Position numbers and translations under genes: made by a program. The notes beneath the pieces are model-generated. The model did not search any database. It was not told where the DNA came from and saw nothing but the letters and a program-made list of their open reading frames with translations. From Telluria aromaticivorans (lineage in GTDB: Bacteria; Pseudomonadota; Gammaproteobacteria; Burkholderiales; Burkholderiaceae_D), in the NCBI RefSeq assembly GCF_013003915.1, contig NZ_JABAIV010000001.1, positions 186,001 through 250,000 on the forward strand: a stretch of DNA of 64,000 nucleotides. Reading direction: 5' to 3'. Shown piece after piece: positions 1-64,000 of the stretch (position 1 is the stretch's first letter; the number at the start of each line of letters is the position of its first letter).

Positions 1-1701
1 CTGCTGGTCACACACGGTGACCACGAAGGCATGGGCCACCTCTATTTCGAATCATCGGCTGTCGTGATCACCCTGGTCCTGCTGGGTAAATGGCTGGAAG
101 CGCGTGCCAAGCACCAGACCGTCGCCGCACTCCGGGCGCTCGAGTCCCTGCGGGCAAGCGAGGCGATCGTCCGCAGAAATGGCCAGGACCTTGTCGTTCC
201 GGTGGCGCAGGTGCGCCTTGGGGATGAAGTCATCGTGCGCCCCGGAGACCGGGTTCCCGTGGACGGGACGGTCGTCGAAGGCAGCAGTCACCTCGACGAA
301 TCCTTGTTGACCGGCGAAAGCCTGCCCGTGACGAAAACCGTCGGCGACGCCGTGACTGGCGGCGCCGTCAACGCCGAGGGCATGCTCATCCTGCGGACAA
401 CCGCCGTCGGCAGCGACACCATGCTTTCGAATATCATCAAGCTCGTCGAGGATGCGCAGGCAGTGAAGGCGCCAATCCAGCGGCTCGTCGACAAGGTGAG
501 TGCTGTATTCGTTCCTGTTGTCCTCGTCATCTCCGTGGTGACCTTCTTTGCCTGGGGGCTGCTGACCGGCGACTGGCAGCAAGCCTTGCTCAACGCGGTG
601 GCGGTACAGGTCATCGCCTGCCCGTGCGCGCTTGGACTCGCGACGCCGACCTCCATCATGGCCGGTACCGGCGTCGCGGCGCGCTACGGCATCCTGATCA
701 AGGATGCGGAAGCACTCGAGATTGCTCATGCAGTCGACATCGTCGCTTTCGATAAAACCGGGACGCTCACGGAAGGCCGCCCTGCCGTGGTGGCGATCGA
801 AGCGATCGCGCGCTCCGAGCGCGAGGTGCTCGAGCTCGCGCAGGCTGTTCAGCAATACAGCGATCACCCGCTTGCAAAGGCTGTCCAGGCTGAGGCAACG
901 CGCCAGGGAGTCTCGCCACGTGCGGTATCGGCAGCACAAGCGCTTCCCGGGCGCGGCGTCAGAGCAGATACCAACGGCACGACTGTGTTCCTTGGTAATC
1001 GAAGGCTGTTACACGAAATCGGACTGGAGACGACCGGCCTGGAATACGCGGCAAGACTGCACGAGAGCGCTGGACGCACCGTATCGTGGCTCGCCTTAAA
1101 GAAGGGTGATGCCTGCGAGCTGGCTGGACTCCTGTCATTCGGCGATACCCTGAAGCCCTCTGCCAAAGCGGCAGTCGAGCGTCTGCGCGAGATTGGTGTC
1201 TCGTCAGTAATGCTGACAGGCGATAATTCTGGCAGCGCGCGAGCGGTCGCTTCCGCTGTGGGCATCAGCGATTTTCACGCTGAAGTACTCCCTGCGGCGA
1301 AGGCAAATCTCGTCGCAACCCTGAAAGCCAATGGCAAAACGGTGGCGATGGTAGGCGACGGCATCAACGATGCACCGGCGCTTGCCTCGGCCGACGTCGG
1401 CATCGCGATGTCGACCGGCACGGACGTGGCCATGCATACCGCCGGGATCACGTTGATGCGTGGTGACCCTATTCTGATAGCCGATGCTATCGACATCTCC
1501 AGGAAGACTTACCGCAAGATCCAGCAGAACCTTGGCTGGGCATTCATCTACAACGTGGTTGGGATCCCACTCGCCGCCATGGGATACCTGAGCCCCGTCA
1601 TCGCCGGCGCTGCCATGGCCTTCTCGAGCGTGTGCGTCGTGACAAATGCGCTCCTGCTGCGCCGTTGGAGACCCACATTGTCTAATGGAGCAAAGCCATG
1701 A
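1..1701 (+). CDS. copA: Copper-exporting P-type ATPase, 5' end outside window
   Basis: Inner-membrane P1B-type ATPase that exports Cu(I) from the cytoplasm. The reading frame is open from base 1, so the N-terminal metal-binding domains and first membrane helices lie upstream; about 566 residues are visible. Motifs in order: the actuator TGES (nt 310-321), the CPC metal-binding motif in a membrane helix (nt 619-627), the phosphorylation motif DKTGT (nt 751-765) and the hinge GDGIND (nt 1354-1371). The CPC motif and the adjacent cueR point to copper rather than zinc. The stop codon overlaps the cueR start (ATGA), so the two genes are probably translated together. Confidence 0.95.
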
Positions 1702-2099
1702 ACATCGGACAGACCGCGGACGCATCGGGCGTGACTGCCAAGATGATTCGCTATTATGAAAGTATCGACCTCATTCCGGCAGCCAGCCGGACTGGTTCCG
1801 GCTACCGTCAGTACACGGAAAAGGACGTGCAAACGCTCCGGTTCATCAAGCGCTCGCGGGACCTCGGGTTTTCGATCGAGCGCATCAGGAGCCTGCTCAA
1901 CCTATGGCAGGATCGCGGCCGGCAGAGTGCCGATGTGAAGCGGCTGGCCTTGGGATACATCGCCGAACTGGAGGACGACATCCGGAAGCTGCAATCGATC
2001 CGCGACCAGTTACAACACGTTGCCAGCAACTGCCATGGGGACGGCACACCGGATTGTCCGATCCTTGATGACCTCGCCTGCAGCCCCACAAGTACTTGA
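1698..2099 (+). CDS. cueR: Cu(I)-responsive MerR-family activator CueR
   Basis: Cytoplasmic copper sensor of 133 residues that activates copper-efflux promoters. It has an N-terminal MerR winged helix-turn-helix (about residues 2-70), a dimerisation helix and a C-terminal metal loop. Cys112 and Cys120 are separated by seven residues and residue 77 is Ser, the pattern known for monovalent-ion (Cu/Ag/Au) sensors of this family. The start overlaps the copA stop. The copA-cueR order implies that the regulator is made together with the pump it controls, although the copA promoter is outside the window. Confidence 0.93.
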
Positions 2100-2264
2100 C
2101 GCGGCCTGCCCGGCCCGGCTGGCCTGCTCTTAGTTCCATTCATTAACGCGACTAAACAACGAAAAAAGGTTACTAACTCGGTCTAGGGAAGATCCTCTTC
2201 CCAATGCCGTCCGGGTACACTGTTCCGATGGACTTCCGCTTTCGGCCAAAACCGGACATTCGCG

Positions 2265-2978
2265 TTAAGGTTTTTGAATGTGCTGTTCTATTGCTTTTTG
2301 TGCTTGTTCGTTTCGTTCACTGTAACGATCAGTGAGATAGTCACTGCGGCCACGCATCAGTAGCGTGATTTTAAACAGCTCTTCCATCACGTCAACGACA
2401 CGGTCATAGTAGGCCGAAGGGCGCATGCGTCCTTCGTCATCGAACTCCTTGTACGCCATTGGCACCGAAGACTGGTTCGGAATTGTGAACATGCGCATCC
2501 ATCGTCCAAGAAGGCGTAGGGTATTTACTACATTGAACGATTGCGACCCGCCGCACACCTGCATGACCGCCAGCGTGCGGCCCTGGCTTGGACGTATCGA
2601 TCCCATTTCCAATGGCACCCAGTCGATCTGGTTTTTCAATACCGCTGTGATCGCGCCGTGTCGCTCCGGACTACACCACACCTGTCCTTCCGACCAAAGG
2701 AACAGATCGCGCAACTCAGCCACTTTCGGATGTGTTTCGGACACGCTGCCGACCAGGGGCATATCCATTGGATCAAAGATTCTTACCTCGGCACCAAAGT
2801 GCTCCAGAATGCGCGCTGCTTCGTAGGTAAGAAAGCGGCTGAAGGACCGATCGCGTAGCGAACCGTACAGCATCAGGATGCGCGGTGGATGCGATAGGTC
2901 GCAGGTAGGCGTCAGCTTGTCGGCGCTGGGAATATCAAGCAACTCAGGCTTGATGTTGGGTAGGTCAGGAATGGCCAT
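2265..2978 (-). CDS. arsH: ArsH-type NADPH-dependent FMN reductase
   Basis: Flavodoxin-fold protein of 237 residues. The ArsH family oxidises trivalent organoarsenicals to less toxic pentavalent forms using NADPH and FMN. The FMN phosphate-binding segment GSLRDRSFS is at residues 39-47, and length and N-terminal extension match ArsH. It is the last gene of the minus-strand ars operon, 3 bp after aqpS. It converges with cueR across about 165 bp in which I see no gene. Confidence 0.92.
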
Positions 2979-2981
2979 AAA

Positions 2982-3704
2982 TCAGTTAGTTGTGCGTTGA
3001 TCGGCGAAGTCACTCGGCGCGACCGTCCCGCCGACTGTGGCATTTGCAGGTGGTGCCGGATACAACCAGGTAAAGAGCAAGGTCGCGGCCACGGCGCCGG
3101 CAAGCTGGGCCAGGATGAACCCGGGTGCATCGACCGGACGGATGCCGGCAAAGGTATCGCTGGCGGCGCGCGCCAGGGTGACGGCCGGATTGGCAAACGA
3201 CGTCGACGCCGTGAACCAGTAGGCAGCCGTGATATAGGAAGCTACGGCAAACGGGGTGATGCTCGGCCGGCTCCGGGAGCAGCCAATGATCACGCCAATC
3301 AGTCCAAACGTGGCGACGAATTCACTCAACCATTGCGAGCCACCGGTACGTACATGTTCGGATGCGAAGAAAAGCTGTTCACCGAACATTGCATGGGCCG
3401 TGGCCACACCGGCAAATGCGCCGCCGACTTGCACCGCCAAGTAGGGCAGGATGTCCGTAGTTGAGATGTTCTTCTGCCACGCTTCGGAGAGCGTTACCAC
3501 CGGATTGAAATGGGCGCCAGAAATCGTACCGAACATCAGTATCAACGCTACTAAGCCAGCTCCAGTGGCAATCGTGTTGGCCAGCAGGGCAACGGCGACA
3601 TTGCCGCCTGCAAGGCGTTCGGCCATGATCCCCGAACCCACCACCACCGCCAGCAGCAGGGCAGTGCCCACGCCTTCGGCCACCAATCGTCGTGCGAACG
3701 TCAT
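2982..3704 (-). CDS. aqpS: Aquaglyceroporin of arsenic operon (AqpS-like)
   Basis: Major intrinsic protein family channel of 240 residues with about six membrane helices. The two pore half-helix motifs are NPV (residues 67-69) and NPA (172-174); the first departs from canonical NPA. In Sinorhizobium an aquaglyceroporin in the ars operon replaces the ArsB pump, letting arsenite made by ArsC flow out down its gradient. The same logic fits here, because no ArsB or Acr3 pump is present in the cluster. It lies between arsC (10 bp) and arsH (3 bp) on the same strand. Confidence 0.88.
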   Translation of the reverse strand: MTFARRLVAEGVGTALLLAVVVGSGIMAERLAGGNVAVALLANTIATGAGLVALILMFGTISGAHFNPVVTLSEAWQKNISTTDILPYLAVQVGGAFAGVATAHAMFGEQLFFASEHVRTGGSQWLSEFVATFGLIGVIIGCSRSRPSITPFAVASYITAAYWFTASTSFANPAVTLARAASDTFAGIRPVDAPGFILAQLAGAVAATLLFTWLYPAPPANATVGGTVAPSDFADQRTTN

Positions 3705-3714
3705 GCCGATCTCC

Positions 3715-4194
3715 TTAGCCCGGGATAGTGCCGATGCGATCCAATTCCGGTTTCAACCGGGCCTGATCATTTTTCAGCTCGTCAAGCGGCAAGGCCAGGA
3801 AGGCCTCGATGCGTGCACGCAAAGTGCAGTACGCCTGCTCGAATGCGACGTTGATCTCTTCCTCTGTGCCGACGACATGGCTTGGGTCTTCTACACCCCA
3901 GTGCGTACGCAGTACCGGACCAAGATAGGCCGGGCAGGTTTCGCCAGCCGCACTTGCGCAGACAGTGACGACCACGTCTGGCGTGACAGGCAGGTCGTCC
4001 CAGGATTTGCTGTAGTAACCCTCGGTAGAGATGCCTTTGCGCGCTAACAAGGCAAGCGCCTTGTCGTTCAGCTTGCCTGCCGGCTGACTGCCGGCACTGA
4101 TTGCATGCAAGCCGGCAGGAGCAAGGTGGTTGAAAACTGCTTCACTGATGAGAGAGCGGCAGGAGTTACCAGTACAGAGGAAAAGTATGTTCAC
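3715..4194 (-). CDS. arsC: Arsenate reductase, low-molecular-weight phosphatase fold
   Basis: Cytoplasmic enzyme of 159 residues that reduces arsenate to arsenite. The P-loop C7-X5-R13 (CTGNSCR) is at the N terminus, and further cysteines at 79 and 87 match the redox relay of thioredoxin-coupled ArsC enzymes. The WGVEDPS segment carries the conserved Asp-Pro loop. It lies 25 bp downstream of arsR and immediately upstream of aqpS. Its P-loop has an extra Cys where the two upstream paralogues have Ser, so this copy is distinct from them. Confidence 0.9.
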   Translation of the reverse strand: MNILFLCTGNSCRSLISEAVFNHLAPAGLHAISAGSQPAGKLNDKALALLARKGISTEGYYSKSWDDLPVTPDVVVTVCASAAGETCPAYLGPVLRTHWGVEDPSHVVGTEEEINVAFEQAYCTLRARIEAFLALPLDELKNDQARLKPELDRIGTIPG

Positions 4195-4219
4195 GGAATG
4201 CCTTTAGTAGAAAAGTAAA

Positions 4220-4564
4220 TCAGTTTGTGCCGCGGGTAATAGCGCTGTTACGGGAGGCACTGGTCGCAGGCGCACAAGGATTGCCGCCGCAGCAGTTATC
4301 GGTGAGGAAGCCCAGCAAGGCGTTCATCGTGTCGAAATTTGCGGAGTAGATGATGAAACGGCCGTCCTGACGTGGGACCACCAGACCAGCATGCGACAGC
4401 TCTTTCAGGTGGAAAGAAAGCGAGGACGGCGGCACGTTGAGCAGTTCGGCGATCTTGGTTGCTGGCAGCCCGGCCGGGCCTGCCTGGACCAACAGACGGT
4501 ATGCAGCGAGCCGAGACTCTTGGGCCAGTGCAGCCAAGGCTGCGATTGCCGGTTTGGTGTCCAT
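4220..4564 (-). CDS. arsR: Arsenite-responsive ArsR-family repressor
   Basis: Small DNA-binding repressor of 114 residues with a winged helix-turn-helix (about residues 15-75). It has C-terminal cysteines C91, C92 and C97. This resembles the As(III) site of Acidithiobacillus-type ArsR, which uses a C-terminal cysteine trio, rather than the helix-3 CXC of the E. coli plasmid type. It is followed by arsC, aqpS and arsH on the same strand. A candidate operator lies upstream at 4587-4605. Confidence 0.9.
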   Translation of the reverse strand: MDTKPAIAALAALAQESRLAAYRLLVQAGPAGLPATKIAELLNVPPSSLSFHLKELSHAGLVVPRQDGRFIIYSANFDTMNALLGFLTDNCCGGNPCAPATSASRNSAITRGTN

Positions 4565-4586
4565 TAGATTTGCTCTTATATTTGAT

Positions 4587-4605
4587 ATTTCTAGTATCTT
4601 CGAAT
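4587..4605. promoter_or_regulatory. Candidate ArsR operator upstream of arsR
   Basis: The plus strand reads ATTTCTA, six variable bases, then TCGAAT. The same two blocks with the same spacing recur upstream of the first arsC gene (5730-5748). The region is AT-rich compared with its surroundings, as expected for a promoter. The assignment to ArsR is inferred from position and repetition. Confidence 0.5.
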
Positions 4606-4653
4606 TAAGTCGGATGCCCCAAGCTGTTATGCGCGACGTGTTGGGACACTGCT

Positions 4654-5163
4654 TTACAGCTTCCTCGTGGCAATCGCCCGAACGGCGACACGGCGTACGG
4701 AATCATCCTCAAGCCAGTTCAGGGGCAACGCAATGAGCTGTTCAACGCGCTTTCTGATCTGTTCGAAAACCTGCCTGAAAGCTTCTTGCTTTTCGCTTTG
4801 GCTACCAGAAACTTGTGCCGGGTCTGGGTAACCCCAATGCGCGGTAGTTGGATGCCCAGGCCAATGTGGGCATGCTTCCCCGGCCGCGCTGTCGCACACG
4901 GTAATGATGAAGTCCATGTGAGGCGCACTAGGTTGCGCGAAATCGAGCCAGCCCTTACTGTGCATTGCGTCCACCAGAAAGCTCGAATCGAACTGCTTTA
5001 TCTGCTGGATTGCAAAAGAATTAACGACACCAGTCGGACGACTTCCTGCGGAATATGCTTTGAAGCGCCCCCTGCCAAGCACGGTCAAAAGTGCTTCCGA
5101 CATGATGCTGCGCGATGAGTTCCCGGTACAAAGGAAGAGAACGTTGTAGACCTTGCCTGTCAT
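4654..5163 (-). CDS. ArsC-like LMW phosphatase-fold protein, second tandem copy
   Basis: Protein of 169 residues with the P-loop C12-X5-R18 (CTGNSSR), a downstream VCDSAAGEACP segment with two cysteines and a conserved YPDPAQ loop, so it is probably an active arsenate reductase. The frame is open upstream to 5214, but that start would overlap the preceding gene by about 40 bp; the ATG at 5163 leaves a 10-bp gap and begins right before the fold. It forms a two-gene unit with the paralogue at 5174-5698. Tandem ArsC-like genes in ars clusters are common, but whether both reduce arsenate cannot be told from sequence. Confidence 0.82.
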   Translation of the reverse strand: MTGKVYNVLFLCTGNSSRSIMSEALLTVLGRGRFKAYSAGSRPTGVVNSFAIQQIKQFDSSFLVDAMHSKGWLDFAQPSAPHMDFIITVCDSAAGEACPHWPGHPTTAHWGYPDPAQVSGSQSEKQEAFRQVFEQIRKRVEQLIALPLNWLEDDSVRRVAVRAIATRKL

Positions 5164-5173
5164 CGTTTGACCG

Positions 5174-5698
5174 TCAAGGTGACGCGTTGTTAAGCCTTGA
5201 ATCCGGGCCGACAATCGCGCTCAGCTCTTCCTCGATCGCCATGCGCGAAAGCTTCTCAAATGGCAGCATCGCAAAGATATCCAGGCGGTTTTTGATCTCA
5301 CGGCAAACCCTGCTGAACAGCTGCCGCTGCTCCTGCTCACCACCTACAAATGTTGCAGGATCTTGGAAGCTCCAATGGGCCGTGATTGGATGCCCTGGCC
5401 AACGCGGGCAAACCTCTCCAGCAGCCCTGTCACACACCGTGATCACAAAGTGCATGTGGGGTGCGTCGGTAGCAGCGAACTCGTCCCAGCTCTTGCTGCG
5501 TAGGTCGCTGCTTGGAAAGCCAAGTCGCTCGATTGACTCCATCGCCAGTGGATGGACAGAGCCTGTGGGATGGCTCCCTGCGCTGTACGCGTGGAACCGG
5601 CCGGCACCGATCGCATTCAGGATTGCTTCGGCGATTATGCTGCGCGACGAGTTGCCAGTACACAAGAAAAGCACGTTAAAGGTTGAGGTCTCAGCCAT
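5174..5698 (-). CDS. ArsC-like LMW phosphatase-fold protein, first tandem copy
   Basis: Protein of 174 residues, paralogous to the next gene downstream. P-loop C13-X5-R19 (CTGNSSR), a VCDRAAGEVCP segment and a SFQDPATF loop are present, giving the residues expected of a thioredoxin-type arsenate reductase. It is the first gene of the minus-strand arsenic block, and a candidate ArsR operator lies about 30 bp upstream. The cluster therefore carries three ArsC-type genes in two transcription units. I leave the symbol empty because paralogues of this type can differ in substrate. Confidence 0.82.
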   Translation of the reverse strand: MAETSTFNVLFLCTGNSSRSIIAEAILNAIGAGRFHAYSAGSHPTGSVHPLAMESIERLGFPSSDLRSKSWDEFAATDAPHMHFVITVCDRAAGEVCPRWPGHPITAHWSFQDPATFVGGEQEQRQLFSRVCREIKNRLDIFAMLPFEKLSRMAIEEELSAIVGPDSRLNNASP

Positions 5699-5712
5699 GC
5701 CAGCTCCGATTG

Positions 5713-5748
5713 TTAGAAAATAAAGCTACATTTCTAAATATATCGAAT
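5713..5748. promoter_or_regulatory. Candidate ArsR operator/promoter of the tandem arsC pair
   Basis: The plus strand at 5730-5748 reads ATTTCTA-N6-TCGAAT, matching the element upstream of arsR. Next to it, TTAGAAA (5713-5719) and TTTCTAA (5731-5737) form a perfect 7-bp inverted repeat with an 11-bp spacer. This suggests a dimer-binding site and co-regulation of both ars transcription units by ArsR. Confidence 0.5.
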
Positions 5749-5749
5749 C

Positions 5750-6200
5750 TTTTTTACAGCTTGATGACATCCACGTATGTCTGCTTAGGGTTGAGGGTGG
5801 GTGGCTTGCCCCGGCTATGCCCCGCGCATTGACTGTACTGCTTACACCGCTTGAGCCCAGACTACTTTCCATTCTTTCGGACCAGTTCATGCAGCGACGC
5901 GAACCAACCAACTCAACCCTCACGTCCCCCTTCTCTGGATGTTTTTCACGATATGGACTGAGTCTGGCCTCCCTACGCCGTACGGCGTCGCCAACGAGAG
6001 CGACCTCGCGGCACCCAGTCGTCCTATTCGATGTGAAACGTGACCCTGTCGTGTTCGTACGGTGGCCCAGTCGTCGTTTCACCTGATGCAACTGGGGCAC
6101 TGTCCGATTGCCGATAACGTTCTTAAGTGAAATCGACACCTGCTCGGCCATAGCACCGACACATCGAAGCCGTACGAAACGATGCGCCGGAGCCAATGAT
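5750..6200 (-). other. Structured non-coding remnant, possibly 5' part of a group II intron
   Basis: No convincing protein gene occurs in this 450-bp stretch, although several frames are open. Read on the minus strand it is rich in complementary segments. ACCCAGTC (6013-6020) can pair with GACTGAGT (5956-5963) with one G-U, and AGGGTTGAG (5787-5795) pairs exactly with CTCAACCCT (5912-5920). The layout of long-range stems with purine-rich loops resembles the first domain of bacterial group II introns, but no intron-encoded reverse transcriptase follows. I am unsure of the identity; it could be another structured RNA or old repeat debris. Confidence 0.33.
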
Positions 6201-6218
6201 GTGCTCCGACGCCGATTG

Positions 6219-6425
6219 TCAGACAGTAGCGCTCGCCGTTACAGGATACCCGGCGTCCCCGATAGCCGCCTTCACCATTTCCAGGCTTGCCTGGCTATCG
6301 ATACGGACCTTCTTGCTCGCAAGGTCCACTTCGACCTTGGCGCCGGCATCGACAGCTTGCACGGATTTCGTTACGCTGCGAGCGCATCCTCCGCAGCTCA
6401 TGCCTTCAACCTGAAGCTCATACAT
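6219..6425 (-). CDS. copZ: CopZ-like heavy-metal-associated copper chaperone
   Basis: Single HMA domain of 68 residues with the Cu(I)-binding motif M9-S-C11-G-G-C14 near the N terminus and the C-terminal GYPV segment of this fold. Such proteins carry Cu(I) in the cytoplasm to CopA-type ATPases. It lies alone on the minus strand, separated from copA-cueR by the arsenic cluster. Its job is inferred from family and from the nearby copper genes. Confidence 0.88.
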   Translation of the reverse strand: MYELQVEGMSCGGCARSVTKSVQAVDAGAKVEVDLASKKVRIDSQASLEMVKAAIGDAGYPVTASATV

Positions 6426-6543
6426 AACATGTCCTTCCGAAGTGAATGAGATCTCAATGTAGACCTTACAGCGATTGGAAGGTCAAGCGTTATCTGCCAG
6501 GCTTGGCGCAACCACACACCCGGGCACAAGTGCCGGGGGTCGT

Positions 6544-8346
6544 TCAGATCTTGAAGTCGTCATAGGCGATGTTTTCATCGCTCACTCCCAGACTGCGCAG
6601 CATCGTCCGCGTCGCCGCCAGCATGGCCGGCGGACCGCAGACATAGAATTCCAGCGAGCGAACGTCGGGATGCGTACGCAACAGGCCGTCCACAATGGCG
6701 TCGTGCACTAGCTCACGTCGCCCACCCTCCTCACCCGCGTCATCCGACAGCACCAGATGCCAGTGGAAGTTCGGGTGCTTCGAAGCGAATCCCTGCATCT
6801 CGTCCACGTACGGCGCATCGCGCCGGCTGCGCGCCCCGTACCAGAAGTGCAGTGGTTCCGTAGCGCCATTCACCAGCAGGTCGTGGACCATTGCACGCAG
6901 CGGCGCCATCCCCGCGCCGCCGCCAATAAACACCTTTTCTCGTCCCCCTGGTTTCAGTGCAAAATCGCCAAACGGTCCACTGAACTGCACCTCGTCTCCG
7001 GCCTTGAGCGTGTACATATAGCCTGAGCCCCTGCCAGGGCGTTCCCCTGGCATGAAGCGCACCAGGAAGGTCAGTTGCCCGCTAGCGCACTCCACCGGTA
7101 CCGAGACCGAATACGACCTGCGCACCGGCGCGTCGTTTGCCAGCACTGCCAGCGAACCTGCGGCGCGCCAATCCTCCCGGTGATCCTCCGGTATGTCGAC
7201 ATGGCTGGCGTCGCGTGCGTATGCCGGCACGTGGATCTGGACGTACGAACCCGGACGGCATCCCACGGCTCCGTGAGGACTCACCGTGACCTCCCTCAGG
7301 AACGGCGTCACCGATTTCACGCTGGTCACAACGCCAGTCCGTTCAGCCGACAGTGCAGCGGCGTCGCCGACGTCGATGTCGAGGCTGCGCGTAACTGGAA
7401 GGTTGCAGGCCAGCCGGTAGCCGGCTGCGAGCTTTTGTGGCGACAGCAGCGCACGGTCGGCGCCAGTTGGTTCCGGCACGTGGCCAACGCAGCGAACCTC
7501 GCACAGTCCACAGCTCTGCCCGCCGCCGCAGTTTGAGGGCAGCTGTACCCCAGAGCGTGCCAGCGCCTGGAACACGGTGTCACCCTGGACCGCATCGACT
7601 GCGCGCTGCATCGCGCCATGTTTGTCGACCAGGTTGACGGTACGGTTTCTGCGCCACCTGCTTGGGACAAACTCGGCGAGCCGTACACTGGTGAACAACA
7701 GCCAGACACCGGTCAGGGCCATCCATAGCCCGCCGATTGCGCTAGAAACCAGCAGCGGATTATTGAAATTGGTCCGCTCGGTGTAATCCATGATGTGGAG
7801 CATCCAGAACAGGTCGAACAGGCGCCACGTGCTGTTCCTGTGTTCGAGCACCGCCCCGGACTTGCTGGATACGTACACGGACGTCTCGTCCGCATCGTCG
7901 AAGTCGACACGCCAGACAGGCTCCTTGTGTGCACGTGTCTCCAGGGTAAAGTTCAGCAGGCGCGGCGTACCGGCCCTGCCGGTCCCGGAATAGGATGCCC
8001 GGGCGATGTCCGCCGCCAGGCTGGTATCGATCGCGACGGCCTTCCCATCTGCGGCGCCTACCATCCAGCTGCGCTTGTCGTTCTGCAGCCGGTAGATAGG
8101 CCGATCGAGCAGCCACGCGGAGCTGATCGTCATGACGCTTTCCCGGCTGGTCGCCAGCACCGCATCCGTCGTCAGTACGTCACGGGGCCATGCCGGCGGC
8201 GCCGGCGGCTTGATGCGGAATTCACGTCCCTGCACCTTCTTCGCGTCGAGCAGGCTCATGACGACACCGCTCGACATCCACAGCACGAACTGGATCGCCA
8301 GGATCAGTCCCACCCACTTGTGCAGGCGCCGCATCCAATGGCTCAT
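6544..8346 (-). CDS. PepSY membrane domain fused to NqrF-like ferredoxin/FAD reductase
   Basis: Fusion protein of 600 residues. The N-terminal part (about 1-230) is a PepSY-associated membrane module with helices near residues 9-32 and 197-220. The C-terminal part resembles NqrF: a 2Fe-2S ferredoxin with Cys273, 279, 282 and 314, an FAD-binding RRSYS (409-413), a nucleotide-binding GGGAGMAPLR (475-484) and a C-terminal YVCGPP. It probably moves electrons from NAD(P)H across or at the inner membrane, perhaps to reduce imported ferric-siderophore iron. The frame is open to 8385, but the ATG at 8346 overlaps the stop of the upstream PepSY gene (ATGA) and starts the membrane segment. The substrate is unknown. 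Confidence 0.85.
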   Translation of the reverse strand: MSHWMRRLHKWVGLILAIQFVLWMSSGVVMSLLDAKKVQGREFRIKPPAPPAWPRDVLTTDAVLATSRESVMTISSAWLLDRPIYRLQNDKRSWMVGAADGKAVAIDTSLAADIARASYSGTGRAGTPRLLNFTLETRAHKEPVWRVDFDDADETSVYVSSKSGAVLEHRNSTWRLFDLFWMLHIMDYTERTNFNNPLLVSSAIGGLWMALTGVWLLFTSVRLAEFVPSRWRRNRTVNLVDKHGAMQRAVDAVQGDTVFQALARSGVQLPSNCGGGQSCGLCEVRCVGHVPEPTGADRALLSPQKLAAGYRLACNLPVTRSLDIDVGDAAALSAERTGVVTSVKSVTPFLREVTVSPHGAVGCRPGSYVQIHVPAYARDASHVDIPEDHREDWRAAGSLAVLANDAPVRRSYSVSVPVECASGQLTFLVRFMPGERPGRGSGYMYTLKAGDEVQFSGPFGDFALKPGGREKVFIGGGAGMAPLRAMVHDLLVNGATEPLHFWYGARSRRDAPYVDEMQGFASKHPNFHWHLVLSDDAGEEGGRRELVHDAIVDGLLRTHPDVRSLEFYVCGPPAMLAATRTMLRSLGVSDENIAYDDFKI

Positions 8347-9035
8347 GCCTTCTTCCTCCTGTTGAAACTGTAGAAGAGCAGCCATGCGCCACTGAGGGCG
8401 AACAGCAAGCCCGTGATCGAGGCCGTACGCAGCAGCGTGTTGTTCACGTCCTCGCGCTCTTCATAGTCCATGATATGGAACATCCAGAGGAAATCGAACC
8501 ACCGCCAGAGTTCATGGCGCCTGGCGACGAGATCGCCGGTATGCGGCGAGAAGTACAGCGTCGTCAGGCCCGGTTCGTCGTAATGGACCGCCCATAAGGG
8601 CACGGGCCGGGAACCAAGCTCCTGGGGCGCCTTCGTTACCCATTCCACACCCTTGATGCTTCCCTCGCCGACATAGGCGGCGTCGGCAAGCGCAATGATC
8701 TTGTCGCGGTCCAGCGGGCTGAGCTTCTCGCCACTGGTCGCATCCACCAAGATGGCCTGTTGACCCTGCTTGATCTCGTAGACCTCCGTCCCGAGCAGGT
8801 TCTTCATGCGAATGGATGTAATGCCCGGGTAGGCCTCGTGCAGGTGTGACGCCGCCATGCGCTTGGCTGAGGGAAGGAGCCGTTCGGTTGGAACATGGGC
8901 CAGATGGTCGCCGTGAATGACTTCAAGCGGGACCACGACCATGTAGAGGCCACTGATCATCCAGAACAGCGCCTGCACCCCGATGACGAGCCCGATCCAT
9001 TTATGGGCGCGCCGCACCCAGAAAGCTGATTGCAT
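8343..9035 (-). CDS. PepSY-associated transmembrane protein
   Basis: Protein of 230 residues with an N-terminal helix (about 10-35), a periplasmic PepSY-like region and a C-terminal helix followed by a basic tail (FNRRKKA). The segment around LWMFHIMDYEERE closely resembles the matching region of the downstream fusion (LFWMLHIMDYTERT), so the two are paralogous at their membrane halves. It is translationally coupled to the fusion gene and follows the TonB receptor by 91 bp. Proteins of this type next to TonB receptors are linked to reductive iron release from siderophores; here that is inference from context. Confidence 0.82.
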   Translation of the reverse strand: MQSAFWVRRAHKWIGLVIGVQALFWMISGLYMVVVPLEVIHGDHLAHVPTERLLPSAKRMAASHLHEAYPGITSIRMKNLLGTEVYEIKQGQQAILVDATSGEKLSPLDRDKIIALADAAYVGEGSIKGVEWVTKAPQELGSRPVPLWAVHYDEPGLTTLYFSPHTGDLVARRHELWRWFDFLWMFHIMDYEEREDVNNTLLRTASITGLLFALSGAWLLFYSFNRRKKA

Positions 9036-9126
9036 AGTTGTCGTGAATAAGTTGAGTTACCCGGCTACCCGGGCGGACCGCCGCGCAGGATACACGCTGA
9101 ACGGCCGCCAGGGATTCATCGCATGC

Positions 9127-11835
9127 TTAGAACCTGTAGCCAAGGCGGGCGTACCAGCGACGCCCCAACAGGTCGTAGGTCATGGTATCGGTATTGCCAT
9201 CCGTCCAGCTCTGGATGTACGGGGCACGCTTGTCGAACAGGTTATCGACGCCGAACGAAATCGCCATCGCCTGGTTGAATGCGTACTTCACGCTCGCGTT
9301 ATGGTAAGCAATGCTCGGTGCGCGCGCGCCGATATCGGTTGGCGCGGCATTGATGTCGTCAGCCTTGCCGATGTACTGGACGGTATAGGATCCGGACCAT
9401 GGGCCGTTGGACGTCGTCAGGGATGCCGTCGACCTCCACTTGGCGTAGCTGCCACGACCGCCCGTGATTTTGCCTCCATATTCGATGACCTCGCCACCGG
9501 GGAACGGTGTCACGTCGAACCGGTTCAGACGGGAGACGTCCGCGGTGAGGGAGGACGACCATCCGAAGAGGTTGAAATCAACCATTGCGCCGAAGTCCAG
9601 GCCCGCGACCTTTTGCTGTGCCGCGTTCTCCGGCTGCGACGACAGGAAGTTGATTTCGCCGGTACGTGGATCGCGAGTGAAGCTCGATGGCCCGCAGAAG
9701 ATATGCGCCAGGCCCGGCGAGTTGTAGCACACCGACAGTTTGGTCGAGCCTGGAACGGTCTCGATGGCGTTATCGATCTCGATATTGAAGTAGTCCAACG
9801 TCAGGGTCAGCGCCTTCGAAGGTGTCCACACCAAACCGACTGTGAAAGTATCCGCTTCTTCCGGCTTCAGGTTCTGGTTGCCGCCGCCTGTCGTCAAGAT
9901 CGACGGGCCGAATTGCCTGAATCCGACAGGAACGCCGGAAGCCTGGCAGTTCTTGTAAACCGCTGAATTCGGATCGAGCGTGTTCCAGTTGTTGCACGGG
10001 TCGGTCGTCGTCAGGTTACCCTCGGAAACGCCGCCGAAAAGCTCGGGGACGTTCGGGACACGGAATGCGGTCGACCGGTTTGCACGGGCCTTCAGCGCAG
10101 GAATCACCTGCCAGTCCAGGCCCAGCTTGTACGTGGCCTGGGAGCCGAACAGGCTGTAGTCGGAATAACGGGCTGCGGCATTCATGGTCAGCGACTGCAC
10201 AAACGGCAGCTTCGCCAGCAATGGAACAGACAGCTCGGCGAACACCTCGCGCGCGCTATATTCGCCGGCGATCGGATCCATGGCATTCGTGTTGGCCGCA
10301 CCTGAAACGATCAGGCTATCGGGGTCGCGCCACCCCTTCTCACGGCGGTACTCGAAGCCGGATGCAAAGCCAACCGGGCCGGCTGGCAGCGAAAACAGCT
10401 CGCCACTGATGCTCGCGTTGAAGCTCTTTTGATCGTTGCCGCCGTGATCACGTGTCGTGAAGTGAATATATTCCAGCACCGCCGGGCTCAAGTTCCCGTA
10501 CCCAAGGTAATTGCCGCAGGGAGCGGCAGTCGGGCTGGTTCCGCAGGTCGAAGCGTTGAGGGTTGCGTCAACGCGGTCGAGGTTGATGATATTCGTCATC
10601 CCGTCTACGCCAGTGTTCCGCCCCCAGTTAACGGACGCCGACCAATCCCATTTCTCGCCGATCGGGCCCTTCAGGCCAGCGACGATGCGGAAGGTGTTGG
10701 TCTCTTGGAAGAAGTTGCGTGGCCCTACCTCGGCAACCCGGCGCCGCTCAAGTGTCAGGTTTTGCCCGGTCGGGTTGGTCGGATGGTTTGCAGCAATTTC
10801 AATCGGGCGATACACGCCGATCGCTCCTGGCGTTGCCAGTTGCTCCGACTGCCGGTTGGTGAACATGAGTTCGCTGAACAGGTCCACCTTGTCGGTTAGG
10901 CGCATGTTGCCGAAGGCACTGACGCCGACGCGCTTGATTGGATTGACCGCGTTCAGGAACGGATTGCTGTTGTAGGCGTGCTTGGCCGCATTGTAAGTCT
11001 CGAAGCCCCGCGGGTTCCCGTTCGGATCCTGGTTGAAATTCACCCGCCTGCCGTCTGCCAGTCGGGCCCGCCCACCGATTGTCGACGAACTTCCAGAGCA
11101 GACCAGTTCACCCTCGTCTTCGAACAATGAGCAAGGTGCGCGCGAGGCCAGGTTAACCGGGCCGCTTTCCGAATAGTTCAGCGACGCCATCAGCGTTCCG
11201 CGTTCACTCTTGGTACCCCACACGAGATCCGCAGACTTTTCGTCGCCGTCGCCGCGCTCCGTCTTGCCATACCTGACAGAAGCTTCGACACCGTCGAACG
11301 CCTTCTTGGTGATGATGTTGACGACGCCGGCCACCGCGTCCGCGCCATAGATCGCCGATGCGCCGTCCTTCAGCACCTCAATGCGCTCGATCATCGCAAC
11401 GGGAATCATGTTCAGGTCGACCGAGCTGTTCGCGCCCGTGCCGCCCGACACGACGCGGCGTCCGTTTAGTAGAACCAGGGTGCGATCGATGCCGAGGCCA
11501 CGCAGGTTGACCTGGGTGGTTCCGTAGCCATTACTGGTCCAGTAAGCACTGGTCTGGTTTCCTGCCGTACCCGCAGACGACGGAAGCCGCTGAAGTAGCG
11601 TCTCAATCGAGATCGCGCCGGAACGCTGGATGGTATCCGCATCGATCACGGTAACGGGCCCGACGCCGGATAGCTGTTCCTGCCGCAAGTTGATCCGGCT
11701 GCCAGTAATCTGGACCCGTTCCATCCCGGTCGCCTGGGTGTTTTCGCTGGTAGCGGGCTGCTGTGCGTGGGCGCCTTGCTGCAGGACCAGCAGTGCGAGC
11801 GCGGCTGTCGTTCTTGGGACGTATTTGTGAACCAT
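9127..11835 (-). CDS. TonB-dependent outer-membrane receptor, iron/siderophore context
   Basis: Receptor of 902 residues. A signal peptide (about 1-24, ending AHAQ) is followed by a TonB-box-like region (MERVQITGSRI), a plug domain with VNLRGLGIDRTLVLLNGRR, and a 22-strand barrel that ends in the aromatic residue typical of outer-membrane proteins (YARLGYRF). It imports a ligand using energy from TonB-ExbBD. The downstream PepSY and reductase genes suggest a ferric-siderophore or similar ligand, although the plug also resembles broad-substrate receptors. I found no Fur-box-like sequence upstream. Confidence 0.9.
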   Translation of the reverse strand: MVHKYVPRTTAALALLVLQQGAHAQQPATSENTQATGMERVQITGSRINLRQEQLSGVGPVTVIDADTIQRSGAISIETLLQRLPSSAGTAGNQTSAYWTSNGYGTTQVNLRGLGIDRTLVLLNGRRVVSGGTGANSSVDLNMIPVAMIERIEVLKDGASAIYGADAVAGVVNIITKKAFDGVEASVRYGKTERGDGDEKSADLVWGTKSERGTLMASLNYSESGPVNLASRAPCSLFEDEGELVCSGSSSTIGGRARLADGRRVNFNQDPNGNPRGFETYNAAKHAYNSNPFLNAVNPIKRVGVSAFGNMRLTDKVDLFSELMFTNRQSEQLATPGAIGVYRPIEIAANHPTNPTGQNLTLERRRVAEVGPRNFFQETNTFRIVAGLKGPIGEKWDWSASVNWGRNTGVDGMTNIINLDRVDATLNASTCGTSPTAAPCGNYLGYGNLSPAVLEYIHFTTRDHGGNDQKSFNASISGELFSLPAGPVGFASGFEYRREKGWRDPDSLIVSGAANTNAMDPIAGEYSAREVFAELSVPLLAKLPFVQSLTMNAAARYSDYSLFGSQATYKLGLDWQVIPALKARANRSTAFRVPNVPELFGGVSEGNLTTTDPCNNWNTLDPNSAVYKNCQASGVPVGFRQFGPSILTTGGGNQNLKPEEADTFTVGLVWTPSKALTLTLDYFNIEIDNAIETVPGSTKLSVCYNSPGLAHIFCGPSSFTRDPRTGEINFLSSQPENAAQQKVAGLDFGAMVDFNLFGWSSSLTADVSRLNRFDVTPFPGGEVIEYGGKITGGRGSYAKWRSTASLTTSNGPWSGSYTVQYIGKADDINAAPTDIGARAPSIAYHNASVKYAFNQAMAISFGVDNLFDKRAPYIQSWTDGNTDTMTYDLLGRRWYARLGYRF

Positions 11836-12294
11836 TTACCCTCCAGTTTTTTTTATGAAGCTAGGGACTGTGCGACCGGCAGACTCATCACGGTACATAG
11901 CGGGGAAACAAATCTTGCATTGCTTGTCTATACAATTTGCAGTGCTTTCAATTTAGCGGGATTTTCTTTCATTGGCAATAAACATCTATTTTTACAACAC
12001 ATGACCATATAAAGTTTAGGAGCGAGCGAAAACGCCAACGCAAATTCACATTAGCGCTATCAAGGCTTTCTGCAAAACCTACTCTTAAGTCGTCCCGTTG
12101 ATACTCAGCAGGTGATGATGGACGCGGAAACGCCCGCCCCTACAGTGGAGAGCCACAGGGACACGACTCAGTTGTGAGATCTGATTTGTGTGAACGCCTG
12201 CCTGGCCGGACGACTATTCGTACAAGCTCAAGCGCAGGCACGAGACGGTCTCCCGGCAATCAGGAACGCATCGCCGGCGCTAGCCACAAAAGGA
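11836..12294. other. Intergenic region upstream of the TonB receptor
   Basis: No gene was identified in these 459 bp. The part next to the receptor start is AT-rich and should hold its promoter. A small dyad TTGT-CTAT-ACAA lies at 11924-11935. Nothing recognisable was found in 12020-12294. Confidence 0.4.
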
Positions 12295-12738
12295 TTACGC
12301 CGCGATTGACATCGCAGTGCGTGGAGGTCGTTCGATCCGGGCGGGAACGTGCCCGGTAATTGAAGAGGAGGAAAATTGCAGGGCAGTGCTGACGGCTTCT
12401 TCGACCGCGGTCACGGCCATCACAGGTGGTGGCGCAAAGGCACCGATGGAGCAGCTTGCACAGGTGCCACAACCGGAACGCGCGTGCGAGCCGTCATCGT
12501 CGCAGTCTTGATCCGGCGATGGGGCGCTCTGCACCGGAGCTGCAGCGTGCTCGTGCCCACCATCGTGTGCAGCTACGCTATCTATCCGTTCCAACTGCAT
12601 CGCGTCGGGTGCGTTGGCTTCGACAGTGAGCAGCTGATGCACCATACCGCACTCGACCCTCGCTACTCCCGCGATGCTCTGCAACGGCAGGGAAACGAAA
12701 AGAAGGCACAACAAAAAAGATCGTAGCCTAGAGCGCAT
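12295..12738 (-). CDS. Secreted His/Cys-rich small protein, unknown function
   Basis: I do not recognise this 147-residue protein with confidence. The ATG at 12738 gives a clear signal peptide (MRSRLRSFLLCLLFVSLPLQ), whereas the longer open frame to 12855 does not. The mature part has a histidine-rich stretch (HDGGHEHAA), an acidic CDDDG segment and a cysteine cluster (SGCGTCASC) followed by a hydrophobic stretch. These could bind metal, and similar short exported proteins occur near metal-resistance genes and among DUF2946-like proteins. Location and metal binding are inferred from sequence only. Confidence 0.5.
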   Translation of the reverse strand: MRSRLRSFLLCLLFVSLPLQSIAGVARVECGMVHQLLTVEANAPDAMQLERIDSVAAHDGGHEHAAAPVQSAPSPDQDCDDDGSHARSGCGTCASCSIGAFAPPPVMAVTAVEEAVSTALQFSSSSITGHVPARIERPPRTAMSIAA

Positions 12739-13154
12739 ATGGTCAATGTAGCATGCTCTTGGGGAAGAGTGCACGCATTTCATAATGCCAGTACGTCCGT
12801 TTCGAATCGGTCGGATGCTACCTCCAGCCACGACCTTATCAACGGGAGCGTACAAGACTCGCGTCTTCGAGACCCGAAGATTAAACTAGCGCAGGCTTAT
12901 GGCTGGAATGGCATTGACACCGTAAACTTCAGCCCGATGCGACGCTCCTTCCCATCACTGTTCCACTACTTTGCGCTGGTCCTTGGCGCCACCTGCCGCG
13001 CATAATCGGCGGCTAGCCGCTGCAAACTGGCATGATTTCTTGTCAATTGTGAGTTTTGTTGAATTTCGCTGCCACTCCCGGGTGCTATGCTCGCGACCTT
13101 TCGTGGCCGGCATACCGCCGGTACGCAGCTGAAACCGCAGTCGAAACCGACCGA
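12739..13154. other. Intergenic region between divergent genes
   Basis: No convincing gene was found. The sequence should contain the promoters of the divergent neighbours (minus strand 12738, plus strand 13155). Short open frames here lack ribosome-binding sites and familiar motifs. Confidence 0.4.
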
Positions 13155-13520
13155 ATGACACCCAAGAACACCCTGTGGGCGCTGCTGGCGCTCATGCTGG
13201 CCAGCGGCATGGCCAAAGCCCTGTACGCCGCCGCCCATATGCAGATGCCGGCCTGGTGGATCCTCCTCACCGCCTTCCTGCTGAACTTCCTGCCGTATTA
13301 CTGGTACCGCCAGGACAGCGAGGCGCGCATGTTCCGTCGCTCGCGCTGGATGAACACCTTCGTGGTCGGCATCGGTCCGGTCGGCATACCCGTCTACCTG
13401 TTCCGCAGCCGCGAAAAAGGCAGGCGCCTGCGCTCGCTGGCGCGGATGTCCGGCTTCGTGCTGGCCATGATGGGTGCGACCATCGTTGGCGCGATTGCCT
13501 TCTTCGTGATGCCCGGCTGA
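13155..13520 (+). CDS. Small membrane protein, unknown function
   Basis: Protein of 121 residues with about three hydrophobic helices (near residues 5-25, 35-50 and 95-118) and a central basic region. The open frame extends upstream to 13056, but the ATG at 13155 begins directly before the first helix and fits a membrane protein better. It precedes the retropepsin-like gene by about 100 bp on the same strand. No family was recognised. Confidence 0.6.
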   Translation: MTPKNTLWALLALMLASGMAKALYAAAHMQMPAWWILLTAFLLNFLPYYWYRQDSEARMFRRSRWMNTFVVGIGPVGIPVYLFRSREKGRRLRSLARMSGFVLAMMGATIVGAIAFFVMPG

Positions 13521-13621
13521 CGGGACCGGACGCCTCTTATGTGAAGCGGGTAATTTTCTCGCAAGCCTTACCGGGGCGCCAGCCGTCGCTACAATCCCTG
13601 CACCTCTACCATCGGATCGCC

Positions 13622-14587
13622 ATGAACACACCTCTACCCGCCCGTGTCGCCCGCCGCCCTGGTTTTGCCATGCTCGCCGCCCTCCTCCTGCCTGCGGCGG
13701 TATCGGCCCAGGCCTTGCCGGCCGGCTGCGACATCGGGCCGGTAGCCACGCTGCCGCTCAGCTTCCGCGGCGACAGCGTGCCGATTGCCGAAGCGCGCAT
13801 CAACGGCAAGCCGGTGCCCGCGCTGGTCGACACCGGAGGCCAGCATGCGACCTTGCTGGACAAGGCCACGCTGGAAAGCGCGGGCATCAAGGTGATCAGC
13901 TCCGAGACCAATTACGCGGGCGTCTATGTGCTGAACGCCCTGATCGAGCATATCGCCATCGGTCCGACCGAGTTCAAGAAGTCCTGGTTCGCGGTCGACG
14001 ACCTGGCAAAAGAAGAAGTGGGCGCCAGGATCGGCGCCAACTACCTGTTCCGTACCGACGTCGAGTTCGCACTGCAAGACCGCTACCTGAAGTTCTACAA
14101 GCCGAGCGGCTGCCTGCGCGCCCCGCTGGCCTACTGGGACAAGACGGCGCCATCGGTGTCCTTCCGGATCCACCCGCAGAAAAAAGACCTGCGGCCCTTC
14201 TTCACAGTGCGGATCAACGGCGCGGACGTCAGTGCTGTCATCTCGACCACCACCGAGCACTCCTACCTGGACCTGTTCACGGCCAAGCGCATGGGACTCA
14301 CCCCGGACTCGCCTGGCGCCGTCCGTGGCGGATCGGGCCTGAAATGGAACGACCGCGACCAGGCGTTCTGGACGGTGCCGTTGCCGCAGTTGTCGATCGG
14401 CGCCCTGCAGGTGAAGGACTTCAGCCTGCGCCTGGTGAACATGGAGCGCTCCGGTGAAATGCTGGTGCTGGGCACCGACTTCCTGAAGCGCCACCGCATC
14501 TATGTCGCCATGAGCCAGAACCGGATTTATTTCAGCCCGGTGACCGCGCCGGCGCCGGACGCACAGGCCGCAACGGCCGCACCCTGA
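13622..14587 (+). CDS. Secreted retropepsin-like aspartic protease family protein
   Basis: Exported protein of 321 residues. An N-terminal signal peptide (about 1-30) precedes two repeats of the aspartic-protease half-fold. The first half has the catalytic-type motif ALVDTGG (D70-T-G). The matching place in the second half reads AVISTTTEHS, so the second Asp-Thr-Gly is lost. A single active Asp could still work in a homodimer, as retropepsins do, or the protein may only bind peptide. The frame runs far upstream without a start that matches the signal peptide, so ATG 13622 was chosen. Confidence 0.68.
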   Translation: MNTPLPARVARRPGFAMLAALLLPAAVSAQALPAGCDIGPVATLPLSFRGDSVPIAEARINGKPVPALVDTGGQHATLLDKATLESAGIKVISSETNYAGVYVLNALIEHIAIGPTEFKKSWFAVDDLAKEEVGARIGANYLFRTDVEFALQDRYLKFYKPSGCLRAPLAYWDKTAPSVSFRIHPQKKDLRPFFTVRINGADVSAVISTTTEHSYLDLFTAKRMGLTPDSPGAVRGGSGLKWNDRDQAFWTVPLPQLSIGALQVKDFSLRLVNMERSGEMLVLGTDFLKRHRIYVAMSQNRIYFSPVTAPAPDAQAATAAP

Positions 14588-14663
14588 ATGCCGGGTGGGC
14601 TGCAGCTTCGATAGAAAGGCGCCGCGGCGCCCAATGCCGTTCACGCACGAGCCGTTAACTACC

Positions 14664-15082
14664 CGTAGGGTGGGCAAATTCTTTGCCCACGCGTTCAAAT
14701 CACATTTCTGCAGCCTGCGCGCCGGTTTGTATTGCAACTATCACCACGCGGACATTTGTCATCCCGGGCATTGCCCGGAACTTCCCCGGCAACCTTACGC
14801 TTATCTGAACAGCATTAGCGATAGTTGCAATATGAGCCGGCGCACGGACTGCAGCACCGTCGTTTGAACGCGTGGGCAAGGTAATTCAGGCCAGTGGCCA
14901 AATGCCGGTCAATTAGTCAAAATCGTAGGGTGGGCGGCTTGTAATCTGGTCCACCGGACCAGATTACCCCACGCGGTGATAGTTGCAGTATGAGCCGGCG
15001 CGCAGGCTGCAGCACCGTCGTTTGAACGCGTGGGCAAGGTAATTCAGGGCAATGCCCTGAATTACGAATTGCCCACCCTACG
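14664..15082. repeat. Cluster of three related palindromic repeats (REP/MITE-like)
   Basis: Copies at 14820-14890 and 14978-15048 are direct repeats of 71 bp differing at four positions. An inverted, somewhat diverged copy runs from about 14751 back to 14664 and shares GATAGTTGCAATA, CCGGCGCGCAGGCTGCAG and TTTGAACGCGTGGGCAA. Copies end in or near CGTAGGGTGGGC (14664, 14924) or its complement GCCCACCCTACG (15071-15082). Internal hairpins include GTGGGCAAATTCTTTGCCCAC. The same 12-mer core appears at 35784. No coding potential was seen; these look like non-autonomous dispersed elements. Confidence 0.7.
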
Positions 15083-15208
15083 AGCACCTGGCGGCTCTTA
15101 AGTGATCGGCACTACCCTGCCGCGCAGGCTCGCGCCGCCATTCCGGCTTAGCCGGTAAGCTATTCCCATCGCGGCGTGCAAGCGCCGCCAAACCCTATGG
15201 AGAACAAC

Positions 15209-15313
15209 ATGCGCAAGATGATCATGATGGCAATTGCAGGCTTCCTCTGGAAGAAATTCGGCGGCAAATCGATGAAGCGTCCGGGCTACCCACGGAATAG
15301 CCGCGGCTTCTAA
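15209..15313 (+). CDS. Very small basic protein, 34 residues
   Basis: A short open frame starts at an ATG placed seven bases after a good Shine-Dalgarno (GGAG at 15200-15203) and ends at TAA 15311-15313. The product begins with a methionine-rich hydrophobic stretch (MRKMIMMAIAGFLW) and ends in a basic, glycine-rich tail. It sits alone between the repeat cluster and aroP. Function is unknown; the strong start site is the main evidence that it is real. Confidence 0.5.
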   Translation: MRKMIMMAIAGFLWKKFGGKSMKRPGYPRNSRGF

Positions 15314-15421
15314 GCGTCACACCGGACGGCACGGCCAAGGTTTTCGCCCGCCGCGCCGTCCTTGCAGTAGAATCGCTGGCTTTAAGGCAACTGTTTGCCT
15401 TCGACACCTTGAGGTCCAGCG

Positions 15422-16804
15422 ATGAACGAGCCCCAGCACCTACCGAGTAACGAGCTCAAGCGCGGGCTCAAGAACCGCCACATCCAGCTGATCGCCCTCG
15501 GCGGCGCCATCGGCACCGGACTCTTCCTGGGCGTTGCCCAGACCATCCAGATGGCAGGCCCTTCGGCGCTGCTGGGCTATGCCTTCGCCGGCCTGATCGC
15601 CTTCCTTATCATGCGCCAGATGGGCGAGATGATCGTCGATGAACCGGTCGCCGGCTCCTTCGGCTATTTCGCCACCAAATACGGTAGCCCGGTGGCCGGC
15701 TTCATGTCGGGCTGGAACTACTGGGTCATGTACATCCTGGTCAGCATGGCCGAACTGTCGGCGCTCGGCATCTATGTCCAGTACTGGTTCCCCGAGATTC
15801 CCACCTGGATGTCGGCGCTCGGCTTTTTTGTGCTCGTCAACCTGCTCAGCCTGATGAACGTGAAGGCCTTCGGCGAGCTCGAATTCTGGTTCTCGATCAT
15901 CAAGGTGGCGGCCGTGGTCGGCATGATCGTGTTCGGCTGCTACCTTCTCATCAGCGACACGGCCGGCCCGCAGGCCGGCGTCTCGAACCTGTGGCGCCAC
16001 GGCGGCTTCTTCCCGAGCGGCTTCGCCGGGCTGGCGCTGTCGATGGCGGTGATCATGTTCTCGTTCGGCGGCCTGGAAATGATCGGCATCACCGCCGCCG
16101 AGGCCGACAATCCAGGCCGCACCATCCCGCGCGCCATCAACCAGGCCATCTGGCGCATCGCCATCTTCTATGTCGGCGCGCTGGCCGTGCTGCTGATGCT
16201 GTATCCATGGACCAAGGTCGCCCTCGGCGGCAGCCCCTTCGTGCTGATCTTCGCCGCGCTCGACAGCAATGTGGTCGCCAATATCCTCAACCTGGTGGTG
16301 CTGACGGCCGCACTGTCGGTATACAACGGCTGCGTGTATGCCAATAGCCGCATGCTGTTCGGCCTGGCCGAACAGGGCAATGCGCCGCGCGCCCTGCTGC
16401 GGGTCGACCGCCGCGGCGTGCCGCTGGCGGCGCTGGCGGTGTCTGCAGTTGCCACCGGCATCTGCATCTGCATCAACTACTTCCTGCCGCGCGAAGCCTT
16501 CGGCATGCTGATGGGCCTGGCCGTGGCCGCCCTGGTCATCAACTGGGGCATGATCTGCTGGAGCCACCTGCGCTTCCGCCGCTACAAGGAAAGCACCGGC
16601 CAGGCCACCGCTTTCCGCAGTCCGCTGTTCCCGCTGACCAATTACCTCTGCCTGGCCTTCCTGGCCGGCATCGTGGTAGTGATGTACCTGACCCCTGGCC
16701 TGCAGGTGTCGGTGTTCATGATCCCGGCATGGCTGCTGCTGCTCGGCCTTGGGTATTGGCTGCGCCAGCGTCGTGCCGGGATGGCGCGTACCGCGCCTGT
16801 CTGA
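15422..16804 (+). CDS. aroP: Aromatic amino acid permease, AroP/PheP type
   Basis: Inner-membrane transporter of 460 residues from the amino acid-polyamine-organocation family with about 12 helices. The N-terminal stretch LKRGLKNRHIQLIALGG and the following GTGLFLG match the AroP/PheP group closely, as do EPVAGSF, FGGLEMIGITAAEADNP and SVYNGCVYANSRMLFGLA. It imports phenylalanine, tyrosine or tryptophan with protons; the precise preference cannot be read from sequence. It stands alone, ending 6 bp before the convergent EAL gene. Confidence 0.85.
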   Translation: MNEPQHLPSNELKRGLKNRHIQLIALGGAIGTGLFLGVAQTIQMAGPSALLGYAFAGLIAFLIMRQMGEMIVDEPVAGSFGYFATKYGSPVAGFMSGWNYWVMYILVSMAELSALGIYVQYWFPEIPTWMSALGFFVLVNLLSLMNVKAFGELEFWFSIIKVAAVVGMIVFGCYLLISDTAGPQAGVSNLWRHGGFFPSGFAGLALSMAVIMFSFGGLEMIGITAAEADNPGRTIPRAINQAIWRIAIFYVGALAVLLMLYPWTKVALGGSPFVLIFAALDSNVVANILNLVVLTAALSVYNGCVYANSRMLFGLAEQGNAPRALLRVDRRGVPLAALAVSAVATGICICINYFLPREAFGMLMGLAVAALVINWGMICWSHLRFRRYKESTGQATAFRSPLFPLTNYLCLAFLAGIVVVMYLTPGLQVSVFMIPAWLLLLGLGYWLRQRRAGMARTAPV

Positions 16805-16810
16805 CCCGCC

Positions 16811-20916
<4,106 letters not shown>

Positions 20917-20918
20917 AC

Positions 20919-22259
20919 ATGGGCATTCACGTTATCAAGATGCCGGACCTCGGTGAAGGCATTGCGGAAGTCGAAGTCGTGGCCTGGCACGTCCAGCCCG
21001 GCGACACCGTCAAGGAAGACCAGGTGCTGGCCGACGTCATGACCGACAAGGCGACGGTCGAGATCCCGTCGCCGGTGGCGGGCACCATCACTAGCCTGGG
21101 CGGCGCGATCGGCCAGGCGATGGCAGTCGGCGCAGAGCTGATCCGCCTCGAAGTGGCGGGTGCCGGTAACTACTCCGGGGACAAGGCGAAGCAGGAGCCG
21201 GTGAAGTCGGCGGCGTCGAAAGCGCCGGCCGAAGAAGTCGGCGAGCCACAGCTGGAAGCGGTCGCGCAGGCGGAAGCATCCGCACCTGCTGCGCGTGCAC
21301 CAGCCGCTGCTGCTGCACCGGCGCAGCAGAAACCGCAGCAGAAGGCGCACCAGCACGCCCCAAGCATGCGCGCCGAAGGCGACAAGCCCCATGCCGCACC
21401 GGCCGTGCGCCAGCGCGCCTGGGACCTCGGGATCGAACTGCAGTTCGTGCACGGCAGCGGCCCGGCCGGCCGCATCACCCACGCCGACCTCGACGAACAC
21501 GTGGCGGGACGGCGCCAGGGCGGCAATGGCGGCGGCAGCGACAACCGCTATGCGATGCTGGAGGGCGAACACGCCACGCCGATCATCGGCCTGCGCCGCA
21601 AGATCGCCGAGAAAATGCAGGAAGCCAAGCGCCAGATCCCGCACTTCACCTATGTAGAAGAAATCGACGTCACCGAGCTGGAACTGCTGCGCGCCCAGCT
21701 CAACGCACGCTATGGAGCAGATCGCGGCAAGCTCACCCTGCTGCCGCTGGTGATGCGCGCCGTGGTGCTGTCGATCCGCGCCTTCCCGATGATGAATGCG
21801 CGCTACGACGACGAAGCCAACCTGCTCACCCGCTACGACCCGGTCCACCTGGGTATCGCGACCCAGACCGAGGCCGGGCTGATGGTGCCGGTGGTGCGCC
21901 ATGCCGAAGCACGCGATCCCTGGGCCAGTTCGGCGGAAGTCGCCCGCCTTGCCGATGCGGCCCGCACCGGCAAGGCCACGCGCGACGAGCTGACCGGCTC
22001 GACCATCACCATCACCAGCCTGGGTCCATTGGGCGGCATCGTCACCACCCCGGTCATCAACCGGCCGGAAGTGGCGATCATCGGCACCAACCGCATCGTC
22101 GACCGTCCGGTGATCCGCGACGGCGCCATGGTCGCGCGCAAGATGATGAATTTGTCGTCTTCGTTCGACCATCGCGTGATCGACGGCCAGGTGGCGGCGA
22201 AGTTCGTGCAGGCCATCCGCGGCTATCTCGAAACCCCGGCCACCATCTTCGTGGAGTAA
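20919..22259 (+). CDS. bkdB: Branched-chain 2-oxoacid dehydrogenase E2 acyltransferase
   Basis: Core subunit of 446 residues that transfers the branched acyl group from lipoamide to CoA. It has one lipoyl domain (about 1-80, with the lipoylated lysine K44 in DKA), an Ala/Pro-rich linker, a peripheral subunit-binding domain (about 150-195) and a catalytic domain ending with the active-site motif DHRVIDG. ATG 20919 lies 2 bp after the bkdA2 stop; the upstream-open frame lacks homology. Confidence 0.95.
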
Positions 22260-22266
22260 GGAAGGC

Positions 22267-23679
<1,413 letters not shown>

Positions 23680-23688
23680 CGTTCCTCC

Positions 23689-23725
23689 GCTGCCGTCCGT
23701 CCGGGCGGCAGCATTTCCTTTTTCC
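23689..23725 (+). terminator. Rho-independent terminator of bkd operon
   Basis: GCTGCCG (23689-23695) pairs with CGGCAGC (23706-23712), followed by a T-rich tract (ATTTCCTTTTTCC). It lies 9 bp after the lpdV stop. Confidence 0.6.
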
Positions 23726-23861
23726 TCGTCCGCCAACCCGGCAGGCCTCCCACGTCGCCCCCGCAATTCGAATTCGGCATTTCGCCTTTGAAGCCTTATG
23801 TCATATGCATAAATCGGCTTTTCTCAAAAGATTATTGCACCACACGATAGAATTGCCGAAT

Positions 23862-23914
23862 TTGCGAACGCGGCGCGCGTGTGCAATAATCGCGCCCCTT
23901 GCGAAGTTCGCAAG
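23862..23914 (+). promoter_or_regulatory. Promoter and 5'-UTR hairpin of the outer-membrane barrel gene
   Basis: TTGCGA (23862-23867), a 17-bp spacer and AATAAT (23885-23890) fit a sigma-70 promoter. Just downstream, CTTGCGAA-G-TTCGCAAG (23898-23914) is a perfect inverted repeat in the probable leader and may stabilise the transcript or bind a regulator. Confidence 0.45.
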
Positions 23915-23939
23915 ATAAAAACAGAAAAGGTTCTACATT

Positions 23940-24446
23940 ATGTTCAAGAAAATCGCAGCAGCCGCAGCCCTCGTCATCGCTTCGTCGTCGGCCTTCGCCG
24001 CGCAACCGCAGACCTTCTACGCAGGCGTGGACGCCGGCGCAACGGAACTGGACGACGTGTCGGGCAACGGCACCAGCGTTGGCGCTTTCGTCGGCTACAC
24101 CTTCGTGCAGAACCTTGCGATCGAAGCCAGCTACCGCCGCCTGGGCCGCCTGAACTTCCGCGAGTTTGGCTACTCCGGCAAGGTCGACCTGGACCAGGCC
24201 GCCGTGTCGGTCGTCGGCACCCTGCCACTGGGCGGCAATTTCAGCCTGCTGGGCCGCCTCGGCTACAACCACATCGAAGCCGATGCCAAGGTCAATGGTT
24301 TCAGCGGCAGCGAATCGACTTCGGGCGCCTTGGTGGGCCTGGGCGTCGCCTACGCCTTCACCCCAGCCGTCTCGGCACGCCTGGAACTGCAAAAGCCGGC
24401 CAGCGACACCACCAACCTGAGCGTTGGCGTCGCCTTCCAGTTCTAA
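23940..24446 (+). CDS. Small outer-membrane beta-barrel protein
   Basis: Exported protein of 168 residues. A signal peptide (about 1-20, ending AFA) is followed by alternating amphipathic strands (FYAGVDAGA, VGAFVGYTF, LAIEASYRRL, LLGRLGYNHI, LVGLGVAYAF) consistent with an eight-stranded OmpA/OmpW-like barrel. It ends in Phe (VGVAFQF), the usual recognition signal of the BAM complex. Function is not predictable beyond an outer-membrane barrel. It has its own promoter and terminator. Confidence 0.82.
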   Translation: MFKKIAAAAALVIASSSAFAAQPQTFYAGVDAGATELDDVSGNGTSVGAFVGYTFVQNLAIEASYRRLGRLNFREFGYSGKVDLDQAAVSVVGTLPLGGNFSLLGRLGYNHIEADAKVNGFSGSESTSGALVGLGVAYAFTPAVSARLELQKPASDTTNLSVGVAFQF

Positions 24447-24490
24447 GCAAGTTCGTTGATGCGCTGCCCTGGGCAGCGCAGGCGGAATGA

Positions 24491-24522
24491 AAATGGCCCG
24501 GCTCGCACCGGGCCATTTTTTT
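24491..24522. terminator. Strong bidirectional terminator between convergent genes
   Basis: AAATGGCCCGG (24491-24501) and CCGGGCCATTT (24508-24518) form an 11-bp stem with a 6-base loop followed by a T run. The upstream A tract lets it act on both strands, ending the barrel gene and the convergent TetR gene. Confidence 0.85.
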
Positions 24523-25162
24523 ATGCGGCGGAGAGTGTGGCCCGTGGACGGCGCGCCGTCGCCAGCACGGCGCCAAGCGTGAGCGCCGAATCGGCGACGG
24601 CATCGATCTCGGGCAGGTAGCCATCCTCGATCCAGCGCAGCGCAATGTGGATCACGCCGCCGACCACGCCGGCCTGCAGCAGTTCATCGTGCGGCGCGCC
24701 GGGGGGCGCCGCGATACGGGCGACTTCGCGCCCGATCGCGCGCAGTGCCCCGTCGAAAGCCAGGTCGACCGCGCGGCTCACGCCCCGGATCTCGACCAGG
24801 AAGACGCGCGCCGATTGCGGTTCGCGCTGCAGGGCCGCGAAATAGGCATGCAGCATGGCGCGCGAGCGCGCGATGCGCCCGCGGCCGGCGTCCTCGGCGG
24901 CGCGCGTGATCTCGCCCAATACCGAGTAGGCCACGGCATTGAAGGAATCGATCAGCAGCGCTTCGCTATTGGCGAACGATTCGTAGAAATAGCGTTCGGT
25001 CAGGCCGGCCTGCTCGCAGACTGCCTTGACAGTGGCCTGGTGGTAGCCGCGCTCGCCATAGACGGCAATCGCGGCAGCCATCAGCCGCGAGCGGCGCTCG
25101 GCGCGCCTTTCGTCCTGCGACAGTCCCCGGTAGGAACGCGTGGTGGTCAGCTCAGCTTTCAT
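24521..25162 (-). CDS. TetR/AcrR-family transcriptional regulator
   Basis: Regulator of 213 residues with an N-terminal TetR DNA-binding domain (about 20-70; helix-turn-helix ATVKAVCEQAGLTERYFYESF) and a ligand-binding C-terminal domain. A dyad in the promoter region suggests autoregulation. There is no adjacent divergent target gene, so its regulon is unknown. Confidence 0.85.
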   Translation of the reverse strand: MKAELTTTRSYRGLSQDERRAERRSRLMAAAIAVYGERGYHQATVKAVCEQAGLTERYFYESFANSEALLIDSFNAVAYSVLGEITRAAEDAGRGRIARSRAMLHAYFAALQREPQSARVFLVEIRGVSRAVDLAFDGALRAIGREVARIAAPPGAPHDELLQAGVVGGVIHIALRWIEDGYLPEIDAVADSALTLGAVLATARRPRATLSAA

Positions 25163-25165
25163 GGC

Positions 25166-25215
25166 GACATTCTACACAGAAACTTATCATTAATATTTGA
25201 CAATGTAGAGTGTCA
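25166..25215. promoter_or_regulatory. Candidate TetR operator at its own promoter
   Basis: GACATTCTAC (25166-25175) is nearly the inverted complement of GTAGAGTGTC (25205-25214). The second half also forms TGACA-N8-TGTCA (25198-25215). The spacer is AT-rich. This arrangement directly upstream of the TetR start is typical of an autoregulatory operator. Confidence 0.5.
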
Positions 25216-25414
25216 GTATCTGGCGAGGTAGGACCGCGCTGCCGCAGCGCCGCGAGGCAATGCGCCTGACGGCTGACAGCGTCAACGCGCTGCTACAGCC
25301 GGTACTGGCCAGGCGAGTGATCCGCGGCCACTCCCCGGACGCAAGAAAGCGCCGGGGTGCATGCACACACCCGGCGCCGGCGCTAGTGCGCCCTTATCGC
25401 AACAAGGCCGAGCG

Positions 25415-25786
25415 TCAGCCGCCAGACTCCTTGTTGCTGCGGCCCGCTGCCGGCTTGTCCTGGCTCTCCGGCCCCTGCTGGCCCTGCGCGCCCGACTGGC
25501 GGTTGCCTGCCCCGCTGCCGGAGCGGCTGGCAATGCCTTCCATGCCGGTCTGAATCTCGCCGCTGAAGCTGCCGCCCGCGAAACCCTGCTCGGCTTCCTG
25601 CTCAGCGGTATTGCCGGCTAGCAGGTCGTCGGTCCGGCTATCGCGCTGCTCCGCACCTTGCTGGTCGAGCTTGCCGGCATCCCCGGTCCCGCCGGCCCCC
25701 ATGCTGCCTGCACTGCTGGTGCCGTTCTTGGTGACCTGGTCGTAGTTGCGCCCTTTGGCGTTCTTTCCATCGCTTTGCATCGACAT
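25415..25786 (-). CDS. Hydrophilic Gly/Gln/Ser-rich protein, unknown function
   Basis: Protein of 123 residues with almost no hydrophobic residues and no predicted fold: repeated Gly, Ser, Gln, Glu and Asp, with segments such as GSMGAGGTGDAG and GAGNRQSGAQGQQG. Such composition is seen in disordered stress or desiccation-type proteins, but no family was recognised. Start at 25786, with an alternative ATG two codons later. It lies alone upstream of the response-regulator remnant. Confidence 0.5.
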   Translation of the reverse strand: MSMQSDGKNAKGRNYDQVTKNGTSSAGSMGAGGTGDAGKLDQQGAEQRDSRTDDLLAGNTAEQEAEQGFAGGSFSGEIQTGMEGIASRSGSGAGNRQSGAQGQQGPESQDKPAAGRSNKESGG

Positions 25787-25877
25787 GCTTGCCTCCCTCG
25801 TTCTGTGGATTCAGGAGACCATGATAGACCCGTGCGGGGCGCGCACGAATAGGCCCGGGCCGGCGCCGGTTGTAGGA

Positions 25878-26410
25878 TCAGGCCGCCCGGGCCCCGTCCG
25901 CCGGCGCCAGTTGTCCCAACGCCTGCACCAGGCCCTGCAGGTCGTAGGGCTTGCGCAGCACCACCGCATCCGGCCAGTTCGCCACTTCCCCGGTGCCCGA
26001 GGTGCTCAAGCAGGGCCGCGGTGTTGGCGCGGATGTCGGCCTCGTCTTCGACCAGCACGATGCTGAGGCCTTGGGAGGCGAACGCCGTCTGCGGCTGCGG
26101 CGGCGGCGGCGGCAAGACAAGGTGCTGTCGTTTCCCGTTACCGAGCACCTGGCGGATGCGGCGCGCCAGCCGTTCTCGTGTGTACGGCTTGCCCAACAGT
26201 TCCACGCCGGGGTCGAGCCGTCCGCCATGCACGATCGAGTTTTCGGTATAGCCCGAGGTGAACAGCACCGCCAGGTTCGGCAGGTGCCCGCGCGCAATGC
26301 GCGCCAGTTCCGGGCTGCGCAAGGTGCCTGGCATGACCACGTCGGTGAACAGCAAGTCGATCGGCACGCCGCTCTCGACGACTGCCAGCGCGCTGGCGGA
26401 ACACAGTGTG
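25878..26410 (-). pseudogene. Remnant of tandem receiver domains from a hybrid kinase
   Basis: The frame at its 5' end encodes most of a receiver domain (IDLLFTDVVMPG with the phospho-Asp, LFTSGYTENS, GKPYTRERLARRI), then a linker and the start of a second receiver (LSIVLVEDEADIRANTAALL). Near 26000 the frame is lost. The end of that second receiver resumes in another frame (AVVLRKPYDLQGLVQAL), lacking about 55-60 middle residues. Upstream of about 26410 the frame hits stops and no kinase is present. This is a 5'-truncated, internally deleted gene. Confidence 0.72.
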
Positions 26411-26496
26411 GACTGTCATTACGCGCCGAAGACATGACTTACTATTTTCACAATGTACAATCGATGCACCCGTTCCAGAACCCGCCAGGATTGCCC

Positions 26497-27069
26497 ATGA
26501 CTTCCGACCTCCACGCCCTGGTCGTCTTTGCCGACCCGTCGCTGCACCGCTCGCGCATCAGCCGCCGTGTCGCCGACGCGCTCAGGCAACTGCCCGGCGT
26601 GGTGGTGCAGGACCTGTACCAGCTCTATCCCGATTTCTACATCGACGTGCGGCGCCAGCGCGAACTGGTCAAGGCCGCGCCGCTGGTGGTATTCGTGTTC
26701 CAGTTCGGCTGGTATGCCATGCCGGCGCTGCTCAAGGAGTGGTTCGATACCGTCATCAAGCCCGAGTGGGCGCTCGACCAACCGGGGCCGCTGGCGGGCA
26801 AGGCCGCCTGGGCGGCGGTGGCCTGCACCGGCGCCTCGGCCGACTACCGTCCCGGCGGCATCCACGGAAGGCCGCTGCTGGACTTCCTGGCGCCGCTCGA
26901 ACAGGCAAGCCGCAGCTGCGGCATGCGCTGGCTCGACCCGCACGTGTTCTATGGCGCCGACGCGACCGACCCGGACGCCGCCACCCGCCATGCGGCGCAG
27001 CTGCAGGCGCAGCTCGCGCTCCATGCCGGCATCGACGCCCACACTGCAGGAGCCGCACATGGAGCATAG
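26497..27069 (+). CDS. kefF: KefF-type NAD(P)H oxidoreductase, ancillary to KefC
   Basis: Flavodoxin-fold FMN protein of 190 residues. In E. coli, KefF binds the KefC potassium-efflux protein, is needed for full activity, and acts as a quinone reductase. The central YPDFYIDVRRQ, FQFGWYAMPALLKEW and the ALDQPGPLAGK segment match this family. ATG 26497 begins right before the first strand. It overlaps kefC by 11 bp, supporting a two-component complex. Confidence 0.88.
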   Translation: MTSDLHALVVFADPSLHRSRISRRVADALRQLPGVVVQDLYQLYPDFYIDVRRQRELVKAAPLVVFVFQFGWYAMPALLKEWFDTVIKPEWALDQPGPLAGKAAWAAVACTGASADYRPGGIHGRPLLDFLAPLEQASRSCGMRWLDPHVFYGADATDPDAATRHAAQLQAQLALHAGIDAHTAGAAHGA

Positions 27070-28858
27070 CCTCCTCCTCAATGCACTGGTCTACCTGGCC
27101 GCCGCCGTCATCGCGGTGCCCATCGCCAAGCGCCTCGGCCTGGGCGCGGTGCTCGGCTACCTGCTGGCCGGGATCGCGATCGGCCCCTGGGGGCTGGCCC
27201 TGATCCGCGAGGTCGAGACCATCCTGCATTTCTCGGAATTCGGCGTGGTGCTGCTGCTGTTCGTGATCGGCCTCGAACTCGAGCCGACCCGCCTGTGGGC
27301 GCTGCGCCGCTCGATTTTTGGCTGGGGCTCGGCGCAGGTAGCGGGCGTCACCCTGCTCCTGCTGTTGGCCGCGCTGCTGGCGGGGTATGGCTGGAAAACC
27401 GCGCTGATCGCCGCGCTCGGGCTGTCGCTGTCGTCCACCGCGATCGCCCTCACCACCATGCAGGAACGCAACCTGATCCCGACCCCGGCCGGCCAGGCCG
27501 GTTTTTCGATCCTGCTGTTCCAGGACATCGCTGCGATCCCGATGATCGCGCTGGTGCCGGTGCTGGGCGTGCCCGACTCGCATCCGGATGCCGGCTGGAT
27601 GGGCGTGCTCAAGGCGGTCGCCGTGATCGGCGGCCTGGTGGTGGCGGGACGCTACCTGGTGCGGCCGGTACTGCGCTACATCGCCAGCACCGGCATGCGC
27701 GAGATCTTCACCGCCTTTGCGCTGCTGCTGATCATCTCGATCGCCCTGCTGATGGATTCGGTCGGCATGTCGATGGCGCTGGGCGCCTTCATGGCCGGCG
27801 TGCTGCTGGCCGATTCAGAATACCGCCACGCGCTCGAAACCGACCTCGAACCCTTCAAGGGCCTGCTGCTTGGGCTGTTCTTCATCGCGGTCGGCATGTC
27901 GGTGGACTTCGGCGTCTTCCTGGCCCGGCCGGTGCTGATCATCCTGGCGGCGCTGGCCTTCCTCGCCATCAAGCTGTTCGTGCTGTGGGCGCTGGCGGGC
28001 CCCTTCGGCATGAGCGGGCGCCAGCGCGTGCTGTTTGCCTTCCTGCTGTCGCAGGGCGGCGAGTTTGCCTTCGTCGTCTTCGGCGCGGCCGCCACCGCCA
28101 GGGTGTTCGACGAGCAGACCGCATCGATGCTGGTGGTGATCGTGGCGCTGTCGATGATGGCCACGCCGCTGCTGCTGATCCTGTACGACCGCGTCCTCGA
28201 ACCGCGCTGGCAACGCCGCAACCAGCGCGAGACCGATGCCATCGACGCCAACCAGGGTCACGTGATCATCGCCGGATTCGGGCGCTTCGGCCAGATCGTC
28301 GGCCGCCTGCTGCACGCCAACCAGGTGCCGCTGACCATGCTGGACCACGACCCCGACCAGATCGACACCCTGCGCGAATTCGGCTTCAAGGTGTTCTACG
28401 GCGACGCCACCCGCACCGACCTGCTGCACGCCGCCGGCGCGGCCCATGCACGGGCGCTGGTGCTGTCGGTCGACGGCATCGAGGACAGCCTCAAGCTCGC
28501 CAGCGCGGTACGCAAGGAATTCCCGGACCTCCCGATCCTGGCGCGGGCCCGCAACGTGACCCACTACTACCAGCTGATGGACCTGGGCGTCACGATCGTG
28601 GAACGGGAAACCTTCGAATCGGCCCTGATGCTGGGCCGGCGCACCATGGAGGAGCTGGGCTTCGGCGCGTATTTTGCGCGCCAGGCCGCGATGCGCTTCC
28701 GCGAACACAATATCCAGAGCGTGCTCGAGGTCTACCCGTATTACAAGGACCGCGAACAGTATGTCTCGATGGCGCGGCGCGCGCGCCAGGAGCTGCATGC
28801 CATGTTCGAGCGCGACTTCGTGGCCATGAAGCGCGACCGCGACGAAGAGCGGGAGTAG
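27059..28858 (+). CDS. kefC: Glutathione-regulated potassium efflux protein KefC/KefB type
   Basis: Inner-membrane K+/H+ antiporter of 599 residues that opens during electrophile stress when glutathione adducts bind. It has about 12-13 helices of the CPA2 exchanger domain (1-385) and a C-terminal RCK/TrkA-N nucleotide-binding domain starting near residue 399 (GHVIIAGFGRFG). Motifs ALGLSLSSTA and LLFQDIAAIP are typical. It overlaps kefF. Assignment to KefC rather than KefB rests on the partner and is not certain. Confidence 0.9.
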   Translation: MEHSLLLNALVYLAAAVIAVPIAKRLGLGAVLGYLLAGIAIGPWGLALIREVETILHFSEFGVVLLLFVIGLELEPTRLWALRRSIFGWGSAQVAGVTLLLLLAALLAGYGWKTALIAALGLSLSSTAIALTTMQERNLIPTPAGQAGFSILLFQDIAAIPMIALVPVLGVPDSHPDAGWMGVLKAVAVIGGLVVAGRYLVRPVLRYIASTGMREIFTAFALLLIISIALLMDSVGMSMALGAFMAGVLLADSEYRHALETDLEPFKGLLLGLFFIAVGMSVDFGVFLARPVLIILAALAFLAIKLFVLWALAGPFGMSGRQRVLFAFLLSQGGEFAFVVFGAAATARVFDEQTASMLVVIVALSMMATPLLLILYDRVLEPRWQRRNQRETDAIDANQGHVIIAGFGRFGQIVGRLLHANQVPLTMLDHDPDQIDTLREFGFKVFYGDATRTDLLHAAGAAHARALVLSVDGIEDSLKLASAVRKEFPDLPILARARNVTHYYQLMDLGVTIVERETFESALMLGRRTMEELGFGAYFARQAAMRFREHNIQSVLEVYPYYKDREQYVSMARRARQELHAMFERDFVAMKRDRDEERE

Positions 28859-28885
28859 CGCCGGCGCCCTGGCGGGAACGGACTC

Positions 28886-30085
28886 TTACCTGGCCGAGGA
28901 AACGTCGAACAGCCCCCCATCCGGCGCCGCTGCCATCACGCGGTTGCGGCCGCCGCGTTTTGCGCGGTAGAGCTGGGCGTCGGCCAGTGCGATCAGCTTC
29001 TGGACGTCGAGCGCCGTGCCCGCTTCGTTCAGCGCGACCCCGACACTGGCCGTGCAGCCCTGGGCCAGCCCGGGCAGCACGGCGGTGGCGGCTTCAAATT
29101 GCTGGCGTATCGTTTCGGCCAGTTCGACCAGGGCCCGGGGCGTCGCCGCCTCGGCGACCAGGCAGAACTCCTCGCCGCCCCAGCGCGAGGCCGTCGTCCT
29201 GCCGTCATCCAGCGCGCGCAGGACTGCGCCCATGGCGGCGATGACCTGGTCTCCGGTTTCATGCCCGTGGGTGTCGTTGACCTTCTTGAACTCGTCGATG
29301 TCGAGCAGGAGGATGCCGACGGCGCTGTGCTCGTCGTCGTGCCGCGCCAGCAGGAGGTCGAATTTCCTGCGGATGCCGCGCCTGTTGAGCAAACCGGTCA
29401 GCACGTCCTGGTCGGCCGCGGCACTCACCTCCGACACCAGCCGCAGCATGATCAACAGCATCAGCATCGAATTCCCGATGACGGCGCTGAGCAGGGCGCC
29501 GGCCCAGCTGATGGTGTTGGCAATCGGGAGCTGCGGTGCGCCGTAATCGAAGGTCAGGGAACTGCTGGCGACCAGCCCGCCCTGCGCGAGCGCAGTGAGC
29601 CCCTGCAGGCTTGCCACGGTACCGGCCACGAAAAAGACCCTGCGTGAAAACGTATCCGGATAGCGGAACATGATCCAGGCCGAGGCGAGGTTGAACACCG
29701 CCTGGTAGGCGCAGAGGGTACCGATGCGCCAGGCCGTATGCGGGTACACAAAGGTGAAGCCGACGGTAAGGGCGACCGCTACAGCGGCCGATGCCGGCAG
29801 GAGCAGCCGGCCGTGGGAATGCCGGCAGAAGTCCAGCGTCCCGGTCAGCATATAAGCCTGCCCGATGCCGAACGGGATATTGAAGAGCAACGAGGCCCAC
29901 TGCCAGTGGTCAATCGTGCGCGGGCCGTCGAGCACGGTCGCAAAGCCGATGGCCAGGCACCCGACGGCCCAATACCTGACCCCGGCGATCTGGCGCGCCA
30001 GCGCACCGAGCGCGAAAAACATCGCGCTGGCGGCCAGCGACACCAGGCCCAATACAGTTGTCAATGTTGGCTCGTCGATCGTCAT
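28886..30085 (-). CDS. Membrane diguanylate cyclase
   Basis: Protein of 399 residues. Six or seven hydrophobic helices fill residues 1-220, followed by a GGDEF domain with the active-site variant GGEEF (303-307), DIDEFKKVND and the DxLTGLxNR start, so c-di-GMP synthesis is likely. No inhibitory RxxD is seen five residues before the active site (TTASRW). The membrane part matches no ligand domain that I can name. It is divergent from the multi-PAS GGDEF-EAL gene. Confidence 0.85.
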   Translation of the reverse strand: MTIDEPTLTTVLGLVSLAASAMFFALGALARQIAGVRYWAVGCLAIGFATVLDGPRTIDHWQWASLLFNIPFGIGQAYMLTGTLDFCRHSHGRLLLPASAAVAVALTVGFTFVYPHTAWRIGTLCAYQAVFNLASAWIMFRYPDTFSRRVFFVAGTVASLQGLTALAQGGLVASSSLTFDYGAPQLPIANTISWAGALLSAVIGNSMLMLLIMLRLVSEVSAAADQDVLTGLLNRRGIRRKFDLLLARHDDEHSAVGILLLDIDEFKKVNDTHGHETGDQVIAAMGAVLRALDDGRTTASRWGGEEFCLVAEAATPRALVELAETIRQQFEAATAVLPGLAQGCTASVGVALNEAGTALDVQKLIALADAQLYRAKRGGRNRVMAAAPDGGLFDVSSAR

Positions 30086-30359
30086 CGCCGAATGATCCTG
30101 AAAATGCCGGCTTTCCCATTTCTACCGGCCTTGAGCCAGTATGCAACAGGTGCGCCTTTCCGCCCGCTACGTTGACAACCGCATCAGGCTATTCATGTCG
30201 TCCTGCCATTACCAGGTGTCGTGAGCGGTCCACACCTGTCGTAATTTCGCGAAGCGAGGCCTGTTTCCGTGCGGGAATTGTTATACTTGCACACGCGCGC
30301 TTGTCACATGTGCGCTCCCGTCCACCCGCAGCGGCCGCCCCGCCACAATCGCCATTATC

Positions 30360-33164
30360 GTGAACACCACTGTTTCCTCGCCGGACGGGACTGCCCTGCT
30401 CGCTGCAGAGAATTCCGCCCTGATCGACAATGCGCTCGACCTGATGGTCGTGCTCGACGCCAACGGCCGCTTCCAGCGCGCCAATGCGGCCTCGCGCGCG
30501 CTGCTCGGCTATGGCCCGGACGAACTCATCGGACTCCATTACAACGACATCGTCCATCCCGACCAGCACGGACTGGCGCTGGCGCTGGAGGCAAGCCTGC
30601 GCAAGGTCCACCCGGAGCAGTCGAATGTCGCCGTGCGCCTGCGCCGCAAGGACGGGCGGGTGGTCCTGATGTCGCTGTCGGCGCGCTGGTCCGACCAGCA
30701 CCAGCGCATGTTCCTGACCGCGCGCGACATCACCGAACAGCAGCAGGCGCGCCGGGCGCTCCAGCGGTCCGAGGCGGCGCTGGGCGGCATGCTTGAGAGC
30801 ATCGGCGACGCCTTCTTTGCGGTCGACAGCGCATGGCGCATCACTTACGCCAACCGCAAGGCGGGCGAGTTCGTCGGCGTCAACGCGGGCACCGCCATCG
30901 GGCGCCCCTTGCTCGAGGTCGCACCCGACCTGGAGCATTCGGAGGCACTGCCCCGCTACGTGCGTGCGATGGAAACACGCCAGCCCGACACCTTCGAGCT
31001 TTACTGGGCACCGCACGCGCTGTGGATCGAAGTGCGCGTCTACCCGAACGACGACGGCATCTCGGTCTATTTCCACGGCATCTCCGCCAAGCGCGAAGCG
31101 GAACAGGCGTTGCGCAAGAGCGAGCAGCGCTTCCGCAACCTGTTCAACCAGGCCGGCGACAGTGTCATGATTGTGGATGGCGCCCTGCGCATCGTGTCGG
31201 TGAACGACCAGGCCTGCACCCGCTTCGGCTATGCGCGCGACGAATTCCTGGGGCGGCCGGTCACCGAGATGAACCTGGGCATGCCTGGCGGGCACGCCGT
31301 ACTGGCCGGCCTGCGTGCCGGCCAGCCGCAGCTGCTGCGCATGGACAAGCTGTGCCGCGATGGCAGCACCTTCCCTGCCGAAGTCCAGATCTCGCGCTTC
31401 GACGACGAGGGCGAGGAATTCTTCCTGGCCGTGATCCGCGACCTGAGCGACCGCGAACACGCCGAGCGCCAGCTGCGGGAAAGCGAGCAGCGCTTCCGCG
31501 AGGTGATCGAAATGACGCCGGCCGGCTACCTGGTGGCCAGCCCGGATGGCGCGCTGCGCGACGTCAATCCGGCCCTGTGCGCGCTGTCAGGTTATCCGCG
31601 CGAGATGCTGCTGGCGCTGCGCCTGCACGAACTATTCGTCTCCTTCCCGCTGGCGACACTCGGCGAAGGTGGCAATGGCGGCGACGGCCCATCCGTCGTG
31701 CAGGATATGGAAGCCGTGCTGCGGCACCGCAACGGCTTCCACATCCACGTCCTGTTCAACGGCAGCATCAAGCGCAGCGAAGACGGCACCCCGCTCTCGC
31801 TGACCGGGCTGATGACCGACATCACCGGGCGCAAGGCGGCCGAGAGCCGCCTGCAGCAGCTGGCGACCCACGACACCCTCACCGGGCTGCCCAACCGCGC
31901 CCTGCTGGGCGAGCGCGTGCAGCAGATGCTCGACGCCTGCGCCTATGGCGGCGCAGTGGCGGTGATGTTCCTCGACCTCGACCGCTTCAAGGAAGTCAAC
32001 GACTCGTTCGGGCACGAGATGGGCGACGTGCTGCTGTGCGAGGTGGCCACGCGCCTGCGCCGGGTGATCCGCCCGACCGACATCGTCGCGCGCCTGGGCG
32101 GGGACGAGTTCGTGGTGGCCGGCTACTGCGCCACCGGCCAGGCCGCGGCTGCGCGCATCGCCGACAAGCTGCTCGGCGTGCTGACCGCGCCGATCACGGT
32201 CGGAGGCCATGACGTGATCGTCGGCGCCTCGATCGGCATCAGCATGTTCCCGCAGGATGCCCAGACCCGCGAGATGCTGTTCCAGACCGCCGACACCGCG
32301 ATGTACCGCGCCAAGGGCGCGGGACGCAACCGCTACCGCTTCTTCGAGCCGGAGATGACGGTCGCCTCCCAGGTGCGCATGGCGCTGGAAGTGTCGCTGC
32401 GCCCGGCGCTCGCCCGCGGCGAGTTCGAGCTGCATTACCAGCCCCGCATCGAGCTGGCCGGCATGGCGCTGGTGGGCATGGAAGCGCTGATCCGCTGGAA
32501 CCACCCCGAGCGCGGCCGCGTATCGCCCCAGCAGTTCATCGCGATCGCCGAGGAGACCGGCCTGATCGTCGATATCGGCCGCTGGGTGCTGCTGGAAGCC
32601 TGCACCCGGACGCGCCGGCTGATGGACGAGTTCGGGCGGCCGGTCGCGGTATCGGTCAACGTCTCGGCACGCCAGCTGGCACAGCCGGCCTTCGTGGACG
32701 AAGTGCGCACCGTACTGGCGCGCACCGGCCTGCCGCCCGAATGCCTCGAACTGGAGCTGACCGAAAGCGCGCTGATCGAGGACATCGAGCACACCGCCTC
32801 GATGCTGCGTGAACTCAAGCGCCTCGGCATCAGCCTGGCGGTGGACGATTTCGGCACCGGCTTTTCCAGCCTGGCCTATTTGCGGCGTTTCCCGATCGAC
32901 GTCCTCAAGCTCGACCGCTCCTTCGTGCTGCAGCAGGACCAGGATGTCTCGACCTTCGACTTCATCAAGGCTTTCGTGGACATGGCGCACGCCCTGAACA
33001 TGGCGGTTGTGGCCGAAGGCGTGGAAACCGGGGAGGTGCTGGACCTGCTGCGCGCGGCGCGCTGCGACCAGGCGCAGGGCTATTACCTGGCGCGGCCGAT
33101 GACGCTGTCGGAACTGCGCAGCGTGATCGAAGCAAGCGGCGCACCAAAGGCGGTAACGCGCTGA
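30360..33164 (+). CDS. Multi-PAS GGDEF-EAL protein
   Basis: Cytoplasmic protein of 934 residues starting with GTG at 30360. Four PAS domains (about 20-120, 130-240, 258-370 and 381-495) are followed by a GGDEF domain with intact GGDEF near residue 580 and an EAL domain with EAL at about 708 and DDFGTGFSSL. Both catalytic motifs are intact, so it could make or break c-di-GMP depending on PAS signals. It has no membrane segment. It shares a 274-bp divergent region with the diguanylate cyclase gene. Confidence 0.9.
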   Translation: MNTTVSSPDGTALLAAENSALIDNALDLMVVLDANGRFQRANAASRALLGYGPDELIGLHYNDIVHPDQHGLALALEASLRKVHPEQSNVAVRLRRKDGRVVLMSLSARWSDQHQRMFLTARDITEQQQARRALQRSEAALGGMLESIGDAFFAVDSAWRITYANRKAGEFVGVNAGTAIGRPLLEVAPDLEHSEALPRYVRAMETRQPDTFELYWAPHALWIEVRVYPNDDGISVYFHGISAKREAEQALRKSEQRFRNLFNQAGDSVMIVDGALRIVSVNDQACTRFGYARDEFLGRPVTEMNLGMPGGHAVLAGLRAGQPQLLRMDKLCRDGSTFPAEVQISRFDDEGEEFFLAVIRDLSDREHAERQLRESEQRFREVIEMTPAGYLVASPDGALRDVNPALCALSGYPREMLLALRLHELFVSFPLATLGEGGNGGDGPSVVQDMEAVLRHRNGFHIHVLFNGSIKRSEDGTPLSLTGLMTDITGRKAAESRLQQLATHDTLTGLPNRALLGERVQQMLDACAYGGAVAVMFLDLDRFKEVNDSFGHEMGDVLLCEVATRLRRVIRPTDIVARLGGDEFVVAGYCATGQAAAARIADKLLGVLTAPITVGGHDVIVGASIGISMFPQDAQTREMLFQTADTAMYRAKGAGRNRYRFFEPEMTVASQVRMALEVSLRPALARGEFELHYQPRIELAGMALVGMEALIRWNHPERGRVSPQQFIAIAEETGLIVDIGRWVLLEACTRTRRLMDEFGRPVAVSVNVSARQLAQPAFVDEVRTVLARTGLPPECLELELTESALIEDIEHTASMLRELKRLGISLAVDDFGTGFSSLAYLRRFPIDVLKLDRSFVLQQDQDVSTFDFIKAFVDMAHALNMAVVAEGVETGEVLDLLRAARCDQAQGYYLARPMTLSELRSVIEASGAPKAVTR

Positions 33165-33392
33165 ACCGTCAAGCCTTATTGTTGCGGCGTCGGCCAAATC
33201 CCGAGGAAAGCGCAAAACCGGGGTCAGCATGGACAGGTCGCTTGATTTGTAAGAATTAACGACGTCAAGCCTCAGCGGTACTGAAGGGACAGCCTCCGAA
33301 TCTACCGATTGGTATTGTTTCCCCTGCCGGTCACACGAGAACCAACCGGTATCGTTGTACGATGCGCCATCGGGTTCAAGCATGGATGGCGT

Positions 33393-33712
33393 ATGAAGGC
33401 GGAGCTTGCGGTCTTGGGTGCTGGCTGGCCGGAACAAATCTTGCGCACGCCCGGCGAGCAGTGCCACTGCCATTTCCCCGGGTCGATGACAAGCGCCCAG
33501 CGCGTCGGGTTCATGGAGGCAACCGCGCCGCAGGTCCGGGGCGTGCTGACCAGCGGGACCATCGGCATGATGCAGCCACCGCCGCACTTTTCCCATCGCC
33601 CCATGTCGGCAGCTTCACGGTCGAGGCAAGGCGGGCAACGGGCGAGCTGGCGGTCGGCAACCTGATGGCGCATTTCGCAGGCAAGCCAGCGCTGACATCG
33701 GTCGGCAGCTAG
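33393..33712 (+). pseudogene. Internally deleted D-2-hydroxyacid dehydrogenase
   Basis: From ATG 33393 one frame reads like the N-terminal lobe of a D-2-hydroxyacid (glyoxylate-type) dehydrogenase (MKAELAVLGAGWP, then APQVRGVLTSGTIGM). About 60 codons later similarity stops. Another frame continues with the family's C-terminal end (PSPHVGSFTVEARRATGEL, LAVGNLMAHFAGKPAL) to the stop at 33712. The whole NAD-binding domain is missing and the frame is shifted. Identification rests on family memory of these two ends. Confidence 0.6.
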
Positions 33713-33726
33713 CAAGGAAGCCGCCG

Positions 33727-34716
33727 ATGCCGATGCCCGTCGACGCCCGCATGCTGGACGACCTGCGCCGCTTCAACCGCAAGCTGGCCCTGGCGCCGCG
33801 CGTGCGCTACCGCCACCGGATCACGCCCCTTCTCGGCCAGGCGCTGCTGCGACTGACGCAGGTCGGGGCCGACGCCAAGCTGCGCCGCAAGGGAGTGCGC
33901 GTGGAATCCCGCATGGCCGATGCCGACGATGTGCAAGTGCCCCTTCGTGTGCTTTGGCCCGCCGGGTCGCCGCGCGGCGTCGTGCTCGACATCCATGGGG
34001 GCGGCTGGGTGATCGGCAATCCGGAGATGAACGATGCGCTCAACGCGGCCATCGTCCGGGCCTGCGATGTCGTGGTGGTGTCGGTCGGCTACCGGCTGGC
34101 CACCGAAGCGCCGATCGCGTCGATGATCGATGACTGCCTTGCCGCGCTCACCTGGCTGCTGGAAGACCAGCTGCGCGGCTGCGCAGGCTTGCCCGCGGTG
34201 GTGCTCGGGGAATCGGCCGGCGCCCACCTGGCTGCGGCGACCCTGCTGAAGCTCAAGGCCCGCCCCGCGCTGCTGCGCCGCATCCAAGGCGCGGTGCTGT
34301 ATTACGGTGTGTTCGACATGGCCGGGAGCCCCAGCGTGCGCACTGCCGGACCCGATACGCTGGTGCTGGACGGACCCGCCATGCTCCCCGCCCTGCGCCT
34401 GCTCACGCCGGGCTTGGATGAAGCGCAGCGGCGCGCCCCGCCGTTGTCGCCGCTGTTCGGGGATTTGAACGGCATGCCGCCCGTCCTGATGTTCACGGGC
34501 GGGCGCGATCCGCTGCGCGACGATACGCTCGGCATGGCACGGCGCTGGGCCGAACATGCCGACGTCGAACTGGTCGACCTGCCGGAAGCGCCGCATGGCC
34601 TGATCCACTTTCCAACGGCGATGGGGCGCGCGGCCTGCGCGCATACCCACGCCTGGATCAATGCACGGTTGGCACAGGCGCAAGGCAGCCAGGCCTTGCA
34701 GGCCAACGCGCGCTAG
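33727..34716 (+). CDS. HSL-family alpha/beta hydrolase (carboxylesterase-like)
   Basis: Serine hydrolase of 329 residues of the hormone-sensitive-lipase type. The oxyanion motif HGGG is at 90-93 and the nucleophile elbow GESAG places Ser163. The acid is in GRDPLRDD and the catalytic His in APHGLIHF. Without a signal peptide it should be cytoplasmic and act on short acyl esters. A good ribosome-binding site (AAGGAAG) precedes ATG 33727. It begins 14 bp after the dehydrogenase remnant and converges with the GH43 gene. Confidence 0.85.
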   Translation: MPMPVDARMLDDLRRFNRKLALAPRVRYRHRITPLLGQALLRLTQVGADAKLRRKGVRVESRMADADDVQVPLRVLWPAGSPRGVVLDIHGGGWVIGNPEMNDALNAAIVRACDVVVVSVGYRLATEAPIASMIDDCLAALTWLLEDQLRGCAGLPAVVLGESAGAHLAAATLLKLKARPALLRRIQGAVLYYGVFDMAGSPSVRTAGPDTLVLDGPAMLPALRLLTPGLDEAQRRAPPLSPLFGDLNGMPPVLMFTGGRDPLRDDTLGMARRWAEHADVELVDLPEAPHGLIHFPTAMGRAACAHTHAWINARLAQAQGSQALQANAR

Positions 34717-34719
34717 GCG

Positions 34720-35685
34720 CTACACCACCAGCCCCGCAGGGGCCGGCTGCCGCGTGAAGGTCGGCCCGTTGGTCGTCGGCCGGTTGCCGTTCCACACCAG
34801 CTGGTCGATGCACATGCGGCGCCCGGTCATGGCCGTATCCCAGGCGTGATAGACGATCCAGTCCTGGCTGCCGTCGGGCGACTTCGTAAAGGAATTGTGG
34901 CCCGGACCGATTACCTGTCCCGGGCGCGAGCTCATGACCAGGGCCGCTTCGCTGCCGTCGGGCCGGCTGAAGGGCCCGAGCGGATGGTCGGCCGCCACAT
35001 AGCTCACGCCATAGTTTTCCTTTTCCCAGGCCCCGCCGCTATAGAAGCAGTAATACTTCCCGCCGTGGACCAGCACCGAGGCGCCTTCGACCGTATGCCA
35101 ATCGTAGACGGCGTCGTACATCGCCCGCCCCTTCTTGAACAAATGCCAGTCGGCATGCGGGCGCGCCACCGTAGCTGGCTGGCCGGCCAGCCGGTCCATC
35201 GCCAGCAGTCGGTCGACCACGATGCCGGTGCCGATGCGGTGGTCATCCTCGAATTCGAGGAAGTCGACGCAGTAGTACAGGTACCACTGGCCATCCTGGT
35301 CGCGGAAGGGATGGGCGTCGATCGAGAACGGCTGGTCGGGCACCAGCAGCACCCCGCGATCCTGGAACGGGCCGACCGGGTTGTCCGACACCGCCACGCG
35401 CAGCTTGTGGTTCTTGCCCTCGCTGTCGCCGGACGAGTAATACAGCCAGAACTTGCCTTCATTGAAGGCGACTTCGGGCGCCCAGAAGTGGTCCTCTCCG
35501 GCCACCGACAAGGCATAGCCGGCGCGGTGCCAGTCCACGAGGTCGTTCGAGACCAGCACCGGGAAGCGCCCGCCCCCCGGGCCGTCCGGGGCGGTGCCGT
35601 AGGCGAAATACCGCCCTTCGTGTTTCAGCACGAAGGGATCGGCCATGATTTCCGGGAATACCGGATTGCTGTAGGACTTTTGCAT
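34720..35685 (-). CDS. Glycoside hydrolase family 43 enzyme
   Basis: Five-bladed propeller glycosidase of 321 residues; the family includes arabinofuranosidases, arabinanases and xylosidases. The expected catalytic set is visible: base D16 in MADPFVL, pKa modulator D123 in SIDAHPF and acid E200 in HTVEGAS. No signal peptide, so it probably acts in the cytoplasm on imported oligosaccharides. The frame is open to 35757, but ATG 35685 begins the fold (QKSYSNPVF). It is downstream of a sugar-type TonB receptor and an ABC importer, suggesting arabinan or arabinoxylan fragments as substrate. Confidence 0.86.
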   Translation of the reverse strand: MQKSYSNPVFPEIMADPFVLKHEGRYFAYGTAPDGPGGGRFPVLVSNDLVDWHRAGYALSVAGEDHFWAPEVAFNEGKFWLYYSSGDSEGKNHKLRVAVSDNPVGPFQDRGVLLVPDQPFSIDAHPFRDQDGQWYLYYCVDFLEFEDDHRIGTGIVVDRLLAMDRLAGQPATVARPHADWHLFKKGRAMYDAVYDWHTVEGASVLVHGGKYYCFYSGGAWEKENYGVSYVAADHPLGPFSRPDGSEAALVMSSRPGQVIGPGHNSFTKSPDGSQDWIVYHAWDTAMTGRRMCIDQLVWNGNRPTTNGPTFTRQPAPAGLVV

Positions 35686-35783
35686 TACATCTTCCTTGCT
35701 TGAACATTGCTGCGAGGTGCGGGTGCCGTTGGTCGGGCTCCCCGCCAACGATTGCACCAGTCACCTTGGAGCAGTCCGTCAAT

Positions 35784-35814
35784 CGTAGGGTGGGCAGAAT
35801 CTGCCCACCCTACG
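35784..35814. repeat. Perfect palindrome with the CGTAGGGTGGGC repeat core
   Basis: CGTAGGGTGGGCAG (35784-35797) and CTGCCCACCCTACG (35801-35814) form a perfect 14-bp inverted repeat around AAT. It shares its 12-base core with the repeat cluster at 14664-15082. It lies between the TonB receptor and GH43 genes and could also end or stabilise the receptor transcript. Confidence 0.75.
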
Positions 35815-35824
35815 GTTCTCACTA

Positions 35825-35888
35825 TTCACCCGCGCAGGCCTTACGTCGACTTCACCCGCGCAGGCCTTACGCCGACTTCACCCGCGCA
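35825..35888. repeat. 26-bp tandem repeat, 2.5 copies
   Basis: The unit TTCACCCGCGCAGGCCTTAC plus GYCGAC occurs at 35825-35850 and 35851-35876, with a partial third copy of 12 bases ending directly at the stop codon of the TonB receptor. The two full copies differ at one position. Confidence 0.8.
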
Positions 35889-38705
35889 TCACATCTGGTA
35901 GCGCAGGCTGAGCCCATACGTCGTCGGGTTATAGCGGATATCGCGCGGACGGATCGGGTCGCCCAGGTAGCTCTCGTAGTGCTCCTTGGTCAGGTTGACT
36001 GCATCGAGGTGCAGCGACAGGTTCTTGCTCAGCGCGTAGCCGATGCTCAGGTCGACGTAAGTCGATTCCTTCACATAACGGTCCTGGCCGAAGCGCGGTT
36101 CGGCGATCTGCTCGACGTACTTGCCGCGGCGGGTGGCCGCCAGACGCCCGGTCCAGCCACTATGCTCGTACAGCAGCGCGAAGTTGAAGCTCTGGCGCGC
36201 CACGCCGACCATCTCGGTGGTGGTGAAGGCGCCGCTGTTCAGCGAGGTACGGGTCTGGTTCTCGCCGTCGATCCAGGTGTAATTGAACTGCGCACCCAGG
36301 CCGCTCCAGGCGCCCGGAAGGAAGTCGAAGAACTTCTGGATGCCGAATTCCGCGCCGCGCAGCTTGCCCTTGCCGGAGTTTTGCGGGCGGTTGACCCGAT
36401 AGTTCACGCCGTTGATGGTTTCGTTCTGCTCGAAGTTCTGCAGGTAGCCGTCGATATCGCGGTGGAACAGGGCGATCTGGGCGAAGCCGTTGTCCTTGAA
36501 GTAGTACTCCAGGGTGGCGTCGCTGTTGATCGACTCGGTCGGCGCCAGTTCCGGGTTGCCGGAAGACCCGGTGCCCGGGGCGTTGACGGTAGGCGGAATC
36601 AGGGACAGCGCAGGATTGAGCTGCGAGAATTCGGGCCGCGTGATGGTCTTGCCGACGCTCAGGTGCGACTGCAGGCGGTCGGTCCAGTTGACCACCGCAG
36701 ACACGTTCGGCAGGAAGTTGGTCTCGTCGCTGTCCTCGCTGATCGCTGTCACGGTGTCGCCGATGCGCTGGTTGCCCTCGAGCTTGCGATCGACCTTCAC
36801 CAAGCGCCCGCCGATGTTGCCGGTCATGCCGATGGACCCCAGCGCGGCCTTCCAGCGCGCGCCCAGGTGCAGGGTGGCGGTGCGTTCCTCTTGCTCGAAC
36901 AGGCGCATCGGGTCGTCCGGCACCCGGCCCAGGGGCTGGCCATAGAAGGCGCGCACGGTGTCGGCCTGGTGAATCAGGAACTCGCGCGACGGGGTATACC
37001 ACGGGCCGGCGAGGCGGTCCAGGCCCGGCACCAGGTTCTGGAAGCTGGGGCCAAAGGCGCCGATCGGGGTCGGGCGCACGCTGGTCCTCAAGTCGTTGGC
37101 ACGCTCCCCGCCATGGAAGCTGACCTCGCGCGAGGACAGGCGAATGCCGCCGGTCAGCGCGGTGATAAAGCTGTCGCCACCAAGGCGGTACACGGCATCG
37201 GTGCGGAACTGGGCCTGCTCGCCGCGCGATTCGCCCCAATTCTGCACCATCCCGCGCAGCACGAACTGGCTCGGGTCGCGCAGGGCCGCGCCGGAGGTCG
37301 GTGTGGTGATGGTGTTGTAGCCGCCATGGCCGTCGCGCCCGTAGGTGTAGACGGACGAACTGGCGCCCGGGATCTGCTGGTCGACGATGACCGTGTCGTT
37401 GATGAAATCCGAGCGCGTGAAGGCCAGGTTGGTGTCCAGCGACAGCGGGCCTTCCCGGTATTTCAGGCCGAAGTTCAGGAAGTGGGTATCGGTGCGCTCC
37501 TTGACGCCCCAGGTGCTGGTGGCGGTGTACGGGTCCCAGTCGTAGGGACCGCCGAACTGCGCGGCAGCCGCATTGGCCGACTGGATCGGGCAGATCACGC
37601 CCTGCGACGTATTGCAGTAGTCGCCCTGCGGCGCCAGCACAACATTGGTCAGGCGCGGAGTCCAGGTGGCGATGTTCAGGATGTAGTCGACTTCGCTCTC
37701 GCCGCGGTAGCCGGTACCGAGGTACTGGGTGCTGAACTCGAGTGATGGGCTGATCTTCCACTGGAAAGCCGCATGCATGCTGCCGCGTTCGCGGTCGCCC
37801 GCGTTGTAGATGCCGCCGATGTTGGGCAGCTCGCCCAGGCGGTCGCCGGCGCGCAGCGGCGCGATCGGCTGGTCGTCGTTCAGGCGGGTGGCGGTGCCGT
37901 CCGGGCTGACCGAGAAGATGCGGTCGGGGCGATCCACCCATTGCACCGGGAAGGTCCAGCTGTCCTTGTTGTAGGCGATGTCGACCAGCACGCCCATTTC
38001 GCCCACGCCGGTCGCCCAGCGCTTGCTCAGCAACAGGCCGCCGCCCGGGTTATTGTTCTTTTTGCTGCCTTCGCTGCCCTCGACCTGGCTGCGCCGGTTT
38101 TCCACGAAGCCGGTGACGGTATAGCCCTTGAAGTCGAAGGGCGCGCGCAGGCGGATGTTGACCGCCCCGGCGATGCCGCCCTCGAACTGGTTGGCAGTGG
38201 CCGACTTGTATACGTCCAGGCCCGCGATCGACTGCACCGGCAAGTCCTGGTAGGACAGGCGGCGGCCGGTGCCGGTAAACAGCTCGTTGCCGTCGATGGT
38301 CGTCGCCACGTCGGGCAGGCCGCGAATGATCACGGTATTGGTCTCGCCACGGTCGCGGCCCACCTGCACGCCGGCGATGCGCTGCAGGGCGTCGCCTGCG
38401 GCGCGGTCCGGGAACTTGCCGATGTCGTCGGCATTGATCGAATCGACCACTTGCTCGGCGTCGCGCTTGATCTGTTCGGCCGAGCGGATGCTGCTGCGGA
38501 TGCCGGTCACCTGCACCGTGGCGACCGTGCCGGCCGGCGCAGGCGCCTTGACGCCTTGCTGGCCGGCCGCCCGGGCAGCCTCTTCGGCGCGTGCTTCGGC
38601 GGCAGGATCAGCGGCGCCCTGGGTAGTCTGGGCCGCGGAAAAACCGATGTGGGCGCACAGCAGCATGACGGCCGCGCAGACTGGCCGGACTTTCAAGATG
38701 GTCAT
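35889..38705 (-). CDS. TonB-dependent receptor, carbohydrate-type
   Basis: Outer-membrane receptor of 938 residues. Signal peptide about 1-25, a low-complexity Ala-rich stretch, a TonB-box-like VATVQVTGIRSSI, then a plug with INADDIGKFPDRAAGDALQR, the pattern of Caulobacter/Xanthomonas-type sugar receptors. It ends with YGLSLRYQM. It probably takes up oligosaccharides for the neighbouring ABC importer and GH43 enzyme. ATG 38705 was chosen over an upstream start at 38789 because it begins the signal peptide. Confidence 0.9.
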   Translation of the reverse strand: MTILKVRPVCAAVMLLCAHIGFSAAQTTQGAADPAAEARAEEAARAAGQQGVKAPAPAGTVATVQVTGIRSSIRSAEQIKRDAEQVVDSINADDIGKFPDRAAGDALQRIAGVQVGRDRGETNTVIIRGLPDVATTIDGNELFTGTGRRLSYQDLPVQSIAGLDVYKSATANQFEGGIAGAVNIRLRAPFDFKGYTVTGFVENRRSQVEGSEGSKKNNNPGGGLLLSKRWATGVGEMGVLVDIAYNKDSWTFPVQWVDRPDRIFSVSPDGTATRLNDDQPIAPLRAGDRLGELPNIGGIYNAGDRERGSMHAAFQWKISPSLEFSTQYLGTGYRGESEVDYILNIATWTPRLTNVVLAPQGDYCNTSQGVICPIQSANAAAAQFGGPYDWDPYTATSTWGVKERTDTHFLNFGLKYREGPLSLDTNLAFTRSDFINDTVIVDQQIPGASSSVYTYGRDGHGGYNTITTPTSGAALRDPSQFVLRGMVQNWGESRGEQAQFRTDAVYRLGGDSFITALTGGIRLSSREVSFHGGERANDLRTSVRPTPIGAFGPSFQNLVPGLDRLAGPWYTPSREFLIHQADTVRAFYGQPLGRVPDDPMRLFEQEERTATLHLGARWKAALGSIGMTGNIGGRLVKVDRKLEGNQRIGDTVTAISEDSDETNFLPNVSAVVNWTDRLQSHLSVGKTITRPEFSQLNPALSLIPPTVNAPGTGSSGNPELAPTESINSDATLEYYFKDNGFAQIALFHRDIDGYLQNFEQNETINGVNYRVNRPQNSGKGKLRGAEFGIQKFFDFLPGAWSGLGAQFNYTWIDGENQTRTSLNSGAFTTTEMVGVARQSFNFALLYEHSGWTGRLAATRRGKYVEQIAEPRFGQDRYVKESTYVDLSIGYALSKNLSLHLDAVNLTKEHYESYLGDPIRPRDIRYNPTTYGLSLRYQM

Positions 38706-38784
38706 CGAGGTCTCCTGAGATTCTTGGCCGTACCTGCGTCCACCCGGGTGGCGAACGGGCCTGCCGATATTGGATTCATTATTA

Positions 38785-38799
38785 GTCATAATTTATGAC
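38785..38799. promoter_or_regulatory. Candidate LacI-family operator at the receptor promoter
   Basis: GTCATAA and TTATGAC form a perfect 7-bp dyad around one central base, 80 bp upstream of the TonB receptor start. A related sequence lies upstream of the ABC operon (44128-44147), sharing TTAGT, two variable bases and TAATTTAT. The LacI-type gene nearby is the natural candidate regulator. Confidence 0.55.
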
Positions 38800-38863
38800 C
38801 AATATGACAAACCTAGCTGAAAATGCACTGCGGTGGCGCACTCAAGAACCGCTGAAAATATCC

Positions 38864-39907
38864 TTATTTCGCATCGTTTTTCGCTACCGAATCACGCTCC
38901 ACCAGAGGGCAATCCATCTTCATGCTGGTGCGACGGACCACGCCGCCATTGACCTGGGCGATCAAACTTTCTGCTGCCCAGCGTCCCATTTCGTAGTTTG
39001 GTAACAACACTGTGGTCAAGGGAGGCTGGGTGTAGCGCGCGATGTCCTGGTCGTCGTAGCCGACCACCGAGACCTGCCGCGGCACCTCGAGCCCGTGCTC
39101 GCGCACCGCTTCCAGCGCGCCGACTGCCATCAGGTCGTTGGCGCAGAACAGCGCGGTAGGCGGATCGGGCAGCGCCAGCAAGGCCAGTGCATGCGCGTGG
39201 CCGGTGCTCACCTGCCAGTCGCCTTCGCGCACCAGCGCCGCATCGAAAGGGATGTCGCGGGTCGACAAGGCCTGGCGGTAGCCTTTCAGGCGTTCCGCCG
39301 CGGCCTCGATCCACCCTTCGCCGTTCACCAGGCCGATGCGGCGGTGGCCGGCGTCGAGCAGATGCATGGTCGCGGCATACCCGCCCAACACCTCGCTCGG
39401 CACCACGGAAGAATATTGGCGGTCACGTGTATGACAGTTGAGCAGCACGGTCGGCACCGGCGCCAGCTGTGCAGGCACCGTCACCGCGCGCGTAAAAATG
39501 GTGGCGTAGACCACGCCCAGCAGCGCCGGACTGGCCAGCAGCCGGTCCAGGACCGCGGTTTCGTATTCGGGGTCGCTCCGGGTGGCGAACACCGACAGCA
39601 GGCAGTCGTGCTCCCAGGCGGCATCGCGTGCGCCGTCGATGGTCTGCATCGCATGCGGGCTGGTGGACAGTTCGTCGGTCAGGTAGACGATCAGGTTGCG
39701 CGCAGATGGTGGCGCGGCATGGCCGTGGCGGTCGACCGGATAGCCCAGTTCGCGCGCGATGCGCAGCACGGTCTTGCGGGTCTCGCTCGATACCTTGGCG
39801 CCGCTCATGTGGTTGATGACCAGGGAGACCGTCGACTGCGACACCCCGGCCAGCTTGGCAATGTCGGTCATGGTCGGCCGCCTGGCGCGGCCGCTGCCCG
39901 GATTCAT
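38864..39907 (-). CDS. LacI-family sugar-responsive repressor
   Basis: Regulator of 347 residues. A LacI helix-turn-helix is at about 13-32 (TDIAKLAGVSQSTVSLVINH) and is followed by the hinge and a periplasmic-binding-protein-like sensor domain. It is the last gene of the ABC importer operon (5 bp after the ATPase gene) and lies divergently arranged only with respect to no gene; the receptor gene follows on the same strand with its own promoter. It likely controls the importer, the receptor and GH43. ATG 39907 was chosen because it begins right before the HTH. Confidence 0.88.
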   Translation of the reverse strand: MNPGSGRARRPTMTDIAKLAGVSQSTVSLVINHMSGAKVSSETRKTVLRIARELGYPVDRHGHAAPPSARNLIVYLTDELSTSPHAMQTIDGARDAAWEHDCLLSVFATRSDPEYETAVLDRLLASPALLGVVYATIFTRAVTVPAQLAPVPTVLLNCHTRDRQYSSVVPSEVLGGYAATMHLLDAGHRRIGLVNGEGWIEAAAERLKGYRQALSTRDIPFDAALVREGDWQVSTGHAHALALLALPDPPTALFCANDLMAVGALEAVREHGLEVPRQVSVVGYDDQDIARYTQPPLTTVLLPNYEMGRWAAESLIAQVNGGVVRRTSMKMDCPLVERDSVAKNDAK

Positions 39908-39912
39908 CGCGC

Positions 39913-41025
<1,113 letters not shown>

Positions 41026-41039
41026 CGAATCTCCGTAAA

Positions 41040-41873
41040 CTAGCCTTTTAGGCCGGTGGCGGCCAGGAAGCCGTGGGTGACGCGGCGCTGGAACAGCACA
41101 TAGGCCAGCGCCACCGGCAGCGCACCGACCAGCGCCGCCGCCATCAGCTGGGCATAGCGCACCCCGAAGGCGTCGTAGGTCTGCGTCAGTCCCAGCGGGA
41201 TCGTCATCATGTCGTTCGAGGTGACGATGATGAAGGGCCAGAGGAAGTTATTCCATGCCCCAATGAAGGTGACGATCGCCATCGCCCACACGATGTTGCC
41301 CGACACCGGCAGGTAGACGCTCCACAGGATGCGCAGCGGCCCGGCCCCGTCCATCACGGCGGCTTCGCGGAAGTCGGCGGGGATCGCGTCGAAGAACTGC
41401 TTGAACACGTAGATGACCACCGGCGCGACCACCTGCGGCAGCACGATGCCGGCATAGCTGTTGATCAGGCCGAGCTGGTTCATCATGCGGAACAGCGGCA
41501 CCAGCAGCGCCTCGAAGGGCACCAGGAAGGCCAGCATGGTCAGCCCGAAGACCAGGGTGCGCCCGCGGAAGCGCAATTGCGAAAAGGCATAGGCCGACGT
41601 CAAGGAAAGCGCCATCGTCACCACGGTCACCAGCAGCGCGACCAGGGCGCTGTTGAACAGCCAGCGGCCCACATTGCCGGCGGCGAGCACCTTGGCGAAG
41701 GCTTCCAGGGTCCAGTCCTGCGGCAGCCAGTGGAAGACGGCGGACACGGTTTCGTGCTCGGGACGCAGCGCGGTGCTCATCGCCCACAGCAGCGGCGCCA
41801 CCCACATCGCGGCCAGCAGCAACGCGGCACAAGCGCCGACGAGGGTCCAGCCCAGGTTCGAGCGCCCGTTCAT
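41040..41873 (-). CDS. Sugar ABC transporter permease (MalG type)
   Basis: Inner-membrane protein of 277 residues with six helices. The cytoplasmic coupling motif [20 protein letters not shown] that contacts the ATPase is intact. It overlaps the other permease gene by four bases and pairs with it to form the channel of the importer. Confidence 0.92.
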
Positions 41874-42778
41874 GCGGGGTTTCCTAAGCTGCGTCCCGCC
41901 AGCCAGCGCACCAGCCCCGCGTGGGCCAGCGACAGCGCGACCACGATGACGACGAAGGCCACCGCGATCGCCGCGGCATAGCCGGCATCGCTCTGCGTAA
42001 ACGCGGTTTCATACATGTAGTGCAGGGTCACGCGCGTGGTGTTGAACGGCCCGCCGGTGGTCATGATGTAGGTCTGGCCGAAGATCTTCATCGAGGCGAT
42101 CAGCTGCAGCACCAGGGCCATGCCGACCACCGGTCGCAGCGCCGGCCAGGTGATGGTGCGAAACAGCGTGAAGCCGCGCGCCCCGTCCAGCTCTGCCGCT
42201 TCGTACAGGTCGGCCGGGATGTTGCGCAGGCCGGCCAGGAACATCAGCATGTTGAAGCCGACCGTCCACCAGATGGTGCCGATTGCCACCATCGGCATCG
42301 CCCAGGTCAGGTCGGCGAACCAGGCGCGCTGCATGCCGAGCACGTAGTTCACGACGCCGCTCGAGGGCTGCAGCATCCAGTCGGCGATCAGGGTCATCAC
42401 CGAGATCGGCAGCACGAAGGGCAGGAAGAAGGCGCCCTGCAGCCAGCTGCTGGCACGGGTGAAGTGGTGCACCAGCAGCGCCATGACCAGCCCGAGCACC
42501 GTCAGCGGGAGCACGGTGAGCAGCGCAAAATAAAAGGTATTGCCGACCGCGGCCCAGAAGGACGGGTCCCGGATCAGCGTGGCGTAGTTGTCGCTCCCAA
42601 TGAAGGCATTGGTGCGCGTCAGGCTGCTCTCCGTGAGGCTCATGTAGAAAGTCTCGAGCGCAGGCAGGAAGAAGAACAGCAGGAAGGTGATGGCGAAGGG
42701 CGCCAGCAGCAGCGCCGCCGGGACCGCGTCGCCGCGCCGGGCGGCCTGCACGCCGGGCTGGGAATGTGAGCTATGCAT
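41870..42778 (-). CDS. Sugar ABC transporter permease (MalF type)
   Basis: Inner-membrane protein of 302 residues with six helices and the coupling motif EAAELDGARGFTLFRTITWP. It lies between the binding-protein gene (9 bp) and the second permease (4-bp overlap). Together with its partner it forms the translocation pore for the sugar delivered by the binding protein. Confidence 0.92.
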   Translation of the reverse strand: MHSSHSQPGVQAARRGDAVPAALLLAPFAITFLLFFFLPALETFYMSLTESSLTRTNAFIGSDNYATLIRDPSFWAAVGNTFYFALLTVLPLTVLGLVMALLVHHFTRASSWLQGAFFLPFVLPISVMTLIADWMLQPSSGVVNYVLGMQRAWFADLTWAMPMVAIGTIWWTVGFNMLMFLAGLRNIPADLYEAAELDGARGFTLFRTITWPALRPVVGMALVLQLIASMKIFGQTYIMTTGGPFNTTRVTLHYMYETAFTQSDAGYAAAIAVAFVVIVVALSLAHAGLVRWLAGRSLGNPA

Positions 42779-42787
42779 GCATGGCCT

Positions 42788-44092
42788 CTAGTAACGCGGG
42801 GCGCGCTTGCGCACCAGCCGCGCCGCCTCGGTCTCGAACATCCGCAGCGCCTGCGCGGGCGTGAGCTGCGACGACAGCGCCGCCGGCAGGAATTTCGAGG
42901 CCATCGCTTCAAGCGGACCGGCCGCGCCCATGTACCAGGCGTTCGGGTCGTAGATCACATGGCGCGGCACTTCGGAGTACAGGCGGTTCGGCATCAGGGC
43001 CATCGCGGCGGGCGACTCCGCCACCGGCCGGTAGGCCAGCACGTGGCCGCCCTCGGCCCAGCCGAAGGAGTTCTTGCTCACGAAAGCGACGAAGCGCATG
43101 ACGGCGCGCGCCTTCTCTAGCGACATCGGCCGGCCTTCGTTGGAGGGAATCGCAAACGCATGCGAATCGGCCCAGACGCTGTCGTTGGCGTACATGCGCG
43201 GCAGCGGCACGATGCCGTACTCGAAACCGAGCGTGCCATTTTGCGTGGCACGCACCATTTCCGGCACTTCCCATACGCCGTTGATCATGAAGCCGGCGTT
43301 CCCGCCCATGAACTGGCTGGTCGATGCGGGGTAGTCGAGGCCCGGCTGGGCATAACCCTGCTGGAACCAGCTGGACACGCGCGCCAGCGAATCGACGCCG
43401 GCGGCGCCATAGGTGAAGCGGCCATCCTGGATCAGGGGCACCTTGCGCTGGGCCAGCATCGAGATCCACAGGCGCCAGATCGCATACGAACTCTGGCTGC
43501 TCTCCATCGTCATGCCCGGGCGGCCGGTGGCCTGCCTGACGGCGCGGAAGGCATTGGTGAGCGCATCGATGCCCTGGATGGCTTTCAGGTTGCCGGAGTC
43601 GTCGAGCAAACCGGCCTTGCCGACCAGGGTCTTGTTGTAATACAGGACCAGCGGGTGCAGGTCGAGCGGCACCGCATAGGTCTTGCCGGCATGCCGGGAC
43701 TTGTTCCACTGGCGGGGATAGAAATCGGCCGGGTTCAAACCGGCCGCCTGCAGCTCGTCGGGCGCGATCGGGCGCAGTACGCCGCCGCCGGCCAGGTTGG
43801 TCATGCGCGACAGGTGTACGGTGGCGAGGTCGGGCCCGGCGCCGACGACCGACGAGGTAATCAGCTTGGTGTAGAACGGCTCGCCCCATTTCAGCGTGGT
43901 GCTGACGACGCGCACCTCGCGCTGGCTGGCGTTGAAACGCCCGACCAGGTCGGACATGCGCGCGCCGTCGCCGCCGCTGAGCAGGGTCCACATGCGAACT
44001 TCGACTTGCGCATGGGCCGGCGCGCACGCGAAGCCCGCTGCGAGCGCGGACGTACACAGCGTGGCTGCAAGGCGCACCGTGAATGGGGTCAA
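42788..44092 (-). CDS. Periplasmic sugar-binding protein of the ABC importer
   Basis: Family 1 extracellular solute-binding protein of 434 residues. It has a signal peptide (about 1-28, ending AHA) and the typical motifs GPDLATVHLSRMTNLA and GGNAGFMINGVWEVPEM. It is the first gene of the importer operon. The ligand is not readable from sequence; the GH43 enzyme and receptor suggest a plant-polysaccharide oligomer. Confidence 0.9.
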   Translation of the reverse strand: MTPFTVRLAATLCTSALAAGFACAPAHAQVEVRMWTLLSGGDGARMSDLVGRFNASQREVRVVSTTLKWGEPFYTKLITSSVVGAGPDLATVHLSRMTNLAGGGVLRPIAPDELQAAGLNPADFYPRQWNKSRHAGKTYAVPLDLHPLVLYYNKTLVGKAGLLDDSGNLKAIQGIDALTNAFRAVRQATGRPGMTMESSQSSYAIWRLWISMLAQRKVPLIQDGRFTYGAAGVDSLARVSSWFQQGYAQPGLDYPASTSQFMGGNAGFMINGVWEVPEMVRATQNGTLGFEYGIVPLPRMYANDSVWADSHAFAIPSNEGRPMSLEKARAVMRFVAFVSKNSFGWAEGGHVLAYRPVAESPAAMALMPNRLYSEVPRHVIYDPNAWYMGAAGPLEAMASKFLPAALSSQLTPAQALRMFETEAARLVRKRAPRY

Positions 44093-44127
44093 ACCTGTCT
44101 CCTGAATGGTTCCGGGTTTTTACGCTT

Positions 44128-44147
44128 GTTTTATAAATTAATACTAA
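44128..44147. promoter_or_regulatory. Candidate second LacI-type site upstream of ABC operon
   Basis: On the minus strand this AT-rich site reads TTAGTATTAATTTATAAAAC. It shares 14 of 20 positions with the dyad region upstream of the TonB receptor. The surrounding 44120-44162 is the only AT-rich stretch nearby and should contain the promoter. Confidence 0.42.
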
Positions 44148-44288
44148 CAAATAATTATTAGCTTGGGCGTTCTTGCTGACTAGCGATTGGAACGCGCGGC
44201 GGCATGCGTGCGGCATGAAATGCGCCCAGGCGCGCTTTTGCCGGACGCCAGGCGCTATGATCCGGGCTCCCCATCCCCCGGAGTCCCA

Positions 44289-45674
44289 ATGCGCCGCGCC
44301 TGCCCCGCCCTGCTGTCCGCTACCCTGCTGTCCACCACCCTCTTCATCGCACCGGCCCATGCAGACCGCCTCGACGACGCCTTGCTCGAGGAAATGAAGC
44401 GCCGCCATGTGCCCGGCCTCAGTGTGCTGGTCATGAAGGACGGCAAGGTGATCAAGGAAAAAGGCTATGGCCTGGCCAATGTGGAGCACAAGGTGCCGGT
44501 GACGCCGCAGACCGTGTTCCAGTCTGGTTCGGTCGGCAAGACCTTCACTGCAGCGCTGATCCTGCTGCTGGAGAAGGACGGCAAGCTCACACTCGACGAC
44601 CCGGTCTCGCGCCACCTGCCCGGCACACCCGCAGCCTGGGAAAAGATCACCATTCGCCACCTGCTGTCCCATACCTCGGGGCTGGGCGACCCTTACGAGA
44701 TCATCGACTTCCGCAAGGACTATACGGACGAGGAGCTGGCCGCGCTCGAAGCGACAGTGCCGCTGCGCTTCGCGCCGGGCGAGAAGTGGGCCTACAGTAA
44801 TATGGGCTACCACCTGCTGGGCTTCATCGCCAACCGCGCCGGCGGCAAGTTCTATGGAGACCAACTTCGCGAGCGTGTGTTCACCCCGCTCGGCATGTCC
44901 ACTCGCGTGATCAGCGAGGCCGAGATTATCCCGCACCGGGCCGCCGGCTACGAATGGAAAGGCGGCGCGCTGCGCAACCAGTCCTGGGTCGCGCCGCGCC
45001 TGAACACGACCGCCGACGGCAGCCTGTACCTGACCGCGCGCGACCTGCTGCGCTGGGACCAGGCCCTGTATGGCGACAAAATCCTGGACGCGCGCCTGCG
45101 CTCCGCCAGCTTCACCCCGGCCAAGCTGAACGACGGCAGCAACGCCCCCTATGGCTACGGCTGGTTTGTCGACACCGTCAAGGGACGCCGCCACATCTCG
45201 CACGGCGGCGCCTGGCAGGGCTTCCGCGCACAGTTGTGTCGCTATGTGGACGACAAGCTGACCGTGGTCGTCCTGGCCAATTCCGATTCGGCGCGGCCGT
45301 CGAAGTTCGCCGACATGGTGGCGGCGCATTACGTGCCGGCGCTGTTCGACGCGCCGGCCAAGGCGATTCCCGATCCGGATCCGGCGCTGACGGCGCAGGT
45401 ACGCGAGGCCATGGCCAGCATGGCCGCGGGCAAGGCGCCGGCCGGTGCCAACACGGAACTCGGGGTCAAGTTGACGCCCGCCGTACTGGCGCGCGTGGTC
45501 GAGGCATTGGGCGAAACCGGCAAACTGCGTTCGGTCGAACTGTTGTCGCGCAAGGAGGAAGCTGCAGGACGGCGTTTGCGCTACCGCTTCGGCTATGACA
45601 ATGAGAACCTGCTGGTGTCGCTGAGCGTGGACAAGGATGGGAAGTTCAATAAGTTCAACTTCTCGCCGGAGTAA
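44289..45674 (+). CDS. Exported serine hydrolase of the beta-lactamase (class C/PBP-like) family
   Basis: Protein of 461 residues with a signal peptide (about 1-25, ending AHA). Active-site motifs are S81-V-G-K84 (SxxK), Y170-S-N172 (YxN) and a HGG triad in HISHGGAW. This family includes esterases, D-aminopeptidases and peptidases besides beta-lactamases, so drug hydrolysis should not be assumed. A C-terminal domain of about 100 residues follows the catalytic fold. ATG 44289 begins the signal peptide; the open frame extends to 44187 without one. Confidence 0.85.
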   Translation: MRRACPALLSATLLSTTLFIAPAHADRLDDALLEEMKRRHVPGLSVLVMKDGKVIKEKGYGLANVEHKVPVTPQTVFQSGSVGKTFTAALILLLEKDGKLTLDDPVSRHLPGTPAAWEKITIRHLLSHTSGLGDPYEIIDFRKDYTDEELAALEATVPLRFAPGEKWAYSNMGYHLLGFIANRAGGKFYGDQLRERVFTPLGMSTRVISEAEIIPHRAAGYEWKGGALRNQSWVAPRLNTTADGSLYLTARDLLRWDQALYGDKILDARLRSASFTPAKLNDGSNAPYGYGWFVDTVKGRRHISHGGAWQGFRAQLCRYVDDKLTVVVLANSDSARPSKFADMVAAHYVPALFDAPAKAIPDPDPALTAQVREAMASMAAGKAPAGANTELGVKLTPAVLARVVEALGETGKLRSVELLSRKEEAAGRRLRYRFGYDNENLLVSLSVDKDGKFNKFNFSPE

Positions 45675-45752
45675 TACCAGGACCAGGCTCCTGTCGGTTA
45701 CTGCCGGGCTTCTGCATCAGCAAATAATTTTTTAACGTACCCATTTTTTTCC

Positions 45753-46388
45753 GTGACTGATTCCAGCATCGTAGTCCTGCTGCCCACGGTCGTCGCCCAG
45801 CTGACGGAACGCCTGGCGCCGGACTTCAAGACGATAGCAAACTTCCGAAAATATGACGGCAGGGCGATCGGTAACGTCTGCCGGCAGTTCGTCGTATTGT
45901 GCCAGAAGCTGGATCTTTTCTCGGATGCTGTCGTCGCCATCGACGGCAGCAAGTTCAAGGCCGTCAACAGCAGCGACCGCAATTTTAGCGACGCCAAACT
46001 CAAGCGCCGGATGGCAGAGATCGAAGCGAACATCGGTCGCTACCTGGCGGAACTTGATACGGCTGACCGTCAGGAGCCAGCCATCGCAAAATCGAAAAAA
46101 ACTCGTCTGAACGACAAGATTGCAGCGATAAGATCGCAAATGGCGACGCTCAAGGAAATCGAAACGAAGCTGATAGAGACTGGTGAAGCGCAGATCTCGC
46201 TCACCGATCCGGACTCGCGCTCGATGATGACGCGCGGCTCAGGCATCGTTGGCTACAACGTGCGAATTGCAGTCGACACCAAACATCATTTGATTGTCGA
46301 ACATGAAGTAACCAATAACGGCAGCGACCGCGATCAATTGTCTGGCATGCCCAAGAAAGCCCGTATGCCATCGGCACGGCGACACTGA
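45753..46388 (+). mobile_element. Truncated IS1182-family transposase
   Basis: The 211-codon frame matches the middle of IS1182-type DDE transposases: RLAPDFKTIANFRK, VCRQFVVLCQKLDLF, VAIDGSKFKAVN with a catalytic Asp, SLTDPDSRSM and GYNVRIAVDTKHHLIVEHEV with the second Asp. The N-terminal part is replaced by unrelated residues and the C-terminal third with the catalytic Glu is missing. No terminal inverted repeats were found, so it is an immobile relic. Confidence 0.85.
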
Positions 46389-46482
46389 CAGCGATGGATT
46401 CCTGCGCCTGCGAGCTGACGCTGAATCCCGCTGCGCATCAGGCGCCCTGCCGGCTACGCAATGCGCGCCCGATGCGCCACGA

Positions 46483-46809
46483 TTACTTGTCGTGTGCCGA
46501 TCGACCGACGAAGACACGGACCTCGTGCGCTTGTAGTGCTGCCGGAGCAATCTGGTCGAACGCGAACTCCTGCCGATTCGGATCGATATCGAAATTCCAA
46601 GCAAAGCTCCCTTTCTCCGTCACGAATCGGACGGTCTCGGCACGTTCCACGTTGACGTACCGGGTCATAGGTCCGATTTTGATTTCGCGCTGAGCAGACT
46701 CCACAGGCGCCGGAACACCGTACGGTTGAGGAAGGCCTCCTGCACGCGAGGTGGCAGTGAGGGGCAGCAAGATGGCAGCAAGGAGGCTTGCAATGTGGCG
46801 GTTGGACAT
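46483..46809 (-). CDS. CzcE-family periplasmic metal-resistance protein
   Basis: Exported protein of 108 residues with a signal peptide (about 1-22). The mature part PMTRYVNVERAETVRFV, FAWNFDI and the terminal VRVFVG match the fold of CzcE from Cupriavidus, a periplasmic copper/heavy-metal-binding protein. It lacks the usual czc partners here and sits beside the IS1182 relic, so it may have arrived with a lost metal island. The family call is based on pattern resemblance. Confidence 0.68.
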   Translation of the reverse strand: MSNRHIASLLAAILLPLTATSRAGGLPQPYGVPAPVESAQREIKIGPMTRYVNVERAETVRFVTEKGSFAWNFDIDPNRQEFAFDQIAPAALQAHEVRVFVGRSAHDK

Positions 46810-46967
46810 GGTTCTCTTTCGGTTGAACGTTGGTGATCAATGAATGGCTTTTAGCCGTACACATCAATGGCGTACATCCATTACATCAAACGGATATATC
46901 CCTCTTGTGTTCCGAACGGGCTCTTTTTGCTTCCAAATGCAGCTGGGCTTGTAGCAGATACATTGGC

Positions 46968-48302
46968 TTACACGGCCAGCCCTTTTATATGAGCGGCTTG
47001 CCAGCGAGGTAATTCTTCGATGGGCATTGGCATGCTGAACAGATAGCCCTGCGCCAAATCGCAGCCCTGCTGGGCCAGGCAGTTCGACACGTTCCTGCAC
47101 TCCACACCTTCTGCGACAACTTTCCGTCCCAGTGCATGGCCGAGGGCAATGGTCGACCGAACGATCGCTGCCGCTTCTACATCGCCCAGGATCGGCGCAA
47201 TGAAGGACTGATCGATCTTGATGCCGTCCATTGGAAATTGCCGTAGATAGCTCAGGCTGGCGTAGCCGGTTCCGTAGTCGTCGATCATGATCTCCACGCC
47301 GCAATCCTTCAAACGCCTGAGCGTGGCCAGGGCCGCATCGGGATCTTCGATCAACGCGCTTTCGGTCAGCTCGAACTGCAGCAGTTCGGGGCGCACGCCC
47401 CAGGCATCGAGCTGGTTCTGGACTCGTTGCGCCATCGCAGGATGCCGAATGTCGTGCGCCGATAGGTTCACCGCTAGCGTCTGCACGTCGTCATACGCCT
47501 GCCAGCCGCGCAAAAACCCCAGCGTCGCGTTCAAGACCCAACTGGTCACCCGGCCGATCATTCCGCTTTGTTCCGCCAGCGCGATGAACTGTGCGGCAGG
47601 AATCAGGCCCAGCCTGGGATGGGCCCAGCGCACAAGGGTCTCAGCGCCCGCAATACGACCCGTGCGTAAATCGATCTTCGGTTGGCAGTACAAGCGTAGT
47701 TCGTCGCGTTCGACGGCGCCGAACAGGTCGCCCATCAGTGCCAGCCGGCTTGCCTGCGTCCGCTGCTGTGCATTGGTGTATAGAGCGACTCGCCTGCCGC
47801 CGGGCTTGGTCTGAGCGAGGGCAGCATTGGCCCGACGGCAAAGCGCGGCCGGCGAGACTACGTCGTCGGTATCGCCGGCCAGTCCACCGCTGACCTGGAT
47901 GCAAAAAGACATTCCTGCGACTGCAAAAGGCCGGTCCATCAGATGGCACAGGGCTTCGGCGTACTCTGCGGCATCGTCCGCCGCACTGCCGCGCAGGATC
48001 AAGCTCAAGGTATCGTCGCTGAAACGTGCCAGGATGCTATCCCGGGGAAGACTTGCCTCGAGCCGGACAATGGCCTGCCCAAAAAGTTCGTCCGCAATCT
48101 CGTCGCCAAACACCTGGCCGATCTCTTGCAGACGGCCTAGTTGCAGGTGCAGCAACGATAGCGCCGAGCCGGCCGAACGCGCATCCGCCCAGGACTGGGC
48201 CAGCGTATCGCGGTGGCGCTTCAGGTCCGGCAGTCCATCGACAGCATCGCGTGTGCCTGCTCTGCTCTCAGCGTCCCTGCCCGTGCTCGCTTGGTCTTCC
48301 AT
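46968..48302 (-). CDS. EAL protein with degenerate GGDEF domain
   Basis: Cytoplasmic protein of 444 residues. The N-terminal GGDEF-like domain has lost its motif (ARFSDDTLSL), so it cannot be an active cyclase. The EAL domain has ETL in place of EAL and keeps the catalytic Glu, QFELTESALIEDP, DDYGTGYASL and VVAEGVE, so c-di-GMP hydrolysis is plausible. There is no membrane segment. It is on the same strand as the first dsrE-like gene, about 80 bp downstream. Confidence 0.85.
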   Translation of the reverse strand: MEDQASTGRDAESRAGTRDAVDGLPDLKRHRDTLAQSWADARSAGSALSLLHLQLGRLQEIGQVFGDEIADELFGQAIVRLEASLPRDSILARFSDDTLSLILRGSAADDAAEYAEALCHLMDRPFAVAGMSFCIQVSGGLAGDTDDVVSPAALCRRANAALAQTKPGGRRVALYTNAQQRTQASRLALMGDLFGAVERDELRLYCQPKIDLRTGRIAGAETLVRWAHPRLGLIPAAQFIALAEQSGMIGRVTSWVLNATLGFLRGWQAYDDVQTLAVNLSAHDIRHPAMAQRVQNQLDAWGVRPELLQFELTESALIEDPDAALATLRRLKDCGVEIMIDDYGTGYASLSYLRQFPMDGIKIDQSFIAPILGDVEAAAIVRSTIALGHALGRKVVAEGVECRNVSNCLAQQGCDLAQGYLFSMPMPIEELPRWQAAHIKGLAV

Positions 48303-48381
48303 GCATCACCTCATAATCCGACGATCCGACGTCCATGTTGTGCATTGGGCAGAGGCGAGCACCGCCCGCCTGTGCGCTGGG

Positions 48382-48756
48382 CTAGAAGCTGAAGATGGAA
48401 TAGCCGTCGGCGGCAAGCTGAGCAATGCTCGGCAGGCCCGAGGTACCGGGCACGCTGTTGTCGGTCACCAGGTCGAAGCCGTTTTTCTCGGCGTCCTCGC
48501 GCGCCCCGAAGACGTCGGCGCAGCCGCATGACACGCCGGCGACGGTATCGGCCACTGCTTGGTAGAGCGCATGGACCGGGTGGGCAGGGTTGCCGACCAC
48601 GCCGGCCCAGCGGGTACCGGTGCCTTGGAAGTAGATCGCAACGTCAGTGCCGCGCTGTTTGAAATCGTAGGCTGCGGCCAGGCCGTTAAACAGGCGTCCA
48701 AGGGCTTCTTCGCCGCCATGGGTTGGGTCCGAAAGAATGATGATCGCTGCTTTCAT
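48382..48756 (-). CDS. DsrE-family protein, copy 1
   Basis: Cytoplasmic DsrE/DsrF-like protein of 124 residues; the family handles sulfur relay or unknown redox steps. It has a C77-G-C79 motif (VSCGCADVF) that could hold a redox-active or persulfide cysteine, and N-terminal [16 protein letters not shown]. It is about 94% identical (8 changes in 124) to the protein at 51651-52025. Both have a related promoter, so this is a recent duplication. Confidence 0.85.
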   Translation of the reverse strand: MKAAIIILSDPTHGGEEALGRLFNGLAAAYDFKQRGTDVAIYFQGTGTRWAGVVGNPAHPVHALYQAVADTVAGVSCGCADVFGAREDAEKNGFDLVTDNSVPGTSGLPSIAQLAADGYSIFSF

Positions 48757-48808
48757 GATGTGCTCCTGATGTGGGATGTTGCGGTTGAGAGAGGTAGCCG
48801 TTCAAGGC

Positions 48809-48873
48809 ATGGATCACATTCTGGAGCTTAAAGAGATGCGGAAAAACAGTGCAGGGAGAAATTGATTGTTTCG
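48809..48873 (-). promoter_or_regulatory. Island-type promoter P1 of first dsrE-like gene
   Basis: On the minus strand: dyad GAAA-N7-TTTC (48858-48872), -35 TTTTTC (48841-48846), 17-bp spacer and -10 CAGAAT (48818-48823). This layout and spacing are shared with five other sites in 48.8-62.7 kb. The dyad resembles a LysR-type recognition site. Confidence 0.65.
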
Positions 48874-49047
48874 GTAGGAGGCGCTTGTCCGGCAAACAAT
48901 CAGCGCGGATGCCGATCCAGCATGGTCCTTGCCCTTGGGGGCATGAAGGCCTATGCTTGACTGTCAATACGAAAAAAGATGGCGCACTATTCTTGCCGCA
49001 CTCACGCAGTGCACGTGACTAACTCCACACCATGAGCGGAGACATCA

Positions 49048-49980
49048 ATGAGCGAACATTCCAAGTTTCACCGCGGCGAGCGCGTCATCCAGGAACGTGC
49101 CGGAGAAACAGCCCAAGCTGACCGGAACATCTCCGTGCTGACCGACACGGTCATCGGTGGAGCGCGCCCTTTCATCGGCAAGCAGTCTATGGCAGTCGTT
49201 GCGAGCATCGACGGTGGCGGTGGTGTCTGGGCATCGGTCCTGTTCGGCCAGCCCGGGTTCGCACAAACCGAAACGGGCAAGGCGATCGGCCTGTCGGTAC
49301 CAGAGCAGGAGCGCGACCAGACCGACCCGTTCTGGGCAAACATAGGCGCGAACCCGAGCATCGGTATGTTGTTCATTGAGTTAGGGAGCCGGCGGCGCTA
49401 CCGCGTCAACGGCCGCCTGGCTGCGATCGACGCAGCCGGCGTCGAAGTGGCCGTGATCGAGGCCTATCCCAACTGCCCCAAGTACATCCAGCGGCGCAAC
49501 CTGCGCGCGGTCGGAAGCAGCGGTCTGCCGGCGGCGGCAACGCATGGTGCGCTTCTCGCAGGCGATGTCGCGGATATCGTGGGCCAGGCCGATACCCTGT
49601 TCGTGGCAAGCTGCCATCCCGAATACGGCGCCGACGTCTCGCACCGCGGCGGAACTGCCGGCTTCATCACGATCCTGGATGAGCACACCCTGCGAATCCC
49701 GGACTATCCCGGGAACTGCCTCTACAACACCTTCGGCAACTTCGAGGTCAATCCCCGTGCGGGCCTCTGCATCCCGGATTTTGCAGGCAACCGCCTACTC
49801 CAATTGACGGGGGATGTGGTGCTGCACTGGGATATGCCGGACCCCGCCGGCCAGACTGGCGGCACCTTGCGTTTTTGGGACTTCAAGGTCGAACGCCTGG
49901 TCGTGCGTAACACGCCCCAGCAGCTCGAATGGGAATACCTGGATCCCTCCCCATTCAATATGCCACTGGCCACGGCCTAA
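49048..49980 (+). CDS. PNPOx-like flavin-binding protein, copy 1
   Basis: Protein of 310 residues with a pyridoxamine-phosphate-oxidase-like split-barrel fold (FMN or F420 binding). Motifs shared with two other proteins in the window are SVLFGQPGF, FIELGSRRRYRVNG, EAYPNCPKYIQRR, GADVSHRGG and NTFGNFEVNP. No signal peptide. It ends one base before the convergent PDR reductase, its likely electron donor, because the same two modules are fused in the protein at 55644. A probable promoter TTGCCC-N17-TATGCT lies around 48933-48961. Substrate unknown. Confidence 0.85.
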   Translation: MSEHSKFHRGERVIQERAGETAQADRNISVLTDTVIGGARPFIGKQSMAVVASIDGGGGVWASVLFGQPGFAQTETGKAIGLSVPEQERDQTDPFWANIGANPSIGMLFIELGSRRRYRVNGRLAAIDAAGVEVAVIEAYPNCPKYIQRRNLRAVGSSGLPAAATHGALLAGDVADIVGQADTLFVASCHPEYGADVSHRGGTAGFITILDEHTLRIPDYPGNCLYNTFGNFEVNPRAGLCIPDFAGNRLLQLTGDVVLHWDMPDPAGQTGGTLRFWDFKVERLVVRNTPQQLEWEYLDPSPFNMPLATA

Positions 49981-49981
49981 G

Positions 49982-50917
49982 CTACAGGTCGAGCTCGAGG
50001 TCGCCGCCCGCGGCCCACGAAACGCAGGTGGTCATGCCCTGGAGCCGCTGCTCCGGCGTGAGGCAGACGTCGCGGTGCACCGGTGTACCCGACACCACCT
50101 GAGCGAAGCAATTGCCGCATTCCCCGCGCTTGCAGTCGTAAGAGACGAAAGCGTCTGCGGCAATCATCGCATCAAGGATCGAGGTGCCGGGCGCGACCTC
50201 GATCCTCAGGTCGCTTTGACGCAGGTAGACCCGCACCGGCTTATCCTCGCTAGCGGTGCGCGCGCCGAAGCTCTCTACGTGCACGTGGGCCGCGGGCCAG
50301 CCCAGGGCCGCCGCACGGGTACGGATCGCTTCGAGCAGCGACACGGGGCCGCAGGCGTGCAGTTCGCTGCCTTGGGCATAAGGACCGATCAGCGCGTCCA
50401 GGTCCGGGCGCTGGCCGCTGCTGGTGAGATAGGTCGACACCACGCCGTGCCGCATGCCGTCGAATTCGTCCATCAGCACCAAGCGCTCGGCCTCGCGCGC
50501 CAGGTAATGCAGTTCAAAGCGGTGGCCATCGCCGTCGAGGGCCTGCGCCATCGAGGTCATCGGCGTAATGCCGATACCGCCGGCTACCAGGACCGTGCGC
50601 ACTGCGCCCCGCTTCAACTCGAACGCATCGACGGGAGCGCCAAGCTCCACTTCCATGCCTGGCCGGTATTCGTCATGCAGGACGCGTGATCCACCGCGTC
50701 CCGCCGGTTCGCGCTGAACGGCAATGCGCAGGCACTCGCCCGGTGCACCGACCAGGGAATAGGCCTTGTGGAACTCCTCCCCCGAGTGCGAGCGAAATCC
50801 GATGTCGACGTGGCTGCCGGGCGCCCAGCCGGGGGCGGTGGAACCATCGGCGGGCACCATGCGGAACTCCTTCACATGGGGGCCGTGCTGCACAACGGTT
50901 TGAATGAGGTAGCGCAT
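49982..50917 (-). CDS. PDR/VanB-type oxidoreductase with C-terminal 2Fe-2S ferredoxin
   Basis: Protein of 311 residues: FMN/FAD-binding barrel with KAYSLVGAP, NAD-binding GGIGITPMTSM and a C-terminal plant-type ferredoxin with Cys262, 267, 270 and 298. In this family (phthalate dioxygenase reductase) electrons pass from NADH through flavin to the 2Fe-2S centre and on to an oxygenase or other partner. No oxygenase gene is nearby. ATG 50917 begins the domain; an upstream ATG at 50935 is possible. Confidence 0.88.
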   Translation of the reverse strand: MRYLIQTVVQHGPHVKEFRMVPADGSTAPGWAPGSHVDIGFRSHSGEEFHKAYSLVGAPGECLRIAVQREPAGRGGSRVLHDEYRPGMEVELGAPVDAFELKRGAVRTVLVAGGIGITPMTSMAQALDGDGHRFELHYLAREAERLVLMDEFDGMRHGVVSTYLTSSGQRPDLDALIGPYAQGSELHACGPVSLLEAIRTRAAALGWPAAHVHVESFGARTASEDKPVRVYLRQSDLRIEVAPGTSILDAMIAADAFVSYDCKRGECGNCFAQVVSGTPVHRDVCLTPEQRLQGMTTCVSWAAGGDLELDL

Positions 50918-51150
50918 GATCTCAAGCCTTTGCATGAAAAGAAGTGATGTAAAAAGTGCTGCCCGTGCTGATAGGCGTATTCATTTGGGTTCCCGCAATT
51001 CACTACCTGGCTTACTGCCATGGCACCATCATCCATGCCCCAAGGTCGGCCCGCCATTCCGCGCTGTCTTGCGGCGCGTCCGTGGGCCTCTGGGGAGGGG
51101 GACGCACTAGTAATCTCATTAGCCATGCCAGCATGTCGTCCCCCATTCGC

Positions 51151-51633
51151 TTATAGTCCGAGCTCGGACAGCCCGGGATGCTCATCTGGACGCCGTCCCA
51201 TCGGCCAGCGAAACTTGCGCTCCTGCTCGAGGATGGGCAGGTCGTTGATGCAGGCGTAGCGGTTCACCATCAGCCCGTCTGGACCGAACTCCCAGTTCTC
51301 ATTGCCGTACGAGCGGAACCAGTTGCCGGAATCGTCGCGCCATTCGTAGGCATAGCGCACGGCGATGCGATTCTCCGTGAACGCCCACAGCTCCTTGATG
51401 AGCCGGTACTCCAGCTCCCTGCGCCACTTACGCTCGAGGAAGGCCTGTGCCTGGTCCCGCCCTTGCGCGAATTCAGCGCGGTTGCGCCAACGGGTATCCA
51501 GGCTGTAGGCCAGGGCAACCCGGGCGGGATCACGGCTGTTCCAGCCATCCTCCGCGAGGCGGATCTTTTCGATGGCGCTCTCCCGGGAAAATGGCGGCAA
51601 GGGTGGGCGGAGTTCGTTCACGGTGGTGGCCAT
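51151..51633 (-). CDS. DUF1348 / NTF2-like protein
   Basis: Protein of 160 residues of the nuclear-transport-factor-2-like superfamily. Motifs [58 protein letters not shown] and EFGPDGLM match DUF1348. The cone-shaped fold binds small hydrophobic ligands or acts as an enzyme, but the function of DUF1348 is not known to me. It follows the second dsrE-like gene by 17 bp and is probably co-transcribed with it. Confidence 0.88.
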
Positions 51634-51650
51634 ATGTGACTCCCGTCCGA

Positions 51651-52025
51651 TCAGAAGCTGTAAATGGCGTAGCCATCAGCGGCGAGCTGGGCAATGCTCG
51701 GCAGGCCCGAGGTGCCCGGCACGCTGTTGTCGGTGACCAGTTCGAAGCCATTCTTCTCGGCGTCTTCGCGGGCGCCGAAGACGTCTGCACAGCCGCAGGA
51801 AACGCCGGCGACCGTATCAGCTACTGCCTGGTAGAGCGCATGGACCGGGTGGGACGGGTTACCGACCACGCCGGCCCAACGGGTGCCGGTACCCTGGAAG
51901 TAAATGGCGACTTCAGTACCGCGCTGCTTGAAGTCGTAGGCGGCGGCCAGGCCGTTGAAGAGGCGTCCGAGGGCTTCTTCGCCGCCGTTTTTTGGGTCCG
52001 AGAAAATGATGATGGCTGCTTTCAT
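51651..52025 (-). CDS. DsrE-family protein, copy 2
   Basis: Near-identical twin of the protein at 48382-48756 (124 residues, same C77-G-C79 motif; changes such as S/A and D/E). The upstream region is also conserved over about 120 bp, including a GGTAGCCGT block in the leader and the island-type promoter. It heads a minus-strand unit with the DUF1348 gene and perhaps the PDR reductase 215 bp further on. Confidence 0.85.
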
Positions 52026-52077
52026 GATGCGCTCCTGGTTGGGATGGTTCGGTTGAACTGGTAGCCGTCGTTACGGC

Positions 52078-52142
52078 ATGGAAGTCATTCTGGCCGACCG
52101 ACGCATATAGAGAAACGGGGCGCGGAGAAATGGATTGTTTCG
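52078..52142 (-). promoter_or_regulatory. Island-type promoter P2 of second dsrE-like gene
   Basis: On the minus strand: GAAACAATCCATTTC dyad (52127-52141), -35 TTTCTC (52110-52115), 17-bp spacer, -10 CAGAAT (52087-52092), then AATGACTTCCAT as in P3. Spacing equals that of P1, P3, P5 and P6. Confidence 0.68.
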
Positions 52143-52321
52143 CGAAATGGAATGTCCAGGACATGCCAGAGCGTTGATGCAGAATGCTGTAACCGCTCTA
52201 TTTATTGCCAAACGACAATTTTTAGACGTTTTAATGGTCGAGCTTGTCTACAATCTTTTCTCGCTAATTACTAAACCATGTGCGGTCGATGTAGTTCAAC
52301 CAGACGTGCCCAGACAAATCC

Positions 52322-52693
52322 ATGACCGCAATCAGCCGAAATTCGCTTCCCCGCTTACCTGATGCAAAGGCATCGGATCCGCGTTCCAAGCTCGAACAGT
52401 TGTACAAGACCCTGCAGGAGTTGAGAAAACAGTTGCGCTCGCTGCACAAGCAGCTGGAAAGTGCCGGGACCATCGGAGAACGGATGGCGCTCCGGCGCCA
52501 GATCACTGCTGTGGAGGAGATGGTCGAGGCGATCCGCCGGCAGATCATGCTTATCACCCAGGCCGAAAAACGCAAGCAGGGTGTGCGGCTGGAGGTGCCT
52601 GCCCTTGACGCTTCGCTGACGGGCCTTGAGCCCGCCGACAGCCAGGACTCGGCAGTGACGATCTATAAACCCCCTTACGAGCTCGGTGAGTAG
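52322..52693 (+). CDS. Coiled-coil protein, unknown function
   Basis: Protein of 123 residues dominated by a long amphipathic helix (about 22-85, with repeated Leu, Lys, Gln and Glu; LEQLYKTLQELRKQLRSL) typical of coiled coils such as FlxA-like proteins. No signal peptide and no catalytic motif. No strong ribosome-binding site was seen, so the start is uncertain. It is divergent from the second dsrE-like gene. Confidence 0.55.
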   Translation: MTAISRNSLPRLPDAKASDPRSKLEQLYKTLQELRKQLRSLHKQLESAGTIGERMALRRQITAVEEMVEAIRRQIMLITQAEKRKQGVRLEVPALDASLTGLEPADSQDSAVTIYKPPYELGE

Positions 52694-53052
52694 GAAAATT
52701 CCACGCTCATCCTGACAGATTGGCGGTGGACGAATCCGATCAAGGCAACGCAAGCGGGCAGCGGGCAGCCATCCGGGAGCTTCATGATAAATGCCATGAA
52801 GACGGCGACAGCCTTCAGACATGGAAGGAAATTCTTGACCGCCAGGCGCATCCGGCTTTGGCGACGGACGGTGCCGCTTCTATCGAGCCCGACTTTCCGC
52901 AGCCCTCTCCTCCTGCGCGGAAGGCCGCGCAGGAGGACCGAAGAGTTATGGGCATGGTCGGCACGTTCATCTGCACCAAAGCCCGACCGGTAGGCCACCC
53001 GGCCGGCAAGCCTCAGTTTCCTGTCCCGGGCGCTGGCCTTGACGCAGCCGTA
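52694..53052. other. Intergenic region with a strong hairpin
   Basis: No convincing gene occurs in these 359 bp. A perfect 12-bp inverted repeat, CCTCCTGCGCGG (52909-52920) and CCGCGCAGGAGG (52925-52936) with an AAGG loop, could end or stabilise a transcript; it lacks a T run. Confidence 0.45.
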
Positions 53053-53175
53053 TCAGGTGACCGTGCCAATCGTTCCACCACGCTGACCAGCGCTTCGGCG
53101 CCAGCTGCCCTGCTCGCCCAGGCCAATAAAGCCGACCTGTAGCGCCCGATCGTCAGCGAGGGTTGGCTGCTTCAT
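53053..53175 (-). pseudogene. N-terminal stub of an NAD(P)-binding oxidoreductase
   Basis: An ATG at 53175 overlaps the stop of the SDR gene (ATGA). Forty codons follow, beginning with a Rossmann start (ALQVGFIGLGEQGS) like 3-hydroxyisobutyrate or 6-phosphogluconate-type dehydrogenases, then similarity is lost and a stop occurs at 53053. In another frame AEALVSVVERLAR could be the gene's far end. It appears to be the second gene of an SDR operon reduced by deletion. Confidence 0.5.
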
Positions 53176-54101
53176 CGGGCAATCATCCGCACCGTATCTT
53201 CCCACAGCCTCTCGGCCAGGACCGGGTCAAGCGCATAAGCGGCTACTCCACGGAAATCGACGGGGCGGTGGTCCACGACTGGCGCTTCATTGCAGTCTTC
53301 GAAGTAGCGTCCACCGATGCCGTCGAGCAGGGGTGAGGCGGCTAGCAGCACCGAGGTGGCCGCACCCTGCGCCGTAGTTTTGCGTCGTTCTGGGGGCGTC
53401 TTGAGGCCACCGGTATGCTTTTGCAGGTTAGTGGCGATTGCACCCGGGTTAAGGGCATTGGCGAAAATGCCGTCTGTGGCCCAGCGCCGGGTTGCTTCGA
53501 CCGCCATCAGGGCGCAAGCTGACTTGGACTGGCCGTAGGCCACGAGAGGATCGTAGGCCAGGAAGTTGAAATGTATGTCGCCAAAGAGCACAGGCGCGAT
53601 CAGGTTGCCGCTGGAGCTTACCGACACGACACGCGCCCCGCCCTCCGGTTTCGCCGCGGCCAGTGCGCCATGCAGGCCCAGCGTCAACGTGAAGTGCCCG
53701 ATGTAATTGGTGGCCAATTGCATTTCCCAGCCCTCCGCTGTCAAGTTTCGCTCGGGAATGGCCATCACGCCACCGTTATTGATCAGCATGTGAAGCGGCC
53801 CCTGCCAAGCGGCGATGAAGGCCTGTACGCTGGCTTGGTCCGCAAGGTCGAGAACGCCGACTTTCACAAGGCCATCTCCGCATGCGGCATTCAGGTCGGC
53901 GGCGACTCGGTGGCCTGCTTCCAGGTTGCGCACGGCGATGGTGACTTCGGCTCCAGCGGCGGCCAGGGCGCGCGCTGTATCGATACCGATACCGGACGAT
54001 CCGCCGGTAACGACGGCGCGCTTGCCGCGCAGGTCGACGCCTTGCAGAACCTCGTCCGCGGTGGAGGCGAAGCCGAATGGGGTGGTAATCATTGATGTCA
54101 T
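53172..54101 (-). CDS. Short-chain dehydrogenase/reductase (retinol-dehydrogenase-like)
   Basis: NAD(P)-dependent oxidoreductase of 309 residues. Cofactor motif TGGSSGIG at 32-39, NNGG in LINNGGVMAIPE, catalytic Ser in VSVSSSGN and YGQSK with Tyr and Lys. Length and the C-terminal PVVDHRP segment resemble the retinol/protochlorophyllide-reductase-like subgroup. Substrate unknown. ATG 54101 follows an AGAGGA ribosome-binding site; the longer frame to 54209 lacks one. Confidence 0.88.
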   Translation of the reverse strand: MTSMITTPFGFASTADEVLQGVDLRGKRAVVTGGSSGIGIDTARALAAAGAEVTIAVRNLEAGHRVAADLNAACGDGLVKVGVLDLADQASVQAFIAAWQGPLHMLINNGGVMAIPERNLTAEGWEMQLATNYIGHFTLTLGLHGALAAAKPEGGARVVSVSSSGNLIAPVLFGDIHFNFLAYDPLVAYGQSKSACALMAVEATRRWATDGIFANALNPGAIATNLQKHTGGLKTPPERRKTTAQGAATSVLLAASPLLDGIGGRYFEDCNEAPVVDHRPVDFRGVAAYALDPVLAERLWEDTVRMIAR

Positions 54102-54296
54102 TGCTTGATCCTCTTGGTCAATGGCGCGGTGTCTGCGCCGCATGACCCAAGCATAGGACAAGCGCATTGATGAGACTAGATCGATAAAGCTTGATGCCTT
54201 GTTGAGCAACTTGGGACAATCGAAAACAAATTCGCGATGTGCATGGCTTGATAACCCTCTTGCGCCGCAGGAACCGCCGTTCTGCCAGTGCTCTCC

Positions 54297-54800
54297 TCAG
54301 TCCAGATCGAGTCGAAAAAGAAGGGAGTTCCGGTCTGGATAATCGTAGTGAATGGGGAGAGCGATCTTGTCGACCTGGGTGAAGCCGGCTTTTTTGTAGA
54401 ACGCATGCGAGCGGGTGGCGACCGCCGGTGTATCGAGCACGATGGTGCGCACGCTCGACGCACGCGCATGGCCAATAAGCGCCGAATAAAGCTGTATTGC
54501 AGGTCCATTCTGCATGCCCCTGAAGGCCGCGTCGACAAAGAATTTTTTCAGCACGCCGACTTCGGGAGCAGCCAGCTGCAGGCCGATCGTCCCCACCACC
54601 TGCCCGTCTTCGTTCAGGGCAACCCAGAAGCCGCCGCCCTCGTCGAGGTAGCACGACTCGATGGCCAGGATATCCGGCTGGTCGCTGGCGGAAATGCCAA
54701 CTTTTGCTTCGACATTCTGAATATGGAGGATTAAGTCCACGACCTGGTCTTTGAATTCGTCGCGGAAGGGAACAATGCTGGTCAAGGTATTTTTGCTCAT
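54297..54800 (-). CDS. GNAT-family N-acetyltransferase
   Basis: Acetyl-CoA-dependent transferase of 167 residues. Core strands GGGFWVALNEDGQVVGTIGLQ, the AcCoA loop in KKFFVDAAFRGMQNGPAIQL (a diverged version of the usual Q/RxxGxG/A) and the C-terminal RSHAFYKKAGFTQV are recognisable. It acts on an unknown amine substrate. ATG 54800 begins the fold. It is divergent from the GST gene. Confidence 0.8.
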   Translation of the reverse strand: MSKNTLTSIVPFRDEFKDQVVDLILHIQNVEAKVGISASDQPDILAIESCYLDEGGGFWVALNEDGQVVGTIGLQLAAPEVGVLKKFFVDAAFRGMQNGPAIQLYSALIGHARASSVRTIVLDTPAVATRSHAFYKKAGFTQVDKIALPIHYDYPDRNSLLFRLDLD

Positions 54801-54883
54801 GATCGCTTTCGAAGTTTGGGTTAGTGCTTCGGCAAGCATATCAATCGTTTGCCCACTCAGCGCAGCAGCATTCTTACGCCAAC

Positions 54884-54948
54884 CGAAACGAACAATTGCA
54901 GCTTGCACCGTTTCTCTTCCACGCAGCGTCGAGCAAAATGACTTCCAT
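54884..54948 (+). promoter_or_regulatory. Island-type promoter P3 of the GST-flavoprotein operon
   Basis: GAAACGAACAATTGC (54885-54899, imperfect dyad), -35 TTTCTC (54911-54916), 17-bp spacer, -10 CAAAAT (54934-54939), then AATGACTTCCAT. The last 12 bases are identical to those of P2 although the downstream genes are unrelated. Confidence 0.68.
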
Positions 54949-54998
54949 TACCTGCCATATCCCTACAAGAAGCGTCGTTCCCTACTTGGAGAATTCAC

Positions 54999-55628
54999 AT
55001 GCAAGCCACCCCATCCGCCCCCATCCTCCTGTACCGCAGCAAGGTTTCGGGGCATTCGCACCGGGTTGAACTATTCCTATCTCTACTGGGGCTGCCGTTC
55101 GAGATGATGGACGTCGATCTCCGCGGTGGTGCGAACCGAAGCGACGCTTACCTTGCGCTCAATCCATTTGGCCAAGTGCCAGTCATCGACGACAACGGCA
55201 CCGTGGTGTACGACTCGAATGCGATCTTGGTTTACCTGGCCCGCACCTATGGCGGCGAGCGCTGGATGCCTTCCGACGTCGCGAGCCAGGTCGCCCTCCA
55301 GCAGTGGTTTTCGATTGCCGCCGGTCCTGTCTTGAACGGCCCCGGCGCTGCGCGGATGGTTAGCCTTTTCCGCGCGCCACTCGACCACGAACGCGCCAAG
55401 GGCATCGCCCACAAACTGTTCGCCGTGCTCGAGCAAGGTTTTTCCAAGGCCGCGTATGCAATCGGGGACGAGGCCAGCCTGGCCGACATCGCCGCCTATA
55501 GCTATATCGCCCATGCACCGGAAGGCGGCGTCGACCTGGCGCCTTACCCGGCTCTGTGCGCTTGGCTGGCAAGGATCGAGGCCCTGCCCGGTTTCGTGCC
55601 CATGCAACGCGCCGCGCCGGCCACCTGA
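54999..55628 (+). CDS. Glutathione S-transferase
   Basis: Cytosolic GST of 209 residues with an N-terminal thioredoxin-like domain (LLYRSKVSGHSHRVELFLSL, LNPFGQVPVIDD with the cis-Pro, YDSNAILVYLA) and an all-helical C-terminal domain (EASLADIAAYSY). It conjugates glutathione to electrophiles or reduces peroxides. Ribosome-binding site TTGGAGAATTCAC precedes ATG 54999. It is the first gene of an operon with the large flavoprotein fusion (15 bp). Confidence 0.9.
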   Translation: MQATPSAPILLYRSKVSGHSHRVELFLSLLGLPFEMMDVDLRGGANRSDAYLALNPFGQVPVIDDNGTVVYDSNAILVYLARTYGGERWMPSDVASQVALQQWFSIAAGPVLNGPGAARMVSLFRAPLDHERAKGIAHKLFAVLEQGFSKAAYAIGDEASLADIAAYSYIAHAPEGGVDLAPYPALCAWLARIEALPGFVPMQRAAPAT

Positions 55629-55643
55629 ACCAGGAGCGAAGCC

Positions 55644-57725
55644 ATGGCAAGCATACAAACGGGCCTGCAGCGGCCGGGCTCCTCGGACTCGCCTTTCCAC
55701 ATTGGCGAACTGGCGATCCAGACGCGGGCCGGCACGCTGGCCCAGTCGGCGATCACGGGCCGGCGCGGCATCCGCGACCACATGCCTGACCAGCACCGGG
55801 AATTCTTCGCCCAACTGCCTTTCATGCTGGTCGGCAGCGTCGACGTCAACGGCCAGCCTTGGGCCTCCGTGCTGGTCGGCCAGCCCGGTTTCATGCACTC
55901 GCCAGATCCGAAGACGCTGCGCATCGACGCCCATGCGCTCCCGGGCGATGTCCTTGGCAGCAACGTGCGTCACGGGGCCCGCCTGGGCTTGCTGGGGCTG
56001 GAGCCGACCACCCGCCGGCGCAACCGCCTCAACGCTGCCGTGACGAATGTCGATGCGGCCGGCTTCACGCTCGGCGTGACCCAGAGCTTCGGCAACTGCC
56101 CGCAATATATCCAGGGGCGCCAGGCGCGCTTCGTCGAAGAACTCGGGCCGCTGCAGGTACTAGACCAGCCGCGCCTGCTTGACGCCGACCGCGCCCTGAT
56201 CGAAGCGGCCGATACGCTGTTCATCGCCAGCAACGCAATGCTCGACCCGGCCTCGCCGACCTCGGGTGCGGACGTCTCGCATCGGGGCGGGCGTCCAGGA
56301 TTCGTGCGCGTCGAAGGCGGCGATACCCTTGTCTTTCCCGATTTTACCGGCAACTCGTTTTACCAGACCCTCGGCAACCTGCACCTGGACCCGCGCGCCG
56401 GAATATTGTTCATCGACTTCATCTCGGGCGACCTGCTGCAGCTGTGCTGCAGCGCCAGCGTGGTCTGGGAAGGGCCGGAGCTGGAGGCCTTCGTGGGCGC
56501 CGAGCGCTTGGTGCGCTTGAAAGTCGAACGCGTGCGGCGTCTCGTCAACTCGATGCCGCTGCGCTGGTCCAACCCCAGCTACTGGCCACTGCTCGAGCGT
56601 ACCGGCACCTGGGCGCTGGCGGACGCTGCCCTGGCCGCCGAACGCCTGGCGGCCAATTGGCGCCCATATCGCATCGCCGAGGTGATTGACGAGAGCGCCG
56701 GTATCCGCAGCTTCCTGCTCGAGCCTGCCGACGGGCACGGCGTGCCCCACTACGTGCCAGGCCAGTTCCTGCCTGTTGCTTTGCCGACCGAGACCGGCAT
56801 CCTGCGCCGCACCTACACCCTGTCGGCTGCGCCCAGCGGACGCCAGCTGCGCATGTCGGTCAAGCGGCAAGGCGCTGCGTCTAGCTGGTTGCATGAGCAT
56901 GGTGCCGGTGCCGTGATCGATGCGCTCGGCCCACGCGGCAGCTTCACTTTCGACCGCATGCGTACCCGCCCGGCGGTGATGCTGTCTGCCGGCGTCGGGA
57001 TCACACCGATGATTGCCATGCTCGACGGCCTGCTGGTGAACAACGAACGCTCGCGTTTTCCGTACCCGATCCATTTTATCCACGGCGCCCGTAGCGAAAA
57101 CGAGCAGGCCTTTGCCGCGTTTTTGGCGACCAAACAGCGCCACCACAAGAACCTGTCGGTGCATTTGGTGCACAGCCAACCCGAGGGGGGCCTGCCACCC
57201 GACAACCTGAAGCGCCACGTGGGCCGGGTCACGATCGGCATGCTGAAAACCCTGCTGCCTTTCGACGACTACGACTTTTACCTGTGCGGCCCACAAGGCT
57301 TTTTGCAGCATCTATACGACGGCCTGCGCGCTTTACACGTGCCAGATGCTCAAATTCATCTCGAAGACTTTGGCGGTGACCAGCCGCTGCGGCGCCAGCC
57401 GGATGCCGATGCGCCACTGGCACAGATTGAACTGGTCGATGCCGCGGACGCCGTGCCGGTGCCCGTCCTGTTCCATCGAAGCGGCCGCAGCGTAACCTGG
57501 CGCCCGGAAGCGGGCACGCTGCTGGAACTCGCCGAATCAGAGGGCCTGGCGCCGCTCTCAGGCTGCCGCAGCGGAAATTGCGGGACCTGCGCGACGACCC
57601 TGCTGGCCGGGCGTACGGGCTACCTGACGACCTCAGGCGCGCCCTGCCCTCCGGGCCAGATCCTGCCCTGCATCAGCGTGCCGCTAGCTTCCATCGATGG
57701 AGGGGCGGTCGTGCTCGACGGTTAA
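55644..57725 (+). CDS. PNPOx-FNR-2Fe-2S ferredoxin fusion flavoprotein
   Basis: Three-module protein of 693 residues. Residues about 40-330 form a PNPOx-like split barrel paralogous to the proteins at 49048 and 59546 (SVLVGQPGF, QSFGNCPQYIQGR, GADVSHRGG, QTLGNLHLDP). Residues about 335-600 are a ferredoxin-reductase module (RRTYTLSAAP for FAD, SAGVGITPMIAML for NAD). Residues about 610-693 are a plant-type ferredoxin with Cys641, 646, 649 and 676. Electrons from NAD(P)H could reach the PNPOx flavin inside one chain. The target substrate is unknown. Confidence 0.9.
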   Translation: MASIQTGLQRPGSSDSPFHIGELAIQTRAGTLAQSAITGRRGIRDHMPDQHREFFAQLPFMLVGSVDVNGQPWASVLVGQPGFMHSPDPKTLRIDAHALPGDVLGSNVRHGARLGLLGLEPTTRRRNRLNAAVTNVDAAGFTLGVTQSFGNCPQYIQGRQARFVEELGPLQVLDQPRLLDADRALIEAADTLFIASNAMLDPASPTSGADVSHRGGRPGFVRVEGGDTLVFPDFTGNSFYQTLGNLHLDPRAGILFIDFISGDLLQLCCSASVVWEGPELEAFVGAERLVRLKVERVRRLVNSMPLRWSNPSYWPLLERTGTWALADAALAAERLAANWRPYRIAEVIDESAGIRSFLLEPADGHGVPHYVPGQFLPVALPTETGILRRTYTLSAAPSGRQLRMSVKRQGAASSWLHEHGAGAVIDALGPRGSFTFDRMRTRPAVMLSAGVGITPMIAMLDGLLVNNERSRFPYPIHFIHGARSENEQAFAAFLATKQRHHKNLSVHLVHSQPEGGLPPDNLKRHVGRVTIGMLKTLLPFDDYDFYLCGPQGFLQHLYDGLRALHVPDAQIHLEDFGGDQPLRRQPDADAPLAQIELVDAADAVPVPVLFHRSGRSVTWRPEAGTLLELAESEGLAPLSGCRSGNCGTCATTLLAGRTGYLTTSGAPCPPGQILPCISVPLASIDGGAVVLDG

Positions 57726-57850
57726 GAGCTGGGTAGCGCCGCCGTTGCATGGAAGAGCTCGGCTTGCCAGTCGGCCACGCTGCGAATGCGGGCGCTGGTC
57801 GCAGTGTCGCGGTGGCTGAGCAACCAGAGTTCGCGCTTGACTTCGGCCTT
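57722..57850 (-). pseudogene. C-terminal stub of a LysR-type regulator
   Basis: About 42 codons (EVKRELWLLSHRD through ADWQAELFHATAALPSS) match the end of the LysR substrate-binding domain. Upstream on the minus strand the frame continues without similarity, and the DNA-binding domain and most of the sensor are gone. Stop codons of this stub and of the fusion gene overlap tail to tail. It may be the relic of a regulator for this island. Confidence 0.65.
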
Positions 57851-57915
57851 AGTCGAAGGCTTCACGCATCCGAGACCCCACCGGTGGGGACCATACCGGG
57901 ATATTTGCGGTTCAT

Positions 57916-57979
57916 GAATGCAATTTTGCCCGTTCCACGCCCTGGGCGAAAGCCCTGGGAGGCGGCATTGCTTCCAACC
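57916..57979 (-). promoter_or_regulatory. Weak island-type promoter P7, minus strand
   Basis: On the minus strand: GGAAGCAATGCCGCC (57961-57975, degenerate upstream half), -35 TTTCGC (57946-57951), 17-bp spacer and -10 CAAAAT (57923-57928). It points toward the LysR stub and probably once drove a gene now deleted. The fit is weaker than for the other six sites. Confidence 0.4.
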
Positions 57980-57999
57980 GCCTTTCAATGGAGAACACC

Positions 58000-58185
58000 A
58001 TGCTTGCCAAGGACGCGATCCGCAGCGCGCTCACGCGCCGCCCTGGCCGCGAAGTCTTCGTTTACCCGGGGCGCGATCACGCGTTTACCCGTCCGGGTGG
58101 ACACCACTACCACGCCGGCGACGCCGACCTGGCCAACGCCCGCACGGATGCGTTTTTCGAGCGCCACCTGGCCTCGGCCGCGTGA
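58000..58185 (+). pseudogene. C-terminal fragment of a dienelactone-hydrolase-like protein
   Basis: A 61-codon frame begins at ATG 58000, eight bases after GGAG. It encodes GREVFVYPGRDHAFTRPGG and a helix ending in FFERHL. This matches the last part of dienelactone-hydrolase-type alpha/beta hydrolases, with the catalytic His in GRDHAF. The nucleophile part is absent. It may still be translated, but it cannot be an enzyme on its own. Confidence 0.6.
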
Positions 58186-58228
58186 TCCCGGGCGCATCAC
58201 CACCACCTACCTATCCTGAAAGATATTC

Positions 58229-59032
58229 ATGAAACGTCAACAACTTGCCCTCCTCTTCGGCGCCGTCACGATCGCCGCGGCCCTCGCCACTCCTGCCGGC
58301 GCTGCGCCGGCGCAGGAAGGCGGCAAACCGACCATCGTCCTGGTTCATGGCGCCTTTGCCGATTCATCGAGCTGGGATGGCGTCACCGCCAAGCTGCTGG
58401 CCGATGGCTATGCCGTGGTTGGCGCTGCTAATCCGTTGCGCGGGGTTGCAAGCGACGCTGCCGCGGTCTCGAGCCTGGTCAAGGGCATCCCCGGCCCGGT
58501 CGTACTAGTCGGTCACTCCTACGGCGGCGCAGTGATCTCCCAGGCGGCCAATGGCAACGACAACGTCAAGAGTCTTGTTTTCGTCGCGGCCTTTGCGCCT
58601 GAAGCGGGAGAAAGCGCCTTTGAGCTGACCGGCAAGTTCCCCGGCTCGACACTTCCTCCGACGCTGGCGGCGCCGGTTGCTCTTGCCGGCGGCGGTGTGG
58701 ACCTATACATCCGCCAGGATAAATTTCCGCAGCAATTTGCTGCCGACGTGCCACGCGCCAAGGCAGCCTTGATGGCGGCCGGTCAGCGCCCGGTCGCCGA
58801 AGCGGCGCTGAAAGAAGCTGCCGGCGCGCCGGCCTGGAAGAACCTGCCTTCGTATTTCGTGTACGGCAAGCGCGACAAGAACATCCCGCCCGCTGCCCTG
58901 GCCTTCATGGCTGAACGGGCGCACTCGCGCCGCACGCTGGCGATCGAGGGCGCTTCCCACGTGGTGATGACTTCGCATCCGGCCCAAGTAGCCAAGCTGA
59001 TCGAAGAGGCAGCCGCGGTCAAAACCAAGTGA
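58229..59032 (+). CDS. Exported alpha/beta hydrolase
   Basis: Protein of 267 residues with a signal peptide (about 1-25, ending AGA). Oxyanion region HGAFADSSSW, nucleophile elbow GHSYGG with Ser97, acid in GKRDKNIPP and His in GASHVVM form a complete catalytic set. The fold resembles the short salicylate-esterase/EstC-like hydrolases. It is probably periplasmic; substrate unknown. The two following genes of the island are read in the same direction. Confidence 0.87.
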   Translation: MKRQQLALLFGAVTIAAALATPAGAAPAQEGGKPTIVLVHGAFADSSSWDGVTAKLLADGYAVVGAANPLRGVASDAAAVSSLVKGIPGPVVLVGHSYGGAVISQAANGNDNVKSLVFVAAFAPEAGESAFELTGKFPGSTLPPTLAAPVALAGGGVDLYIRQDKFPQQFAADVPRAKAALMAAGQRPVAEAALKEAAGAPAWKNLPSYFVYGKRDKNIPPAALAFMAERAHSRRTLAIEGASHVVMTSHPAQVAKLIEEAAAVKTK

Positions 59033-59042
59033 TTCCCGTTGC

Positions 59043-59110
59043 GGGGAGAAATACTTCATTTCTCCCCGCTGTCTGTGCAGGCGCGTCCCGGCTGCCTAAG
59101 ATGGACTGTC
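59043..59110 (+). promoter_or_regulatory. Island-type promoter P4 with perfect dyad
   Basis: GGGGAGAAAT (59043-59052) and ATTTCTCCCC (59058-59067) form a perfect 10-bp inverted repeat containing GAAA-N7-TTTC. A poor -35 TGTGCA (59074-59079), a 17-bp spacer and -10 TAAGAT (59097-59102) follow with the same spacing as the other sites. The hairpin could also end the upstream transcript, but there is no T run. Confidence 0.58.
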
Positions 59111-59138
59111 TTCTTTCAACTCACCAAGGCAGCCAATT

Positions 59139-59504
59139 ATGCACACCACAGCACGCATCACAGCCTCATTCGCCGCCTTCGCACTGGCAGTGTCGTTCGT
59201 CCAGCCGTCCCGGGCGGCTGACGTCGCTTATCGCCAGGTCGAGGTCGAAGGCGTGCGCATCGCCTACCCCGAGTGGCAAGCCTGGCTGCGCAAGCAGCAG
59301 CTGCCAACCCTGGTCATGTGGGGCAAACACGACCAGGCTTTCGTGACGCCGGGCGGCCTGGCATTCAAGCGCGACAATCCGCGCGCCGAGGTGCACATCC
59401 TTGATGGCGGCCACTTCGTGATGGACACCCGCCTGCAGGAGGTGGCTACGATCACCGCGGACTTCATGGGATCACAACGCGCCGTGCAAGTCGCGAAGCC
59501 CTAA
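59139..59504 (+). pseudogene. Exported alpha/beta hydrolase with the catalytic middle deleted in frame
   Basis: A 121-codon frame holds a signal peptide (about 1-27), the start of a hydrolase (VAYRQVEVEGVRIAY) and then directly its end (EWQAWLRKQQLPTLVMWGKHD, DGGHFVMD). Compared with the full-length homologue at 62838-63830, about 198 residues are missing between Tyr43 and the EWQ segment, including the nucleophile. The frame is preserved, so a short secreted product could still be made. It lies 41 bp upstream of the third PNPOx gene and under promoter P4. Confidence 0.75.
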
Positions 59505-59545
59505 ACAGCTGGCCCCATTGCCCACACAGACGACAGGAACTTATC

Positions 59546-60490
59546 ATGCCCCCATTTTTATTCCACCCAGGCGAGCGCGCAGTCCAGCTGCGTGCAGGCG
59601 AAGCCGCTATTGCAGACCGCAATGGTAGCGTGATCGCCGCCAGCATCCTGGGCGGTGCCCGGGGTTTCATCAGTAAACAGTTCATGGTCGTGCTCGCGAG
59701 CAGCGATGCCGACGGCCGTGTATGGTCATCAGTCCTTTATGGCAAGCCCGGTTTTGTAAGCGCCGCCGGCGACGCCCTGATCGCACTCGAGGTCGCTTCT
59801 GGCCGGCGCGACAGCGCCGATCCGTTCTGGGCCAATATTGCGGCCAATCCGGCGGTCGGCTTGCTGTTCATTGAACTGGGCACACGGCGCCGCTACCGCA
59901 TCAATGGCGTGATCAGCCATGAGGACGAGGCAGGTCTCGAGATCACTGTGCAGGAAGCCTATCCCAACTGCCCAAAATACATCCAACGCCGCGAGCTGCG
60001 TGCACTGAGCACGGACGGCGTCGCCGATGGCGTTGCGACCGGTAACAGTATCGGCGGTAGCGTCGAGGCCCTCCTGCGCGCCGCCGATACTGTCTTCGTG
60101 GCCAGCGTGAATACTGCTACCGGCGCCGATGCCTCGCACCGCGGCGGGCCGCCTGGCTTCGTCCAGGTGATCGGTCCGCATACGCTGCGCATCCCCGACT
60201 ATCATGGCAACAGCATCTTCAATACCCTCGGCAACCTGGAAGTCGACGCACGTTTCGGACTGTCGATTCCCGACTTTGAAGGGGGCCGGCTGCTCCAGCT
60301 AAGCGGCCGTGCACGCCTGCTATGGGACCAGGACGATCCGTACAGGCTGACCGGCGGCACCGGGCGCTTCCTCGAGGTCACGGTCGAGCGCTGGATCCTG
60401 CGCCATATCGCCGAGCGCCTCGAATGGGAGTACCTGGACGCGTCCCCGTTCAATCCGGCCGGCCCGGGGCGGATCATATCCTCGGCCTAG
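59546..60490 (+). CDS. PNPOx-like flavin-binding protein, copy 3
   Basis: Protein of 314 residues, clearly paralogous to the one at 49048: SVLYGKPGF, FIELGTRRRYRING, EAYPNCPKYIQRRELRAL, GADASHRGG, NTLGNLEVD and LEWEYLDASPFN near the end. It has no reductase gene beside it. It is probably co-transcribed with the deleted hydrolase from P4. Cofactor (FMN or F420) and substrate are not known. Confidence 0.85.
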   Translation: MPPFLFHPGERAVQLRAGEAAIADRNGSVIAASILGGARGFISKQFMVVLASSDADGRVWSSVLYGKPGFVSAAGDALIALEVASGRRDSADPFWANIAANPAVGLLFIELGTRRRYRINGVISHEDEAGLEITVQEAYPNCPKYIQRRELRALSTDGVADGVATGNSIGGSVEALLRAADTVFVASVNTATGADASHRGGPPGFVQVIGPHTLRIPDYHGNSIFNTLGNLEVDARFGLSIPDFEGGRLLQLSGRARLLWDQDDPYRLTGGTGRFLEVTVERWILRHIAERLEWEYLDASPFNPAGPGRIISSA

Positions 60491-60903
60491 CTTAAGCCCC
60501 GCGATACCATCGGGTAGCCGACCGTGCAGGTGAGCAGCAAGATGCTGTGGATGACCTCGACACGCGTGGCGTCCGCCTCCAGCGCGTACAAGGCTGTGGG
60601 TAGCGCCTTCAGCACCGATGCCGAGCGCAGCCGCCAACTGGAATCGGGTGACCGTGCCTGGCATCGATCGGGCCAGCGACGCGCACTGCGCATCCCAGCT
60701 TTTCGAGCGCGGCGAAGACGCCGCCGTGTTCCTGCCGTTCGGCCCGGTAATGGGCGGGAATACGGTCGGTCGATAACGCGCGGCTCCTTGGTGCCGGTCC
60801 GCGCGCGAGTTCTCGTCCTCCAGTATAGGCAGAGGTCCATACGATGCAAGGCATTGCCGGACCGGTCCGAAGCCATCGACCGGGCGTTCAGCATATCGAT
60901 TTC
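60491..60903. other. Region without identifiable gene
   Basis: No supported gene was found. A minus-strand frame around 60609-60854 reads protein-like in places (RIPAHYRAERQEHGG, VFAALEKLGC), but it lacks a start site and a recognisable family, so it may be another gene relic. Confidence 0.35.
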
Positions 60904-60967
60904 CGAAACAATCCATTTCCCGGCGCACCGTTTCTGCTTCTACAGGCGCTGCCTAGAATGGCTCCAT
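60904..60967 (+). promoter_or_regulatory. Island-type promoter P5
   Basis: GAAACAATCCATTTC dyad (60905-60919), -35 TTTCTG (60931-60936), 17-bp spacer, -10 TAGAAT (60954-60959), then GGCTCCAT. It is the best match to the shared layout. The next gene is the small membrane protein at 61053. Confidence 0.7.
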
Positions 60968-61052
60968 GTCGCCGCCAACGCGACTTGCGGGACCAACTCG
61001 CTCACCCTATACCTGTCAACTGGTTCCCGCCCGGAACCCACCGGAGAATGCT

Positions 61053-61262
61053 ATGCGTTACCTGACCAACGAGCTTGCCTGCCCCACCCTCGGGCTCTTA
61101 CGGAGCCTGCTCGGTTCCCTCATCGTGCTGGCGCTGCCTCCCGGCGCGGGCACGGCCCTCATCGGGCTGGCGACGGCCCTGGCCTGGCGGCTGCCAGCGT
61201 TGTTCCCGGGACTGACCCGCACACCGGCGTCCCGGAGTGCCACAGCCTGTAGAACCGCTTGA
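61053..61262 (+). CDS. Small membrane protein
   Basis: Product of 69 residues with a hydrophobic stretch (LLRSLLGSLIVLALPPGAGTA shape, about residues 14-45) and a Pro/Arg-rich tail. ATG 61053 has a good ribosome-binding site (GGAG at 61043-61046), and promoter P5 lies 90 bp upstream. No family was recognised. Confidence 0.45.
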   Translation: MRYLTNELACPTLGLLRSLLGSLIVLALPPGAGTALIGLATALAWRLPALFPGLTRTPASRSATACRTA

Positions 61263-61304
61263 CGATGCCAACCGATCGGCGGATAAAGGACATATCCTTT
61301 CCGC

Positions 61305-62546
61305 ATGGGAGTCGCCATGGTCACGGTAACGACGAACGAGGTCATGCAGGGCTTGCGAGATAGCGAATTCATCCTTCACTACCAGCCCAAAGCGTCCTTG
61401 ATCAGTAACCGCATCGTTGGGGCCGAAGCGCTGGCGCGCTGGCAGCGCCCTGACGGCGTGCTGCTCCCGCCTGGCGCCTTTATCCCGGTAGCAGAGCGCT
61501 CCGGCCTGATCAATCGCTTGACGCTGCAACTGCTGCCGAAGCTGATGGATGACCTTGCAGCAAAAGGGATCAGCAGCGACATGTGCGTCTCGTTCAACGT
61601 CACGGCGCCGGACCTCGAAGACGACGTGCTGACGGAACAGATTCTTGCCAGCGCGGCACAAGGCAGCTTGCCGGCGGGCTCGCTCGAACTCGAGATCACC
61701 GAGACCCAGGCCATGCAGGCCGGGCACAGGATGGTGCGCAATGTCGATGCGCTGGCCGAGGCGGGTATTGGGCTTGCAATGGACGACTACGGCGTCGGCT
61801 ACTCCTCCATCGATACCCTCAGCCAGTGGCCGTTTACCAGCATCAAGCTGGACCAGGGCATCGTCGGCCGCATGCTGAATTCAACCAAGAACGCCACCAT
61901 CGTTCGCTCCTCGATCCGGCTCGGGCACGAACTCGGACTGCATGTGGTCGCCGAGGGTGTCGAGACGTCCGAGCAGCATGACTTCCTGGTCGAGGCTGGC
62001 TGCGAAATCGCGCAAGGCTACCTGGTGAGCCACCCGCTGCCCCTGGCAGAATTCGATGTGTTCCGACATAACATTGGCAAATGCCGGGGCATGCCGATAG
62101 GGCTGGTCCACATGGCCATCGTCGACCACGTTCAATGGCGGCGTCAGATGGTCAGTTACGCGATCCAGCGCAGCGCTCTCCCAGCAGATTCCCCGCTCCG
62201 GCAGATGGAGGGCTATCCCCCCCTTTGTCTAACCAAATGTGCGCTTGGCAAATGGTATATCGGCGATGGGCGCTATTTTGCCGATACACCCATGTATCAG
62301 GCCATTGACGCGCCGCACCGGAGCCTGCACGATGTAGGGGGACAACTCGTCGGCCGTATTCGCGCAGGCGCAGAGCTTAATGATATTGTCCCTCTGCTGT
62401 ATGAACTAAAACAGGTCTCTACTATCTTGATACGGCTTCTCGAAGATATCGAGGACGCCGGCCTGCTGGCTCTATATACGAGTCCTCCCGCGCAGTGCAC
62501 GCACATGGACTTGGGCGGCGCAGGATCAATCCGAACTTCCCACTGA
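61305..62546 (+). CDS. EAL phosphodiesterase with C-terminal zinc-binding CZB domain
   Basis: Cytoplasmic protein of 413 residues. The EAL domain (about 12-255) has EAL at 41-43, ELEITETQAM, DDYGVGYSS and VVAEGVE, so c-di-GMP hydrolysis is likely. The C-terminal region has the chemoreceptor-zinc-binding pattern: H275-V-Q-W278, C312-A-L-G-K-W317 and H338-x3-H342, which would bind Zn(II). CZB domains tune diguanylate cyclases such as E. coli DgcZ and some chemoreceptors; attachment to an EAL domain is less usual. Zinc may control hydrolysis. Confidence 0.85.
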   Translation: MGVAMVTVTTNEVMQGLRDSEFILHYQPKASLISNRIVGAEALARWQRPDGVLLPPGAFIPVAERSGLINRLTLQLLPKLMDDLAAKGISSDMCVSFNVTAPDLEDDVLTEQILASAAQGSLPAGSLELEITETQAMQAGHRMVRNVDALAEAGIGLAMDDYGVGYSSIDTLSQWPFTSIKLDQGIVGRMLNSTKNATIVRSSIRLGHELGLHVVAEGVETSEQHDFLVEAGCEIAQGYLVSHPLPLAEFDVFRHNIGKCRGMPIGLVHMAIVDHVQWRRQMVSYAIQRSALPADSPLRQMEGYPPLCLTKCALGKWYIGDGRYFADTPMYQAIDAPHRSLHDVGGQLVGRIRAGAELNDIVPLLYELKQVSTILIRLLEDIEDAGLLALYTSPPAQCTHMDLGGAGSIRTSH

Positions 62547-62654
62547 TAGGCACCGACAGGGCTGGCGATCCAGCGCTGCGTGCGTGCGCAGAACGCGTCC
62601 GTCAACTGGATAGGCATGCGGCCCCCTATCAAATGGCACCTCAGTTTCGGCAAG

Positions 62655-62718
62655 CGAAATACTGAATTGAGACCCCCACCATTTTTCTCCTTCACGACCT
62701 TCCCTAGAATGGATTCAT
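62655..62718 (+). promoter_or_regulatory. Island-type promoter P6 of last hydrolase gene
   Basis: GAAATACTGAATTGA (62656-62670, three of four right-half bases kept), -35 TTTTTC (62682-62687), 17-bp spacer, -10 TAGAAT (62705-62710), then GGATTCAT. Spacing is the same as at the other sites. Confidence 0.62.
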
Positions 62719-62837
62719 CTGCTGCACGGTTCTCGCAATCAAATGCGTGATCGATAGCAGGCCCGGCAGGCGCCAAATTTCGCAGTCTGGCACAGCGCAT
62801 AAGAACTTCATTCAACTGATTCATCCACAGGAGAAAC

Positions 62838-63830
62838 ATGATGCACATCATCCGCACTCTCGCCCCTTTCGCAGCAGCGATCACCCTTGTCTTCGCTTCC
62901 CATGCTACCCACGCGGCGCCGGCCGCGGCTCCCGCCAAGGCCGCACCTAACGTAGCCAGTACTGCCGGCGTCAGCTACCGCACCGTCAAGGTCGATGGCG
63001 TGAATATTTTCTACCGTGAAGCCGGCCCGAAGGATGCCCCGACCATTCTGCTTCTGCATGGCTTCCCAACCTCATCGCAGATGTTCCGCAACCTGATTCC
63101 GCTGCTGGCTGACCGTTACCATGTTATCGCGCCGGATTATCCGGGCTATGGGCAAAGCGACATGCCCGCGATGAAGGACTTCACGTACAGCTTCGACAAC
63201 CTGGCCAAGGTGGTCGACAAATTCACCGAAGCCGTGGGCGTGACCAAGTATGCGATGTACGTGCAGGATTACGGTGCGCCGATCGGTTTCCGCATCGCCG
63301 CTGCGCATCCCGAACGTGTCACCGCCATCGTCGTGCAAAACGGTAATGCTTACGATGAAGGTATTGACAACGACTTCTGGAAGCCCATGAAGCAATATTG
63401 GGCGGACAAGTCCGAAGCCAATGGCGCGAAACTGCGACCCTTGTTCGAACTGGGCGCCACCAAATGGCAATATACGGAAGGCGCGCGCGATGTTACGCGG
63501 ATTAGTCCCGATGCCTGGACCGTGGACCAGGCCTATATGGACCGCCCCGGCAACAAGGACATCCAGCTCGAACTGTTCTACAGCTATGGCAGCAATCCGG
63601 GGCATTACGCGCAGTGGCAGTCCTATTTCCGCAAGCATCAGCCACCCATGCTGATTGTCTGGGGGAAGAACGACAAAATCTTCCCACCGGCTGGCGCCAG
63701 CCCTTACTTGCGCGACCTGCCGAAGGCGCAACTGCACCTTCTCGATACCGGTCACTTCGCGCTCGAAGAAGACAGTGCCAAGATCGGCGCCCTGATGCGT
63801 CCCTTCCTGGCCAAAGCCATGCGCAAATGA
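62838..63830 (+). CDS. Exported alpha/beta hydrolase, epoxide hydrolase/dehalogenase-like
   Basis: Protein of 330 residues with a signal peptide (about 1-27, ending HAA). HGFP (74-77) forms the oxyanion region and D144 in VQDYGAPIG sits at the nucleophile position, as in epoxide hydrolases and haloalkane dehalogenases rather than esterases. The acid is in GKNDKIFPP and the His in [10 protein letters not shown]. It is the full-length homologue of the deleted gene at 59139. The exact reaction is not known; two adjacent ATG codons are possible starts. Confidence 0.87.
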
Positions 63831-63961
63831 TCCGGACGGCCGGCAGCTGCGAGGCTTGCCGGCCACATCAGGATGCGACGCCAGCCCATTCTGGCGTCTG
63901 AAGTCACCCAGGTACCTGATCGTCGCCGCGCAACGAACCGCGAAATTCCTCCTTCGGACTC

Positions 63962-64000
63962 ATGACCACACTTGCTGAACTTGAAGCAGTACTCACCGTC
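63962..64000 (+). CDS. Possible start of a gene running out of the window
   Basis: An ATG at 63962 opens a frame of 13 codons (MTTLAELEAVLTV) to the window end. No clear ribosome-binding site was seen. Too short to identify. Confidence 0.3.
   Translation, partial: MTTLAELEAVLTV

Follow-up and report, generated by a model that had tools for sequence, protein, structure and literature searches.

The window, a stretch of 64,000 nucleotides from Telluria aromaticivorans, contains six promoter sites of common layout, which start, at the G of a GAAA motif, at 48872 (minus strand), 52141 (minus), 54885 (plus), 59048 (plus), 60905 (plus) and 62656 (plus). Site 1 (48818..48872, minus strand) has its dyad at 48858-48872, its -35 at 48841-48846 (TTTTTC) and its -10 at 48818-48823 (CAGAAT), is without a left arm (E 2.7e-11 with the site model R3) and precedes a DsrE family gene (48382..48756, minus strand; Pfam DsrE 1.3e-06). 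Site 2 (52087..52153, minus strand; R3 E 3.3e-13) consists of the left arm ATTCC (52149-52153), the dyad (52127-52141), the -35 TTTCTC (52110-52115) and the -10 CAGAAT (52087-52092). Behind it, a second DsrE gene (51651-52025) and a DUF1348 gene (51151-51633) form a likely operon (51151..52025, minus strand), and a 2Fe-2S reductase gene (49982-50935) begins about 215 bp beyond this unit. DUF1348 is preceded by a site of its own in the genome G010. Site 3 (54873..54939, plus strand; R3 E 1.2e-9), with left arm CTTAC (54873-54877), dyad (54885-54899), -35 TTTCTC (54911-54916) and -10 CAAAAT (54934-54939), is followed by another likely operon (54999..57725, plus strand) of a GST gene (54999-55628) and a PNPOx-FAD-2Fe-2S flavoprotein gene (55644-57725).

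Site 4 (59048..59102, plus strand), the weakest of the six (R3 E 9.9e-7), has a dyad at 59048-59062 and a -10 at 59097-59102 (TAAGAT), but neither a recognisable -35 nor a left arm in register. It lies ahead of an internally deleted alpha/beta hydrolase gene (59139-59504) and a PNPOx flavoprotein gene (59546-60490; together 59139..60490, plus strand). Site 5 (60893..60959, plus strand; R3 E 6.3e-14), with the imperfect left arm ATATC (60893-60897), dyad (60905-60919), -35 TTTCTG (60931-60936) and -10 TAGAAT (60954-60959), is followed by a small ORF of 69 aa (61053..61262, plus strand), a putative gene with weak signs of coding that matched no family in a Pfam search. Site 6 (62644..62710, plus strand; R3 E 4.7e-13), with left arm GTTTC (62644-62648), dyad (62656-62670), -35 TTTTTC (62682-62687) and -10 TAGAAT (62705-62710), precedes an alpha/beta hydrolase gene (62838..63830, plus strand), for which the best NCBIfam model is haloalkane dehalogenase, with a score under the cut-off of that model. 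The segment 57722-57988 (minus strand), taken by eye as a LysR tail, was dropped because Pfam gave no family.

The first-pass annotation regarded the downstream genes as unrelated. Four gene types indeed remain, but the two DsrE proteins of sites 1 and 2 are paralogs with 94% identity (116/124), and the hydrolases at 59139 (truncated) and 62838 are also relatives (25/68, E 2e-18). The DsrE, DUF1348, GST, flavoprotein and hydrolase products are probably detoxification enzymes.

Conservation of the sites in the window and the genome

The order and spacing described for the sites hold in all six: a dyad, 11 bp, the -35, exactly 17 bp and the -10, with 22 bp from GAAA to the -35. The dyad GAAA-N7-TTTC is exact in four, its variants ending in TTGC at 54885 and in TTGA at 62656. 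A TTTCTC-like -35 and a CAT after the -10, both ascribed to every site, are each found in five, the exception in both cases being 59048, where TGTGCA occupies the -35 position. Exactly four matches to GAAA-N7-TTTC occur in the window, all at the described sites, against 0.42 expected, and none of 100 shuffles gave four or more. When each site was left out of the matrix in turn, it ranked first among 127,885 window positions, scoring 17.8-46.0 bits compared with 8.3-12.6 bits for the best other position.

Conservation is confined largely to the promoter elements. Pairwise identity of the six sites relative to shuffles is 0.75 in the dyad (z 15) and 0.79 in the -10 (z 10); the linker (z 4.9), the -35 (z 4.1) and the ten bases on either side (z 3.3 and 3.4) also exceed chance. 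The 17-bp spacer (0.29, z 0.6), the outer upstream flank (z 1.2) and the downstream flank (z 0.0) are at chance. Because the elements are conserved while the spacer and flanks are near chance, the whole stretch was not copied recently. That the sites resemble one another by descent only, as duplicated promoters that have yet to diverge, is therefore extremely improbable. The near-identity of the two DsrE units accords with such copying, as does the succession of DsrE and hydrolase genes behind one site in four loci of other genomes (L124, L130, L156 and L160), so that site 6 might once have been the promoter of a DsrE gene. However, the conservation pattern persists after same-gene pairs are dropped; when all ten genome sites described below are included, the spacer is still at chance and the outer upstream flank barely above it (0.28 vs 0.26, z 3.5). 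Should the promoters have been copied, their elements have nonetheless been maintained by selection. A recent copy is thus contradicted by the conservation pattern, and an old duplication is compatible with control by a LysR-type regulator.

A genome-wide scan, in which 150 loose candidates were scored with each of the models R2 and R3, found ten strong sites in the 5.23-Mb genome (R2 E<=2.9e-6, R3 E<=9.9e-7), separated by a wide gap from the next match (E 0.58 with R2, 0.09 with R3). Nine of them precede a recognisable, correctly oriented reading frame, and 60905 precedes only the small uncertain ORF; the pattern is thus enriched before genes and rare elsewhere, as expected of one regulon. 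Four of the ten lie about 154-179 kb from the six in the window, so the regulon extends further than the single island that it had been said to tie together.

The left arm and the T-N11-A box

The dyad had been proposed to be a LysR-type operator. The layout is indeed of this type, but GAAA-N7-TTTC is only the right part of the operator, the left arm having been missed. As an entire box, GAAA-N7-TTTC was rejected, since its polarity is A-N11-T and a column test revealed a T-N11-A box that includes the left arm. This arm completes the inverted repeat of a LysR box, with its centre near -65 from the predicted start. T at position -9 and A at position 3 occur together in 23 of 26 selected sites (the ten of this genome, seven of which have both, and 16 strong DsrE or hydrolase sites); among all 86 sites, unselected, T is present at -9 in 86% and A at 3 in 100%.

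The box also bears on the possibility that the sites are recognised by a regulator of another class, for instance an alternative sigma factor or the AraC/Cupin_6 protein of a second cluster. GAAA resembles the -35 boxes of extracytoplasmic sigma factors, and relatives of the AraC protein with its Cupin_6 domain occur in the loci L150, L155, L224 and, by eye, L056. However, GAAA lies too far from the -10 to act as a sigma -35, its first base being 49 bp upstream, and only 3 of the 80 LysR loci, all outside Pseudomonas, were found to have an AraC relative, although the operator persists in Pseudomonas. Given this distance, this rarity and the conserved T-N11-A, the sigma-factor and AraC readings were rejected, and another class of regulator is very unlikely.

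A candidate LysR gene and its co-occurrence with the site

An intact LysR gene without internal stops and with a putative start codon lies 1.6 kb past the end of the window (G000:C1:251624-252520; 65624-66520 if the window is extended). Its product, about 300 aa long, is a LysR protein by its HTH_1 (PF00126, 6e-19) and LysR_substrate (PF03466, 2e-38) domains. The first-pass annotation anticipated an intact LysR gene with the same site at its own promoter. The intact gene is present, and in 15 of 80 ortholog loci a site lies 17-21 bp ahead of the first aligned LysR codon, but in this genome the corresponding operator has decayed, GAAATAATG being the sole element kept.

The LysR and the site occur together in other genomes. 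With the model R1, for which the six window sites were the sole input, the best four of 60 other genomes were G013 (7.8e-8), G032 (8.1e-8), G005 (7.6e-4) and G019 (0.00102); the LysR occurs at at least 64% identity in five of the others, these four among them. R1 also matched at E 0.003-0.1 in six genomes without it at this identity. Among 62 genomes of the genus, nine hold the LysR at at least 64% identity. An R3 site at E<=1e-4 is present in eight of these nine vs none of the 53 others (Fisher 2.7e-9, with a threshold chosen after looking, relatedness ignored and five of the nine having given training sites). At E<=0.01, 11 of the 53 have weaker matches, the best at 4.7e-4. Because R2 and R3 include sites from several of the genomes that they scan, untrained loci were counted apart. 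The untrained LysR-holding genomes G343 (E 4.3e-15), G352 (E 5.9e-9) and G010 (E 2.8e-5) have the site, and G307 has one (E 0.0024) directly before its LysR gene. In named genomes, a site of at least 10 bits is found at 53 of 78 untrained LysR loci vs 0 of 78 reversed and 3 of 234 Markov controls. Such a site is absent from 25 of 80 LysR loci, many of them from Pseudomonas, where most matches span the operator only, without a -10.

In Massilia, Duganella, Luteibacter and Methylophilus, LysR orthologs neighbour genes of the same families as here, again preceded by this operator; the arrangement recurs without the -10 in Pseudomonas, where the operator is followed by the GST and PNPOx-FAD-2Fe-2S flavoprotein pair and then by LysR. 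The neighbourhood analysis used 66 of 67 matches, the last (E 0.14) being left out. Of 86 sites, 66 sit 20-300 bp before a gene of the DsrE/DUF1348/GST/flavoprotein/hydrolase set (5.4% by chance), a figure confounded by physical linkage and by many loci being close relatives or one genome under two ids. The remaining 20 sites fell outside this assignment; the range rule probably overlooked four of them (L170, L172, L173 and L174), each of which stands immediately ahead of a hydrolase paralog. In the reverse test, covering the 26 of 91 genomes with matches whose locus was retrieved and which had not been used before, all 11 whose site precedes DsrE or hydrolase genes hold the LysR.

The site alone does not identify its regulator, because the same architecture occurs ahead of DUF4148-type genes in other relatives and, in eight genomes, between an alcohol dehydrogenase gene and another LysR gene, whose product is 31-34% identical. 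The candidate LysR was not found in these eight genomes, and since the search did not detect it in either group, the DUF4148-type and alcohol dehydrogenase sites were dropped as members of the same regulon. A different LysR paralog, one of about 40 LysR-like genes, or several paralogs, might thus control the sites. There are 41 LysR-like matches in this genome (candidate and truncated copy included), another LysR gene begins at window position 63962, directly after the site-6 hydrolase gene, and a partial match (E 0.09) lies between a 41%-identical LysR gene at C22 and a divergent GST gene. However, the distribution of the DsrE/GST/hydrolase sites matches that of the closer ortholog alone, both in the genus and in the reverse test, making control by a paralog unlikely. 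The sequence evidence (the spacing and conservation of the elements, the count across the genome, the co-occurrence and the adjacency of the genes) indicates that the six sites probably serve as operator-promoters for a single LysR-type activator, with the intact LysR at C1:251624-252520 as the likeliest candidate. At the level of sequence comparison, the ten sites, the co-occurrence, the gene adjacency and the T-N11-A box support the probable LysR regulon first proposed.

Working model and comparison with known systems

Binding, activation, tetramer shift, start site and inducer are modelled here by analogy and gene content. The LysR tetramer would sit on the T-N11-A recognition box, ATTNC-N7-GNAAT, whose centre is near -65 relative to the predicted start, and the second DNA-binding pair of the tetramer would cover the half-sites that follow, ATTKC at about -50 and TTTC at the weak -35. 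Inducer binding would shift the tetramer towards the -35 and thereby recruit RNA polymerase to the TAGAAT-like -10. From gene content, the inducer may be an electrophile or a similar xenobiotic. More tentatively, the sites could belong to a portable detoxification regulon with the grammar ATTNC-N7-GNAAT-N5-ATTKC-N11-TTTCTC-N17-TAGAAT, which may have moved with its LysR between Burkholderiales, Pseudomonas, Luteibacter and Methylophilus, its targets having been rearranged downstream of the site's copies. The grammar would then serve three or more circuits (DsrE/GST/hydrolase, alcohol dehydrogenase and DUF4148), and related LysR proteins might cross-talk.

The regulatory design is that of a textbook LysR system, and no prior description of the gene set was found: a search of open-licence papers gave none of a LysR with DsrE, DUF1348, pyridoxamine oxidase, GST or Massilia. 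The proposed regulon places an orphan group without known role (DsrE, DUF1348, PNPOx flavoproteins, GST and hydrolases) in a single circuit open to testing, for which a specific candidate regulator and a precisely defined operator can be given, common to Massilia, Duganella and Pseudomonas. The site matrix can be used to find further members of the regulon, which offers an example of operator parts kept across wide distances while their genes rearrange.

In LysR-type promoters, the T-N11-A recognition site is placed near -65 and an activation site near -35. The sites described here share this position, relative to the predicted start, as well as further half-sites reaching a weak -35 and, in 15 of 80 loci of relatives, a site at the LysR gene itself. 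They differ in standing at many separate units rather than at one divergent pair; the box is incomplete in three of the ten sites of this genome, and binding is predicted. In a comparison with solved structures, the second-best match of the LysR was 3hhg (E 1.5e-43), whose entry goes no further than LysR family and which we take to be CrgA of Neisseria meningitidis. The mdaB gene encodes a quinone reductase. CrgA is reported to bind T-N11-A at the crgA/mdaB promoter (PMC6422896). Its targets differ from those of the candidate LysR, the likeness being the sequence match to 3hhg only, and no CrgA inducer was found in open-licence papers. The best NCBIfam models, YafC (204 bits) and AaeR (153 bits), both of E. 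coli, score far under their cut-offs (470 bits for YafC, NF040888; 425 bits for AaeR), so the LysR is a member of neither. An RBS/ABS scheme for LysR-type regulators is set out in another report, where an RBS/ABS/ABS' shift model is given for YhaJ of E. coli, said to regulate degradation of quinol-like compounds (PMC11739112). The motif proposed for YhaJ, TCAAATTTTTTGAAGA, differs from the site motif and the targets differ as well, and it is the YhaJ shift model that is adopted here as the working scheme for the candidate LysR.

A common promoter layout in the window and a second cluster

Six units in the window (G000:C1:186001-250000, in the 5.23-Mb genome G000) had been proposed by the first-pass annotation to share a LysR-type promoter, and all six sites are present where it had placed them, with the G of GAAA at 48872(-), 52141(-), 54885(+), 59048(+), 60905(+) and 62656(+). 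Counted from this G, a 15-bp dyad is in each case separated by 11 bp from a hexamer at 27-32, which lies 17 bp before a -10 hexamer at 50-55. In leave-one-out scoring every site is top-ranked among 127,885 window positions, and exact GAAA-N7-TTTC occurs four times in the window (0.42 expected), always at one of the six. Conservation is strong in the dyad and the -10 and moderate in the linker, the -35 and the immediate flanks (ten bases each); in the spacer and outer flanks similarity is at chance level. The weakest site, at 59048, is without a -35, and the hydrolase gene downstream of it has lost its middle. The downstream genes had been considered unrelated. Four gene types do remain, but the two DsrE proteins share 94% identity, and the truncated hydrolase is a relative of the intact one.

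The genome scan that had been called for yields ten sites, nine of them preceding a recognisable reading frame; the frame behind the site at 60905 is small and of uncertain coding status. The six-site model adds three sites in the C1:72-81 kb region, with E values from 4.9e-4 to 8.2e-3. A 20-site model gives ten sites genome-wide at E<=2.9e-6, the eleventh match having E 0.58, and a model with the left arm gives the identical ten at E<=9.9e-7, followed by a match at E 0.09; 150 loose candidates were scored in each of these two scans. Six of the ten sites are clustered in the island and four in a second cluster at C1:69.6-80.9 kb, where three sites lie before DsrE genes and one before a weakly cupin-like gene. 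One of these sites, with its DsrE gene, is directly preceded by a LysR gene from which the DNA-binding part is missing.

The locus of this second cluster (L054:2820-16814, C1:68.8-82.8 kb), with three DsrE paralogs and four sites, also contains an AraC/Cupin_6 regulator, a CMD gene and a glutaredoxin-like gene (by eye), and its incomplete LysR adjoins a PNPOx remnant. EAL-domain proteins recur beside such clusters (window 61305-62546; L054, L056, L150). The window copy carries a zinc-binding CZB domain, and no site was found before its gene.

Co-occurrence of the sites with a LysR-type regulator

The candidate regulator is a LysR family member. Its gene, an intact ortholog of the incomplete LysR in the second cluster, lies at C1:251624-252520, 1.6 kb beyond the window end, and encodes both the HTH and the substrate domains. 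When the model trained only on the six window sites was run on 61 genomes, the best scores outside the own genome, E 7.8e-8 to 0.00102, came from four of the five others with this LysR at 64% identity or more. The fifth, G010, has no match at E<=0.1 with that model and one at E 4.9e-8 with the 20-site model, to which it contributed no training site. The six-site model also has matches at E 0.003-0.1 in six genomes without the LysR at this identity.

Within the genus, the LysR is present at >=64% identity in 9 of 62 genomes. With the left-arm model, a site at E<=1e-4, a threshold chosen afterwards, occurs in 8 of these 9, five of which gave training sites, versus 0 of the 53 others (Fisher 2.7e-9, relatedness ignored). 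Three of the four untrained LysR genomes pass this threshold, and the match in the fourth, G307 (E 0.0024), lies directly before its LysR. At E<=0.01, matches are found in 9/9 and 11/53 genomes; the 53 include two with a LysR at 55-56%.

Among 80 named LysR loci, whose counts are not independent because many Pseudomonas ones are close relatives, 55 have a site of at least 10 bits; with two trained loci removed, the figure is 53/78, versus 0/78 reversed and 3/234 Markov sequences. Genes of the DsrE, DUF1348, GST, flavoprotein or hydrolase type begin 20-300 bp downstream of 66 of 86 sites (chance 5.4%). Across the family, the 20-site model at E<=0.01 matched 91 of 294 genomes and 11 of 44 genera. 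The reverse test, from site to LysR, covered 26 of these 91 genomes, with the LysR called at E<=1e-90. It is held by all 11 genomes with a DsrE or hydrolase gene behind the site, by none of 8 with an alcohol-dehydrogenase arrangement and by none of the other 7; in six of these, the gene behind the site is of the DUF4148 type (one Pfam-confirmed).

The same architecture is seen in other settings. It is flanked by a zinc-type alcohol dehydrogenase gene and a divergent, different LysR in L056:5552-7623 and in eight loci (L131, L133-L136, L141, L143, L144), where that LysR is 31-34% identical to the candidate. It precedes small DUF4148-type protein genes in L137, L139, L140 and L146-L148, from two other genera (assigned by Pfam for L139, otherwise by eye), and the candidate LysR was not found in those genomes. 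In L170, L172-L174 and L176, two divergent hydrolase genes have one dyad in common, with a -35 and a -10 at standard distance on each side; in L173, 12 of 15 position pairs are complementary across 31 bp. At C22:64859 (L240:1480-1620), a GST-like gene (by eye) and a LysR with 41% identity to the candidate point away from each other, and the interval holds a partial operator match (E 0.09).

The full operator and the LysR neighbourhoods

GAAA-N7-TTTC is not the whole operator: an extra half-site, ATTNC, sits 11 to 7 bases 5' of GAAA. ATTNC and GNAAT together form the LysR-type box T-N11-A, with T at position -9 and A at position 3; 23 of 26 selected sites have it, including 7 of the 10 in the own genome. 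Given a predicted start 7 bp after the -10, the box is centred at -65. A third half-site, near -50, corresponds to the right half TTTC of the dyad, and a fourth overlaps the TTTCTC hexamer.

An intact LysR with a site at its own promoter, which the first-pass annotation had suggested looking for, is found in relatives: 15 of 80 LysR loci have a site 17-21 bp upstream of the first aligned LysR codon. The own genome conforms only partly, with the element GAAATAATG kept and the LysR-proximal dyad decayed. The order LysR-site-DsrE is repeated in the relatives' loci L057, L059, L125-L127, L151, L152, L156-L158, L160, L161, L164, L167 and L169, some of which are one genome under two ids (e.g. L059 and L157). 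PNPOx-type genes and the LysR are divergent across a site in L150, L152, L154, L160, L161, L164, L166 and L167. In 22 Pseudomonas-type loci (two titled Pantoea), the operator precedes a GST gene and the LysR lies downstream. A flavoprotein gene follows the GST gene in 21 of them, and this pair is the one at window 54999-57725. Most matches in these loci stop near model position 50, so the operator is retained there and the -10 is not.

The LysR reading frame has the putative start ATC GAC CAG/CAA in L090:3627, L056:11716, L150 and L153, whereas most orthologs start ATG or GTG GAC/GAT CAG.

Proposed mechanism and relation to known systems

LysR regulators are described by a scheme of RBS, ABS and ABS' (PMC11739112). 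On the basis of this scheme and the site layout, the LysR tetramer would hold the -65 box in both states, and on induction its second half would shift to the -35. The weak -35 is consistent with an activator-dependent promoter. Judging by the genes involved (GST, flavoproteins, DsrE, DUF1348 and hydrolases), the units may respond to electrophiles or other xenobiotics. No published description of the regulon was found in the open-licence literature. Among the best 25 of 53 NCBIfam models, the LysR reaches no named subfamily cut-off; the nearest model is YafC, below whose cut-off it scores. By sequence, its closest solved structures are 3mz1 and 3hhg.
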